A stretch of 64,000 nt of DNA, taken from Cloeon dipterum (taxonomy: Eukaryota; Arthropoda; Insecta; Ephemeroptera; Baetidae). Positions within the stretch are counted from its first letter, which is position 1. Each line of letters opens with the position of its first letter. Location of the stretch: assembly GCF_949628265.1 (NCBI RefSeq), contig NC_088787.1, positions 2,098,501-2,162,500 on the forward strand, read 5' to 3'. A program made the position numbers and the translations under genes. The notes beneath the pieces are model-generated. The model was not told where the DNA came from, made no database searches, and was given only the letters and a program-made list of their open reading frames with translations. Below, one piece after another: positions 1 to 64,000 of this stretch.

Positions 1-302
1 GGCGTTTCTATGGAATGGCTGTTTAACTTGTAGAAGTCTTGCTCTGTTTGGAAGCTGATTTTATTTCTACATTATTGAGAATAAATAGAATATCAACGGT
101 GGTGTCTTAATTCTAGCATTCGTTGTGAATTAGAATAATATAGTCAACGAATTTGGTTTGATTTGAGTATTTATTTCAAAATTAAGTACAGTTATTGTTT
201 CATTTTCCGAGATGAGTGATTTGACTTTAAGAACGACAAATAACTATTTCTCCAAACTAAAAAAAGGAATGCTGAAATTGTTTGTCAAATATCGATCTCA
301 AT
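1..302. other. Flank downstream of BTB gene 1
   Basis: AT-rich sequence following the stop codon of the minus-strand BTB gene. It should hold the 3' untranslated region of that gene. No other gene is seen. Confidence 0.5.
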
Positions 303-2212
303 TTAGATCTCAGCAGTGAAGTTAATTGATTTGAAGATGCATAGCTTGGTGTCAGCTGGAAGCACCTGCTGCAAGTAAGTAGACATTTTAGAATTGTAAA
401 AAATTCCAATCTGACTGAAGACATCAAAGGCAGCGCTCGAGTTGGTGCTCTTCACCAGATCCATAGTGAACTTCTGAGTCCTCAAGAAGCTATTTCTACT
501 GAATTGTACATTCAAAGTGAAAGTACTACCAGCAGGAACCAGAGCAGAGTGCTTGAAGAAAGTCCAGCCATTAAATGGAAATAGTTCTGGGACTGTCACT
601 TCATCAGAGAGGGAATATGACCAAAGGGTGCGGCGATTGTCGACGGTTAATGTGATTTCGACGACTCTTCCAAACGTACTGAAAATCTTTACAATTTTAG
701 TTGAGGTATTTTACCAAAATTAATCTGTTGCTTCCTAGTCGTAGGGTAAAGAAAAATTGTAAGTGTTAATTTTGAATTAGAAATTAAGATATAAATTGCG
801 AGTCTGATGCTCTTCGTCAGTTTAGGTATTCCTTGACGTTCAGGATCAAGAGGTATGATGATCCGGAGCAGCATCAGGAACCCCGCGGTTACATCAATTT
901 TGAAACGCAATGATAATTGAGGATAATTACCCCGCACTGTTGTCGAAAACTTCGTTGGTCAAGTCCAGGCTGTTGAAGATCTCAAAGCCAGAGATTCTGA
1001 TGCTTCTTTTCGGGGAAAGTTCAAGTGTAACCCAGCATCTGTCCCGATGAGGTTCATATGCGATAACGGGACATGCTACAAAGCATTCAGTCAAGAAAAC
1101 ATCTCTCACGCCAAGAACATGACTGTCTGGAACCAAATTCAACGTCTGCCCTCCGGTGATATCCGACCTCGCATTTGAGATCGGACAGAGGCCAGACGCG
1201 AGTTTAGGCTTCTCTGCAGCCATCAGAGGGCTTTTCCAGGCCGCAATGCTGGTCTTTTCCTCAAGAGTCAGCATGGGAAACACCTTGGCAAGGTCAGCAG
1301 AGTCAAGAGCAAGAAGACGAAGGCCAGGAAGACAGCATTGACGAAAAACTCCTCTGTAGAAGAAAAGAGATTCAGTTTTGAAATTTTTTAATAAAAATAA
1401 TATCCTCTACCTTTGATTTTCTTTGATCTTTGTGTATCTAAGACAAGCTTCCAGTAGTTCCAACTCAGATTGGATGTTCATCTTATCCAACCCGCAGAAA
1501 AGCTTCACTGCTTCTTCACTGGCCTCGAGAAAACTCGGATGCTTCAAACAGTCGCTCGTCTTTGAGCCTAGAATCTACTCAATCATACGTCAGAATATTA
1601 ATCAGATATTCAATTTAATAAGTAGTAAGTACCTTGAGACAAGCCGAGGAAATGGCCTTCACCCTGACATGCTGGCTCAGCGCTGTCCACACGTTGTCCA
1701 CGGTGAGGAACTGGCCCTCGAGCAGCTTGGAGCACACAGGTCCAAGGTCGTCGATCATGTATTCATCAGCGGCCAACGCCAACTTGAGGCAACAGTCAAG
1801 ACTGTCCACTTCGGACACCAGCTGTCCACTCAGGTGAGTAAACCTCGAATTTTAAGGAAACAAATTTTAGCGCGTAAAAGTCAATTAATCTCACATTACT
1901 TACTCGATGAGCAGTTGAAAGATCTTTGGCTCAATGTTTTTCAGCCTGATTTTCCCGTCGCGTTTCAAGGTCAGAGGGCTGTCCAGCAGGCTCACGAAGA
2001 ACTCGCTGCTCACCACGAGGTCTGACCGAATGGCTCGAATCTCCTGAAAATAATAATGAGTTTCTAGATAAAAATATAAACATCATCCGCCCGTTAAATA
2101 CCTGCGCGGTGGCATCAGTCACACCGACGAGGAAGACCACGTCGGTCACGATCCCTTCCTTCAGGGCCTTCAGCTTCTTCGTGGCCATAGTCACCTGCCT
2201 CTCATCGGCCAT
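303..2212 (-). CDS. BTB-BACK domain protein, copy 1 (474 aa)
   Basis: Six exons, read on the minus strand: 2212-2102, 2043-1904, 1843-1633, 1574-1411, 1353-931 and 678-303. All junctions are GT-AG and the joined frame is open. The N-terminal part (about residues 12-150) has a BTB/POZ layout: a DVVFLVG strand, then a shell ending in a hydrophobic FQLLIE segment. Residues about 155-205 resemble a BACK domain. The C-terminal 260 residues contain a beta-rich segment (KRSIRISGFEIFN) that recalls the PHR domain of BTBD1/2/6-type proteins, but this is weaker. Proteins of this class often act as substrate adaptors for Cullin-3 ubiquitin ligases; that role is inferred from family. A diverged copy with the same exon structure lies at 22.39-24.30 kb on the other strand. 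Confidence 0.85.
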
Positions 2213-3262
2213 GATGCGTGCTATCTGAGGATGAGGGAGTAGTAAAGAAGCAACACGGTTCTGGTTTTCAACAGAAGCAGCTAGCAGTCACAGTCTCTAC
2301 TTTTTAATTGACGCATTGACGGTCGCAAAATTGCTTTGGTTCTGTACCAATTTTTGTAGAGAGAAGAAAAATGGCGGGACAAAGTCGACCGGCGATTGGT
2401 GAGTGGCGCCAGCGGCCAAACCAAGCAACCATGACAAAGCTAATTTTGAATCGCTCTTATTGATACCGGTAACGGTGATAAATTTAAAATCTTTTAGCTC
2501 TTTGTTTTCTTGACATTTCGTTTTTTAAACAATGAAGAAACAATCTCATTTAAAACGTTAAGTTGTAATTTTTTATTATTTTCTAGTTTGAATGATTAAA
2601 TCAGTTTATAATCGGTACTTCTTTGATAGTCAGTATTCTAGAACCGGTTATGTCGTACTCGAACAGAAAAACTACCGAATTTATGAATTAATGGGAATTA
2701 GTAGCAGAGTGCAAACTTCGTCTTATAATTATCTTTTATTTTTAGATGGATTTTAACGCTTTTAATTATTTGAACGAATTTAAACGGAATTTCAGATCAA
2801 TTTAAACGGAACTGTTTAAATGTTCGCTAATTGATGTTTAAATAAACTTGTCTTATCTCCTTAATATACAACCTTCCTACAGTTAGTTCCCACTAGCGCC
2901 ACTCGCGGCACACGCCAACGCCACTCTCGGTCCCTCATCTACATCCAGCTGGGCTGGGCCACTTCCCGTTCCCGTTCCCGCCACTGTACCTTTTTGTCCT
3001 TTTTAAGGCGTTTTACTCCTGCAGGTAATAATTTTAAGCGCGCAAACAGAACATCTTACAACTCTGTTTTGTTTTTCAAGTCTAATAGTCCAGGTTCAAA
3101 CGGAGCGAGGCCAATTACATATTGGCCAGATGATTCAAAAACGGAACACGCAAAAAAGGGTTTTTATCACAGCCGCGGTGGGAAATTTTTCACATTTATT
3201 CCATTTATTATTCCTTTTTCGCTGATTTGATCTTTTTTTAACTCTCAGGACTCTCGGGAAGG
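2213..3262. other. Divergent promoter region between BTB 1 and TUT
   Basis: About 1 kb separates the start codons of two genes that point away from each other, so it should hold both promoters. Parts recur in inverted order upstream of the second BTB gene (about 21.6-22.39 kb), and short pieces recur near 7.7 kb. A splice acceptor lies just before the TUT start codon, so the region probably also holds an untranslated first exon. No clear TATA box was found. Confidence 0.5.
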
Positions 3263-6200
3263 ATGGCCACACGAGGAAAATGGTGTCTCTTCTGCGACAA
3301 ATGGATCAAAAACGACCTTCTGGTCAGGTCCATTTCGTCAAGAATGGACGAGGAGGTGGAGGATTATTGGAAACTTCATGAAAAATCGCTTGCCCATTCA
3401 ACAAAGAAGAAGGCACGTGGCGAATTCCCTAACGTTACGTGGGATGGACACACAATCTACGCTTCTTTCGCAGGTAAAATGTTGAATCGCTTAATTTTGG
3501 AAAAAATATCACGATGAATTTTTGTGTTCAGCTGGACAAAAGATTTTGGACTTTCAGCAAATGAGCCAGACGATGAGAAAGCACGGCTACACCACGCGAG
3601 TGCATTCAATCGACAACGACGCTTACATCGTCGGCTTCCGAGATCAGTAATAAGAATTAAAAATTTATTTTCCTTCTAACTTCTATGGTTTTTAATATTA
3701 TAGGATCGGCGCAGAGAAGGCTTTGACGAATCAGGGTGGAAACATAATCACGAGGCCGATATTTAAGAGTGCCCCGAAAGCGACGAACAAGCCTGTGCCG
3801 AGACTGGACGCGAGCGACCCTTGGGAGGCGCAGGCCAAGCAGCTGGCCGTCGCCTTCAAGTTGGCTGTGACGCCGGAAGTCGAGGAGCAGCACCGCAAGC
3901 AGCAAGACCACCTTTTGACCGACATTGTGACAACCTTCCAGCCTCTGTGCAGAAAGGTCGATTGCTTCGTCTACGGCTCCAGGGCCACCGGCCTGGCAGA
4001 TATCGACAGCGACATTGATGTCCATATTAAATTAGGTACACGGCTATTTTTTTTTAAATAAGGAGGAACATTCGTCGTTTAAATTTGAACCTGCAAACAA
4101 TATTTTAATCACAGACTAGGATAAAAAATACCTCAAAATCGTCAGTCCTGTTTATATTATGTAAATTATAGTCCCATTTTATTGCTGCGCAGTATACTTG
4201 TGTGCAACTTAAGCATGCGCAGTGTGTTCAGATCGCTTCAATATCTCTTTGAGAGGCTGAAACTCATCACTGCGCATGCATGACCCGAATTGAAACCTTC
4301 TGCGCAGTCGTCATTCCCACCGGGGGCTGAGTTGCGATCTGTGTTGTTGTTTCCCGCCAATCAGAAGTGAATGTGGCGTCGAAATATCTTATTTTTAGTT
4401 AAATCAGTCAGCTCGAAATATTCGCCCCTTTTGGAACTGCGCAGTAAACTAGTGCGCATATTGAGCATGCGCAGTAGGTTTAGATCGCTTCTGCATCTCA
4501 TTAAGAGGCCACTTCGCATCACTGCGCATGAGTGACCCAAATAAAAATATTCTGCGCAGTCGTAATTCCCTCCGGGTGGCGATTTTTTTCGATTCCCGCC
4601 GTTCGGAAGTTAATATTCCGTTAAAATAATGTGCGTCAATCAGGAGACAGTCCAGCGGCCAATCAGAAGCTTCAAAAAAGAGGCGTGCTCTCCTTTGACC
4701 GGGTTTTTAATTTTAAAAATAGACAATATTTTGTGATGTGAGGGAAACGGAAATGTTCGGCTTCAACACAGCTTAATAGGGGGGCGTAACCCATGTGGGA
4801 ATTCGATATGGCGGTGCGGACATGTCACCATTTGGGGGCGTGGTGACTTCGACCACTAACAATAAGAACTTGACGATTTCAAAACCCTATAATATATCCA
4901 AAAAACCGACCTCTATGATTTCAGACTACGCAGATTGCGACTTCGAGAAGCCGTTGAGCAAAGAATCTCACGAGAAACTGCTGAGGGCGGCGGTGAAGCT
5001 GCTGCGGAGGAAGCCTCTGGTGTTCAGCAACACGTACTTCGTGCTGGCAGCCAGGGTGCCGGTGCTGCACTTTGTGCACAATCCGACCAACGTCGAGTGC
5101 GACGTCACCTTCAAAAACATGCTCGGCGTGCACAACAGCCAGTTCTTGAGGTTCGTGGGCGCGCAGGACGAGCGCATCTTGCTGCTCTTGTTCGTGGTGA
5201 AGCGGTGGAGGAAGGCGCACAGCCTGCCAATGTCCAACTACTGCTTCACCATGCTGGCCATTTTGTTCCTGCAAACGCTGGCGCAGCCGCTGCTGCCGCC
5301 CATCCTGCAGCTCAAGGGCGACGCGGACAGGCTGGTGCTCGAGCAGGGCTGGGTCTGCGGCTTCAGCAGTAAGCGCATCACCAACCACAACCGCAGCTCC
5401 CTCAAGCAGCTCACTGTCGCCTTCTTCGGCTTCCTCGCGCGGCTCGACTTCGGGGTGGACGTCATTTGCCCGATGACCGCGTCCACGATCGAAAAGTGGA
5501 GGTTCCTGCGAGCCGAGACGCTGCCCGAGGAGATGCAGGGTCTGGCGCGGTTTGACAAGAAGGAAGGTCTGTTGGTGAAGAAGCCGGTGTGCGTGCAGGA
5601 TCCCTTTGAGCTCAACCACAACGTCGCCAAAAACCTGGGCGCCAAGGACTCGATTGAGCTGACGACCTTTTGCGCAAAACTGGCGGAATACTGCGAACTC
5701 AAGACCAATCTCAGCATCGAAGGTCAGTTTTTTTATTTAATGGTTTCACGGGAATTTTGAGACCTCCGTAATTCGAAAAGATCTTAATATAATGCTATGA
5801 AAAAATTAAAAAAAATATATTTTCCTCCCTCCTGAGACGTTCCTAGTATTATTCGACTAATCAATTTCCAGATTTGCTGAAGTTTTCCCCGAGCTGCGAA
5901 AACGTGAACCTTCAAGACAACTCATTCACTAAAAAAATCTTCCTGCAAAACTTCTTTCCAGCAGATTTGGAGCTGCTCAAAAGCAAAAGCATCCGCGAAC
6001 TTTGGTTCGAGGACGTGGTGAGGGTGATTTACGACCTGTTCAAGGACGTGCTCGACTGCAGCATCCAGATGGACTCTCCGCCAAGAAAAGAGGAAAAAAT
6101 GGCTGGCAAGAGCGAGCGGCTGGCCGCGTGGACTTTGAGCACTCGGACAATGCTCTTGAGCGGCCGCAAGAAGCAGCAGGTGAACGTGAAGGCGTGCTAC

Positions 6201-6590
6201 TTCATCAGAGAGGCGATGACCTCGAGAGTGATGATCAACAACATGGACACGACTTCCAGAGAATTCCTAGAAGTGCTGACGTTCAAGACGGAGGTGACGC
6301 CCCACGTGAAGCCCACCTACGTCCAAGTCCGCCTCAGGAATGCGGGAAGCGCTGCAGACTCTTTCCACGCCCTGTGCTGCTTTCTGGACAAAAACCTGCA
6401 GAGCATGGTGGACAAAAGTCTGGCGAGTCCGTACCAAAAGCTGTGGCAGGCGCTGAACCGAGGCTGCTTCTCGCTCGACGAGCAGCTCAACTTCCTCTCG
6501 GTGCAAGCCAAGAAAAGTCCAAGGCCTGTCGAGGACTCGCCCAACAATCCTTTCCTGGAGGCGATTGATAAAGTCAATGACGGTGATTAA
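3263..6590 (+). CDS. TUT1/Star-PAP-like nucleotidyltransferase (724 aa)
   Basis: Five exons: 3263-3473, 3532-3646, 3704-4035, 4925-5722 and 5872-6590, all GT-AG and in frame. The N-terminus has a C2H2-type zinc finger (CLFC, then HEKSLAH), followed by an RRM-like stretch around residues 68-125. The catalytic core has YGSRATG followed by DSDIDVHI (GS plus the metal-binding Asp pair) and a third Asp in VECDVTF. The motif VQDPFELNHNVAKNL is typical of the PAP-associated region of terminal uridylyltransferases. Zinc finger, RRM and transferase in this order match vertebrate TUT1, which adds uridines to U6 snRNA or A tails to some mRNAs. The 890-bp third intron carries two tandem units of a mobile repeat. 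Partial copies of the locus lie at 7.20-7.70 kb and 20.44-21.59 kb. Confidence 0.88.
4170..4720. mobile_element. Non-autonomous repeat (MITE-like), copy a, in TUT intron 3
   Basis: Two direct units of about 240 bp (roughly 4180-4400 and 4430-4650) share the words GCGCAGT, CATGCGCAGT and ATTCCC(A/T)CCG. The same sequence occurs in either orientation at 14.94, 24.89, 36.34, 42.13 and 62.09 kb. It has no coding capacity. The spread and lack of genes suggest a MITE or similar non-autonomous element; ends were not fixed exactly. Confidence 0.65.
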
Positions 6591-6810
6591 TTATCCTTTC
6601 ATTTCTAGTGAGACGCGAATTCTAAAAGAATTTTAATATTTAGTCAGAAAATTCATATTATTTTACTCATGTGATCTTTTTAATTTAAATGTAAACCCAG
6701 TGATTGCAATAATTATGTATATTTACTTCCGAAATAAACAATACAATGTGAGCCCGTTCAAACTAAATTTTTACTTCGAAGGAAAACATTTTTTTTAAAT
6801 ACATATGGAA

Positions 6811-6990
6811 TTAACCGAGGATGCACGCGTCGTCCTGCTGGCAGAAGACGATGTTGGAGGCGTAGCAGGGGTCGTCGTAGAGTTTTGGGGAGAAGGCGGG
6901 GACGCACGCCTCCGAGCCTTTGTCGTAGAAGTTTGGCTCGCGGACGTAGCAGGCGTAGAACCACAAGTGCCACCTTGCCCCCGGAATTCG
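6811..6990 (-). CDS. Cys/Tyr-rich terminal exon of an unknown gene
   Basis: On the minus strand a frame ending at 6811 reads WHLWFYACYVREPNFYDKG and continues with SEACVPAFSPKLYDDPCYA and further Cys pairs before a stop. Third codon positions are nearly all C or G, as in a real coding exon and unlike the AT-rich surroundings. A splice acceptor could lie near 7000-7015. No upstream exon was identified and the family is not recognised. A second copy lies at about 21.18-21.40 kb and differs by few residues, but its stop codon is changed so the frame runs 12 residues further. Six cysteines in about 50 residues suggest an extracellular segment. Confidence 0.45.
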   Translation of the reverse strand, partial: RIPGARWHLWFYACYVREPNFYDKGSEACVPAFSPKLYDDPCYASNIVFCQQDDACILG

Positions 6991-7199
6991 CTTGGCTTCT
7001 GGCCGACGTCTGACGCAGACACCCAGAAAGAACCATTTGCTCCTATTTTGATTATTAAAATATGCATTAAATCACGACAAACATAGCGAGAAGATTTAGA
7101 AAAGTCAAATTTCTTCATAAAGTTACATAGAAATAATTTTCCGACCCAAAAGTCCAACGCGACGTGCGAACTTTTTTCCGCTCAGTTGGAATAATATTG

Positions 7200-7700
7200 A
7201 TTGAATGCACTCGCGTGGTGTAGCCGTGCTTTCTCATCGTCTGGCTCATTTGCTGAAATTCCAAAATCTTATGGCCAGCTGAACAAAAAATTCAACGTGA
7301 AATTGTCTCCAAAATTATTGATTTATAATTTAACCTGCGAAAGAAGCGTAGATTGTGTGTCCATCCCACGTAACATTGGGGAATTCGCCACGTGCCTTCT
7401 TCTTTGTTGAATGGGCAAGCGACTTTTCATGAAGTTTCCAATATTCCTCCACCTCCTCGTCCATTCTTGACGAAATGGACCTGACCAGAAGATCGTTTTT
7501 GACCCATTTGTCGCAGAAGAGACCATTTTCCTCGTGTGGCCATCCTTTCTGAATGAAAATATAAGATCAAAACAGCGAAAAAGGAATAATATAAATTGAA
7601 TAAACGTACAAAATTTCCCAGCGCGCGGCTGTGGTTAAAACTTATTTTTGCGTGTTCCCGTTATTCAATTATCTGGACGGAGACGGAGAATGGCGTGTGC
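7200..7700 (-). pseudogene. Inverted broken copy of the first two TUT exons
   Basis: The minus strand repeats the TUT 5' region, first exon and second exon (3.07-3.62 kb) as an inverted copy. The first exon (start codon near 7546) has a 2-base deletion early in the zinc-finger part, so the frame is lost. The second exon matches up to the segment encoding TRVHSI and then leaves homology near 7200. It lies next to the Cys-rich exon. Confidence 0.8.
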
Positions 7701-7925
7701 GGCGAGTGGCGCTAGTCACAATCACCTCTAGAGCTATTTTTAAAAGTAAACAATTTTTAAAAGTAAAAAATCAATTTTTATTTTAAAGAATATTCAATAC
7801 AAACGAGATTTTTTGCAATCTACTAATAATATCATCATGCATGCAAGTGTAAGTTATCCTTCAAAACTACATAAGGTTCAAAATGCCGTGTGAGACAGAG
7901 TCGGAGTCAAAATCTTCGTCATCAT
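7701..7925. other. Spacer between TUT fragment and LRR gene 1
   Basis: AT-rich spacer. Its left end has a short piece (GGCGAGTGGCGCTAGT) that also occurs upstream of the TUT gene. The rest should be the 3' flank of LRR gene 1. Confidence 0.4.
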
Positions 7926-9551
7926 TTACAGGAAAATAACTGAAAGGTCCAAATCGGGAAGAATTGTGGATATTTTCATCAAAGTATCTGAAATTTCATG
8001 ACAAACGCCTTCTGGGAAGCAAGAAAATATCAACTTCCAGTGAAGAGACTTCAAAGATCTCAGGATTTTCTTTTCCATAATCAAACTCTTCACCTCCCGC
8101 AGATCTTCAAGGTTGAATTTTTGGACAAATATATACAACTTTGTAAGATTTTGTGCGGATTGAAGGAGGGTAGAGAGAAAGGCTTCATCATTCAAGCTGT
8201 AATGAAACAGATTATAAAATTTTTCAAATTATACCAAATCTTTACTTACCCACTAACGCATTTCAAATTTAATTCCGTCAATCGGCTGAAGATGGTTTGT
8301 TTGCAGTTCTTTCCATCGACCTGAACACACTTCAGATGCAGTGCTTCCAACCTGGGACACAGCTCTGAGATTCGGTTCAGTTGAACACTCGCAGATGGAT
8401 TTGAACTCCCAATCAAAAAGAGCTTTCGCAAGTTTGACCCATACTTGAGCAAAAAAGGGTCAATTGAATCTTCTGACGACCTCAAGTTGAGGGTCAGACC
8501 CTCGAGTGTGCTAGCATTCAGTGTTTCCATATCTTTGATCCACGAACCGGAGAAACTGATTATCTAGAAGATGGAAATATTAGCAAACTTGACGAAGTTA
8601 AATGAAGTGGAAAATACCTCTACATGCCGGATGCTGGAGAGATCAATATTTGTAGATTTGTCCAAGTTCCCGACATAGGAAAAAAATTTTCGCGTTCTTG
8701 GAGCTTGGTCGTCCTCAAGAAAGTCTTCCAACGTGAGACCGTGAGTCTTGACGTCATCGACGATGTCCAGATGCGGTAGAACTTTCCAAATTTGGTTTTT
8801 CGTGTTCCACGATGGAGAGCATTCGAGAAGACGAAGATGTCCAAAAGTTTGTACGATTTCATCCTCAGTCATGTCATCATCGGCATAATAGTACGCGCTA
8901 AGAGCCCGCAAATTGTACAGATCTCTGCAAAACAGGGACAATGCCTCCTCTTGATAAGTGTGCCCCTCTATCTCTACGATTCTCAATTCCTTCAGAGATT
9001 TTAGATGACTCATAATCGCGTTTTTATAAGCATCATTGGCGAAACATCGCTTGATCTCCGTAAAGTTCATTTTCAAATGCCTGATGTTGGGAGCAGCAAT
9101 AGAGACCATCATCAGGACCTATAAAAGAAATCCTTTTCAAGAAACGAAATCAGGGTGTTATTCCTTTTTTACCTCGTTTAATTCGTACACGGAATTTTGA
9201 TCACGAGGATAAAAAGACATGAGGACATCCAAATCAAGTTTCTTTGTCCTGGTGTTCATCAAAGCCAACACAGACCGCTTGATGCTCATGAACTCTTCAA
9301 TTTTTTTGATTAGTCCAGGATGCCCTTTCCTGAGCAGCTCCTGCAGCACGACGTCCCTCATCTCTGGGGCTGAAACAGAAAACTCTTTTTATTCCTTTGT
9401 TCTTAATATTGCGAAATGCCGTGTGCTTACACAATTTTGATTGGATGTAGTTAACTCCCTCTACTTCAATGTATCGAGACAAGTTCGTTATGACAGTCTC
9501 CATCGCCAAATCCTTCATTTTCGTTGATTTTTGCAGTGCAGCGAACTCCAT
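7926..9551 (-). CDS. Leucine-rich-repeat protein, copy 1 (467 aa)
   Basis: Five exons on the minus strand: 9551-9431, 9369-9173, 9118-8618, 8563-8250 and 8196-7926; all GT-AG and in frame. The N-terminus is helical, with a segment MRDVVLQELL that resembles the F-box-like start seen in arthropod LRR proteins. The rest has irregular leucine-rich repeats such as IRHLKMN, LKELRIVEI, LRALSAYY, LRKLFLIG, LEALHLKC and LTELNLKC. A splice acceptor lies about 17 bp before the start codon, so an untranslated exon is likely upstream. Function unknown; a substrate-receptor role in an SCF-type ligase is only a family-based guess. It forms an inverted pair with the gene at 11.04-12.91 kb. Confidence 0.8.
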
Positions 9552-11038
9552 CTTGTGTCCAACCTGTAGAGATTAATTTTATTTCTCATCGTCACTAAAA
9601 GAAATATTCATCAAGAGGGTTAATTATTTTCACACGTTGTGAGATGCAGGACAATATCTTAGCCTGGAATAAAAAAATGCTAGAGCTGAAGAAATTTCGT
9701 GTTATGGAAATGCAGACAACAGACACTGCTCGTATGCGTGTGTGCCGTAAGATATTCTCAAATCGTGGTAGATTAGAAGAATTCCTACTAAATCTTGCCT
9801 GCAGTAGCCATTTCTCGGAATTTCCAACAAACAGAGCAATAAATAATTCCTAATATACGTTACAGGCAGCTTTACTCACCTTGATTGTGAAGATTTTGAT
9901 GAGACAAGCACTGTTATTTCTTTGCTTCACTCGGTTGCCATGCGGTTCGAGGTAGACAAACACATGTGTTTTGAAATAATGCCTCATAGAAGTCGATATA
10001 AAATATCGATGATATTACTCACAATATTTTCGATATATTTACAAAAATTGCATGCAACGCTGTTACTTGTGGCGAATTATGGCAGCACACATGAAAGAAA
10101 ATGGCAACGCTGGGCATTGTACAGCGTAGCCAAAAAAGTAGCAATATTTTTGAAATGATATACTCGATAAGTATCGATATTCCCATGCATTGGACCATAA
10201 CAGCGCAGTGAGAAGAGCGCCACTCCGTGAATGGTGATAGGTTAGGAAACTACCAACACTTTGTTTACTACTTTTCAAAGCAGTGAGATCAGCGCCACTT
10301 CATGGGTTTGTGTTCGTATTAGAAACTACTTGATTGTCGGCATGAGCAGCTGATGACAATAGGATTCGCGGGAAATTCAAATTGGGTCAAGACTATCTTT
10401 TGTTTGGCACCATAATTTATTTTTATTTCGTTCAACTCTAAAATAACAAATATGTTTAGGAATATTTGATATCGAATTTTATGATGCATTCCAAATCCTA
10501 AACACATGTGTTGTGTTTACATCTAACCACATGGCAGCCGAGTGAAGCGAAAAAAAAACAAGTGTATCGATCAGCAAAATCTTCAAAATCAAGGAGTAAA
10601 GCTGCCTCTCACGTATATTATGAATTATTTAGTGTTCCGGTTGGTCGAAATGCCGAGAAATCGCTACTGCAGGCAAGATTTAGTAGGAATTCTTCTAATC
10701 TACGGCGATTTTTAGTAACGTCGGACCAATGGGGTGGATTACGGCACCGTTTTTTTAGCTCGACATTGAAACACAGAACAATACAAGCCTTATGTCCAGC
10801 GTTGCCATTTTCTTTCAAGGTTGCGTTGCCGCAGTCCACCCCAAAGAGTTGAATTTAAATAGTTGTTTTGAACGAAGACTGATTCTGTCAACAATCGAAT
10901 TTTCGCTTTGTTTTAAGCTTCTTTTTTTGTAAAAAATTAATTGTGGATTTATTGTAAATTATGCATGTGGCAGTGCCCTCTAAACCCAATGCGCTCGTTA
11001 GATAAATGTTAATTTTTGGTAAATATCGCTTCCCACAG
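9552..11038. repeat. Inverted repeat shared by the two LRR genes
   Basis: The region between the two divergent LRR genes is itself palindromic. About 9760-9870 is an inverted match of about 10600-10710; the words TTAGAAGAATTCCTACTAAATC and its complement are shared. Further matches pair 9930-9990 with 10480-10550 and 10070-10120 with 10770-10830. The centre is near 10.25-10.4 kb. The promoters of the two genes were therefore copied with the genes. Untranslated first exons probably lie here but were not placed. Confidence 0.75.
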
Positions 11039-12912
11039 ATGGAAAAGAGGAAGGAGGACGCTGCTCTTTTAAGGAACACCCAATTCCGGTTGAACGGATT
11101 AAAGAAGCTGAAGGATTGGGCGATTGAATCTGTCCTGAGTAACTTGGACGTCTACACGCAAGAAGGGAAAGCAAATGACATCAAAACTAAATTGTGTATG
11201 TATCATAAAAACCACCAAATAAAAGCAACAGATAAAAGAGCAATCGTTTTCGATTTCAGCCCCTGAGTTGAGGGACAACGTTCTGCAGGAGCTGCTAAAG
11301 AGAGAAACAAAAGAATGCAATACCATGGAGGATTTCACCGGCCTGAAGCGGTTAGTGTTTGTTTTGATGAACACCAGGACATACAAACTCGATTTGGACG
11401 TCCTTATGTCATTTTGCCCAAGCCATTTGAATCCCATAAAGGCCTTCATTGAGGTAAAATAGCAAAAACAAACAAGACAACATAAACAAAATAATATTTT
11501 TCTTTAAAGGTACTGAGGATGGTGCCGATTGCTGCTCCAAACGTGCGGCATTTAAAAATGAACACACGTCAGATTAAATTCCGCTTTGGAATCGGTGAAT
11601 TCCGAATTTCGTGCTTAGAATTTCTAAGCTCCATGAAGGAACTGAGAATCGTGGAGATTGTTGGACTCTTTGACGATAAAATTCACTTACTGGCGCTTTT
11701 GGGAAGAGAACTTCCCAATTTGCGAGTACTTAGCGCACCTGGCACTATGTTTGAGTTCACCAATATGTCTGAGGAGGAAATCAGATTATCATTTGGGCAT
11801 CTAAGATTGCTTCATGTATGTTGTTTGACGTTGGAGGAAAAGAAGAGGATTTGGTTGGTGTTGCCAAATTTGGACATCATCTGCGACGTCTTACCAAGTG
11901 GTCTCACTTTGGAAGATTTCCTTGAAGACGAAAATATCCCAAGAGAGCGAAAATATCAATATTTTAATGAATACGAATGGGAATCGAATGTCGATGGAGA
12001 TTTTTCCAGCATCAGATACTTGCAGGTATGATATAACTTTAATCATTTCCATGGTTTTGGATATCATCTTTTATGAATTTCAGTTTTATAGATTTGAGAG
12101 AAGGTTTGATTAATTAGATTCAAAATTTATTTATTGCAGATCAGCAGTACAACTATGCCCTTTAAATCCACACCACATGAGTTAGAGAAGAATCTACTGA
12201 ATCTGCCAACGACACTTAATTGTCTGGACTTCTCCATGTTGAGTTTTCAAGAGACAATTGAAGCCGTCCTGCTCAAATCTGGATCAAACCTTCGCTGGCT
12301 TTCCTGAACAGGAATTGATGACCAGAGCGTCGATCTGAACCTCATTTCTGAACTCTGCCCCAATTTGGAATTTCTCAGTTTATCAAGAGTCCAGGTCATT
12401 GAAAATGCCACCAAACAGGCCAACTTCAGCCATCTCAAAGAATTAGATATGAAACGTGTGTATGCAATGTGAGTATTATATTGCATGGTTTTGATTTTCT
12501 AATTTTTAATTGCAAATTTATCTGCAGGGTGAATGGAAGCTTAACTGCTCTTTTGTCCTCTTGTCCGAACCTGCGAAAGTGCAATTTAGAAGTACATAGA
12601 TGCTGCCTAGATGATCTGCAGCAAGTCAAAAAGTTGATCATGGAAAAGAAGATCCTGGGTTCGTTGCAGTCTCTCGAATGGAGTATACCAGGCATTACAT
12701 CAGGACTTGTTTACAAAGAAATTGCAGCAATTATGAAGAATGCGTCCGCAAATCTCCCAGATTTTAGGGAAATGAAGTTCACAATCAACCGTATCAGACC
12801 CAATATCGATAATATTCGCTTCAAGTGCTACACTTGGCCAAATCACGATGGCTTAAATGAAGCCATATATGCTGACACAGATCTCTTCGAGATTCTAAAT
12901 TTGTATGAATAA
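11039..12912 (+). pseudogene. Leucine-rich-repeat gene, copy 2, with in-frame stop
   Basis: Same five-exon plan as copy 1: 11039-11195, 11260-11453, 11510-12025, 12140-12468 and 12528-12912, with good GT-AG borders and 526 codons. The frame is open except for a TGA at 12305-12307 in exon 4. The sequence on both sides of it still matches copy 1 (SELCP, LMEKKIL), so this is a point stop and not a frameshift. The C-terminus is about 35 residues longer than in copy 1. Either it is a young pseudogene, or the base is an assembly error. Readthrough or selenocysteine is unlikely: copy 1 has an ordinary hydrophobic residue at that place. Confidence 0.7.
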
Positions 12913-13242
12913 ATTGATAGTTTAAATCAAATAATATCTTTCTGTATTTTTAGGGAACCATGAATGGAGATTTCAAAATTGTATACATTTTTTCTAATAT
13001 TATAAATTAAGATCTTTTGACTATAGAGGTTGTTTGCAGTCTAAATATTAAATGATTAATTGGTCAATTGCTTTATTGGCCGACAAAGCCTTTTAGAGTA
13101 GTAGCTAGAACGAATACAATTTGTTGTGTTATCATCAACGATGAACTGCAGCAGGGAGATAATTTGATCGTTTAAAGATATCCAATCTGCATTGACGCGA
13201 GATGAGAGTTGCGGCGGAAAAAAGAAATTTTCAGTCTGGAAA
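12913..13242. other. Spacer
   Basis: AT-rich spacer after LRR copy 2. No gene or repeat recognised. Confidence 0.4.
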
Positions 13243-13410
13243 ATGACGTCGGCTCCGCTGACTGGTGCGCTGATCGCTGCTCTCGCGTGGGCTCTTTTCG
13301 GCCCCCGGGTGTGTCCCCTCGACCCGCCCCTTCTCTCGTTCGACGACGCCGCGGACCAAAATTGCCGCCTCCATGTCGCCCTCTACCACAGCCAACTGCT
13401 ATCGGCCTAG
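13243..13410 (+). CDS. Possible small secreted peptide (55 aa)
   Basis: A short GC-rich frame starts with MTSAPLTGALIAALAWALF, which could be a signal peptide or membrane segment, and continues with two cysteines to a stop. The GC-rich block stands out from AT-rich flanks, which favours coding. No intron, homolog or domain was recognised. It may equally be a first exon of something larger or a chance frame. Confidence 0.25.
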   Translation: MTSAPLTGALIAALAWALFGPRVCPLDPPLLSFDDAADQNCRLHVALYHSQLLSA

Positions 13411-14930
13411 ACGATTTTTTTCAATTCAAATACGACTCACGTCATAGAGATTTTTATGTTTTCTAAGGGTAAGGAGGGAAGGACATGGCATGTAACGTCA
13501 AATGAGCTAACCGCGAGGGCAGCAAGACAATTTGCAGTAAAACGTCAGACAAAGAGGGGTAGAATTTAAATACTTGCTTTAATTAATGAGTGATTCTATC
13601 AACAATCGAATTCGCACTTAATTTTGAGTTTCTTTTTCTTGCTGTCGTGGAGCCATGTGCCATCTCGTGTCCTTTTGCACAACTGTCAAATTTGAGTGAC
13701 GGATACAAAAAATACAAAAATTGACAAAATGTAGATTTAAATTTGTACGCATATCAACGTTAATTAAAATTAATATTGATATGTTTTCCAAAGGGCATAC
13801 TTTTTGTGATAAATTCTTGCAGTTCCTCTTTTTGCGAAACAACCGAATTATTAGAGCCAATTTGATGTAACCACAAATATTTAATTTCCCGCCTTCAAAT
13901 TCAAAATTCTCGCCATCTGCTAGCAGCTTATGAGGAGTAGGGAAATTTAATGAAAGTGTCACACTTTGAAATAGATCTAGCAGTTTTTAATTTATCAAAA
14001 ATACCTCTATCTAGACTCATTTCACGTTTTTAATTTCAATGAATAGAGAATGAAAATATTAATGCTATAGATTTGTATGGATACCCAAAAACCGTCAAAC
14101 AATGACATTTTCAACACAAAATTACACAACAGACAAATCCCATTGTTTGGCGAGCATATATAAACGGACGCGACCAAATTAAAAAAAGAGAATTCAAGAC
14201 GACCGTACCAGCTTACATAGGGAGGACAACCGATGAGATGATGTCATTCCTGCAAGACAAAGTTGCGCCATCGCTGCCGTCCCCGATGTAGCTTTGCACG
14301 CCAGGACTAAAACACGGTATATCACACTTCGGATGTTCACCGAAGTCCCTGACACACCCACTCGGACAGATCCGAGTCTTTATTCCGTCTCACAACCGTT
14401 CCTTTCCTCGCATCAACATTCACACAGCAACGAAGCCAGTCTACTCATTTCGCATTTACCCCAGAGTCGCAGTCCATCAACAACGCAGACAAGACCTTCA
14501 TCTTGAATACAAATTCATAAAATATAGGAAACATCTGCGCATCTAATTGATCTCCTATAGATTTATTATTCTCAGCAGGCACCCTGAGAATTTGATTTTA
14601 AGCAGGTGAAAATATGAAGAATTATTATTTGTTGCTCAGAAAAATGCAGTTTGTTACGTTTAACGTTAATACTAGGACATTTTTTTAACTCCTGAACAAC
14701 GCGTTCCACTTATTTGTTTCTCTTTTATCTACTGCAACTGTGATAGCAAGATTTAGACTTGTTACGGGGAATGTTTTTCGGATAAATTAAAAACTAAAGG
14801 GTCACTTTATGAAATTTTATTGAGAAAATCCAAGACATTTTATTGCTGAGGTTCATGCGGGAGCGTCAATTGAGTGACCTCTACGAACACCTCACAAATA
14901 TAATCTAGAAAAGTGCGGCGGGGATTTTTA
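13411..14930. other. Intergenic, with a repeat of the LRR upstream region
   Basis: About 13540-13640 matches 10840-10935 upstream of LRR copy 2 (shared word CAACAATCGAATT), so a further 5' fragment of that locus lies here. A TATATAAA box at about 14156-14163 is followed by GACGACCG some 40 bp on, which could be a core promoter, but no convincing gene follows. The rest is AT-rich. Confidence 0.35.
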
Positions 14931-14934
14931 ATAT

Positions 14935-15125
14935 TTATAACAGATGATTAGCCCGGTAATTGGTGAGTCGACTGTTAGATGGCACGTCTGGCTGATGAGA
15001 ATGTAACAAAATACGTGAAAATAAAACTATAGGGTCGGCACGCCTCTTTTTGATTGGCCTCCGTTATTTTGACGCCATTTTGACTGCTGACCGGTGGGAA
15101 ACCAAAAAAAGATAGTATCCCGGTC
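14935..15125. mobile_element. MITE-like repeat, copy b
   Basis: Starts like copies c and f with GATTAGCCCGGTAATTGG, then GTAACAAAATAC and CGCCTCTTTTTGATTGG, and ends near GACCGGTGGGAAACC. It is shorter than the others: the part with the CATGCGCAGT words is absent. Confidence 0.6.
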
Positions 15126-15309
15126 CCCGAATAGTTCATTTATACGACACATTGATACCCTCGTTAACTTTCATCAATATCATTTTTTTAAGGAAGCAGC
15201 CGATCGCTAAATCAGCATAGCAGTTTTAGTTGAGCTCAATTCATTTTTATTTTCTTCCTTGCATGTTTTATGTTACATAATTAACAAGAAGAGAAAAGCT
15301 AATTGTAAC

Positions 15310-18300
15310 TTAGAAGACGCACTGGATGTTCAGAGAACGCCCGATGAATGAGAGAATGTCCGTCTGCTCTTCAATCTGAAATAGGATTTTTAAATTTAAA
15401 AAATTGGACGGGTTCCGATCAAGAAATCATAGAAATCTTTATTTGAGAAATTTCTCAAGTTTTAATCTGTTATTGGCGTAATAATTTTTTAATTTTAGCA
15501 CCTCAATTGAAATATTTTGAAGTAATTAATCTAAAATCGCAGTAAAAATAGTAAATCAACCACGGCACCACCTGTTTTCATCTTCAAACACGGATCGGCT
15601 TAGTTTTAAACTAAAAAGAAGATTTGGGTCTCACCCGTTGGGCAATGGGTTTGCCGCCTCCGTGTCCAGCCTTGGTCTCTACCTTGATGAGCAGCGGATT
15701 TGTCTGAAACAGATACAAAAGAAAAATACCAGATTTAAAAGCTGTAGGTTTTGGTTTTCAGCACGTCAAAAGCAAAAAGATTCAGTAAAGTGGTAGGATT
15801 GAGTCTGAAATCGCAGCGGAAGGGCCTTAAATTTAAATTTATTACAGAAATATACGGTGGCGCCATCTGTTTGAGGGTATTTACACAACTGATAAATCAC
15901 CTGGAACTGCTCATCGTTATTTCTGTCCCGAAAAAACACCTGATTCTCGTATAGCCACGCTTATATTTATATTCAGGATCCCGAAAGACACTCACCTGGT
16001 CAGGGTGGTTGCGCAGGGTGTGCTGCAGCTGGGCGATGAACTTGAGAGAGTGGAGGGGCACGATGTGGTCGTCGTGGTTGGCGGTGAGCAGCAGCGTGGC
16101 CGGATATTGCCTCGGAACGTCTTCTTTCGGCGGCACCTTGACGTTGTGTAGCGGCGAGATGGCCAGCAGGTTGGGGAAGTGTTCAGGGTCGTCCGGGCTG
16201 CCGTAGTCGGACACCCACTTGTGGCCCATTGTGAACTTGTGGAAGCGCAGCAAGTCGAGCACGCCGAACTCCGCGATGGCGGCGCCGAAGAGCTCCGGCC
16301 GCTGGTTGATGCACGCCGCCACCAGCAGGCTGCCGTTTGTGCGGCCCTGGATCGTCAGACGGGGGCTGCTCGTGTAGCCCTCCGAAATCAGGTACTCGGC
16401 CGCAGCCTGGAAGTCATCCAGACCGTTCTGCTTGTTCAACAGTCGGCCAGCGTTGTGCCACGACTCACCGTACTCTCTGAAACAAATAGTTGTTGGTTTT
16501 AGATTAAATATGCCATAAATATTGTTCGAATCCATCTGTTCCAAAGTTAAGCGGACATTCAGTGCTGCATAACTCTACACCGACTAGCTACTTGCTGGTT
16601 TCCACCTTTCCAGCATGCGTGATTTGGCTTCACGGGACGTATGTCTAGCGTTTCAAAATGTCCTTGGTGCGGAGGCAAGTAGCCCTTCAGTGGGCTGGGT
16701 CCCTGTGCGACCTGGTGCGCCCATGTTATCCATTCGCACCTGGGTTTCAGCAATCGTGCCCTTCCTGGTCCTTGGACAGGGATAAAAAGAGCAAAAAATT
16801 ACTCACCCTCCGCCTCTGATGTTGGCATAGACGAAGACTCCGTTGAAATGCTGCAAGAAGACCAGTCTCATGACGCTGAAGCAGGGCAGCAGACTGGCGT
16901 AGAAGCCTCCGTATCCATACATCAAGCATGGACTGCTGCCGTCCTTCTTCAAGTCCTTCTTGCGCACGATGAACATGGGCACCTTGGTGCCGTCCTTGCT
17001 CGAGAAGAACACCTGCTCCGTCATGTAGGACGAGGCGTCGAAGTCCTTCAGCTCGGTTTTTCTGTACAGCTGAAATTGCAAAATATTTATTTAAAGCATT
17101 TTTCTCAAAATAACTCCTTACCACAGGCTGAATGACAGGCTTTGACATGTCACACATGTAATACACCCCCGGCGTTAGGAACGAGGATATGAAGCTGAAA
17201 AATAACTCAGGGTACTTTCTATTTTCCGACACGCTGGACACCTTGCCGAGGTCCAAGGGCAGCTGCGTGATCAGATTTCCGGTGGCTAAATCTCGGATTT
17301 GTAGCACACTCTGCATTAAAAGGCATTAATATTCGTTTAAGAATCAAACAATCATGGGTCGAACCGTGACGTCGTGGATGTAGTGAACGACGAGTTTGTC
17401 TTTGTTCGAGAGGACGGCCCAGTCGAGCACGTCCTTTGGGTGCTCAGCCACCAGGGTCCTCCACTGGTCCATGCTCGGATTTTCCAGGTCGATGGTGACC
17501 AAACGGAAGTTGGGCGCGTCCTTGTTTGTGCAGAAGATGATCTTGGACCCCACGTTTGTCACGTACTGGAAAAATCAATTTCGATTAAAACACCTCTTAA
17601 AAAAGTTAACTTGGTTTTCAGTATTTTTCTTTTTTATTATTTGATTAGCAAACCTTTATGCAACTCGGAATTTGTGAAGGCTAAATTGGTTTTTCATTGA
17701 TTAAAATTCAGTTTCTCTTCAGATCGTTGACCACGACCCCTTATTGGATTGGTATTTGATTGGACGCTAATTTGGGAGACCCTAACGATCTGTTCCAAGG
17801 TACCATGACCTGATATCTGCTCCTTGGCCTGTATTTAATGCTTTTTGGAGAACATTTCCCGATTTTTCTCCCTTTCCTGAGGATTTTTCATTCCGGTTTT
17901 TGACTCTTTTGGTCTATTTCTCCTCTTTGACGGACGGTTGCACCCGTCTTGGGGCCGTTTATCCTTTAACGATGACTAACCTCATATTCAGAGTCCAATT
18001 GGTACACAATTTGGGTGAGAGGCAGCAGTCCTTGAGGTCCATCAGGCAGAGAGCCGATCTCGGCAAAGAACACCAAATCATTCTTGCATTTCTTCAGCAC
18101 CGGCAAGATGAAAAGGTAATTGCCGCAGTGGCTCACATCAACATATCTAATTGACAAAATAATAAATAATAACTTAAATCAGTTAAATGGTGAGTCATAC
18201 ATGAAACGCGTCTCGTCGGGGAACTCGGCGACCAAAACGTCCTCCGACTGTGGGGTGTTGAGCCTGTGGTAGAACAGCTTTTGGCACATGGGCGACTCCG

Positions 18301-19162
18301 TCTCGGAGCCGTCTGATTTTCCCTGCTGTTCCGGATACATTTGATATAAAAAAAATAAACGTGAGAAGGATTGTTTTTCTTCAATAGAAAAAGCATTACG
18401 GCATAGAAAATTCCTTTGTTGTCATGCGACCACTCCAACGGGGAAGACTTGACCGTTTTCAGCACTTCTGGATAATCACGCCCTGAAATTCAAAGATTAA
18501 TAAATATAATTATGTAACCAGTATTTTGTTTGTTGCCTTTTTCGGTGTCTCTAAAGTGAATGGTGGTCCTGTCTGAACCGCTTTGGCTCAAGCAGTAGCA
18601 CATGGTTTTGCCGTCCTCGGAAAACTCAGTGTCAGTCAGCGCCACTGTGCCATCCTCGGACAGCTCGTTCGGGTCGAAAAACACGGAGGCCTCGCCGTAT
18701 AAATCATCCTGCACGTACAGCACGCTGAAAAAATTATAGAGGATTAAAATTGATGATAAAGATATGTCCGAATTTTAATTAATAATTCATCATGGCTGGC
18801 CACCCCCTTACGGCCGCCATTTTGATTCGCAAAATACACAACTGCTCTTCTATCGGCAACCAGCAATATTACCTCTGATTCTGGAGACCAGAGTTGTTGT
18901 AGAAGTAGTAGCGGTCGCCATGGCGCGAGGGACACGAGTATTTTGGAAAGTTCATGAGCTGCGTGAGGCGGCTCTTGATTTCCTCCCTGTAATTGAAGTT
19001 TTCCAGGTACGGCTGCGTAATGGCGTTCTGCTTCTCCACGAACTTCTTGCACTCGGGCGAGTCGGGATCCTCGAGCCAACGGTAGGGGTCCTTGATCTTG
19101 GTCCCATGGTAATCGTCCACAACGCTCTCGTCCCTCCTGGCAAACGGATAGTTGAAGGCCAT
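15310..19162 (-). CDS. PREP: Prolyl endopeptidase-like protein (about 706 aa), altered active site
   Basis: Eleven exons on the minus strand: 19162-18873, 18724-18537, 18482-18400, 18325-18201, 18146-17981, 17565-17365, 17310-17122, 17069-16807, 16476-15996, 15703-15635 and 15375-15310. It follows animal prolyl oligopeptidase (about 710 aa) from end to end: [19 protein letters not shown], the seven-bladed propeller, [32 protein letters not shown] and KAGHGGGK. The Asp and His of the triad are kept. The nucleophile motif, normally GGSNGG, reads GRTNGS, so Thr replaces the catalytic Ser; the substrate-binding Arg two residues after the catalytic Asp is His. Exon 2 seems to use a GC donor at 18536-18535. 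Before exon 4 no AG precedes the codons for the expected YPEQ, so the acceptor chosen trims these residues. The start ATG was chosen by homology; an acceptor upstream implies an untranslated first exon. The enzyme is probably weak or inactive. Confidence 0.88.
15500..15910. repeat. Foldback-family fragments in prolyl endopeptidase introns
   Basis: The stretch at 15745-15900 (TTTTGGTTTTCAGCACGTCA, then TTGAGTCTGAAATCGCAGCG and GGCGCCATCTG) matches one arm of the foldback element at 43.04-43.46 kb. A weaker piece lies at 15515-15600. They lie in the introns on either side of exon 10. Confidence 0.6.
16555..16755. other. GC-rich block in prolyl endopeptidase intron 8
   Basis: About 200 bp of GC-richer sequence inside the intron between exons 8 and 9. 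It has an open frame of about 60 codons on the minus strand that does not match prolyl endopeptidase. It looks like an inserted fragment of a repeat, but I do not recognise it. Confidence 0.3.
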
Positions 19163-20300
19163 ACTCGCAACACGATCCTGCACGTTGTCCACTTGCTGCG
19201 GATAAATAGGATCTTCAAGAAATTTTGAATAAAAAATGAATCAAATAAACTGTTTAATTTTGACGAAACCAATATTTTTAATGGGAATTAAAAAGCACGT
19301 ATTGATGATACAAATATAAACTGGCCAGTCCGTACCTGTTTTAATTTTTTGGTACAGTCCGTGCCTGAGACGCTCGCATACCCAAAAGCAGCGGAGTCGA
19401 TAGGGAGAAAAAATGAACATATTTCGCATGCCGCGCATGGAAGGAAGGCAGAAAATACCAATTTTTGAGAAATAATTCAGATTTTTAGTACAGCGTCGCG
19501 ATCTGTATTTAGTTGTTTATTGTTCACACATATATCAAATTACAGTCAATTTAAAATTTGTATGAACAATGGATCTCAGAGAAAACAATTATTATTTAAG
19601 CGTCAGTGTAACAATAAAGGTCTACTTTTTATAGAAGCAATTCGGATTTAAGAGAGAAAATGGGACGACAGAGGGTTGAGAAAAACCTTATTGACTCATT
19701 AATTGGATATCAGAATAATTATTTAAAATGAGATTTATTAAGAGACTTACGGTGAACCGATGCTGCAAGAATCGAGAAAATGTGGTGATAACAACAGCAG
19801 AGTGCCGACGTGTGCACTGCTCGATGTTCTGTCTGACAATGAGCTGCAGCTGCAACGAGAAGAGAGGGGCTGCGCGAGAAACACGTCAGGGGTGAGTTCG
19901 CTCTCTAGCAGTATTTTGTTTCTACAGGTAGATTTTGATCCTCAAAGTACAGTAAATGTCTTATAGCTTTAAAAGGAACACGGTTCTAATTACATTTCCT
20001 TTTTATTTGCAACCTTAGCAAATAAAAATAATTTAATTTATGGCTCAACTTATGTCAAGCATTGTTGTAAAATTGAAATTTAATTTTAATAATTAAAAAA
20101 AAAACAGTAAAAACTGACGAAGCAAGAATGAAAGAGATCATTAACGAGATGAAATATCAAAACGGGTTGCACTATATAATGAATAGAATATTATTTAGTA
20201 AGATTGCCTACAGCCCAACTTGATTGTTATTCCGACGTGCACATAATGATCAAAAATTCATCCCTCCGGCATTTCAACTGTAAATTTCACTAAATTTCCA
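19163..20300. other. Spacer upstream of prolyl endopeptidase
   Basis: AT-rich. The left end should hold the promoter and untranslated exon of the prolyl endopeptidase gene (acceptor near 19204). Nothing else was recognised before the stray Yellow exon at 20.3 kb. Confidence 0.4.
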
Positions 20301-20437
20301 ATCATTGCTTGGTTTTAGGTCGCTGGAAAGGATATTTACTGTCCGTTTACTTTTGCCTTGGCCAAAATGGAACTATTTGGATCACGGTGTTTGATACGAA
20401 TATAAAGAAAAGCCAAGTCAGAGGCTTTTGAACTTTT
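20300..20437 (+). pseudogene. Orphan Yellow-family exon (third coding exon), broken
   Basis: A polypyrimidine-AG acceptor (TTGGTTTTAG) is followed by sequence matching the third coding exon of the Yellow gene at 44.42 kb: the part for CPFTFAL, then GTTTGATACG for the VFD segment and the words for RLL. One base is missing within the FAL-D-Q-N segment, so the frame is lost. No other Yellow exon lies nearby; the intact cluster starts 24 kb away. Confidence 0.75.
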
Positions 20438-20439
20438 AA

Positions 20440-21590
20440 AGTCTAATAGTCCAGGTTCAAACGGAGCGAAGCCAATTATAATTGGCCAGATGATTCAAAA
20501 ACGGAACACGCAAAAAAGGGTTTTTATCACAGCCGCGGTGGGAAATTTTTCACATTTATTCCATTTATTATTCCTTTTTCGCTGATTTGATCTTTTTTTA
20601 ACTCTCAGGACTCTCGGGAAGGATGGCCACACGAGGAAAATGGTGTCTCTTCTGCGACAAATGGATCAAAAACGACCTTCTGGTCAGGTCCAGTTCGTCA
20701 AGAATGGACGAGGAGGTGGAGGAATATTGGAAACTTCATGAAAAGTCGCTTGCCCATTTAACAAAGAAGAAGGCACGTGGCGAATTTCCTAATGTTACGT
20801 GGGATGGACACACAATCTACGCTTCTTTCGCAGGTAAAATGTTGAATCGCTTAATTTTGGAAAAAATATCACGATGAATTTTTGTGTTCAGCTGGAGAAA
20901 AGATTTTGGACTTTCAGCAAATGAGCCAGACGACGAGAAAGCACGGCTACACCCTTCTTTCCTGAAGGCGATTGATAAAGTCAATGATGGTGAATAATTA
21001 TCCTTTCATTTCAAGTGAGACGCGAATTCTAAAAGAATTTTAATATTTAGTCAGAAAGTTCGAATTATTTTACTTATGTGATCTTTTTAATTTAAGCCCA
21101 GTGATTGCAATAATTATGTATATTTACTTCCGAAATAAACAATACAATGTGAGCCCGTTCAAACTAATAAATTTTACTACGAAGAAAAACATTTTCTTTT
21201 GAAATATCTAGGATTATAATCGAGGATGCACGCGTCGTCCTGCTGGCAGAAGACGATGTTGGAGGCGTAGCAGGGGTCGTCGTAGAGTTTTGGGGAGTAG
21301 GCGGGGACGCACGCCTCCGAGCCTTTGTCGTAGAAGTTTGGCTCGCGGACGTAGCAGGCGTAGAACCACAAGTGCCACGTTGCCGCCGTGCCACCGGAAT
21401 TCGCTTGGCTTCTGGCCGACGTCTGACGCAGACACCCAGAAAGAACCATTTGCTCCTATTTTGATTATTGAAATATGCATTAAATCACGACAAACATAGC
21501 GATAAGATTTAGAAAAGACTAATTTTTTCATAAAGTTACATAGAAATAATTTTCCGACCCAAAAGTCCAACGCGACGTGCGAACTTTTTT
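20440..21590 (+). pseudogene. Internally deleted copy of the TUT locus
   Basis: 20440-20951 repeats the TUT 5' region, first exon (intact, start codon 20623) and most of the second exon. At about 20952 it jumps directly to the last few codons of the TUT gene (CTGAAGGCGATTGATAAAGT) and its 3' flank, so the catalytic middle is missing. The copy then continues through the minus-strand Cys-rich exon (about 21180-21400) to the point matching 7.17 kb. Identity to the parent is high, so the event is fairly recent. The 84-codon first exon frame is open, but no functional product is expected. Confidence 0.85.
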
Positions 21591-22391
21591 CCCGCTCAGT
21601 GGTGAGAGTGCTGCGAGTGGCGCAATTATAAGTGAGAGCTAATTTTAGGTGGCGGGCACGTTAAGGAGATAAGACAAAGATTAACTAAATAGCAATTTAC
21701 GAACAGTTAAACAGATATATTTATTGGTCGATTTCTTGATTTGCGTGATACCGCGATTGAATTGATCTGAAATTCTGTTTTAAATCATTCTAATATTTGA
21801 TAGCCTTAAAATCCATCTAAAATAACAGCTCAAATTAAAGGAAAAAAGCCAAAGTTTGCACTCTGCTACTAAATCCCATTAATAAAATAATTATGATTTT
21901 TTTCTGTTCGAGTTCTCCATAACCGGTACAAGAGAGAACTGATTTACAAGAATTTCCGGATTAAACCGCATCAAACCATTCAAATTTGTTAGAATTTTTA
22001 AAAATTTGACGTTAAATTGAGATATCATTAATTAAAAATAACGAAACGTAAGAAAAACTTAAATATTTAAAATTTTTCACCGGTATCTATGAACGATTCG
22101 AAATTAACTTGCATAATCGTAACTTTTAGTTCCTTGGTTTTGCCGCTGGCGCCAGTAGCCAAGCCAATTGCCAATTTAGCCATCTGTGTCCCGCCAATTC
22201 CTACTTCACGTCACGCTCACTTCATTCCTCCCGCTATTTTTCTTTATCAGTGTACAACATATATTATTACGAAGGACCAAGTACACGAAGCAGAGCAACT
22301 TTGCGACCAGCAATTAACAAAAAAGAGCGATTAGTGCTGCAGCTGCCAACTAGAACCGTGTTGCTTCGTTACTCCTCAGAGAGCACGCACC
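21591..22391. other. Upstream region of BTB gene 2
   Basis: Inverted, diverged copy of the 2.22-2.90 kb region upstream of BTB gene 1 (shared word GTTTGCACTCTGCTACTAA, among others). It should hold the promoter of BTB gene 2. Confidence 0.55.
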
Positions 22392-24303
22392 ATGGCTGAG
22401 AGTCAGATGACACTGGCATCAAAGAAGCTGAAGGCCCTGAAGGAAGGGATCGTGACCGACGTGGTCTTCCTCGTCGGTGCGACTGATGCCACCGCGCAGG
22501 TATTTAACGGGCGGATGATGTTTATATTTTTATCTAGAGACTCATTATTATTTTCAGGAGATTCGAGCCATTCGGTCAGATCTCGTGGTGAGCAGCGAGT
22601 TCTTCGTGAGCCTGCTGGACAGCCCTCTGACCGTGAAACGCGACGGGAAAATCAGGCTGAAGAACGTTGAGCCAAAAGTCTTTCAACTGCTCATCGAGTA
22701 AAAGTAATGTGAGACTTTTACGCGCTAATATTTGTTTCCTTTAAATTCGAGGTTTACTCACCTGAGTGGTCAGCTGGTGTCGGAAGTGGACAGTCTGGAC
22801 ACTTGCTTACAGTTGGCAGTGGCAGCAGATGAATACATGATTGATGAACTGGGATCTGTGTGCTCGAAGCTGCTCGAGGACCAGTTCCTCACCGTGGACA
22901 ACGTGTGGACAGTGCTGAGTGAGAATTTCATGGTGGAAGCCGTTGCCTCAGCTTGTCTCAAGGTACAATTAAATTGAATATTTGATTGGTTCTGACGTAT
23001 GATTGTGTAGGTTCTAGGCTCGAAGGCAAGTGACTGTTTGAAGCATCCGAGTTTTCTCGAGGCCAGTGAAGAAGCAGTTAAGCTCTTCTGCATGTTGGAT
23101 AACTTGAGTATTGGATCTGAGTCTGAGCTACTTGCAGCTTTTCTTGAATACATCAATACAAAAAGGAATCAGAGGTATATAGTAGATATTTTTAATTAAA
23201 AAATTGAAAGCTGATTTTTTTTCGCTTTTGGCAGAGAGTTGTTTCGGCAATGCTTTCTGCCTTGCCTTCGACTTCTTGCTCTTGACTCTGCAGACCTCAC
23301 CAAGGTGTTTCCCATGCTCACTCTCGAGGAGAAGACCAGCATTGCGGCCTGGAAAAGCCCTCTGATGGCTGAAGAGAAGCCTCAGCTCGCTTCCGGCCTC
23401 TGTCCAATCTCTAAACAGAGATTAGAAATCATCGAAATTCCTGGCCAGCAGACGTTGAATTTGGTTTCAGACAAGCATGTCCTTTGCGTTAGAGACGTCT
23501 TCTCTGCTGGACACTACTTCACTTGTATATTTGACGTATGTGAGAGTTTGAGAGGAGGTCCTGCTCGCTGCTGGGTATCACTTGAACTTTGCCCGAAAAG
23601 AAGCATCAAAATCTATGGCTTTGAGCTTTTCAATGTCCTGGATTTTACTAGAGGAGGACTCCGCGATAGTACGAAGTAAATATTCTCAAAAATACATTTC
23701 CAAATTTCACACCTGATGTAGAGCCAGGGTGAGGCTGCCGCGTATACTAGGGGTCTAAATGTGTTGAGTTCCAGAGACTCGCTGCTCATTATCTTTCGTT
23801 CCATTTATAAATTAACGAGGCTATATTTTTCTTTTACATAGTTGGCAGCACAGAATAACTTATCGCAAATTTATGCTAATAGTGTTCATTAATTTTTCAG
23901 AACAAATTATTTATTTCAAAATCCGTCTGGAAGGTTCGTCCAAATCACCTCAACCGTTGATGATCAACGCACACGCGTGACACATTGCCTCTATGAAGTT
24001 GTGGAACTTCCAGTACACAATTTTCCTTTGGATGGCTGGACTTCCGTCAAGCACGCTGTTGGTGTTCCTGCAGGCGGGTCATTCACTCTGAAGGTATTTT
24101 TCACTGCATTTTGCGTCTTGAGGACAAAGAAGTTCACTGAGGATCTGGTGAAAAGCATCAACTCAAACTTTGCCGTTGATGCCTTCAGTAAAATTGAAAT
24201 TTCTCACAATATCAAACTGTCTGAACACCTGAACAAAAATTTTCCAGCTGACACCAAGTTATGCATCTTCAAATCAATTAAATTCACTGACAATGAGATC
24301 TAA
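22392..24303 (+). CDS. BTB-BACK domain protein, copy 2 (488 aa)
   Basis: Six exons: 22392-22499, 22558-22697, 22752-22962, 23011-23174, 23235-23675 and 23901-24303; exons 2, 3 and 4 have exactly the same lengths as in copy 1. The joined frame is open. BTB and BACK parts are well conserved with copy 1, while the C-terminal exons differ more and contain small in-frame length changes. Keeping all six exons and frames while diverging suggests both copies are under selection. Role as for copy 1. Confidence 0.85.
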
Positions 24304-24889
24304 ATTGAGATCGTTATTTGACTAAGCATTCCAACACTATGTTTTGTTCTAGAAGTTCAAACCACTCACCTACTCAGCAAACGTATTTTATTTTGAAATG
24401 AACTTCCAAGTTAAATCAAAATCTATACTGTAGCATTCAAAATAAAAGTTAACAACTTAAACATTTGCGAGCAGAATACTTTGTGGTTGATATTATTTCA
24501 TTTCAATGCATAAATGAGTTTCCAAACTCCAAACAGAACAAAACTCCTAATAATTAATTCCGTTAAACGGCAATTTTGTTTCAATTTAATTAAAAACAAT
24601 TTAACGATCTAAATTAAATCTTTTGCGCAATATGTATCGTTCATGAAGAGGCGCACATACCAAGTTTATGGCACCTCTGCGTAACCTCTACAATTAATCC
24701 TGGGACTAATTTAAAATTAATTTAAACGAATGAGATAAATATCTTAAATTAGCAAAATATAATAAACATATTTAATTTATACTTTAAATGAAGACAAATC
24801 AAAAGTTTTTTCTTGGAATATTGGAAAATTTTCATAGAGAAATAATTGAGAACATGACGTTAATTTTTTGGCAAAATATCCCCGGGGCG
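24304..24889. other. 3' flank of BTB gene 2
   Basis: AT-rich; a possible polyadenylation signal AATAAA lies near 24441. No gene seen. Confidence 0.45.
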
Positions 24890-25380
24890 ACGCGCAGATA
24901 TGGCGGCTGGTAATATGTATATAGTACGGCGAGAAAGTTGTTTTTTTCTAACCTAACAGCTGATTAGACCGTTTGATGGCACATCATGCCAATGGAAGTG
25001 TAACAAAATACGCGGGAATGACATTATTAGGTCGTCACGCCTCTTTTTCGACGCTTCTGATTGACCACTGGATTGTCTCCTTTTATTTCGACGCCATTTT
25101 GACTTCTGACTGGCGGGAACCAACACAGATCACAACCCAGTACCCCGGTGGGAATTATGACCGCGCAGATGGTTTTAATTTGGTTCACGCATGCGCAGTG
25201 ATGAGTTTCAGCCTCTCTGTGAGATTTAGAAGCGATCTGAACATACCGCGCATGTTTAAGATGCGCATAAGTGTGTCAGAATGAACGAATATTTAAACAA
25301 CTATAAATTTTGACGCCATATTGAGTTCTGACTGGCGAGAACCAACACCTCGAACACGGTGCGAAAAAATAAATTAAAAT
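24890..25380. mobile_element. MITE-like repeat, copy c, joined to gene-B-type 3' flank
   Basis: Begins like copies b and f (CTGATTAGACCGTTTGATGG), runs through GTAACAAAATACGCGGGAAT, CATGCGCAGTGATG and AAGCGATCTGAAC, and ends near the phrase CACCTCGAACACGGTGCG, which also occurs in the 3' flanks of genes B and C. The repeat and this flank thus have the same junction at three places. Confidence 0.65.
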
Positions 25381-25750
25381 TTTGTATATGCAACCTGTTT
25401 CTCTTTGAAGTCCTGCCGGTTGCATATCTATATACTTTTTTATTTTAGGTTTATATCTTTCAATAAAAATTCAAGGTGATGATTGCAAAATTTATCCATA
25501 TATTTAGGCTTAGATTTCTAAAGAAATTGGATGCAATTAAAAATTAATTAAGGCCCGGAAATTAAAATAGAATGTTTCAAATGCGAAACATTCGTGCGTT
25601 GTCAAGGTTTTAAAAAGCTGAGTTCATTTGTCTTCCTCCTTTACGAAACCATTCTGTTTGGATGGTTTCTCGTTGTGGTTAAGAGGTTCCGGCTCAGTAT
25701 CTGGAGCAGAGGCCGCCTGTGCCAGGTTAGCCCCAGCGAGCAGAGGGGTA
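25381..25750 (-). pseudogene. Remnant last exon and 3' flank of a tail-family gene
   Basis: 25381-25600 matches the 3' flank of gene B (36.48-36.72 kb). 25600-25745 matches, on the minus strand, the end of the repeated exons of gene A: it reads ANLAQAASAPDTEPEPLN and then a lysine-rich end. Beyond 25750 homology stops and minisatellite sequence begins. This looks like the original final exon of gene A, now cut off by 4.5 kb of inserted repeats. Confidence 0.65.
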
Positions 25751-25789
25751 ACCGCGGTCACTTTTCGGTCACCTGACGAAAGTTGAGCA

Positions 25790-26660
25790 AAGTGTGGTTT
25801 TGTGTTTCAGGCATGATCCTGATTCATGTTTCAGTGGAATTTTTTTGAAATTTTGCTTGGATCATGCAAATTTTGAGTGCCCAGTCTTGGGCACCCGATG
25901 GGCACCTTTCGGTTACCCGGAGCGGGCAGGGGGTCACTTGCGGTCACCTAACAAAATTAAAACTAAGGGTGATTTTGCATTTCAGGCATGATCCTGATTC
26001 ATGTTTCATTAAATTTTTGTCGAAATTTTGCTTGGATCACCGAAATTGCCAGTGCCCAGTCTTGGGCACCCATCGGGCACCATTCGGATACTCGGAGCGG
26101 GCAGGCGGTTAACTATGGTCACTTGCGGTCACCTAACAAAATTAAAGTTATGGATGGTTTCGCATTTCAGGCATGACCTTCAATCATTTTTTGCTGGAAT
26201 TTTTTGAAATTTTGCTTGGATCATGCAAATTTTGAGTGCCCAGTCTTGGGCAACCGATGGGCACCTTTCGGTTACCCGGAGCGGGCAGGGGGTCACTTGC
26301 GGTCACTTAACAAAATTTAAACTAAGGGTGGTTTTGCATTTCAGGCATGATCCTGAATCATGTTTCATCGGATTTTTTTTCGAAATTTAGCTCGGATAAC
26401 CGAAATTGCCAGTGCCCAGTCTTGGGCATCCATCGGGCACCTTTCGGATACTCAGAGTGGGCAGGCGGTTAACTATGGTCACTTTGCGGTCACCGAAAAA
26501 AAATTAAACTAAGGGCGGTTTTGCATTTCAGGCATGACCCTGAACCTGGCTTGGTTGGAATTTTTTATATTTGGCTGGGATACCTAAAATTGCCAGTGCC
26601 CAGTCGTGGGCAACCATCGGGCAGCTTTCGGGTAGCTCGGATCGGATAACGGCGGTGTGA
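25790..26660. repeat. Tandem repeat, unit about 180 bp, five copies
   Basis: Units begin near 25808, 25985, 26170, 26344 and 26534. Each has TTTCAGGCATGA near its start, then GAAATTTTGCTTGGAT, GTGCCCAGTCTTGGGCA and a GGGCACC/GGTTACC-rich end with GGTCACTTGCGGTCACC. Copies alternate slightly between two versions, hinting at a two-unit duplication step. Confidence 0.85.
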
Positions 26661-27248
26661 CCGGATCATGAACTGTGTTCGTAAAATTTTGGGCACAGAA
26701 AAAAATATTGTTTTGGTTATTGTTAGGATTGAAAAATAAATTTTTTATGCACTTTAATATGATTGCTAAAAAGGGGCAACTTTTGGTTACCCAATGGTTA
26801 ACCGATGCGCGGGCACTATTTTCTTTTACCCTCAAATTTTGTCAGATTTTCGTCACCACAAGTTTTAACTTGTTTTGGAAAATATTTTTGTAAAAGTAGT
26901 AAAATTACACAAATAAATAAAAAAAAAACTTTGATAACCAAAATGGGTTAACCAATGGGCAACCAATGAGCAACCTAAAATAACCACCGTAAATTCTTGA
27001 GTCCTGAGAAAAAATTATTTTTTAGAAATTTATTTGGTTATAACACTAATTAGCATTTGAAACTCTTTAAATTAACTCGTTTTGAGCACTTATTCATGCT
27101 CAGATGCTCAGCATTATCGCGCGCGTTTCTATGTTACTCGTCAACCGCGCGTGTGGCGCCACTGTCGGCAGCAGCACCAGCTGCGGCTGCCTCTGGCTCA
27201 CTGCTCACTGTCAGAGACTAAAAACAAGCATGATGGTTGAGGCGCGCT
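26661..27248. other. Repeat-degenerate spacer
   Basis: AT-rich sequence with scattered GGTTACCCA and GGGCAAC words that look like decayed minisatellite. A GC-rich patch at 27115-27190 precedes the possible small gene. Confidence 0.35.
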
Positions 27249-27789
27249 ATGATTGCATCATCATTTTTAGCCGAGAATTTCGCCCTGATTTCGGATGCAT
27301 TTCGGCAAATCTACAACATCAACAGATACATGGACGGATGGTCGATGTTCCTGATATTCCGAAAGGTAAGGGTATCATTGAATTTACTTAGATTGGGGGC
27401 TACAAAAATACGCGCGCGGACACTGACTTCAAAATATTCATTTTAAATTGCTTTTTAATCAATCCTGTGTGTCAGCAGGCTTCTACCGCATCCCGCCCTG
27501 ATGTCCTGGTTGGGAATAGCTGCCTATACACGATGGCCATCCGGTTATAAACTGGAAAACTTAACTAAACATCGCCCGCAGATTATCCAGGTATGTAGTT
27601 GAATACATGGCAAAATTAATGAGTAGAAAATTGTTACTTTTTATTTTATTTTGTAGAGTTGTGTGCTGTTGGTTCGATTTGCTTTTGCTACCGACATGGA
27701 ATGCGCTGGGACTATGAACTCCTGCAGAGATGAAAAGCAACGAACCCACATGTTTTTGCAGGAAGCGCGCTGGACGACATTGGTATAGG
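27249..27789 (+). CDS. Possible small three-exon gene, unknown
   Basis: A frame from ATG 27249 reads MIASSFLAENFALISDAFRQ and 19 more residues to a good donor (AAAG/GTAAGG at 27365). A second block with acceptor at about 27478 and donor at 27590 has an open frame with PALMSWLGIAAYTRWPSGYK. A third block from about 27657 is open to a stop at 27789 and includes FAFATDMECAGTMNSCRDEK. Blocks 2 and 3 join in frame, but block 1 does not join block 2 in that frame with the sites I can see. No family recognised. Signal borders are good but the gene model is uncertain. Confidence 0.25.
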
Positions 27790-28655
27790 GATATTTTGTG
27801 GTAATCTTTGTATGTTTAATGGCTATATTTTATGATAAATTTTGTGTTTATACCTTGAAAATTAATTTAAACAAAGTTCAATTTGCTGCTTAAATACTTC
27901 AACTTTCTATTGTTATGTTTGTAACAACTATAATAATATCCCATAACTATTTTTGTGTTTTGTGATTTAGTTTGGGATTGCGGCATATTTTTTAGTTTAA
28001 GTTGGCTTCCTCTTGAAGAAGATTTTAGTATAATTTCCAAGACAGTTAACTATTGTGGCAACTAAAATTTAAAATCAATTACTTATTGTCAGATAATCAT
28101 CGTGGGTTTAAAGTTAAAAATTGCAAAAGCCTTAAAGTTTTGAAATCAAAAACAACAGATGAGCCACCACATACTGATTTTAATTGCACTGTGGTTTTTA
28201 TTAAATACTGTTACCGTGCCTTCTTGACTGAAAATAATTAATTTTAATTTGCTGAAAACCATAACCAGTTCAACCAATTACACTAAAACCATCAACAGAT
28301 TGAAAATATATATAATCAGGTTTAAACAATGGATGGTTTTGGTTTCCAGCACATCAAATAGAATTATTTTAAGGGTTGAATGCACAGCATCAGGAATCTT
28401 ATTAAAATCAAAAGTAACAGCTGGCAGCCAAGGGGAATTCACAGCTTCTGGTGAACTCGTACAATTTATATAATCATCCAACATTATTTTTGCTTTGTTG
28501 CTGCATCACCTCATAAATTAATGTGTTATTATAGTTTTATTAACTTGTAAGTGTGCAGTTCTTCAAAGTCTATTGTACTTGATTTTTGGTTTTGAAAAAT
28601 TGTTCTTTACATTATTTATTAATTTATTTATTATTTGTTTTTGCTTATTCTGTTA
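27790..28655. other. AT-rich spacer
   Basis: No gene recognised. A few words (TTTTGGTTTCCAGCACATCA near 28340) resemble the foldback family of 43.04 kb. Confidence 0.35.
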
Positions 28656-29818
28656 TTGAAGGTGGAATGTAACTTAACTGTATTGAGGTATCACCTTGCA
28701 ATTTTCGCTGCCAAACCCAGATTTCGATCCTGAAAAACTTATTTTTCCATAAATTTGCAATTTGAAGGTCAAGGTCACCTTTCTCGACCTTAAGGGATGG
28801 TGGCCTCCTTAGATTTTTCAGGGTCCAAGCCTGAAATGTAGCCCGTGAAAATCTGAACAAGCAGTTCAAGTTTCAGAGGTGCAAAAATAGTTTGCTATAA
28901 TTTGAAAAATAAAGTTTGAATTAGGCTCGATGCCGCTCAATCGAGCACGGCCTTTAGTCGGCGAGTTCACCTATCATTTGTCGATAATATTTTTACCAAT
29001 TCCATTTGATTAGGCACAACAAGAGGACCAAGAATTGACATAGTAAGGTCAAAATCGACCTTCAGGGTCTGACCCTGACCAGACCCTGAGATAATAATTT
29101 AGAAAATGTCCAATTTCATCAAGAATGGTGTCTTTTTATAGGTTTTCGCCGCTGCACAGCTCAAATATTCAGCCAAAACTGCCGAATGACAATCCTGAAA
29201 CCGGTTCTTTAAATAATTGTGGAAGCTATTAATCCTGACGTGATGTTAATTGTTGTTAAAATTGAAAATCGGCAGTTTTGGCTTTATATTAGAGCTGCAT
29301 AGCCTATGGAAAGACACTAAGTTTGATGAAATTGAGTTTTTTTAAATTTTTATCTCAGGGTCTCGTCAGGCACAGACCCTGAAGGTCGATTTCAACCTTA
29401 CTATGTCAACCCTGGGCCCTCTTCTTGTGTCTAATCTAATGGTATATGTAAAAATAGTCTCGACAAATGATAAGTGAACTCGAAGACTAAAGGCATGCTC
29501 GACCGAGCGGCCTCGAGCAGGTTTTTAATTTTCAAATTAAAATATGCAGCAAAACTATTGTTGCACCTTTGAAACTTGGTGAGCTTGTGCAGAATTTCAA
29601 GGGCTACAATTCAGCCCTGAACCCCAAAAAGATCTAAGGGTTGTATCATCCCTTGATTTTTAATTTTTGAGTAAAGGTCGCAAAAGGTGACCTTCAATTT
29701 TGCCCTGCGAATTTTTTGTAGGTTGATAAGTTGTTCATGGTAGAAAACTAGGATAGACAATGAAAATTTCAAGGTGATAACTTAACCCAGTAAAGAGTTA
29801 CATTCCACCCTTCATTCA
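28656..29818. mobile_element. Foldback element, about 1.15 kb, with long inverted arms
   Basis: The outer ends GGTGGAATGTAAC (28661) and GTTACATTCCACC (to about 29811) are inverted copies. Matching continues almost to a centre near 29.23 kb: CTCAATCGAGCACG with its counterpart near 29500, GGTCTGACCCTGA with one near 29370, and AAACTGCCGA near the middle. Each arm is about 550 bp and diverged. There is no transposase frame. It looks like a foldback-type or long-TIR non-autonomous DNA transposon; a target duplication was not clear. Confidence 0.75.
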
Positions 29819-29929
29819 CATTATTTGATTTTCGGGGATTTTTAAAAATAGGGATCTTTAAATTTGATGTATAAAATGTATTAATTAATTGTACACTTTA
29901 ATTGTTGTATGAATATCATCCAATAAAAG

Positions 29930-30420
29930 TGCTGCCCATCTAGCTGCCCACTGAAGGTAACCGCAGGCGGGCACCAAATGGTTACCTTTTGGCTACCTCT
30001 TACCTTGGGCTGTCATTTTGCGCTATACTGAAATTTATCTTTTTAATGGACAGAGTCAATTGACCTGCCACCAGTGCCACCTGACAGCCCTAGATAAAAG
30101 GTAGCCAAAAGGTAACCAATGGCTGCCCACTGGTGGTAACCTCAGCCGGGCACCCGATGGTTAGCTTTTGGTCAACGAATTTTATCGGCCTCTCATTTAT
30201 TACGCTTCCTGAATTCAGGTATACCTTTAATGTACATAAAAGGAGATTCTATGAAAGGTCATTTAATGGGTGCCCATTTGGTGCCCGAATTCTGGGCATG
30301 ACCACTCGCGGGTGCCCGAAGGGTTGGACATGCGGTATAACCAATGGGTGCCCATCTGGGTGCCCACGGGGGGTAGCCGGGTGACCGAACGCGGGCACCC
30401 AATGGGCACCTTTTGGTTGA
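29930..30420. repeat. GGGCACC/GGTAACC-rich minisatellite
   Basis: Degenerate repeats of GGGCACC(A/C)AATGG and GGTTACCTTTTGG. Related in word content to the 25.79-26.66 kb array. The last exon of gene A reads into its right end. Confidence 0.65.
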
Positions 30421-33400
30421 CTTTTTTCTCGGTGGGGCCCTCGGAGGGCTGCTCATTTTCGGCAGATCAGGAGGCAGAGGGGCCGGCGCGGCAGGGGCAA
30501 CATTGCTGTCGTCCATTTCCGCGTTCTCGTCGTTCCTTTTTGCTGGTAAAGCGGGGCTCAATGGTACGTTGTCGTTGTTGCTTTCGGCGGGTTGCAATGG
30601 AAGGATGGCGCCGTCATTAGCTGGCTCTGCGGGTGCATCTGGGATTTCTTGGCCCACTCCTGATGATTCCGGCTCAACAACTGGAACAGAGGCCAGGTTA
30701 GCCCTCGGAAGGCTTGGTAAAATGGGGCGCATTGGAAGGTAGATATCTTCGTTCGTCCCGGCGGGTTGCAATGGTAGGTTGGCGCTGTCGCCGTCATTTG
30801 CGGGAGCAGCTTGGATTTCTAGGGACACGCCTGACCAATCGATGTTGACGGCAGACATTTCCTGAAATTTGATGCAGTTAGAAATTTATTTAGGCGTGGA
30901 ACTTAAAATTGAATGATTCAAATGCAAAACATGCGCGTTGTCTAGGTTCTAAAGGCGAGAGTTTGTTCTTCTTTCTCACTTACCATACCATCCTGGCTTG
31001 GTGATCCCACGTTTACGTTGCAAGGTTCCGGCCAAGCGACTGGAGCAACGGCCGCCTGAGCCAGGCGCTCAGCACTGTTTGCCCTCGCTAGTAAAGGTGA
31101 GCGCATTTCCACGTACACGCACTCCCCTGCGGGCGCAGCAGGGATATCTTGGCCCACGTCTGAATTTTCCGGCCTAACAACTGGACCAGAGGCCAGTCTA
31201 GTCCTCGGAAGGCTTGGTGAAATGGGGCGCATTGGAAAGTAGAGATCGTCATTTGTTCCAGCGGGTTGCAATGGAAGGTTGGCGCCGTCATTTGCTGGCT
31301 CTGCGGGCGCAGCTCGGATTTCTTGGCCTACTTCTGATGATTCCGGCTCAACAACTGGACCAGAGGCCAGGTTAGCCCTCGGAAGGCTTGGCAAAATAGG
31401 GCGCATTGGAAGGTAGATATCTTCGTTCGTTCCGGCGCGCTGCAATGAAAGGTTGGCGCCGTCGCCGTCATTTGCGGGAGCAGCTTGGATTTCTAGGGAC
31501 ACGCCTGACCAATCGATGTTGACGGCGGACATTTCCTGAAATTGGATGCAGTTAGAAATTTATTTAGGCGTGGAACTTAAAATTGAATGTTTCGAATGCA
31601 AAACATTCGCGTTTTCTAGGTTTTAAAGCAGAGTTTGTTCTTCTTTCTCACTTACCATACCATCCTGGCTTGGTGATCCCACGTTTACGTTGCAAGGTTC
31701 CGGCCAAGCGACTGGAGCAGCGGCCGCCTGTGCCAGGTGCTCGGCACTGTTTTCCCCCGCTTGTAAAGGTGAGCGCATTTCCACGTACACGCACTCTGCG
31801 GGCGCAGCTGGGATTTCTAGGCCCACACCTGAAGATTCCTGCTCAGCAACTGGTCGAGAGGCCAGTCTAGCCCTCGGAAGGCTTGGTGAAATGGGGCGCA
31901 TTGGAAGGTAGAGATCTTCGTTTGTTCCAGCGGGTTGCAATGAAAGGTTGGTGCCGTCATTAGCTGGCTCTGCGGGCGCAGCTGGGATTTCTTGGCACAC
32001 TCCTGACGATTCCTGCTCAACAACTGGACCAGAGGCCCGGTTAGCCGTTGGAAGGCTCGGTAAAATTTGGCGCATTGGAAGGTAGAGATCGTCGTTCGTT
32101 CCGGCGGGTTGCAATGGAAGGTTGGCGCCGTCGCCGTCATTTGCGGGAGCAGCTTGGATTTCTAGGGACACGCCTGACCAATCGATGTTGACGGTGGACA
32201 TTTCCTGAAATTGGATGCAATTGAAAATTAATGTTGCCGTGGAACTTAAAATTGAATGATTCAAATGCAAAACATGCGCGTTGTCTAGGTTCTAAAGGCG
32301 AGTTTGTTCTTATTCTCACTTACCAAACCATCCTGGCTTGGTGATCCCACGTTTACGTTGCAAGGTTCCGGCCAAGCGACTGGAGCAACGGCTGCCTGGG
32401 CCAGGCGCTCAGCACTGTTTTCCCTCTCTAGTAAAGGTGAGCGCATTTCCACGTACACGTACTCTGCGGGCGCAGCTGGGATTTCTTGGCTCACGCCTGA
32501 ATTTTCCGGCCTAACAACTGGTCGAGAGGCCCGGTTAGCCGTTGGAAGGCTCGGTAAAATTGGGCGCATTGGAAGGTAGAGATCGTCGTTCGTTCCGGCG
32601 GGTTGCAATGGAAGGTTGGCGCCGTTACCGTTATTTGCGGGAGCAGCTACTATTTCTAGGTACACGCATGACGACTCGTTGTTGACGGCGGCCATTTCCT
32701 GAAATTGGATGCAATGAGAAATTAATTTTGGCACGTAAATTAACATTGAATGTTTCAAATGCAAAACATTCACGTTGTCTAGGTTTTAAAGCCGAGTTTG
32801 TTCGTCTTTCTCACTTACCAAACCATCCTGGCTGGGTGCTGTCTCGATGTGGCTAAGACGTTCCGACCCAGCGACTGGAGCAGCAGCCGCCTGTGCCAGG
32901 TGCTCGGCACTGTTTTCCCCCGCTTGTAAAGGTGATCGCATTTCCACGTACACGTACTCCTTCTCTGCGGGCGCAACTGGGATTTCTTGGCCCACGCTTG
33001 AATTTTCCGGCTCAGTAACTAGACCAGAGGCCGGCTGTGCCAGATTAGCCATCGGAAGGCTGCCAATTTTTGGCAGATCAGGAGGCAAAGGGGCCGGCTC
33101 GGCAGGGGCAACATTGCTGTCGTCCAAATCCACGTTTTCTTCGTTCCTTTTTGGTGGTAAGGCGGGTAAAATTTCGGCGTACACGACGTTCCTTTCGGCG
33201 GGTTGCAATGGAAGCAGGTTGACGCCGTCGCCGTCATTTGCGGGAGCAGCTTGGATTTCTAGGGACACGCCTGACCAATCGATGTTGACGGCAGACATTT
33301 CCTGAAATTGGATGCAGTTAGAAATTTATTTAGGCGTGGAAATTAAAATTGAATGTTTCAAATGCAAAACGTGCGCGTTGTCTAGGTTTTAAAGCAGATT

Positions 33401-35040
33401 TTTTTCGTCTTTCTCACTTACCAAACTATCCTGGCTTGTTGATCCCACGTTTACGTTGCAAGGTTCCGGCCAAGCGACTGGAGCAGCGGCCGACTGTGCC
33501 AGGCGCTCAGCACTGTTTTCCCCCGCTAGTAAAGGTGAGCGCATTTCCACGTACACGCACTCTGCGGGCGCAGCTGGGATTTCTAGGCCCACACCTGAAG
33601 ATTCCTGCTCAGCAACTGAACCAGAGGCCAGGTTAGCCCTCGGAAGGCTGCCAATTTTTGGCAAATCAAAAGGCAGAGGGGCCGGCTCGGCATGGGCAAC
33701 ATTGCTGTCATCCATTTCCGCGTGCACGACGTTCCTTGCTGGTAAAGCGGGGCTCAATAGAACGTTATTGTCGTTCGCTCCGGCGGGTTGCAATGGAAGG
33801 TTGGCGCTGTCGCTGTCATTTGCGTGCGCAGCTGGGATTTCTAGGTACACGATTGACGACTCGATGTTGACGGTGGACATATTCTGAAATTGGATGTGAG
33901 ATTAAAAATTAATTTAGGCACTGATATTAAAATAGATTGTTTCAAATGCAAAATATTCGCGTTGTCTAGGTTTTAAAGCCTAGTTTGTTCTTCTTTCCCA
34001 CTTACCAAACCATCCTGGCTTGGTGAACCCACCTTTACGTTACAAGGTTCCGGCTCAGCGACTGGAGCAGCGGCTGCCTGTGCCAGGTGCTCGGCACTGT
34101 TTTCCCCCGCTCGTAAAGGTGTGTACATTTCGACGTACACGCACTCCCCTGCGGGTGCAGCTGGGACATCTTGGCACACGCCTGACGATTCCGGCTCAGC
34201 AACTGGACCAGAGGCCAGGCTAGCTCTCGGAAGGCTGCCAATTTTTGGCAGATCAAGAGGAAGAGGGGTTGGCTCGGCAGGGGCAACATTGCTGTCGTCC
34301 ATTTCCGCGTTCTCGTCGTTCCTTGCTGGTAACGCGGGTCTCAATAGAACGTGATAGAACGGGCCGTCGCCGTCATCTGGGATTTCTTGATACACGCCTG
34401 ACGAGTTGCTGGTTTTGCTGTCGTCATGTGTTGGCCCTTCGGATGCATTTGTGTTATTTAGGTCCACGTCTGTCGATTCGATGTTGACGACGACCACTTC
34501 CGGATCCTGGCCATGGTCCGCGTTCTCGTCGTTCCTTGTGGCTGGTAAAGCGGGGCGAATTTCAGCGTGCACGACGTTCCTTGCTGGTAAGGGGGGGCTC
34601 GATAGAACGTTATCGTTGTTCGCTCCGGTGGGTTGCAATGGAAGGTTGGCGCCGTCATTAGCTGGCTCTGCGGGTGCAGCTGGAAGTTCTTGGTACACGC
34701 CTGACGAGTTGCTGGTTTTGCTGTCGTCATGTGTCGGCCCTGCGGGTGCATTTGGGTTTTCTAGGTTCACGTCTGACGATTCGATGTTGACGACGGCCAT
34801 TTCCAGTTCCTGGCCATGGTGCGCGTTCTGGTTCGCAATCGAGTTGTTCTTCTTCGATTTGAGATAGAGCCAAATAATGATGAAGCCCAACAAGAGCACG
34901 ATGTAGATCAAAAGCAGATGGAGTTGGTCGAATTGGAAGCTTTTTTCCTGCTGCACCTCGGTCGGGGTTGCAATTTTGGTAGAGATACTGGTTCTGGATG
35001 GCACACGGTAGCGCTCCATTTCTCCGCTTCTCATACACAT
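30259..35040 (-). CDS. Tail-family gene A: one membrane segment and tandem tyrosine-motif exons (1352 aa)
   Basis: Seven exons on the minus strand: 35040-34006, 33883-33422, 33301-32819, 32698-32324, 32204-31656, 31535-30984 and 30861-30259. Every junction is phase 0, with near-identical donors (TTG or ATG, then GTAAGTG) and acceptors (TTTCAG/GAAATG). Exon 1 has a 39-residue N-terminus without signal peptide, a membrane segment at about residues 40-60 followed by KSKKNNS, and a long acidic, Pro/Ala/Asn-rich tail. Exons 2-7 are diverged copies of one unit that starts MS(A/T)VNI and includes AAPA, LPLQPAG and SPSQDG. Tyrosines lie in YVEM, YLPM, YFPM, YAEI, YLEI and YQEI; I count 12 YxxM motifs, the class bound by PI3-kinase SH2 domains once phosphorylated. 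The last exon ends in minisatellite-derived sequence. Likely a membrane-anchored docking protein; the role is inferred. Orientation in the membrane is inferred from the basic residues after the segment. Confidence 0.75.
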
Positions 35041-36330
35041 TCTCAATCCCTACAAACAAGTTTAATTGTAATATTCTGCTTTCCAAATTCGAAACAACTT
35101 GTCGTAAATTGCGGTGAAAATGTAAAACCGTTTTTTTTGGCGGTCTTTTTGGTGTCGACCAATCAAAAGGTTCCACGAAAACGCGGCAACCAATCATTAA
35201 TACTGTGGCGCTGCCGTCTCGATCTTTTTGGTGAACGCATCGTCATAATCAGCCAATCAGGAAGCCGCTCTTCCCCCCCCCCCCCTCTGATTGGTCGGTT
35301 GCATTCTTGTGGCACATTTTGATTGGTTTACCCAAAAACGACCAAAGTAACGGTTTTTACGTTTCCCTCGAATTTCAGCACGTTTTATCGAATATTTCGC
35401 TTACTTTGAAACCGATTTTGGCATATTGGCAAAGAAAATTTCCGGTTTTACATTTAAAAGGCAAAAATTCACACGTGTGAAAATAAATTAATATTTTAAA
35501 TTACTGAAATTTATCTGCGTGCCTTAATTCAGGGCCGATGGCTATTATAAGAGTGAAATATTGATAAGAAAGAACTTTGATATGCAATACTTTACCTTCA
35601 AAATGTAAAATTATAGCTGCGAAATATTCTGTAAGATTCGGAATCGCAGCGGTCGACGGAAACGTCCGGCCCTACTCAATGCTGAGCAACAATTGAAAAG
35701 ATAAGGAGAGTAAAGGTAGGAGATGCGAATAAACACACAGAGTCACCAAAAGAGGGGAAGGGGTGGGGGCGAACAACCAGCGAGCAAGCGACGTTCACCC
35801 CCACTCCTTCCCCTCTTTTGTCGACTCTGGCTGTTTATTCGCATCTCCTACCTTTACTCTCCTTATGAAAATTAAAAAGATGGGAAACGGGGATGAGATT
35901 GCGTAAACTCTACCTGGAAGGGATCAATCCATTGTATTTATTCAAAGAGAGAAATCTCTGCTATTTTAGGGAAAATTCCATAAATCCTTTCTGACCGATG
36001 CAACTGCTTCCTTATTCAAAAGGAATTTAGGAAAATAGCTCAGCTTCTTGGAATATATTATCTTTCTCTACACGAACAATAAAATTCAGAAATAATATAA
36101 AATATTTCGAATATTTATTTTGCTGGTATTAAATGAAGCACTTTTAGTGCGCGTCTTTCACTTGAACATTGATAATTGTATCCATTTTTTGTCTCTGTAT
36201 ATAATTTCCACGACAATGAAGACAGGCAATTAAATCCCAGGTTGTGTCAATCTTTTGTGTTTTTCTTTCCAGTTTTCAGCATTGCAGAACTTTGTCTTTT
36301 ATTTTTTCATTAAATTATGCTGCCTTGTGT
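35041..36330. repeat. 5' flank of gene A, copied upstream of genes B and C
   Basis: About 1.2 kb that recurs at 37.69-38.90 kb (same orientation) and 39.03-40.26 kb (inverted). Shared landmarks are TTTTATCGAATATTTCGCTT, ATGCAATACTTTACCTTC and ACTCAATGCTGAGCAACAAT. It should hold the promoter and an untranslated exon of this gene family. A run of about 12 C lies near 35272-35284. Confidence 0.75.
35699..35872. mobile_element. Foldback MITE, about 170 bp
   Basis: ATAAGGAGAGTAAAGGTAGG at the left is mirrored by CCTACCTTTACTCTCCTTAT at the right. The arms of about 70 bp are nearly perfect and surround a short loop. The matching places near 38.31 and 39.65 kb lack it, so it inserted after the flank was duplicated. 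Confidence 0.85.
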
Positions 36331-36334
36331 AGCT

Positions 36335-36480
36335 ATGTATAAGCACCAGCCGTTAATTGCTTAATATGCGCACAAATTTACTGCGCAGCTTCAAAATGGG
36401 CGAGTATTCAAAGAATTAGAAATTTCGATGCCATATTGACTTCTGACCGGCGGGAACCAACACCTGGAACACGGTGCGAA
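36335..36480. mobile_element. MITE-like repeat, copy d (partial)
   Basis: TGCGCACAAATTTACTGCGC, GACGCCATATTGACTTCTGACC-type sequence and GGCGGGAACCAACACC match other copies. It forms the left end of the large palindrome and mirrors copy e at the right end. Confidence 0.65.
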
Positions 36481-36762
36481 AAAAATTAAATTGCGTTAAT
36501 GTAACCTGTTTCTGTAAGAAAAGTCCTGCTGGTTGCATTTCTCTTTTCTTTTATTATTTAAGGTATCTTTCAATAAAAATTCAAATTTATGATTGCAAAA
36601 TATATCGATATATTTCAGTTTTAATTTCTAAAGAAATTGGATGCAATCAAAAATGAATGTAGACATGAAATTCGCATATAATGTTTTCAATGCGAAACAT
36701 TCGCGTAGTGTATCGCTTCTTTGCTAGGATTTAAAACCGAGTTCGTTCCTCTTCCTCATTTA

Positions 36763-37665
36763 TCAAACCCTGCGTGGTCTCAAGGTTCCGTAGAGATGTT
36801 CCGCCTCACCAACTGGAGCAGCGGCCGGCTGTGCCAGGTTAGCCCTTGGAGGGCTGCCACTTCTCGGCAGATCAGGAGGCAGAGGGGCCGGCGCGGCAGG
36901 GGAAATATTGCTGTCGTCCATTTCCGCGTTCTCGTCGTTCCTTGCTGGTAACGCAGGTCTCAATAGAACGTGATAGAACGGGCCGTCGCCGTCATCCAGG
37001 ATTTGTTGATACACGCCTGATGAGTCGCTGGTTCCGCTGTCGTCATTTGCTGGCTCTGCGGGTGCATCTGGGACATCTTGGCACACGCCTGACGATTCCG
37101 GCTCAGCAACTGGACCAGAGGCCAGTCTAGTCCTCGGAAGGCTGCCAATTTTTGGCAGATCAAGAGGCAGAGGGGCCGGCTCGGCAGGGGCAACATAGAT
37201 GTCGTCCATTTCCGCGTGCACAACGTTCCTTGGTGGTAAACTGGGGCGCATTTGACAATATTGATCTTCGTTCGTTCCGGCGGATTGCAATGGAAGGTTG
37301 GCGTCGTTTGCGGGTACGTCTGGGATATCTTCGTACGCTCCTGACGAGTTGCTGGTTCTGCTGTCGTCATTTGCTGGCTCTGCGGGTGCATCTGGGATTT
37401 CTTGTTGAAAGCCTGACAATTCGGTGCTGGCGATGGATATTTCGTCTTCCTGGCCAGCATTGTCCTCGTTTTGGTTCATAATCGAGTAGATCCTCTTCAG
37501 TTTGACAATGAGCAAAATAATAACGAGCACGCAGAACAGGTTGTTGCAGATCAAAATGATGTTACAGAGCCGATAGAATCGAGCCTTGGCTGCGATTTTA
37601 GCACAGTTTGGTGCTTCCTCAGTTGTCCATGAGCTGCTCTCCATTCCTTCGGTATTCATATCCAT
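36763..37665 (-). CDS. Tail-family gene B: membrane segment with tyrosine-motif tail (300 aa)
   Basis: Single coding exon, ATG at 37665, preceded by an acceptor (TAG/GGATTGAGA), so an untranslated exon lies upstream. There is no signal peptide. Residues about 34-54 form a membrane segment (NIILICNNLFCVLVIILLIV) followed by KLKR. The tail is rich in Pro, Ala, Asn and Asp and has tyrosines in YEDI, YCQM, YVAP, YQQI, YHVL and YGTL. The end aligns with the exon ends of gene A, but the donor GTAAGTGAG is here ATAAATGAG, so the frame runs into a stop instead of being spliced. The membrane segment closely matches that of the Yellow gene at 44.42 kb. Probably an adaptor-like membrane protein. Confidence 0.75.
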   Translation of the reverse strand: MDMNTEGMESSSWTTEEAPNCAKIAAKARFYRLCNIILICNNLFCVLVIILLIVKLKRIYSIMNQNEDNAGQEDEISIASTELSGFQQEIPDAPAEPANDDSRTSNSSGAYEDIPDVPANDANLPLQSAGTNEDQYCQMRPSLPPRNVVHAEMDDIYVAPAEPAPLPLDLPKIGSLPRTRLASGPVAEPESSGVCQDVPDAPAEPANDDSGTSDSSGVYQQILDDGDGPFYHVLLRPALPARNDENAEMDDSNISPAAPAPLPPDLPRSGSPPRANLAQPAAAPVGEAEHLYGTLRPRRV

Positions 37666-40288
37666 TCTCAATCCCTACACAAAAGATTAATAATTATTGT
37701 ATTATTTGGTTTTTAAAATTCGAAACAACCTTGTCGTAAATCGCGGTAAAAATGTAAAACCGTTTATTTTGGTGGGATTTTTGGTGTCGACCAATCAAAA
37801 GATTCCACGAAAAAGCCTGCGACCAATCATTAATACTGTGGCGCTGCCAACTCGATCTTTTAGGCGAACGAATCGTCATCATCAGCCAATCAGGGAGCCG
37901 CTCATCCCCCCTCTGATTGGTCGGTTGCATTCTTGTGGTACAATTTGATTGGTTTACTCAAAAAACACCAAAGTAACGTTTCCGTCGAATTTCAGCACGT
38001 TTTATCGAATATTTCGCTTACTTTGAAACCGATTTTGGCATATTGGCAAAGAAAAGTTCCGGTTTTTACTTTAAGGACGGAAAAGTTCACACGTGAAAAT
38101 GAATTATCATCTTAAATTACTGAAATTCATCTGCGTGCCTTAATTCCGGGCTGATGGCTATCATAAAAGTGAAGTTTTGATAAGAAAGACCTTTGATATG
38201 CAATACTTTACCTTCAAAATGTAAAATTATAGCTGCGAAATATTCTGGAAGATTCGAAATCGCAGCAGTCGACGAAAACGTCTGGTCCTACTCAATGCTG
38301 AGCAACAATTGAAAAGAGGAGAAACGGGGATGAGATTGCTTAAACTCTACCTGGAAGGGATCACTCCATTGTATTTATTCAAAGAGAGAAATCTCTGCTA
38401 TTTCCAGAAGGTAAAATTCCATAAATCCTTTCTGACCGCTGCAACCGCTACTGTTCAAAAAGGAATTTTAGGAAAATGCCTCAGCTGCTTGGAATATTTT
38501 CTCTACACGGATAGTAAAATTCAGAAATAAAAGATAAAATATTTCGAACTTTTAATTTGCTTTGTATTAAATTAAGCATCTTTAGTGCGTCTTTCAATGG
38601 AAGGTTGATAATTTTATCCATTTTTTGTCTCTGTCTATACCAATATAAAGTAGACAGGCAAAAAATCCCAGGTTGTGTTCATCAGTTTGGATTATTATGT
38701 GGTTTTGTATTCCAGTTTTCATTATTCATTTCACTGGCATGTTTCTGCGGCTGAGATTAAATTATTTCCTTTCAGCAGCACTTAAATATCCTGCTCTATA
38801 TTGGAGAGTGCTTATAGGGAGAGTTTGCGGTGGACGCTGACCAATGCGCAGCTGTCCTACGCACTGTAGATTCCCCGTCTCTTCCCACATAAAAATTGGC
38901 ACTACAGCTAAATTCATGGGCAGGTTTCCGCGGTGGAATTCTCGAAAGCGCTCGGTTCCGTGTTATGTCATAAAACTAGTCACGCACGTTCCATTTCCAT
39001 AGACACGAAGAACTTCATGAATTTAGCTGTAGCGCCAACCGCATGCGCACATTTAAAAATGGGAAGAGACAGGAAAGCCGCAGTGCGCAGGCCAGCTGAT
39101 GCGCATTGGTCAGCGTCCGCCGCACACTCTCCCTATAAGCACTCTCTAATGTAGAGCAGGATATTCAAGTGCTGCTGAAAGGAAATAATTTAATCTCAGC
39201 CGCAGAAACATGCCAGTGAAATGAATAATGAAAACTGGAATACAAAACCACATAATAATCCAAACTGATGGACACAACCTGGAATCATTTTGCCTGTCTT
39301 CTTTAAATTGGTATAGACAGAGACAAAAAATGGATAAAATTATCAACCTTCCATTGAAAGACGCGCACTAAAAATGCTTAATTTAATACAAAGCATATTT
39401 TAAATTTTCGAAATATTTTATCTTATTTCTGAATTTTATTGTTCGTGTAGAGAAAGAGAAAATATTCCAAGAATCTGAGCTATTTTCCTAAATTCCTTTT
39501 TTGAATAAGGAAGCAGTTGCATCGGTCAGAAAGGATTTATGGAATTTTCCCTTCTGGAAATAGCACAGATTTCTCTCTTTGAATAAATACAATGGACTGA
39601 TCCCTCCCAGGTAGAGTTTACGCAATCTCATCCCCGTTTCCCCTCTTTTCAATTGTTGCTCAGCATTGAGTAGGACCAGACGTTTTCGTCGACCGCTGCG
39701 ATTTCGAATCTTCCAGAATATTTCGCAGCTATAATTTTACATTTTGAAGGTAAAGTATTGCATATCCCAGTTCTTTCTTATCAAAACTTCACTTTTATAA
39801 TTGCCATCAGCACGGAATTAAGGCACGCAGATAAATTTCAGTTATTTAATATGTTAATTTATTTTTACCTGTGAATTTTTCCGTCCTTAAATGTAAAACC
39901 GGAACTTATCTTTGCCAATATCGGTTTCAAAGTAAGCAAAATATTTAATAAAACGTGCTGAAATTTGACGGAAACGTAAAAACCGTTACTTTGGTCTTTT
40001 TTGAGGAAACCAATCAAAATGTGCCACAAGAATGCAACCCACCAATCAGAGAGGGGATGAGCGGCTTCCTGATTGGCTGATTTTGACGATGCGTTCGCCT
40101 AAAAGATCGAGACGGCAGCGCCACAGTATTAATGATTGGTCGCCGGCGTTTTCGTGGAATCTTTTGATTGGTCGACACAAAAAAACCGCCAAAATAAACG
40201 GTTTTACATTTTCACCGCGATTTACGACAGTTTGTGTCGAATTTTAAAAATCAAATATTACAATTAAACTTTTGTGTAGGGATTGAGA
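37666..40288. promoter_or_regulatory. Shared divergent upstream region of genes B and C
   Basis: About 2.6 kb of inverted repeat between the start codons. It should contain a promoter and untranslated exon in each arm. I see no clear TATA box. Other than the palindrome itself no gene is seen. Confidence 0.45.
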
Positions 40289-41860
40289 ATGGATATGAAT
40301 ACCGAAGGAATGGAGAGCAGCTCATGGACAACTGAGGAAGCACCTAACTGTGCTGAAATCGCAGCCAAGGCCGAATTCTATCGGCTCTGGAACATCATTT
40401 TTATCTGCACCAACGTTTTCAGCGTGCTCATTTTTTGGCTCATTCTCAAACTGAAGAGGAACAACTCGATTGCGAACCAGAACGAGGACCATGCTGGCCA
40501 GGAAGACGAAATATCCATCGCCAGCACCAAATTGTCAGGCTTTCAACAAGAAATCCCAGATGCACCCGCAAATAACGGCGACGGCACCAACCTTCCATTG
40601 CAATCCGCCAGAAGGAACAATGATAACGTTCTATTGAGCCCCCCCTTACCAGCAAGGAACGTCGTGCCCGCTGAAATTTTCCCCGCTTTGCCAGCCACAA
40701 GGAACGACGAGAACGCGGACCAAGGCCAGGAACTGGAAATGGCCGTCGTCAACATCAAATCGTCAGACGTGGACCTAAAAAACCCAAATGCATCCGAAGG
40801 GCCAACACATGACGACAGCAGAATCAGCAACTCGTCAGGCGTGTACCAAGAAATCCAAAATGCATCCGCAAATGACGGCGACGGCCCGTTCTATCACGTT
40901 CTATTGAGCCCCGCTTTACCAGCAAGGAACGTCGTGCCCGCTGAAATTTTCCCCGCTTTACCAGTCACAAGTAACGACGAGATCGCGGACCATGGCCAGG
41001 AACCGGAAGTGGCCGTCGTCAACATCGAATCGTCAGACGTGGACCTAAAACGCCCCAATGCACCCGCAGAGCCAGCAAATGACGACAGCAGAACCAGCAA
41101 CTCGTCAGGCGTGTACCAAGAAATCCTAGATACATTCGCAGCGCCAACAAATGACGACAGCAGAATCAGCAACTCGTCAGGCGTGTACCAAGAAATCCTA
41201 GATACATTCGCAGCGCCAACAAATGACGACAGCAGAATCAGCAACTCGTCAGGCGTGTACCAAGAGATCCTAGATACATTCGCAGCGCCAACAAATGACG
41301 ACAGCAGAATCAGCAACTCGTCAGGCGTGTACCAAGAAATCCAAAATGCATCCGCAAATGACGGCGACGGCCCGTTCTATCACGTTCTATTGAGCCCCGC
41401 TTTACCAGCAAGGAACGTCGTGCCCGCTGAAATTTTCCCCGCTTTGCCAGCCACAAGTAACGACGAGAACGCGGACCCTGGCCAGGATCCGGAAGTGGCC
41501 GTCGTCAACATCGAATCGTCAGACGTGGACCTAAAACACCCAAATGCACCCGCAGAGCCAGCAAATGACGACAGCGGAACCAGCGACTCATCAGGCGTGT
41601 ACCAAGAAATCCCAGACGCACCCGCAAATGATGGCGACGGCCCGTTCTACGACGTTTTATTGAGACCCGCGTTACCAGCAAGGAACGACGAGAACGCGGA
41701 AATGGACGACAGCAATATTGCCCCTGCCGCGCCGGCCCCTCTGCCTCCTGATCTGCCGAGAAGTGGCAGCCCTCCAAGGGCTAACCTGGCACAGCCGACC
41801 GCTGCTCCAGTTGGTGAGCCGGAACATCTCTACGGAACCTTGAGACCACGCAGGGTTTGA
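40289..41860 (+). CDS. Tail-family gene C: membrane segment with tyrosine-motif tail (523 aa)
   Basis: Single coding exon; start ATG 40289 follows an acceptor (TTTGTGTAG/GGATTGAGA). There is no signal peptide. The membrane segment at about residues 33-53 (NIIFICTNVFSVLIFWLILK) is followed by LKRNNS. The tail has many copies of SSGVYQEI, and FYHVLL or FYDVLL, and ends in HLYGTLRPRRV like gene B. Three near-perfect 72-bp tandem units lie at about 41110-41330, each coding for VYQEILDTFAAP and NDDSRISNSSG. As in gene B, the donor at the exon end is changed to ATAAATGAG and the frame stops there. Inverted partner of gene B. The open frame over 1.5 kb of repeat expansion argues that it is expressed as protein. 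Confidence 0.78.
   Translation: MDMNTEGMESSSWTTEEAPNCAEIAAKAEFYRLWNIIFICTNVFSVLIFWLILKLKRNNSIANQNEDHAGQEDEISIASTKLSGFQQEIPDAPANNGDGTNLPLQSARRNNDNVLLSPPLPARNVVPAEIFPALPATRNDENADQGQELEMAVVNIKSSDVDLKNPNASEGPTHDDSRISNSSGVYQEIQNASANDGDGPFYHVLLSPALPARNVVPAEIFPALPVTSNDEIADHGQEPEVAVVNIESSDVDLKRPNAPAEPANDDSRTSNSSGVYQEILDTFAAPTNDDSRISNSSGVYQEILDTFAAPTNDDSRISNSSGVYQEILDTFAAPTNDDSRISNSSGVYQEIQNASANDGDGPFYHVLLSPALPARNVVPAEIFPALPATSNDENADPGQDPEVAVVNIESSDVDLKHPNAPAEPANDDSGTSDSSGVYQEIPDAPANDGDGPFYDVLLRPALPARNDENAEMDDSNIAPAAPAPLPPDLPRSGSPPRANLAQPTAAPVGEPEHLYGTLRPRRV
41110..41335 (+). repeat. 72-bp tandem repeat inside gene C
   Basis: Three almost identical units containing CGTGTACCAAGA(A/G)ATCCTAGA, in frame, each adding one YQEI motif. 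The near identity points to recent expansion. Confidence 0.88.
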
Positions 41861-42129
41861 TAAATGAGGAAGAGGAACAAACTCTGTTTTAAATCCTAGC
41901 AAAGAAGCGATACACTACGCGAATGTTTCGCATTGAAAACATTATATGCGAATTTCATGTCTACATTCATTCTTGATTGCATCCAATTTCTTTAGAAATT
42001 AAAACTGAAATATATCGATATACTTTGCAATCATAAATTTGAATTTTTATTGTAAGATCCCTTAAATAATAAAAGAAAAGAGAAATGCAACCAGCAGGAC
42101 TTCAAAGAAACAGGTTACATTTACGCAAT

Positions 42130-42440
42130 ATAATTTTTTTCACACCGTGTTCCAGGTGTTGGTTCCCGCCGGTCAGAAGTCAATATGGCATCGAAATTTC
42201 TAACTGTTTGAATTCTCGCCCATTTTGACGCTGCGCAATAAATTTGTGGGCATATTAAGCATGCGCAGCACGTTCAGATCGCTTTTTCATCTCACAGGGA
42301 GGCTAAAAATCATCACTGCGCATGCATGACCAAATTTAAATATGTACTTCTGCGCAGTCGCAATTCCCACCGGGGTCTGCGATGCGATCTGTGTTTGTTC
42401 CCGTTAAAGTGAATATGGCGTCGAAATATTGGCCCACGAA
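42130..42440. mobile_element. MITE-like repeat, copy e
   Basis: Inverted relative to copy d: CACCGTGTTCCAGGTGTTGG, then CATGCGCAGCACG, GCGATC, GCGCATGCATGACC and TTCCCACCGGGG. It marks the right end of the large palindrome and extends further than copy d. Confidence 0.7.
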
Positions 42441-43040
42441 TGTTTCGCAGTTTCATATATTTAAAAAAAGGAAACTACAAAATGATTGTTAATTGATTCA
42501 TAATAAGCACCACGCTTCATTTTTTGTGTTGACGCCTTAGATGAGGTTGACCGCATGCTCTTCCACCGCATATTTTTTCCTTTTTCACGAGTAAAAAGTG
42601 GACTTCCCGCGGTTTGAATTTCTGCAAAACAAAATAACACGCTGCTGCTTAAAATTCCCTTCACTTGTTTGCGGCGGATATGGAAAACCACGTACGCAAC
42701 ACTGTTATCAAAAAACGCGAGCAGAGGCGAGTGTGCGGATGCGGAGCGGCAATCACCGATCCGACGAGCGCGAGAAAAGTGCCGCACAGTCGTTTCGCGC
42801 GTCTCGCCTAAAAAACGGTAAGCACAAAATTGTTATTGTCGAGACAGGCTGCCTTTTAACTGTTGAATTTATCATAAAGGAAAACCCAAAGGTGCTGAAA
42901 AATTCCCGGTTCATAGAAAAACGCAGTTAATTTTATCTCATTTTCCTTCTTATTTTGTGCATTTTTTTAAATACATGGCACATGCGGTTGCAAATGCAAA
43001 CGGATTATAGTGTTTATTAATAACAATAATCCATCTATTC
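42441..43040. other. Spacer with a weak open frame
   Basis: A plus-strand frame of 110 codons (42598-42930) is open, but its composition is unlike the coding exons here and no motif is seen. I treat it as chance. Confidence 0.3.
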
Positions 43041-43041
43041 A

Positions 43042-43465
43042 CCAGTTGCGTAAACCCTAAGTGTTTGAAGCCGCCAACAGATGGCGCCACCGTAGACTTT
43101 CGATTTTAAGGCACTTCCGCTGCGATTTCAGACTCAATCTAGCTACTTTGCATTCTTCAATTAATTTGCTATTTTTTGACGTGCTGAAAACCAAAATCGG
43201 TTCAGCCAATCGCCGTAGAATCGTGAAAAACTATTTTCTGAAATAAAAAAATCTTTTCCAACGTTTCTACGCCGAAAGGCTGAACCGATTTTGGTTTTCA
43301 GCACGTCAAAAAATAGCAAATTAATTAAAAAAGGCAAAACAGCTAGATTGAGTCTGAAATCGCAGCGAAAATGCCTTAAAACCGCTTAAAACAAAATTTT
43401 GAAGAAAGTCTGTGGTTGCGCCATCTGTTGGCGGCTTTAATAACTAAGGGTTTATGCAACTGGTC
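43042..43465. mobile_element. Foldback element, about 420 bp
   Basis: CAGTTGCGTAAACCCTAAGT at the left is mirrored by ACTAAGGGTTTATGCAACTG at the right. Inner parts also pair: AACAGATGGCGCCACC with GCGCCATCTGTTGG, and GACGTGCTGAAAACCAAAAT with ATTTTGGTTTTCAGCACGTC. Arms are about 190 bp. Pieces of the family lie in the prolyl endopeptidase introns. No coding capacity. Confidence 0.85.
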
Positions 43466-44418
43466 ATCAAAAAACCATGTTTGGAAAAATGATCTGGGCA
43501 ATTTCCATTATTTCTGAGCCGTTAAGAGACACGTTCTCTTCTGGCCTACCTCCAGGAAAACCCTTCGGTCGACGCATGAAAAAGAATTGTCGTTTTAAAT
43601 TTTCCTCTTATTCTCGTAGATTTCTAGGACCTTTTTTTAAATTTAAAGGAATAAGACTTGTTTTGCTCGCAGTTTCGATCCAATTCTTATCAAGAAAAGG
43701 CAGCAAGTGTGCGTATTACCACTTCCGTGCAGCCTGTTGTTTTCAATTCTGATTTAATTAATAAAAAACAGCATTACAATAACTTTAAAAGCAACGAATT
43801 TTAGGATAAACAACTATATGTGCTCGTTATTTTGAAATTCATATAATTAAGCGGTGTGCATGCGTGTAGATAAAATTCCCTCGCGGCTGTCACATCCGCG
43901 CGGACGAAAAGGGCGATAAGAATTTCGAGCTAGAATTTGAGCCTTTTCCTCCGCCAACGGAAACAGTTTATTTTTGTGTCCCCGCTTTTAATTCTTTCCC
44001 TCGCCACCTGATTTTATATAAATTTATCGCTTTCGATTTAAAATATTACTCTTAAGTAATTATATTCCTTGAAATTGAGTTCACCAGCTTTAAATGCAAT
44101 GTGCATGTTATTGTGTTTTTTAAATGTTTTCTGTCGTGAAAAGCGGATTTTTAACTGCGGGAGTTCTCAATTATTTTAATTTAGCTTCAATTTCTCTCAA
44201 ATTTTCATACTAAAATATACCCTCTCTCCTGTAGTGTTTGTGTCACTAATAGACAGTTTGAGGTTATTTTAAGCCTTGTTTAAATATAGCTTAAAATTGC
44301 ATGATTTGTGCTAATTCGACGGGCTCGTTCGTCGTTTCTTTCAGAATTTTCTCGTAATATTAACAGTTGCATTTTTTATTTTCGTGCCTTTTGTGAACAG
44401 TTGGAGGAAGGTGGAAGA
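43466..44418. other. Upstream region of the membrane Yellow gene
   Basis: AT-rich. An acceptor (TTTTGTGAACAG at 44400) lies 18 bp before the start codon and matches the acceptors of the other Yellow genes, so an untranslated first exon should be upstream. The TATAAAAAGG box of the other five genes is not found here. Confidence 0.5.
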
Positions 44419-47248
44419 ATGTCTCCGTTCTTGTGCGCCATTTTCTTGCTCAACCTTTCGTCCATGGCCAGGGCCGTCAACTTCACGCAAGTCTTCGAGT
44501 GGGATGAAATGGACTTCGAGTGGCCGTCGGAGGAAAGCAGGACACAGGCCTTTGAAAATGGAACTTTCAAACCAGAGAACATCCTTCCTCGTTACATGGC
44601 TGTGTACGGAACAAGGATCTTCCTCAGCCTTGAGAATAATAAAGGCATTCCGGCGACTCTGGTGACTTTACCCACGAGCAGCGCGTCCTCTGCACCTCCG
44701 AAGCTCTCTCCATTTCCTTCGTGGGAGATGAATGTATGTAGCAAAAAATAATATGCCACTCGTTGTACAGTTGAATTAGGAAAATTTGGTCTTAATCTGC
44801 AAAGAAAAGCATTGCTTGTGTACTTTAAAGAGCCAGCGAGGCCTTTTTGCTCTTTCACCGCACGAGTGATGCCCGTTTTTTCACGACCTTTATTTGTGTA
44901 ACGCTAGAAAAATGCTTACACGCGTTAAAGATTTGAAAGAAATTTAATTTAAAAAAAAATATGTGAAATGCTTTGTAAAAATGTCAATTAACAATTTATT
45001 TAAAATTTTTCATTGATCTTCTGACTGAAAATTTGAGGACACAAATGTGTGTATGTATGTGTGTAATAACATATATAAGAAATTTTAAAATTTGTTATTA
45101 TTTCTTAAAGATACTTGCCTAGAAAAAATTATCAAAAATTTGAAAATTTCTTTTTGTACAAGTCAATTAGGTTTTGAAAAAAAAAAACAATTCCTCTTCT
45201 TACAGAAAAATGGAAACTGCAACAAAATTAATGAAGCAAGAGGGCTTCAAGTGGATTCCGTTGGAAGGCTGTGGGTGCTGGACGCATGGAGCAAAAATTG
45301 CAGTTCGAAGCTTTGGACCATCGACTTGGCTAAAAATGATGACACCAAACTAATTCATCAGTTTTCTATTCGCTATGAAATGCACGATTTGGTGCTCGAC
45401 GAATCGCCAAACGGAACCTTTACCTACATCTCGCATTTGAATGAACAATACATTGCCGTGTTTAGTTTGGAAAGAAATGAATCTTGGACAGTGGACACGC
45501 CAGGAATCAAGGTTTCTTCCATTACGCTGTCCCCTAAGGATCAGGAACCGAGACAGCTCTACTTTGGCGGATGGAACTCCAATGAACTCTATTCAATTTC
45601 CGTCGCCGCACTTCGCAACGGAACACAGACTGCAAATCCGAAACTAATCGGAAACTGGACTGCAGCTAATTCATACAGAATGCTGACTGACAACCACGGG
45701 ACCATATTTGCCGCCTTTTTATTTGAGAAATACATACAGTATTGGAACACATCCCAGCCATTTGAGGATCAGCGTTTTTATGAGGTAGGTCACCAATTTA
45801 AAATAGCATTTGAGAACAGAATCCAAAATTTTGATCTAATTTGTTGAAAATCGAGCTTGGGCTTTTCAGTGATTCAAATTATGATGCTGCACACATTTTC
45901 AAATATGCGGTTATAAAATATTTTTCCTCTTCAATCAGACAATTACGTTAAAATATATTAGTTAGATTTAATTTACTTTAAAACGAGGAAGAACGATTAT
46001 TGAATTCCTTAGTCGGAGAAATTAATCTACATATTCGTATATTTTCTTGTGCTTATGTAGTCGCAGGAATAAGTGAAAATTTAATAATAAAACCGTGCAT
46101 TGTTTTGTGGCAGGAAATTAATTAATATGGTCTCAACTTAACTAAATTTAAATATGTTCCTAGCTCACAAGCGAGATGATTTTGTTTTTAAAACAATCAA
46201 AATTGAACTGCTGCATTTCACAAATATTTTTCTTTAAACTTCCAATCATTTTTCGTATTTTTTATAATCATTGATCCGGTATGCATTGCTTTGTTTTAGT
46301 TCGATGCACTAAATTATCATTATTCTCCATTTACTTTTGCCCTGGACCAAAATGGAACATTTTGGATGACGGTGTATGATGTAAAAAGAAAGCCAATATG
46401 CAGGCTTTTGAAAGCTGCTGAAGTCGAAGAAAAATCCCTCAAAGCCTCGTCAGGTGAGTTTCATATTTAAACACACAACTTTTTAATTCCAAATAGAATG
46501 AAAAACGGTGTCCAGTGCACTTGAGATCCTTTTATTAATTAATTATTTCAAAATTCCATTCATTGCATTGCAGAAACTGTTCACGAACCAATTTTCAATA
46601 TTCTTACGATTAATTATTTTGATTTGAAATTCCATTTTAGAACAAATGACATCATGCGTTGATCTTCCAGTTAGGCCATTCTAATCACCAAAAAACCTAA
46701 TTAAATGCCTTCTGTTTACCGTTATTACAGAACTATCCATCATTCTGATCTGCTCCATCGTGTTCTGCGTAATCCTTCTGAGTCTGATCATTCTTTGGCT
46801 CATCCTGAGACACAGGAGGAACAATTCCCTTCCATCAAACACCAACGAGACCCAGGAAATGTCCGTCTTTCCCAACGAGCCACCCGAGTACCACGAAGTC
46901 CAATATGGAGATTCGAGAAGTGCCGCCGAGTACGAAAACGTCGGCGCCGAGGAAGGACTGTACGAAGAAGTAAAATACGACCAGGTTGGTGCCACGCCCT
47001 CTTCTCCTGGTCTCTACGAGCAGCCGATATGTCTCAGCCCGCGATCGGCGAGGAGAGTGAAAGCGAAGCCTGAGAGGCCGCGGACTTTCGAAGAATTTGG
47101 AGATGCGCCTCTTGCTCCAGTCGAGTACGACGACGTCGGCCCTCCTGAACCGGATGAACCTCTCTACGATGAAGTTGCACCGGACTACACCACACCACGT
47201 TTCGATGACACTTCTGAATCGGCACAGTACCTGAAAATCTTGCCATGA
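44419..47248 (+). CDS. Yellow-domain protein with membrane segment and tyrosine-motif tail (521 aa)
   Basis: Four coding exons: 44419-44733, 45206-45784, 46300-46453 and 46731-47248, all GT-AG and in frame. Residues 1-19 are a signal peptide ending MARA. Residues 20 to about 345 follow the Yellow/MRJP family: EWPSEESR, a fifth-strand LVTLPTSSASSAPP block, SPFPSWEM, LQVDSVGRLWVLDA, MHDLVLDE, YWNTSQPF and FALDQNGTFW, with many N-glycosylation sites. Exon 4 then adds a membrane segment (about 351-375, LSIILICSIVFCVILLSLII then LWLIL), the stop-transfer RHRRNNS and a 140-residue tail with YHEV, YENV, YEEV, YDQV, YDDV, YDEV and a final YLKI. YENV fits the Grb2 SH2 consensus (YxN). Ordinary Yellow proteins are secreted and lack this part. 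Likely a type I membrane receptor; the ligand and kinase are unknown. Confidence 0.88.
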
Positions 47249-48255
47249 GTACCAACTGATCTGGTTTTTTTAGATGAATATAAATAATAATACTTAATGT
47301 TCCGTTCGTAGACGCAATATTCTCTTAAACATGTGCCGTAATTATATTTTAGAATAAAAATAAATCTTAATTGTTAATTATAATTATTTAATGTTTTAAA
47401 CCATTCCGTAAGTCCTGAGAAATAAACTCTCTTATTTATAAAATTGCTGAAGAAACAAATAATTAAAATCTATCTTGTATAACACCAGTCAATATAGATA
47501 TGTAATGTCATGTTGGCACGCCACTAGTTGGCAGCCCTGCCGTAAATAATAAAAGCTTTAGTTAACAATGATGCTGAACAAGGGAAAGCACTCGTTTAAT
47601 TGTTCTCCCCTAACCAGCCTAAAATCATAGTAAGAATCAGTCTGGACGTCCGACGAAGGAATCCGGACAACAGCGGTGAATCTCTCGATTAAGATTAGCA
47701 GCCGCTGTATCAAATATAAGTCAGCATCCAGGGCTGAATTTAGCATTCCTTATTTAAATACCTGACGTTAAATAAGTCAACATTATAGAATAACTGAAGC
47801 TGTTCAAGTGATATTATAAGATCTAAGAAAACGAGTTTGATCAACTGCAATGGGAACAACGATTTTCCCCTGAATTTGAAAAGCATGCTCATTATTACGT
47901 GATATTTCGTAAATTATGCACCTTATTTTGGAATAGACAAGGCGCTGACCAATTTCTTCGGTGTCTTACCTATAGGGATTCGATTTCACAGATGATTTTA
48001 AAAATGGTGTTCTTGAGATCAGTGTCACGACGAGCCTCCACTAAAAAACTGCTGATTGCCAGGTTGTTGGTGAAAATAAAAACCCGAAAATGATTACCGT
48101 TCAAAACATTTAATTTCCAAAACTAAAATCTCTATGCGAGTCTACAATCGATTTCGAGTTCGTAGAGCTTTGCATGGAAGTTAGGCGGCACTCATCCCAG
48201 GGTTGGTCGCAGTTTTCGCCCTTCCATCCAATCTTGCAAAGGAACTCTTCCGACC
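47249..48255. other. Spacer between convergent Yellow genes
   Basis: Holds the 3' untranslated regions of the converging genes; AATAAA near 47354 suits the plus-strand gene. A minus-strand open frame of 60 codons at 48110-48292 overlaps the last exon of the next gene in another frame and reads CKIGWKGENCDQPWDEC, which resembles an EGF-like half-domain. Confidence 0.4.
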
Positions 48256-49741
48256 TTAGGCAGTACCAATCTCGTGACACGAACCGGAGCATACTAAAGG
48301 AATAGATAAATAATATAGCATGATATATATGTTTATAATGAGATTATTGGCAAGATCTTGACCGATTTCCTAGAACGTTTCAGGGTAACAATTTTATAAC
48401 TAATACAAGCAGCAATTCATGCTTTGACTTAAAATTATAAGCGGAACAATATGAGAGCAAGAATAAGGCGTATTTTATAAATAGTAATAAACTTCTCAGA
48501 GGAAACTAACCTTTCAAAATCCTGTATATGGGCCTTTTTATTATATCCATAACCATCATCCAAAGAGTTCCATTTTGGTCCAACGCAAAAGTAAATGGCC
48601 AAACAAAATCCAATCCGTCGCCCTAAAATCAAGGAATGCACCGACTTAACAAGTAAGAATTAAAGCGAAAGAAACGAACATGTTCGATATTTAATTGTAA
48701 AATAGGAGCCAGGGATGATCACACATAAGATGGATCTTTTCAAAATTTGAACTTAATTGTTTAATAATTTAATAAATCGATTCTTACCTGATAGACACGC
48801 TGCTCCTCAAATGTCTGGGATGTGTTCCAGGAGTGTACGTAATTCTTCCACAAAAAGGCGGCGTACATGGTGCCATGGTTGTCAATCAGCATGCTATAAG
48901 TTCTAATTGCTGTCCAGTATCCAACTAGTTCCGGATTAGCAGTTCGAGTTCCGTTGCGGATGGCGGCGACGGAAATGGAATACAGTTCATTGGTGTGGTA
49001 GTTGCTAAGGTAGAGCTGTCTCGTTTCCTTCTTAGGGGAAAGGGCGATTGAAGATGGATTAATTTCTGGTGTGTCCACAGTCCACGATGCATTTCTTTCC
49101 AAACTAAACACGACAATGTATTGATTTCTCCACCGCGTGATGTACGCAAAGATTCCGTTTTGGGTTTCTTCGAGAACCAAGTCGTGCATCCAGCCGTGAA
49201 AACAAAACCGATGAATTAGGTCGGTTTCATTGGTGTTTAAGTTGAAAATCCATAGTGTGGCATTGCAGCTATCGCTTCCCGCATCGAGCACCCACAGCCT
49301 GCCAACGGAGTCCACTTGAAGCCCTCTTGCCCGTTGAATCTTGTTGCAGTGTCCCGGTTCCTGCAACAAAAAGTAGATCGAGTTGTTGGCAATGAATTTT
49401 TAATTTTTGCAACTTACATTAAGATGGATGTCCCACGACGGAAATGGAGTGAGCTTCGGGGGTGCGGAGGACGCGCTGCTCGTCGGCAGAGAAACCAGAG
49501 CGGCCGGAATGCCAATATCTTTGGCCAGGCTGAGGAAGATCCTTGATCCGTAGACAGCCATGTAACGAGGAGACATATTTTCTGGTTTGTAAATTCTGTC
49601 TTTCAAGGCCTGTGCCCTGATCGCCTCCGATGGCCACTCGTAGTCCAATCCATCTGGCCACTCGAAGACCTGAGTGAAGTTGGCAGCGGTGGCCAGCGAT
49701 GTAAGGCTGAGCAAGAAAATGGCGACGAAAAACGGGGTCAT
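48256..49741 (-). CDS. Secreted Yellow-family protein 2 (348 aa)
   Basis: Exons on the minus strand: 49741-49418, 49360-48788, 48622-48511 and 48293-48256. Signal peptide MTPFFVAIFLLSLTSLATA, then NFTQVFEWPDGLDYEWPSEA and the Yellow propeller motifs (LQVDSVGRLWVLDA, VFSLERN, ALSPKKETRQLYL, WNTSQTF). After the FALDQNGTLWM segment a 12-residue tail follows and the frame stops; there is no membrane segment. At about 350 residues it is shorter than fly Yellow (about 540). The third exon is shorter than in its neighbours and ends at ILK. Exon 1 and the start of exon 2 are nearly identical to those of gene 3. Confidence 0.85.
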
Positions 49742-50053
49742 GCTTCCAGCCTCTTTCAACAGTCTCTGTGTGTGATAAGGAAATTATGTGAAATGTAGAA
49801 CCAAGAGTGTCCAGAAAAATGTTAATTTGATCCCAAGAAATGTATAATTGTCTTTCCATGGGAAATTGCGCCTCAGGATGACGATTTCTATTCTAATTTC
49901 TCACGCAAAAGGACCAATTTGGCGACAAAACATTAAACAATATTTTTGTATTATTCTCTGCACCAAATTTCCTTCCTATATTAGTTCAATATTAAGTAAA
50001 AATGGGAATCTAGCTGACTAACGAGAGTTGAATAAGAAAAAGGAATTGCTTAC

Positions 50054-50121
50054 CAGAAGTGATGGTTTGTCGCTGCTAGCTGTTTTAGACTGAGCGCATT
50101 ATTCACGAGCGCCTTTTTATA
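50054..50121 (-). promoter_or_regulatory. Promoter and untranslated exon of Yellow gene 2
   Basis: On the minus strand TATAAAAAGG (50121-50112) is followed some 25-30 bp on by TCAGTC, an arthropod-type initiator. A short untranslated exon then ends at donor GTAAGCAATT (50053). Confidence 0.75.
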
Positions 50122-51073
50122 TCAGAGAAAAACCGCATAGGAAAGGGCAAGCGATTTCGTCAGTCGGGCGAAGAGGCAAACTGCGTGATACTATTTAAAA
50201 AATATTATTTCGTGCTGCAAGAAAATTGAGCATCGCATGAGGTCGAGAAGGTTACTGTCGCTTCGGTCTTGACCTCTTTCTATCTCTAACAGCGAAAAAC
50301 AATTCAATGTAGATAAAACACAAACCGAAATGTGGAGTTATTTAATTGTACAGGCTCAATTTATATGTTTCGTTGTTAAGAACACGAAAAATAAACATTT
50401 TATTGTCAAATATTTCGATAACTAAAGACCAAACTCGCATAAATTATGGCGGATACGTGATTAAATTGCCTGACTGCCGCACACAATCTTGTCACTTGTT
50501 TTTTCCCAATTTATCTTTTGGAGTGAGTGAATTTTATGCGTTTTTCGTTGCGGCCGAACGGAAAAAAGCAAAGGTCAAGATCACGAGAGCATCATATGAG
50601 ATCTCTGCGCGTCTCAGGCTCATTATTTATTTAAGTAATGCGAATGTCTTTTTTTGCGCATTAGTGTGCCCTTCCTGGAACAACCTTGAGGCAGGCCGAG
50701 TGTATTTGTTTAAAAACAAAATCGCATTTATAAAGCTTTGTACTTTACTTTACGGGTTAATGTCACGAAATTCAACCCCTCTTTTGTCAAATAATTTTTT
50801 GACTGCAAATAATCAGAATAAATTCGTATTTTTTTGGGCGTCTTAATAAAGTTGCTAAAAGAGTTGATCGATTTAAAAGTTCGCACTAAAAATATAAAAA
50901 CTGACGATGTTCTGGTTTTTTGTGAAAAGAAAAACTCGCAAATAATTTCCAGAAAACATTTAATATATCCCAACTAAAATCACTACTCGAGGCTTTGCAT
51001 GGAAGTCGGGCAGGCAGGTGCACTCCCAGGGTGGGTCACAGCAGTTTTCGCCCTTCCATCAACACTTCTGACC
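50122..51073. other. Spacer between Yellow genes 2 and 3
   Basis: AT-rich, with traces of the upstream sequence found before the other Yellow genes (GCGATTTCGTC, GGTCGAGAAGG). One plus-strand frame of 166 codons (50346-50846) looks like chance. Confidence 0.4.
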
Positions 51074-52541
51074 TTAGGCAGTATCAGGATGCACGTGCTG
51101 GAGCATTCTAAAAGCATAGAAAATTAATTGAAATATAATTAACGTGAAATGTTTTAAATTGAAATTTCCGAGAAAATTTCAGGGTGAGCAACGTAGCAGA
51201 TTAACTAATTAAAAGCAGCCCCTTTGGAAAAATTGCTGAATTATTTCATTAAAATGTGTCAACGCTTTGACGTTAGTCCAGAGGAATTTACCTGGCGAGG
51301 ATAAACGACTTTGCACCGACTGCAGCGTTCAAAGTCCCGAATCTTGGAAATTTTGCGTCATCAAACACTGACATCCAAAGAGTTCCATTTTGGTCCAAGG
51401 CAAAGGTAAATGGCCAAGAAGATTTCAGTCCAGCCACCTAAAACAAAAAAGCAATGAACCAACTTAACAGAAAGAATCATTGAAATTGAACGTGGAGTTA
51501 TGAAAAATGATGAAATGCACGCAAATTATTAAAATTAATGTTCAATATTGGGATCGAGACAGGGCTGATTACGCTTACTTTGAATTTGGTTTCATACCTG
51601 ATAAAATGACTGGGATGTGTTCCAAGAGGACATTAAATTCTGATACATAAAGGCGGCGTGCAAGGTCCCGTGGTTGTCCATCAGCATTCTATACGCTCTT
51701 TGTCTATTCCAGTTTCCGATTACCTTTGGTTTAATAGTTCGAGTCCCGTTGCGGAGAGCGGCGACGGAAATTGAATGAAATTGAGTTGAGTGCAATTCGC
51801 CGATGTAGAGCTGTCTCGGTTCCTTCTCCTTAGGGGAAAGAGCGATGGATGAAACATCGATTCCTGACGTGTCCACAATCCAAGATTCATTTCTTTCCAA
51901 ACTAAACACAACAACGTGGCTTTCCATCCAGCGCGCGACGTAGGCGAAGGTTCCGTTGGCCGTTTCGTCAAGCACCAAGTCGTGAATATAGAAGTAAAAA
52001 GAAAATCGATGAATCAGTTCGGTTTCATTGTTGTTTAAGTTGAAAATCCATAGTGTGGCATTGCAGCTATCGCTTCCCGCATTGAGCACCCACAGCCTGC
52101 CAACGGAGTCCACTTGAAGCCCTCTTGCCCGTTGAATCTTGTTGCAGTGTCCCGGTTCCTGCAACAAAAAGTAGATCGAGATGTTTTGGCAATGAGTTTT
52201 TAATTTTTGCAACTTACATTAAGATGGATGTCCCACGAAGGGAATGGAGTGAGCTTCGGGGGTGCGGAGGACGCGCTGCTCGTCGGCAGAGAAACCAGAG
52301 CGGCCGGAATGCCAATATCTTTGGCCAGGCTGAGGAAGATCCTTGATCCGTAGACAGCCATGTAACGAGGAGACATATTTTCTGGTTTGTAAATTCTGTC
52401 TTTCAAGGCCTGTGCCCTGATCGCCTCCGACGGCCACTCGTAGTCCAATCCATCTGGCCACTCGAAGACCTGAGTGAAGTTTACGGCAGTGGCCAGGGAT
52501 GAGAGGCCGATCAAGAAAATGGCGACGAAGAATGGCGTCAT
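51074..52541 (-). CDS. Secreted Yellow-family protein 3 (354 aa)
   Basis: Exons on the minus strand: 52541-52218, 52158-51598, 51437-51292 and 51107-51074. Signal peptide MTPFFVAIFLIGLSSLATA, then the same family motifs as gene 2. The end of exon 3 has a small deletion relative to genes 4-6 (SFILAR instead of SYIYEDSP), which changes the phase of the last junction; the last exon codes for MLQHVHPDTA. No membrane segment. Confidence 0.83.
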
Positions 52542-52699
52542 GCTTCCAACGTTTTTCAACTTTTGACAAAAGGAACGAAGAAATGAATATTAAAAGGGAA
52601 AACACGTAGAAAATGCGATGAAAGGCACAATGCAGCAATCGTTTCCTTCCAATTTTCATGGAGCTAAATAGACTAACGTGAAGTGAATAAGAAAAAGGA

Positions 52700-52772
52700 A
52701 TTATCTTACCGCAAAAGAGATGGTCCGCTGCTCTTTTAGACTGATTGCAATATTCAAGAGCGCCTTTTTATA
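52700..52772 (-). promoter_or_regulatory. Promoter and untranslated exon of Yellow gene 3
   Basis: TATAAAAAGG at 52772-52763, initiator-like TCAGTC near 52745, and a donor GTAAGATAA near 52700. Confidence 0.72.
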
Positions 52773-52859
52773 TCAAACAAGCAAGGCTGAGAGGAAAGGG
52801 CAAAACGATTTCGTCTCAAGGGCGACGAGCCAAACTGCGAAGATAAAATGGTTAACTAT

Positions 52860-53866
52860 ATACATGGCCCAATTGTATAAGTTCAATGCTGATGGGGCAG
52901 AGGAAAATGAGATTACTAAAATATTTTAAGCAGCTAATAAGAGCTAAAGATCATAAACTGTCGAAACTAATTGTTTATTTTTATGAAATTGCTGCATCAT
53001 TTTACAAATTAAAAAAAACTATGAAGAGGTCGAAAAGGCTGTCACTTATTTGGTATTGACCTTTCTCCTCTCCATATGAGATAAACAATTCACGATTGAG
53101 AAACGTGTACCATAAAAATTTAAAATTAAAATGCGTTTCAATTGCAGTAAATTAATTCAAAAAGGTATTATTTGATTTTAGCAGCGCGAAAAAGAATATC
53201 GTTTGCTTCAAATATTTGGTCGACTGCAACTAATCATTTAATTAATTCTGACGAGCACGCATGTGAATAACACACCCCTGACACCTGATGACTGCCGCAC
53301 ATTATCTTTCCTGCTGTTGTCACGTGTATCTTTTAATTTTTCAAAATTATATTGCAAATGTTTTGCGTTCTGGCCGAACGGGAAATTTTTCTTTTTTTGC
53401 GCGAGAGGAGCAGCGTGTCAAGAGCAAGTTCATATCGTGAAAAGACAAAAAAGCAGCTAAACTCGCGCCTTTTAACTCACTCTCGGCTGACACTGAATGG
53501 TTTTTAAGGCAATCTTTGCTCGTCTGGGGTTTATTAGTGAAATAAATGTGATGCTTCTATTTTACGGATTATTGTTTTCATCCGGCAAAAAACTTAACGC
53601 AGTTCGAGTGTATTTATTTATAAACAAAGCTGCTAAATTAGTGCAGGTAGTTGGTGAAAAGTAAAACTCGCTAATAATTTCCCAGAAAACATTTAATATC
53701 CAAAAAAATCTCTACTCGAGTCTACAATCGTTTTTGAGGTCAATTTGCACGGCAGCCGGGCAGCCAGGTACCCTCTCAGGGTTGGTCACAGATGCCGTGG
53801 ACGCAGCCAGGGTGGGTTTTTCTTCCATCCAACCTTGCAAAAGACCTCTCCCGACCTTAGGCAGTG
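52860..53866. repeat. Segment duplicated at 59.77-60.76 kb
   Basis: Nearly the whole spacer downstream of Yellow gene 4 is repeated downstream of Yellow gene 6. Shared landmarks are ATGCTGATGGGGCAGAGGAA, GTGTCAAGAGCAAGTTCATA and GGTCACAGATGCCGTGGACG. A weaker copy lies at 56.1-56.75 kb. Confidence 0.85.
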
Positions 53867-55488
53867 TCACTCTCGTGATTCTAAAGGTATAGAAAATTGA
53901 TTGAAAAGAAAAAAGGGTGAGTCTCAGATCGAAAATCTTGGCATATTTCCGATATTATTTCGGAGTGATCAAGATAACACGATATGGGAGCAAGAAAGTC
54001 GTATATATGTAACAAATTTCCCAATATTGAGTCCAGAAAACACGTACCTGGCGAGTCCTCGTAGATGTACGATTTGGCACCGACTGCAGCCTTCAAAAGC
54101 CTGAATCTTGGCATATTTTCGTCATCAAACACTGTCATCCAAAAGGTTTCATTTTGGTCCAAGGAAAAAGTAAACGGCCAAGAGGATCTCAGTCCAGCCA
54201 CCTAAAACAAAGCAATGACGATGAAACATTAATCGGAAATATGAAAAACTGATTATTAAAATTATTGTTCAATATTGAAGTAGTATTTTGAAGCCTGGAA
54301 TGAGTGAGTACACTTACATATACTGATTTTACTTTTTCAAACAAATATTTCTCATAAGACGTGGTAAACTGATATTACGAAAAAAATCGCAAAACTCATT
54401 TAACGATGCAACAAATTTTTGCAAATGTTCGAACACTTTAATTTATTGTGATCGGACACACGTTATATTATTTAAACTTTTTTCATACCTGATAAAATCT
54501 TTGCTCCAGGAATGGCCGGGATGTGTTCCAAGTGGAAGCGTAATTCTGATACATAAAGCCGGAGTACAAGGTCCCGTGGTTGTCCATCAGCATTTGATAT
54601 GTATCCCGTACACTCCAGTTTCCCATTAGATTTGCTGTTCCGTTTCCGTCGCGGAGTGTGGAAGCGGAAATTAAATGCAGTTGTTTGTAGTTTAAATTGC
54701 TAAGGTAGAGCTGTCTCGCTTCGTGACCCTTAGGAGACAGGGCAATGGACAAGACCACGATCCCTGGCGTGTTGACAATCCAAGATTCATTTCTTTCCAA
54801 ACTAAACACAACAATGTGTTTTTCAACCCATCGAGCGATGTAGGCGAAGGTTCCGTTGGCCGTTTCGTCGATCACCAAGTCGTGCAAATAGTCGTGAAAT
54901 GAAAATCGATGAATGAGTTCGGTTTCATTGTTGTTTAAGTCAAATATCCATAGTTTTGCATAGCAATTGGAAACGGAGCTGCCCTGATCGAGCAACCACA
55001 GCCTGCCAACGGAGTCCACTTCCAGCCCTTCCGCCTCTTGAATCTTGCTGCAGTTTCCCAATACCTGCGAAATGATAAATTTAATTGTTGGCATTTCCGA
55101 AAAGTGAATCATATGAATTGCCTGAATTTTTACATCGAATAGCATTTATATTTCTGCTACTTACTTTACGATGCATGTCCCACGAAGGGAAAGGGGTGAG
55201 CTTCGGGGGTGCGGAGGACGCGCTGCTCGTCGGCAGAGACACCAGAGTCACCGGAATGCTAATGGATTCCTTAAGGCTGAGGAAGATTCTTGAACCGTGG
55301 ACAGCCATGTAACGAGGATAAATTTTCGCCGGGTCGTAAGTTCCGTACTCCAAGGCCTGTGCCCTGCTGGCCTCCGACGGCCACTCGTAGTCCAGCTCAT
55401 TGGGCCACGCGTAGACCTGAGTGAAGTTGGCTGCGGTGGCCAGCGATGAAAGACCGAGCAAGAAAGTGGTGACAAAAAATGGAGACAT
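53867..55488 (-). CDS. Secreted Yellow-family protein 4 (355 aa)
   Basis: Exons on the minus strand: 55488-55165, 55064-54489, 54201-54048 and 53880-53867. Signal peptide MSPFFVTTFLLGLSSLATA, then NFTQVYAWPNELDYEWPSEA and LEVDSVGRLWLLDQ. The third exon reads VAGLRSSWPFTFSLDQNETF and ends SYIYEDSP; the last exon adds only ESRE before a stop. Several N-glycosylation sites. No membrane segment. Confidence 0.85.
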
Positions 55489-55765
55489 TGTTCCAGCGCG
55501 TTTAACTGTTGACAAAAGGAACGAAGACATTTAAAAAACATGCAGTCGTGATAAGGACTTTTAGAGGAAACAGAAAAAAATGGAAAACGTAGAAAATGCG
55601 AGAATGGCAATCACAGATAACGAAAAGGCATGATGCAGGCTGTAATTAAAAAAAATCTTCCAGCAAATGAAAAATGTGTATTAATTTAATCATAGTGGTA
55701 AATAATAATGAATTAAAATATGTGAATCCAGCAGACTGACGGGAATTTAATAAGAAATAGGAATT

Positions 55766-55834
55766 TCTTACCAGAAGTGATGGTCCCCGCTTCTGTTTTA
55801 GACTGATCTCATTGTTCAAGAGCACCTTTTTATA
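55766..55834 (-). promoter_or_regulatory. Promoter and untranslated exon of Yellow gene 4
   Basis: TATAAAAAGG at 55834-55825, TCAGTC near 55806 and a donor GTAAGAAATT near 55770. Confidence 0.74.
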
Positions 55835-55839
55835 TCAGA

Positions 55840-56758
55840 GAAGAGCTTCAGAGGAAAGGGCAAACGATTTCGTCTCAAGGGCGACGAGTCAAAATGCGAT
55901 GATACAAGCCAAGCAACTTTTATTTGATCTTGACCTCTCTCCTCTCCAAATGCGATAAACAATTCACGATGGAAAAACATGTACCATAAAAATATATGAA
56001 ATGCGTCGCGAGTGCAGTAAATTATTTCAAAATTGATTAAATTTTTTAATAGTATAGCAACGCGAAAATAATTCCTTTTGCGTCAAATATTTTGTCAACT
56101 GCCAATTATAACTTAATTTATTATGACGAGCACGTGTGTATAAAAATCCTGACACATGAATGCCGCACATTATCTTTGCTGCTGTTGTTACGTGTATTTT
56201 TTTTATTTTTCTCAACTTATTTACACGTTTTGCGTTCTCGCCGAACATAATTTTTCTTTTTGGCCATAGAGGACGAGCATCTAGGTAAAAAACAAGCCAC
56301 CGAAGGGACGTTTTCAGCTCGTGAAAATACACAAAAGCAGAAAAACCACTCACTCTCGGCCGTCTCGGCCGGCACTGAATGGTTTTTTAAGGCAATTTAT
56401 GCGCGTCTGAGGTTTATTGGTGAAATAAATGTGATGCATATATTTTACGTATTTTAGGGTTATTTTCTTCCTGGAAAAAACTTAAAGCAGTTCGAGTGTA
56501 TTTATTTATAAACAAAGCTGCTAAACGAGTGCAGGTAGTTGGTAAAAAAGTAAAACTCGCAAATAATATCCCAGAAAATTTTAATATTCAACTAAAATCA
56601 CTACCCGAGTCTACATTCGTTTTAGAGGTCAATTTGCACGGCAGCCGGGTGGCCAGGTTCCCTCTCAGGGTTGGTCACAGATGCCGTGGACGCAGCCAGG
56701 GTGGGTTTTTCTTCCATCCAACCTTGCAAAAGACCTCTCCCGACCTTATAAGGCAGTA
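55840..56758. other. Spacer between Yellow genes 4 and 5
   Basis: Diverged relative of the 52.86-53.87 kb segment; the last 200 bp are close to it. No gene seen. Confidence 0.5.
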
Positions 56759-58290
56759 TCACTCTCGTGATTCTAAAGGTTGATTGAAAAGAAAAAAGGG
56801 TGAGTCTGAGACTTACAATCTTGACCTATTTCCAAGATAATTTCAGGGTGATCAAGATAGAACATTAACTAATTAAACCAGCAATTAATCCCCCTTGAGA
56901 AAATTGTTGCTAAAGTTCTCCATTGAACTGTGTCAACGCTTTTACGTTAAATAATGTTCAGTGATAAAGGAGCAAAACATTTCCCAATTTTTAGCCGAGA
57001 GGAAACGTACCTGGCGAGGCCTCGAAGATGTACGATTTTGCACCAACTGAAGCCTTCAAAAGCCTGAATTTTGGAATTCTCACGTCATTATACGCTGCCG
57101 TCCAAAAGGTTCCATTTTGGTCAAAGGCAAAAGTAAGTGGCCAAGAAGATCTCACTTCAGCCACCTAAAACAAATCAATGAACCAACTTATCAGATAAAA
57201 ATCAATGAAATTTGAAAAACAGAAAATATTTTTTCATATAAATTATTGGTTTCATACCTGATGAAAAGGTTGCTCCAGAAATGGCTGGGAAGTGTTCCAA
57301 GTGGAAGTGTAATTCTCGTACATAAAGGCGGAGTACAAGGTGCCGTGGTTGTCCATCAGCATCCTATACGAATTGTGAGCAGCCCAGTTTTCGATTAGTC
57401 GCGGTTCTGTAGTTCGATTTCCGTTGTGGAGAGCGGCGACGGGGATTGAATAGAGTTCTTGGTAGCCCGATCTACCAAGGTAGAGCTGTCTCGGTTCCTG
57501 ATCCTTGAAGGACAGGGCAATGGAATTCACCTGGACTTCCGGCGTGTGCACAATCCAAGATTCATTCCTCTCCAAACTAAACACAACAACGTGGCTTTCC
57601 ATCCAGCGCGCGACGTAGGCGAAGGTTCCGTTGGCCGTTTCGTCGAGCACCAAGTCGTGAAAATATTCGTCAAAAGAAAATCGATGAATGAGTTCGGTTT
57701 CATTGTTGTTCAAATTGAAGATCCACAGTTTGGAACTGCAATTGGAATCAGAGTTTCCCTGATCGAGCACCCACAGTCTTCCGTCGGAGTCCACTTCCAT
57801 CCCTTCTGCCTGTTGGATCTTGTCGCAGTTTCCCGATCCCTGGAAAAAGAAGAATCGCGTGTTTGACATTTCGTAAAAGGGATTCAAGCTAAAATAATCA
57901 TGCATTGCTCAAAATGGCTGCAACTTTCCCCATTTAACGTGTACATATTTTATTTTTGCTACTTACATTAAGATGGAAGTCCCACGAAGGGAATGGGGTG
58001 AACTTCGGGGGTGTGGAGGACGCGCTGCTCGTCGGCAAAGACACCAGAGTCACCGGAACACCATCTTCTTTAAACAGAGTAAGGAAAAGCCTTGTTCCGT
58101 AGACAGCCAAGTAACGAGGATGAATTTTCAGTGGGTTGAAAGTTCCATCTGCCAAGGCGTGTGCCCTGCTTTCCTCCGACGGCCACTCGTAGTCCAATTC
58201 ATTGGGCCACTCGTAGACCTGAGTGAAGTTGGCGGCGGTGACCAGCGATGAAAAGCCGAGCAAGAAAATGGCGACGAAGAACGGAGTCAT
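56759..58290 (-). CDS. Secreted Yellow-family protein 5 (357 aa)
   Basis: Exons on the minus strand: 58290-57967, 57839-57258, 57164-57011 and 56772-56759. Signal peptide MTPFFVAIFLLGFSSLVTA, then NFTQVYEWPNELDYEWPSEE, MEVDSDGRLWVLDQ, VFSLERNESW and WNTSQPF. The third exon has VAEVRSSWPLTFAFDQNGTF and ends in SYIFEASP; last exon ESRE and stop. No membrane segment. Confidence 0.86.
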
Positions 58291-58445
58291 GCTTCCAACG
58301 TTTTTCAACTGTTGACAACAAGGAACAAAAACATGAAAAATTGCAAATACCAAATATGTACATTCAATTAAGTAATTAATGTGTTAAAAAATGTCAATCC
58401 CATAGCTGACTGACGAGATTTAAATAAGAAAAAGGAGTTTCTTAC

Positions 58446-58502
58446 CAGTAGGGATGGTTCGCTGCTGTTTGGACTGATCGAATTGAAGACCGCCTTTTTA
58501 TA
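58446..58502 (-). promoter_or_regulatory. Promoter and untranslated exon of Yellow gene 5
   Basis: TATAAAAAGG at 58502-58493 and TCAGTC with +1 A near 58475, a spacing of 27 bp; the short exon ends at a donor GTAAGAAACT near 58445. Confidence 0.76.
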
Positions 58503-59764
58503 TCAGACGACGCGGATGGAAGGGCGAGCGATGAGCGATTTCGTCAGGCGGGCGTAGAGTCAAACTGCGAAGATAACAATGGTTGCTGTTGCCAAGCGGA
58601 TACATGGCCTAATTCAGCATTTTGAGTGAATCTTAATTATTCTATGCTGACTGGAGCAACGAAAATAATTTTATGAATTTATATGGGGCTTTATAATTTA
58701 CCAACTGTACAATTTCATTTAATATTTATTTTTTTTATATTTATTTTTATATATATTGCTGCAGAATTAAAAAAATAATTATGTAGCACGTGCCTCACGA
58801 AAATTGAGCGTCACAAGAGGTCGCAAAGGCTACTATGTCACTTTGGTCGTGACCTTTCTTCAACTCTATCAGCGCTAAACAAACCAAAGCAGAAATATTC
58901 TTGCTTGTGCAGTTAATTAATTCTCCAGGCGTGTTTTATTTTTAGTAATTGCGAAAAATAAACACTAAAAGCAAGCTCTTTTTTACAGTTATTTCGTTGA
59001 CTGCGAGTAATTAGACCAAACTCGATTTAATTGTGGCGAATGCGTGATAAAAACTGCCAACCTTGCTGCTGCGATGTCACATGTTTTTAATTTAATTTTT
59101 TTCACAACTTATCTTTTGGAGAGAGTTTTACGCAGTGGCCGAACGGGAAAATGGCAAAGGTCACGATCACGAGAACACGGTCGAGAGCGTCGTCTCTCTG
59201 ATAACAATCCGCTCCACGTTCAAATTTTTGCTATTGCAATTAAAAACCGGATATCCTTTACTTATTAAAAAATACAGTTAAAAACAATGGTTGCAATCAA
59301 TCTAATTCAAATTTTCAACACATTCAGCAGCTCCGTGATTTTATAGCAAGGAATTTGGTTGCGAACAATGGAAAAATAATGTTTCAAATCATAAAGTTAA
59401 TCATATTGCGTGGAAAATATTATCAAAATGTTCATTCCGAGGTGATATTACGGTTCACAATTAGGAATTTTTAAAGACCCAGTTTCAATAATACTTATTT
59501 GGAAACATATTCAAATGTAGACTAATTTGCGTAGAGCTATAGTATAGGGTTTGATCCGCCCAAATCCTTGACCGTTTGAGTTTATGCAACTGGCCCTGCT
59601 TGTATACCGCGAAGGCTGCATGAAACTGGATTACTCGGCCCAAATAAAGCATAAAATATCATCATGAAAAAGAGATAGCATGTATGATAATGATTTTTTT
59701 TCACCGCAAACAATGTTCTCAATGCATACTCTTAAGCTGTCATTTTTCTAATTGGTTCACTGGT
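58503..59764. other. Spacer upstream of Yellow gene 5
   Basis: AT-rich. Upstream sequence of the type found before the other Yellow genes is present at 58503-58620 and 58790-59200. A word GAGTTTATGCAACTGG near 59579 matches the end of the 43.04 kb foldback family. No gene. Confidence 0.4.
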
Positions 59765-60760
59765 AGAGAGAATACATGGCCGAATTGTATAAATTCAATG
59801 CTGATGGGGCAGAGGAAAATGTGATTACTAAAATATTTTAAGCGGCTAAAGAGCTAAAGATCATAAACTGTCAAAACTTATTGTTTATTTTTATGATATT
59901 GCTGCAATATTTTACTAATTAAAAAAAACTATGAAGAGGTCGAAAAGGCTGTCACTTATTTGGTATTGACCTTTCTCCTCTCCATATGAGATAAACAATT
60001 CACGATTGAGAAACGTGTACCATAAAAATTTAAAATTAAAATGCGTTTCAAATGCAGTAAATTAATTCTAAAAGGTATTTGATTTTAGCAGCGCGAAAAA
60101 GAATATCGTTTGCTTCAAATATTTGGTCGACTGCAATTAATCATTTAATTAATTCTGACGAGCACGCATGTGAATAACACCCCTGACACCTGATGACTGC
60201 CGCACATTATCTTTGCTGCTGTTGTCACGTGTATCTTTTAATTTTTCAAAATTATATTGCATATGTTTTGCGTTCTGGCCGAACGGGAATTTTTCTTTTT
60301 TTGCGCGAGAGGAGCAGCGTGTCAAGAGCAAGTTCATATCGTGAAAAGACAAAAAAGCAGCTAAACTCGCGCCTTTTAACTCACTCTCGGCTGACACTGA
60401 ATGGTTTTTAAGGCAATCTTTGCTCGTCTGGGGTTTATTAGTGAAATAAATGTGATGCTTCTATTTTACAAATTATTGTTTTCTTCCTGGAAAAAACTAG
60501 AGCCAGGTCGAGTGTATTTATTTATAAACAAAAATGCTAAATGAGTGCAGGTATTTGGTAAAAAAGTAAAACTCGCAAATAATTTCCCAGAAAACATTTA
60601 ATATTCAACTAAAATCTCTACCCGAGTCTACAATCATTTAAGAGGTCAATTTGCACGGAAGCCGGGTGGCCAGGGTTGGTCACAGATGCCGTGGACGCAG
60701 CCAGGGTGGGTTTTTCTTCCATCCAACCTTGCAAAAGACCTCTCCTGACCTTAGGCAGTG
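59765..60760. repeat. Segment duplicated from (or to) 52.86-53.87 kb
   Basis: Partner of the 52.86 kb segment; the match continues through the last exons and introns of Yellow genes 4 and 6 to about 54.56 and 61.44 kb. Confidence 0.85.
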
Positions 60761-62964
60761 TCACTCTCGTGATTCTAAAGGTTGATTGAAAAGAAAAAAG
60801 GGTGAGTCTCAGATCGAAAATCTTGGCATATTTCCGATATTATTTCGGAGTGATCAAGATAACACGATATGGGAGCAAGAAGTCGTATATATGTAACAAA
60901 TTTCCCAACATTTAGTCCAGAAAACACACACCTGGCGAGTCCTCGTAGATGTACGACTTTGCACCGACTGCAGCCTTCAAAAGCCTGAATCTTGGCATAT
61001 TTTCGTCATCAAACGCTGTCATCCAAAAGGTTCCACTTTGGTCCAAGGAAAAAGTAAACGGCCAAGAGGATTTCAGTCCAGAAACCTAAAACAAAGCAAT
61101 GACGATGAAAAATTAATCGGAAATATGAAAAACTGATTATTAAAATTATTGTTCGATATTGAGAAGTATAATTTGGAAGCCTGGAATGAGTGAGTACACT
61201 TATACTTTTACTTTTTCAAACAAATATTTCTCATAAGACGTGGTAAACTGATATTACGAAAAAAAATCGCAAAACTCATTTAACGATGCAACAAATTTTT
61301 GCAAATGTTCGAACAATTTAATTTATCGTGATCGGACACACGTTATTATTTAAACTATTTTCATACCTGATAAAAACTTTGCTCCAGGAATGGCCGGGAA
61401 GTGTTCCAAGTGGAAGTGTAATTCTTCCACATAAAGGCGGTGTACAAGGTCCCGTGGTTGTCCATCAGCATTCTATACGGATTAATTGCAGCCCAGTTTT
61501 CGATTAGTCGTGGTTCTGCAGCTCGAGTTCCATTGCGGAGAGCGGCGACGGAAATTGAATGCAGAGTTTTGAACCGCCAATTGCCAAGGTAGAGCTGTCT
61601 CGTTTCCTTCTTAGGGGAAAGAGCGATTGAACATGGATTAATTCCTGGTGTGTCCACAGTCCACGCTTCATTTCTTTCCAAACTAAACACGACAATGTGG
61701 TGAGTTTTAAACTGCGCGATGTAGGCAAAGGTTCCGTTGGGCGTTTCGTCGATAACCAAGTCGTGAATAGAATAGCGATGGGAGAAACGATAAAAGAGTT
61801 CTGTTTCATTGGTGTTTAAGTTGAAAATCCATAGTTTGGGTAAAGTGCAATATTGGCTGCATATGTCGAGCACCCACAGCCTTCCAACGGAGTCCACTTG
61901 CAGCCCTAAAGACCACTCCATCTTGCTGCAGTTTCCCCATTCCTGCAAAAGGAGGAAACGAGTTTTTTTAAATACCCGAAAAATGCTTTTTAATCATGAA
62001 TTGGGTCACATGCAGATTCAGAGCAACTTCCCATTAATAAACGTAAACTGAAATTAGCTTGAAAAATTTTTTCGTTTGTTTATTCTTTACTAAAAGCTGA
62101 TTAGCCCGGTAGTTGGCGAATCGACCGTTAGATGGCATATCAGGCTGATGGAAATGTAACAAAATACGCGGGAATTTAATTATTAGGTTGGCGCGCCTCT
62201 TTTTTGACGCTTCTGATTGGCCGCTGGACTGTCTCCTGATTGGTCTCAATTATTTTGATCCCATATTCATTTCTGACTGGCGGGAGCCAAAACAGAGATC
62301 GCAATTTGGACACTGTTGGCAATTTCGGCTGCGCAGAACGTTTTGATTTGGGTCCCGCATGCGCAGTGATGTGTTTAGGCCTCTCAGTGAATATAAAAAG
62401 CGATCTGAACACACTGCGCATGTTTAAGATGCGCACAAGTTTACTGCGCAGCCTCAAAGTGAGCAAATATTAAAAAAACTATAAATTTCGACGCCATTTT
62501 GACTTCTGACTGGTAGGAACCAGCACAGATCGCAACCCGGACTCCGGTGGGGGTGCTTAATGGCAGAAAAATCACGAACAATTTCCCCCCTCCCCCCATT
62601 AATGTGTGCACCGAGGAATAGTAGCATTTATTTTTGTTATACTTACATGCAAGTCCCACGAAGGGAATGGAGTGAGCTTCGGGGACGCAGAGGATGCGCT
62701 GCTCGTCGGCAAGGACACCAGATTCACTGGAACGCCTTTATATTTCTCAAAGCTGAGGAAGATTCTTGATCCGTAGACAGCCATGAAACGAGGAGCAAAA
62801 TTCTCTGGTCTGTAAGTTCCGTCTTCCAAGGCCTGTGCCCTGCTGGCCTCCGACGGCCACTCGTAGTCGAATTCATTCCACTGGAAGACTTGAGTGAAGT
62901 TGGCGGCGGTGGCCAGCGATGAAAGGCCCAGCAAGAAAATGCTGGCGACCAAGAACGAAGTCAT
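60761..62964 (-). CDS. Secreted Yellow-family protein 6 (353 aa)
   Basis: Exons on the minus strand: 62964-62647, 61942-61367, 61085-60932 and 60774-60761. Signal peptide MTSFLVASIFLLGLSSLATA, then NFTQVFQWNEFDYEWPSEA, LQVDSVGRLWVLDI, VFSLERNEAW and WNTSRPF. The third exon reads VSGLKSSWPFTFSLDQSGTF and ends SYIYEDSP; last exon ESRE and stop. The first coding intron is about 700 bp, much longer than in genes 2-5, because it holds a copy of the MITE-like repeat. No membrane segment. Confidence 0.86.
62085..62560. mobile_element. MITE-like repeat, copy f, in intron 1 of Yellow gene 6
   Basis: Longest clear copy: CTGATTAGCCCGGTAGTTGG, GTAACAAAATACGCGGGAAT, CGCATGCGCAGTGATG, AAGCGATCTGAACACACTGC, then a second GACTTCTGACTGGTAGGAAC block. 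Yellow genes 2-5 lack it at this place. Confidence 0.75.
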
Positions 62965-63425
62965 GCTTCCAGCCTTTTTCAACTGTCGATAAAATAAACG
63001 AAATAAAATGAATATTGAAATAAAGACGAATGACGCACTCGCACACTCGGCACCACGCACGCGCATGCGCAAAAAACCGCTGGTTATAATGAAACCAGTG
63101 GCATTTTTCTACCCTGAAAAAAGGGTGAAAATGCGCGAACAGAACCAAGTTTTCGTCAATATCGTGACATACTTGTTGCATTATTTGTATAAATTGTGTC
63201 TTTTGGATCGTAAAAACAAACTCTTGACACTCGTACGGCAATCCAAAGAGAGCTTTTTGTTTCCCACATTCACACGCCATCTTGGATCTGCGCAGTGCGA
63301 ACAAATTTTATCGCACATCTGGACCCCGTTGTTATTAATAAAAAATTTTCGGGAAATTGCAGAAAAAATGTTGTGGAAAAATCGGTTTTCTGCGAACCCT
63401 GCCCTCGGATACTCGGATAGCTTAC

Positions 63426-63489
63426 CAGAAGTGATGGTCCGCTCTGCTGTTTTAAACTAATCGCATTATTCACGAGCGCCTTTTTATAT
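63426..63489 (-). promoter_or_regulatory. Promoter and untranslated exon of Yellow gene 6
   Basis: TATAAAAAGG at 63489-63480; the initiator is TTAGTT, less close to consensus than in genes 2-5; donor GTAAGC near 63424. Confidence 0.7.
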
Positions 63490-64000
63490 CAAACAAGCAA
63501 AGCTGAGGGAAGGGCAAACGATTTCGTCACTACGCCGACGGGTCGAACTGCGAAGATAAAGGTTTTGCTGTTGCCAATCAGCAATAAAAATAAATGGTCT
63601 AATTTGGCATTTTTAGTGAATTCAAAGCTGACGGGAGCGAGGAAAATTATTTATGCTTATTTTTTGGCCAAATTTTAATGATTATTTTCGTGAATATACT
63701 GCTAAATTTTAGAAATGATTATGTAACACGAGCCGCAAGAAAATTGAGCGCGCCACAAGAGGTCGAAAAGGGCGGGTTGTCTCCTTGATCTTGGCCTCTA
63801 ACAGCGATAAACAATTAAATATTGAAAAACACAAGCCCAAAAATGTAGGACACGGTGCAAGAGCAATATTTAGTTACGATGAATGTACGTTTGATTTAAA
63901 TTTTAACTCGTGATTCGTGCTGATGTCTTTTATGTTTTTTTTTTAAATTTCTCTTACGACAAAAGAATTATCCAATGAAGGTGCAATGAGCTGTTTAATT
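63490..64000. other. Flank upstream of Yellow gene 6
   Basis: Upstream sequence of the type shared by the cluster (ATTTCGTC, AAGAGGTCGAAAAGG). No gene before the window ends. Confidence 0.4.

Follow-up and report, generated by a model that had tools for sequence, protein, structure and literature searches.

The stretch of DNA analysed here, the window, comprises 64,000 nucleotides of the mayfly Cloeon dipterum (C2:2098501-2162500), and positions are given in window numbering unless C2 is indicated. On its forward strand lies a gene of four exons whose joined frame is open and encodes a predicted product of 521 residues (Table 1). The exon borders proposed in an earlier sequence-only reading of the locus hold, since all three introns are of the GT..AG type, with phases 0-0-1, and a mechanical splice search picks the identical three introns. 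Compared with PF03022, the whole protein scores 67.5 bits (cut-off 19.8, E 1.6e-18), which places it in the Yellow/MRJP family. The same reading had the Yellow propeller continue in frame into a hydrophobic segment and a basic stretch, and this is what exon 4 encodes: a hydropathy scan gives a 25-residue segment, as was suspected there, and RHRRNN follows directly and opens an acidic tail of 146 residues. The secreted, anchor-free state is usual for Yellow/MRJP proteins rather than strictly defining, and the product departs from it by its hydrophobic segment and basic flank. An order of signal peptide (judged by eye), ectodomain, one transmembrane segment and tail fits the sequence, the hydropathy and the structure model of a paralogue. 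The frame of exon 4 is open over 46685-47248, without an in-frame ATG ahead of the membrane segment.

Pfam detects PF03022 in the protein but no Ig domain, and nothing above cut-off either in the tail or in the tail-only frame, which leaves an origin of the tail from a known domain unsupported. The ectodomain carries nine N-glycosylation sequons against 3.6 expected, a weak point in favour of the receptor-like shape; the tail has two against 0.55 expected, and the propellers of paralogues have four to seven. Reading through the exon 3 donor over 46454-46470 adds five residues and a stop codon (by eye), so that retention of this intron would yield a secreted form of the protein.

The main caution at this locus is that the gene seems to be unannotated, while all five of its neighbours have a protein record. 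Among the best 120 of 135 public protein matches listed, the best identity to the target locus is 67%, and a search with the tail alone returned only P0003, P0080 and P0005, with no record of the gene itself. The neighbours are Yellow genes, and none of the five proteins that match them has a late hydrophobic segment; P0051, P0065 and P0044 match exon 2 of their genes at 99-100% (the first two also exon 1), P0062 matches exon 1 at 97%, and P0033 shares 180 of 183 exon-2 12-mers. The window also contains three propeller-less frames with a similar membrane segment and tail, whose pairwise omega is 0.71-0.99 with intervals reaching 1. Two of them, 36763-37674 and 40280-41860, sit on the arms of an imperfect palindrome, which has its centre near 38980 and whose arms are up to 97% complementary. 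An isolated piece resembling Yellow exon 3 lies at 20337-20430 (+), and the other propeller exons were not found near it.

Table 1. Features of the target gene and its surroundings in the window. Retention of tyrosines refers to aligned paralogues.
Feature	Position	Strand	Remarks
Exon 1	44419..44733	+	Residues 1-105; signal-peptide-like start MSPFLCAIFLLNLSSMARA (judged by eye), then first part of the Yellow propeller
Exon 2	45206..45784	+	Residues 106-298; propeller blades 2-5
Exon 3	46300..46453	+	Final propeller blade and juxtamembrane linker; phase 1 at its end
Exon 4	46731..47248	+	Transmembrane segment, basic stop-transfer, cytoplasmic tail, stop codon
Predicted transmembrane helix	46733..46807	+	Residues 351-375; hydropathy scan; AlphaFold2 helix 377-414 in paralogue P0003
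Predicted cytoplasmic tail	46808..47245	+	Residues 376-521; modelled with low confidence in the paralogue and presumably disordered
YHEV, Y403	46889..46900	+	Gap in 5/7 paralogues, Y in the remaining 2
YENV, Y417	46931..46942	+	Y retained in 3/7
YEEV, Y427	46961..46972	+	Y retained in 6/7
YDQV, Y432 (YDxV type)	46976..46987	+	Y retained in 5/7
YEQP, Y445 (YxxP type)	47015..47026	+	Y retained in 5/6
YDDV, Y482 (YDxV type)	47126..47137	+	Y retained in 1/5; alignment unsure there
YDEV, Y495	47165..47176	+	Within YD(D/E)V(A/G)P block; Y retained in 6/6
YLKI, Y516	47228..47239	+	Close to the C-terminus; Y retained in 4/5
Five Yellow genes	48512..62964	-	No tail exon detected; match P0033, P0051, P0065, P0062, P0044
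Propeller-less frame	40280..41860	+	Open frame; similar transmembrane segment and YQEI/YHVL tail
Second propeller-less frame	36763..37674	-	Open frame; transmembrane segment and YQEI/YHVL tail
Third propeller-less frame	33973..35049	-	Open frame; transmembrane segment and YQEI/YHVL tail

The Yellow family of C. dipterum

The Yellow family of C. dipterum is one of more than a hundred gene copies, most of them in the outer parts of C2. Searched with PF03022, the genome shows 199 matches counted by exon, spread over several contigs and including ordinary yellow genes. Exon 2 of the target gene has at least 150 matches at an identity of at least 57% (the best 150 of 373 candidates were scored), of which 148 are stop-free; 143 fall on C2, 134 of these within the first 5.4 Mb and nine beyond 35.5 Mb, and seven on C1, C3 and C5. 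The latter lie at 41.9-42.2 Mb on C1, 35.39 Mb on C3 and 31.43 Mb on C5, and one weaker PF03022 match stands at 7.44 Mb of C2. For the tail exon the genome yields 101 matches with E up to 0.01, its own locus counted, and 100 of these are on C2. All 120 listed protein matches (the best 120 of 135) come from C. dipterum, and a search with residues 385-534 of P0100, its tail, returned nothing beyond P0100 itself.

The architecture of the target gene recurs in this family. Best-scoring splice phases are 0-0-1 in all eight genes modelled from genome sequence, five of them long-tailed and two short-tailed; the eighth, L020c, runs off the end of the sequence retrieved, which is also why L023 is without its start. 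The public predicted isoform X2 P0003, with 100% query coverage, maps to C2:35886017-35888424 at 94-98% in four exons of the same order, and P0003, P0005, P0100 and P0118, all from other genes, are public predicted proteins with the same succession of propeller, transmembrane segment and tyrosine tail, recorded under names such as yellow-like, bee-milk or hypothetical protein. Among 22 tail copies chosen as nearly full length and at least 59% identical, 13 are preceded on the same strand by an exon 2 no more than 3.5 kb away and three have one downstream, as counted with an incomplete list of 143 C2 exon-2 matches and eight others. Seven of the nine remaining copies were fetched, and three of these show all four exon types. 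In one of the loci with all four types, L037, the frame of exon 2 appears to be broken; L038, L039 and L040 have full-length tail exons but no propeller exon in the roughly 3 kb fetched upstream, and at L042 exon 1 and the tail were found but not exons 2 and 3.

Other members end differently. By a hydropathy rule applied to the 120 database proteins, 76 have no late hydrophobic segment, 25 a transmembrane segment with a short tail, 13 a transmembrane segment with a tyrosine tail (P0004, P0083 and P0086 doubtfully so) and six a GPI-like end. The GPI-anchor-like hydrophobic C-terminus is seen in P0007, P0008, P0009, P0020, P0030 and P0041, and P0016 is similar by eye. Alternative last exons within one gene were not found among the 120 proteins, the one flagged pair being neighbouring genes. 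At L015 (near 4955-6038) and L018 (near 7351-8596) the public models P0097 and P0106, nearly identical to the respective genes, appear to be secreted, and a match to the membrane type of tail lies directly downstream at both, which would be a missed exon or an alternative end. A small frame at L024 2937-3506 (+) combines a signal-like start, a short ectodomain, a transmembrane segment and two YDDVGP motifs; judged by these features, it is a tail-only, adaptor-like protein within the array.

Tyrosine motifs of the tail

The seven motifs named in the sequence-only reading (YHEV, YENV, YEEV, YDQV, YDDV, YDEV and YLKI) are all present, and YEQP can be added to them. The tail contains six YxxV against 0.61 expected and three YDxV against 0.04 expected, and none of 100,000 tail shuffles gave counts as high for either. 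The proposal that these are motifs of a signalling type stands as far as their excess over chance is concerned, but they are not alike, and about five of the ten tail tyrosines are kept among close paralogues, the others being present in some and missing from others. Best kept among eight closer tails are those of YEEV, YDQV, YEQP, YDEV and YLKI (four to six of five to seven). The ten tyrosines together are kept in 32 of 56 aligned cells (57%) versus 516 of 862 (60%) for all residues, and the seven tyrosines of YxxV/I motifs in 69%. Of 28 tails, two of whose rows represent a single gene, 25 contain YDxV and 23 the block YD(D/E)V(A/G)P. The Y, D, V and P of the block do not vary among 11 selected tails, a set that left out four with a weaker block: at the YDEV place P0014 has C for Y and P0100 and P0111 differ, while P0023 ends earlier.

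An ITAM (YxxL/I, 6-12 residues, YxxL/I) was considered and rejected, the tail having a single YxxL/I (YLKI). To the ITIM pattern, (I/V/L/S)xYxx(I/V/L), there are two matches against 0.16 expected, neither with S at -2; VKYDQV is partly conserved among paralogues, VEYDDV rarely.

Tail omega between the target and the two L012 genes is 0.51 (0.33-0.80) and 0.56 (0.36-0.91), with intervals below 1; for the L012 pair (0.86) and L023/L024 (0.64) both intervals reach 1, and for the target and L034 the value is 0.39 (0.17-1.06). Within the limits set by these mixed intervals, the codon comparisons indicate that the tail is under selection. The receptor-like shape proposed for the protein is well supported by the tail omega below 1 against two paralogues, by the recurrent tyrosine block and by the exon order and phases of the paralogues, whereas signalling is the part of that proposal that we infer.

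The propeller and its variable face

In the AlphaFold2 model of P0003 the propeller has a pLDDT mostly above 90 and the tail one below 50. The best Foldseek matches of the model are the Yellow-family structures 9w1k, 5yyl and 3q6k, and through this paralogue the ectodomain of the target is predicted to be a six-bladed β-propeller. Using the strands of the model and 55 sequences of alignment A1, we found a loop entropy of 1.95 bits for BC+DA, which make up one face, versus 1.29 for AB+CD on the other, a difference that none of 100,000 permutations equalled, and the BC/DA loops hold 29 of the 40 most variable positions. Omega by region, estimated within the C. dipterum family from exon 2 of 32 genes (231 pairs pooled), is 1.05 (0.77-1.43) for BC+DA, 0.42 (0.28-0.62) for AB+CD and 0.39 for the strands. 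Restricted to the eight tail-bearing genes, the estimates are 1.12, 0.42 and 0.37, respectively, and the BC+DA value is 0.89 in a loosely defined short-tail group and 0.71 in the five neighbours of the target gene. On the variable face, relaxed constraint may account for an omega near 1, which is no proof of selection for change.

In the usual propeller topology the last strand exits on the AB/CD side, so that the variable BC/DA face would point away from the membrane and probably is the membrane-distal one. A residue of LJM11 that contacts serotonin, Thr327 (according to an excerpt of PMC5094789), stands opposite Leu at the extreme end of a weak alignment with the target, too weak for judging the ligand pocket.

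Probable exchange of the tail exon

L034 (C2:1997219-1997734), the closest of the tail copies, is 93% identical to the target in the tail and 67-71% in the propeller exons, with a dS of 0.087 (0.035-0.151) for the tail and 0.412 (0.316-0.537) for the propeller. Upstream of 46700 most 100-base bins show a nucleotide identity of 0.67-0.86 between the two genes, intron 1 containing a large gap; identity rises to 0.94-1.00 over 46701-47200 and drops past the stop codon. Tail dS is lower than exon-2 dS in 26 of 28 pairs of eight tail-sharing genes, although the pairs are not independent and L037 entered the comparison with part of exon 2. It is lower than whole-propeller dS in 1980 and 1951 of 2000 codon bootstraps for the target versus the L012 genes, in 1827 of 2000 for the L012 pair and in 1418 of 2000 for L023/L024. 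With tail dS this far below propeller dS, protein constraint alone does not explain the likeness of the tails, and the simplest reading is that the tail exon has been passed between genes by gene conversion or exon exchange.

On a FastTree propeller tree of 151 rows, with many weak branches, locus rows built from exon 2 only and some locus labels that are rough because they are based on a nearby tail match, the 14 tail-bearing rows need 13 changes versus 13.6 with shuffled labels; at least eight of the 13 are forced by starred branches. The ending classes are scattered, and P0023, which has a tyrosine tail, is sister at 99 to the GPI-like P0007. The tree fits repeated loss and exchange alike, and it is dS that points to exchange, for some pairs.

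Proposed mechanism and alternatives

The sequence-level part of our interpretation comprises the fusion, the family, the low tail dS, the variable face and the recurrent motif. As an explanation of the whole, we favour with moderate confidence an anchored propeller with a variable face and a phosphotyrosine tail, encoded by an exchanged exon, that signals through SH2 domains. The signal peptide would send the six-bladed Yellow propeller outside the cell, and the helix would anchor a type I single-pass protein whose disordered inner tail offers phosphotyrosine docking sites. The distal face of the propeller would vary freely while its core and opposite face are held. The exon for the membrane segment and tail would have spread among genes by gene conversion or exon exchange, and by being passed between genes it would let diverse ectodomains share a single signalling module. 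Ligand binding or clustering would then lead to tail phosphorylation by a Src-type kinase, YDxV sites would recruit Nck/Dock, Dock being the insect Nck, and other SH2 proteins would be brought in by YExP and YEEV; the SH2 domains of Crk, Grb2 or Src would fit YExP and YENV/YEEV. The recruited adaptors would drive actin remodelling, for example in engulfment or adhesion. Relatives that are secreted, end GPI-like or have a short tail would serve as decoys or as partners that are soluble or do not signal. A precedent is nephrin, in which three phosphotyrosines bind the Nck SH2 domain (excerpt of PMC4238058), and the title of a reference within PMC9333988 has phosphorylated YDxV motifs and Nck reorganise actin. 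The membrane topology, phosphorylation, signalling, ligand, adaptors and cellular role are predictions of this model. Most likely, then, the proteins are cell-surface recognition proteins that signal through SH2 adaptors, perhaps with Nck/Dock as the adaptor. That well over 100 genes form a repertoire of recognition receptors built from Yellow propellers, with a variable head, a constant gene-converted tail and decoy, GPI-like and short-tailed partners, for immunity, self-recognition or chemosensing, is a possibility that we hold tentatively.

Other explanations can be set beside this one. The protein might be a membrane-tethered Yellow without signalling, its membrane segment doing no more than keep a propeller with a binding or enzymatic function at the cell surface, and its tyrosine tail being used for endocytic sorting or under loose constraint. 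YxxV can double as a YxxPhi sorting motif, tail tyrosines overall are kept no better than other tail residues, and short tails (25/120) and GPI-like ends (6/120) are found in the family; however, YDxV in 25 of 28 tails is more specific than sorting requires, and two comparisons put tail omega below 1. We consider this explanation rather unlikely. A reproductive or nutritive role, in which these are egg-envelope or brood-feeding proteins whose membrane forms are uptake receptors or anchors, would suit the 76 of 120 proteins without a late hydrophobic segment, and other Yellow/MRJP proteins serve in eggshells and larval food, according to excerpts of the literature; it seems quite improbable, and alone it leaves both the recurrent YD(D/E)V(A/G)P block and the omega near 1 on one face unexplained.

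Two further alternatives concern the locus itself. An intact-looking member of a duplicating array might give no stable mRNA, and the array does include orphan and broken copies, while no protein is listed for the target locus versus one for each of the five neighbours. Four open exons with good splice sites, a tail omega below 1 and a public predicted protein of like shape from another place on C2 make such an unexpressed copy improbable, and it would touch this locus, not the family. The idea that exon 4 is a separate, tail-only gene to which the Yellow exons are joined on paper only, which would have undone the sequence-only reading, can draw on the tail-only frames of the window and on three fetched tail copies without a propeller in about 3 kb. 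It is contradicted by the four-exon order and phases repeated in other genes and by the lack of an ATG ahead of the membrane segment of exon 4, and we rejected it as extremely improbable.

Comparison with known systems

Yellow proteins have been studied as pigment enzymes and as components of royal jelly and saliva. Among the papers listed in a literature search, thin in its coverage of subscription papers and preprints, none dealt with an expansion of Yellow genes in a mayfly or with a transmembrane Yellow, and the terms yellow and royal jelly do not occur in the main text of the C. dipterum genome paper (PMC7250882). We found no earlier report of a membrane Yellow with a tyrosine tail, in line with the view that no Yellow protein of this shape had been described; the shape is, however, not unique to this gene, which belongs to a large array, and public databases already contain predicted proteins built in this way. 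If signalling holds, insects would have in these proteins a novel class of cell-surface receptor, and one on which to test how exon exchange keeps a variable head and a shared tail together. The finding also raises the question whether other mayflies carry membrane Yellow proteins.

Within the Yellow/MRJP family (PF03022), the Aedes dopachrome conversion enzyme (9w1k), MRJP1 (5yyl) and sand fly LJM11 (3q6k) share with the target the propeller sequence and, through the P0003 model, the fold. To our knowledge, the known members, these three included, are soluble and secreted, and unlike them the target adds a transmembrane helix and a tyrosine tail. The Nck sites of nephrin are Y1176, Y1193 and Y1217 (excerpt of PMC9333988). 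A single membrane segment and several YDxV tail motifs are common to nephrin-type receptors and the target, in which the motifs are 50 and 13 residues apart; the nephrin ectodomain, however, consists of Ig domains and that of the target is a Yellow propeller, with tail phosphorylation only predicted. Vertebrate paired receptor sets of the KIR/LILR kind have long-tailed, short-tailed, GPI and soluble members. Like the Yellow array, such families combine related ectodomains with different anchors, and in the Yellow array the tail exon has apparently been exchanged among members; in contrast to the paired receptors, the Yellow ectodomain is unrelated and its tail has no ITAM. The target resembles both the nephrin-type and the paired receptors in design and is a member of neither.
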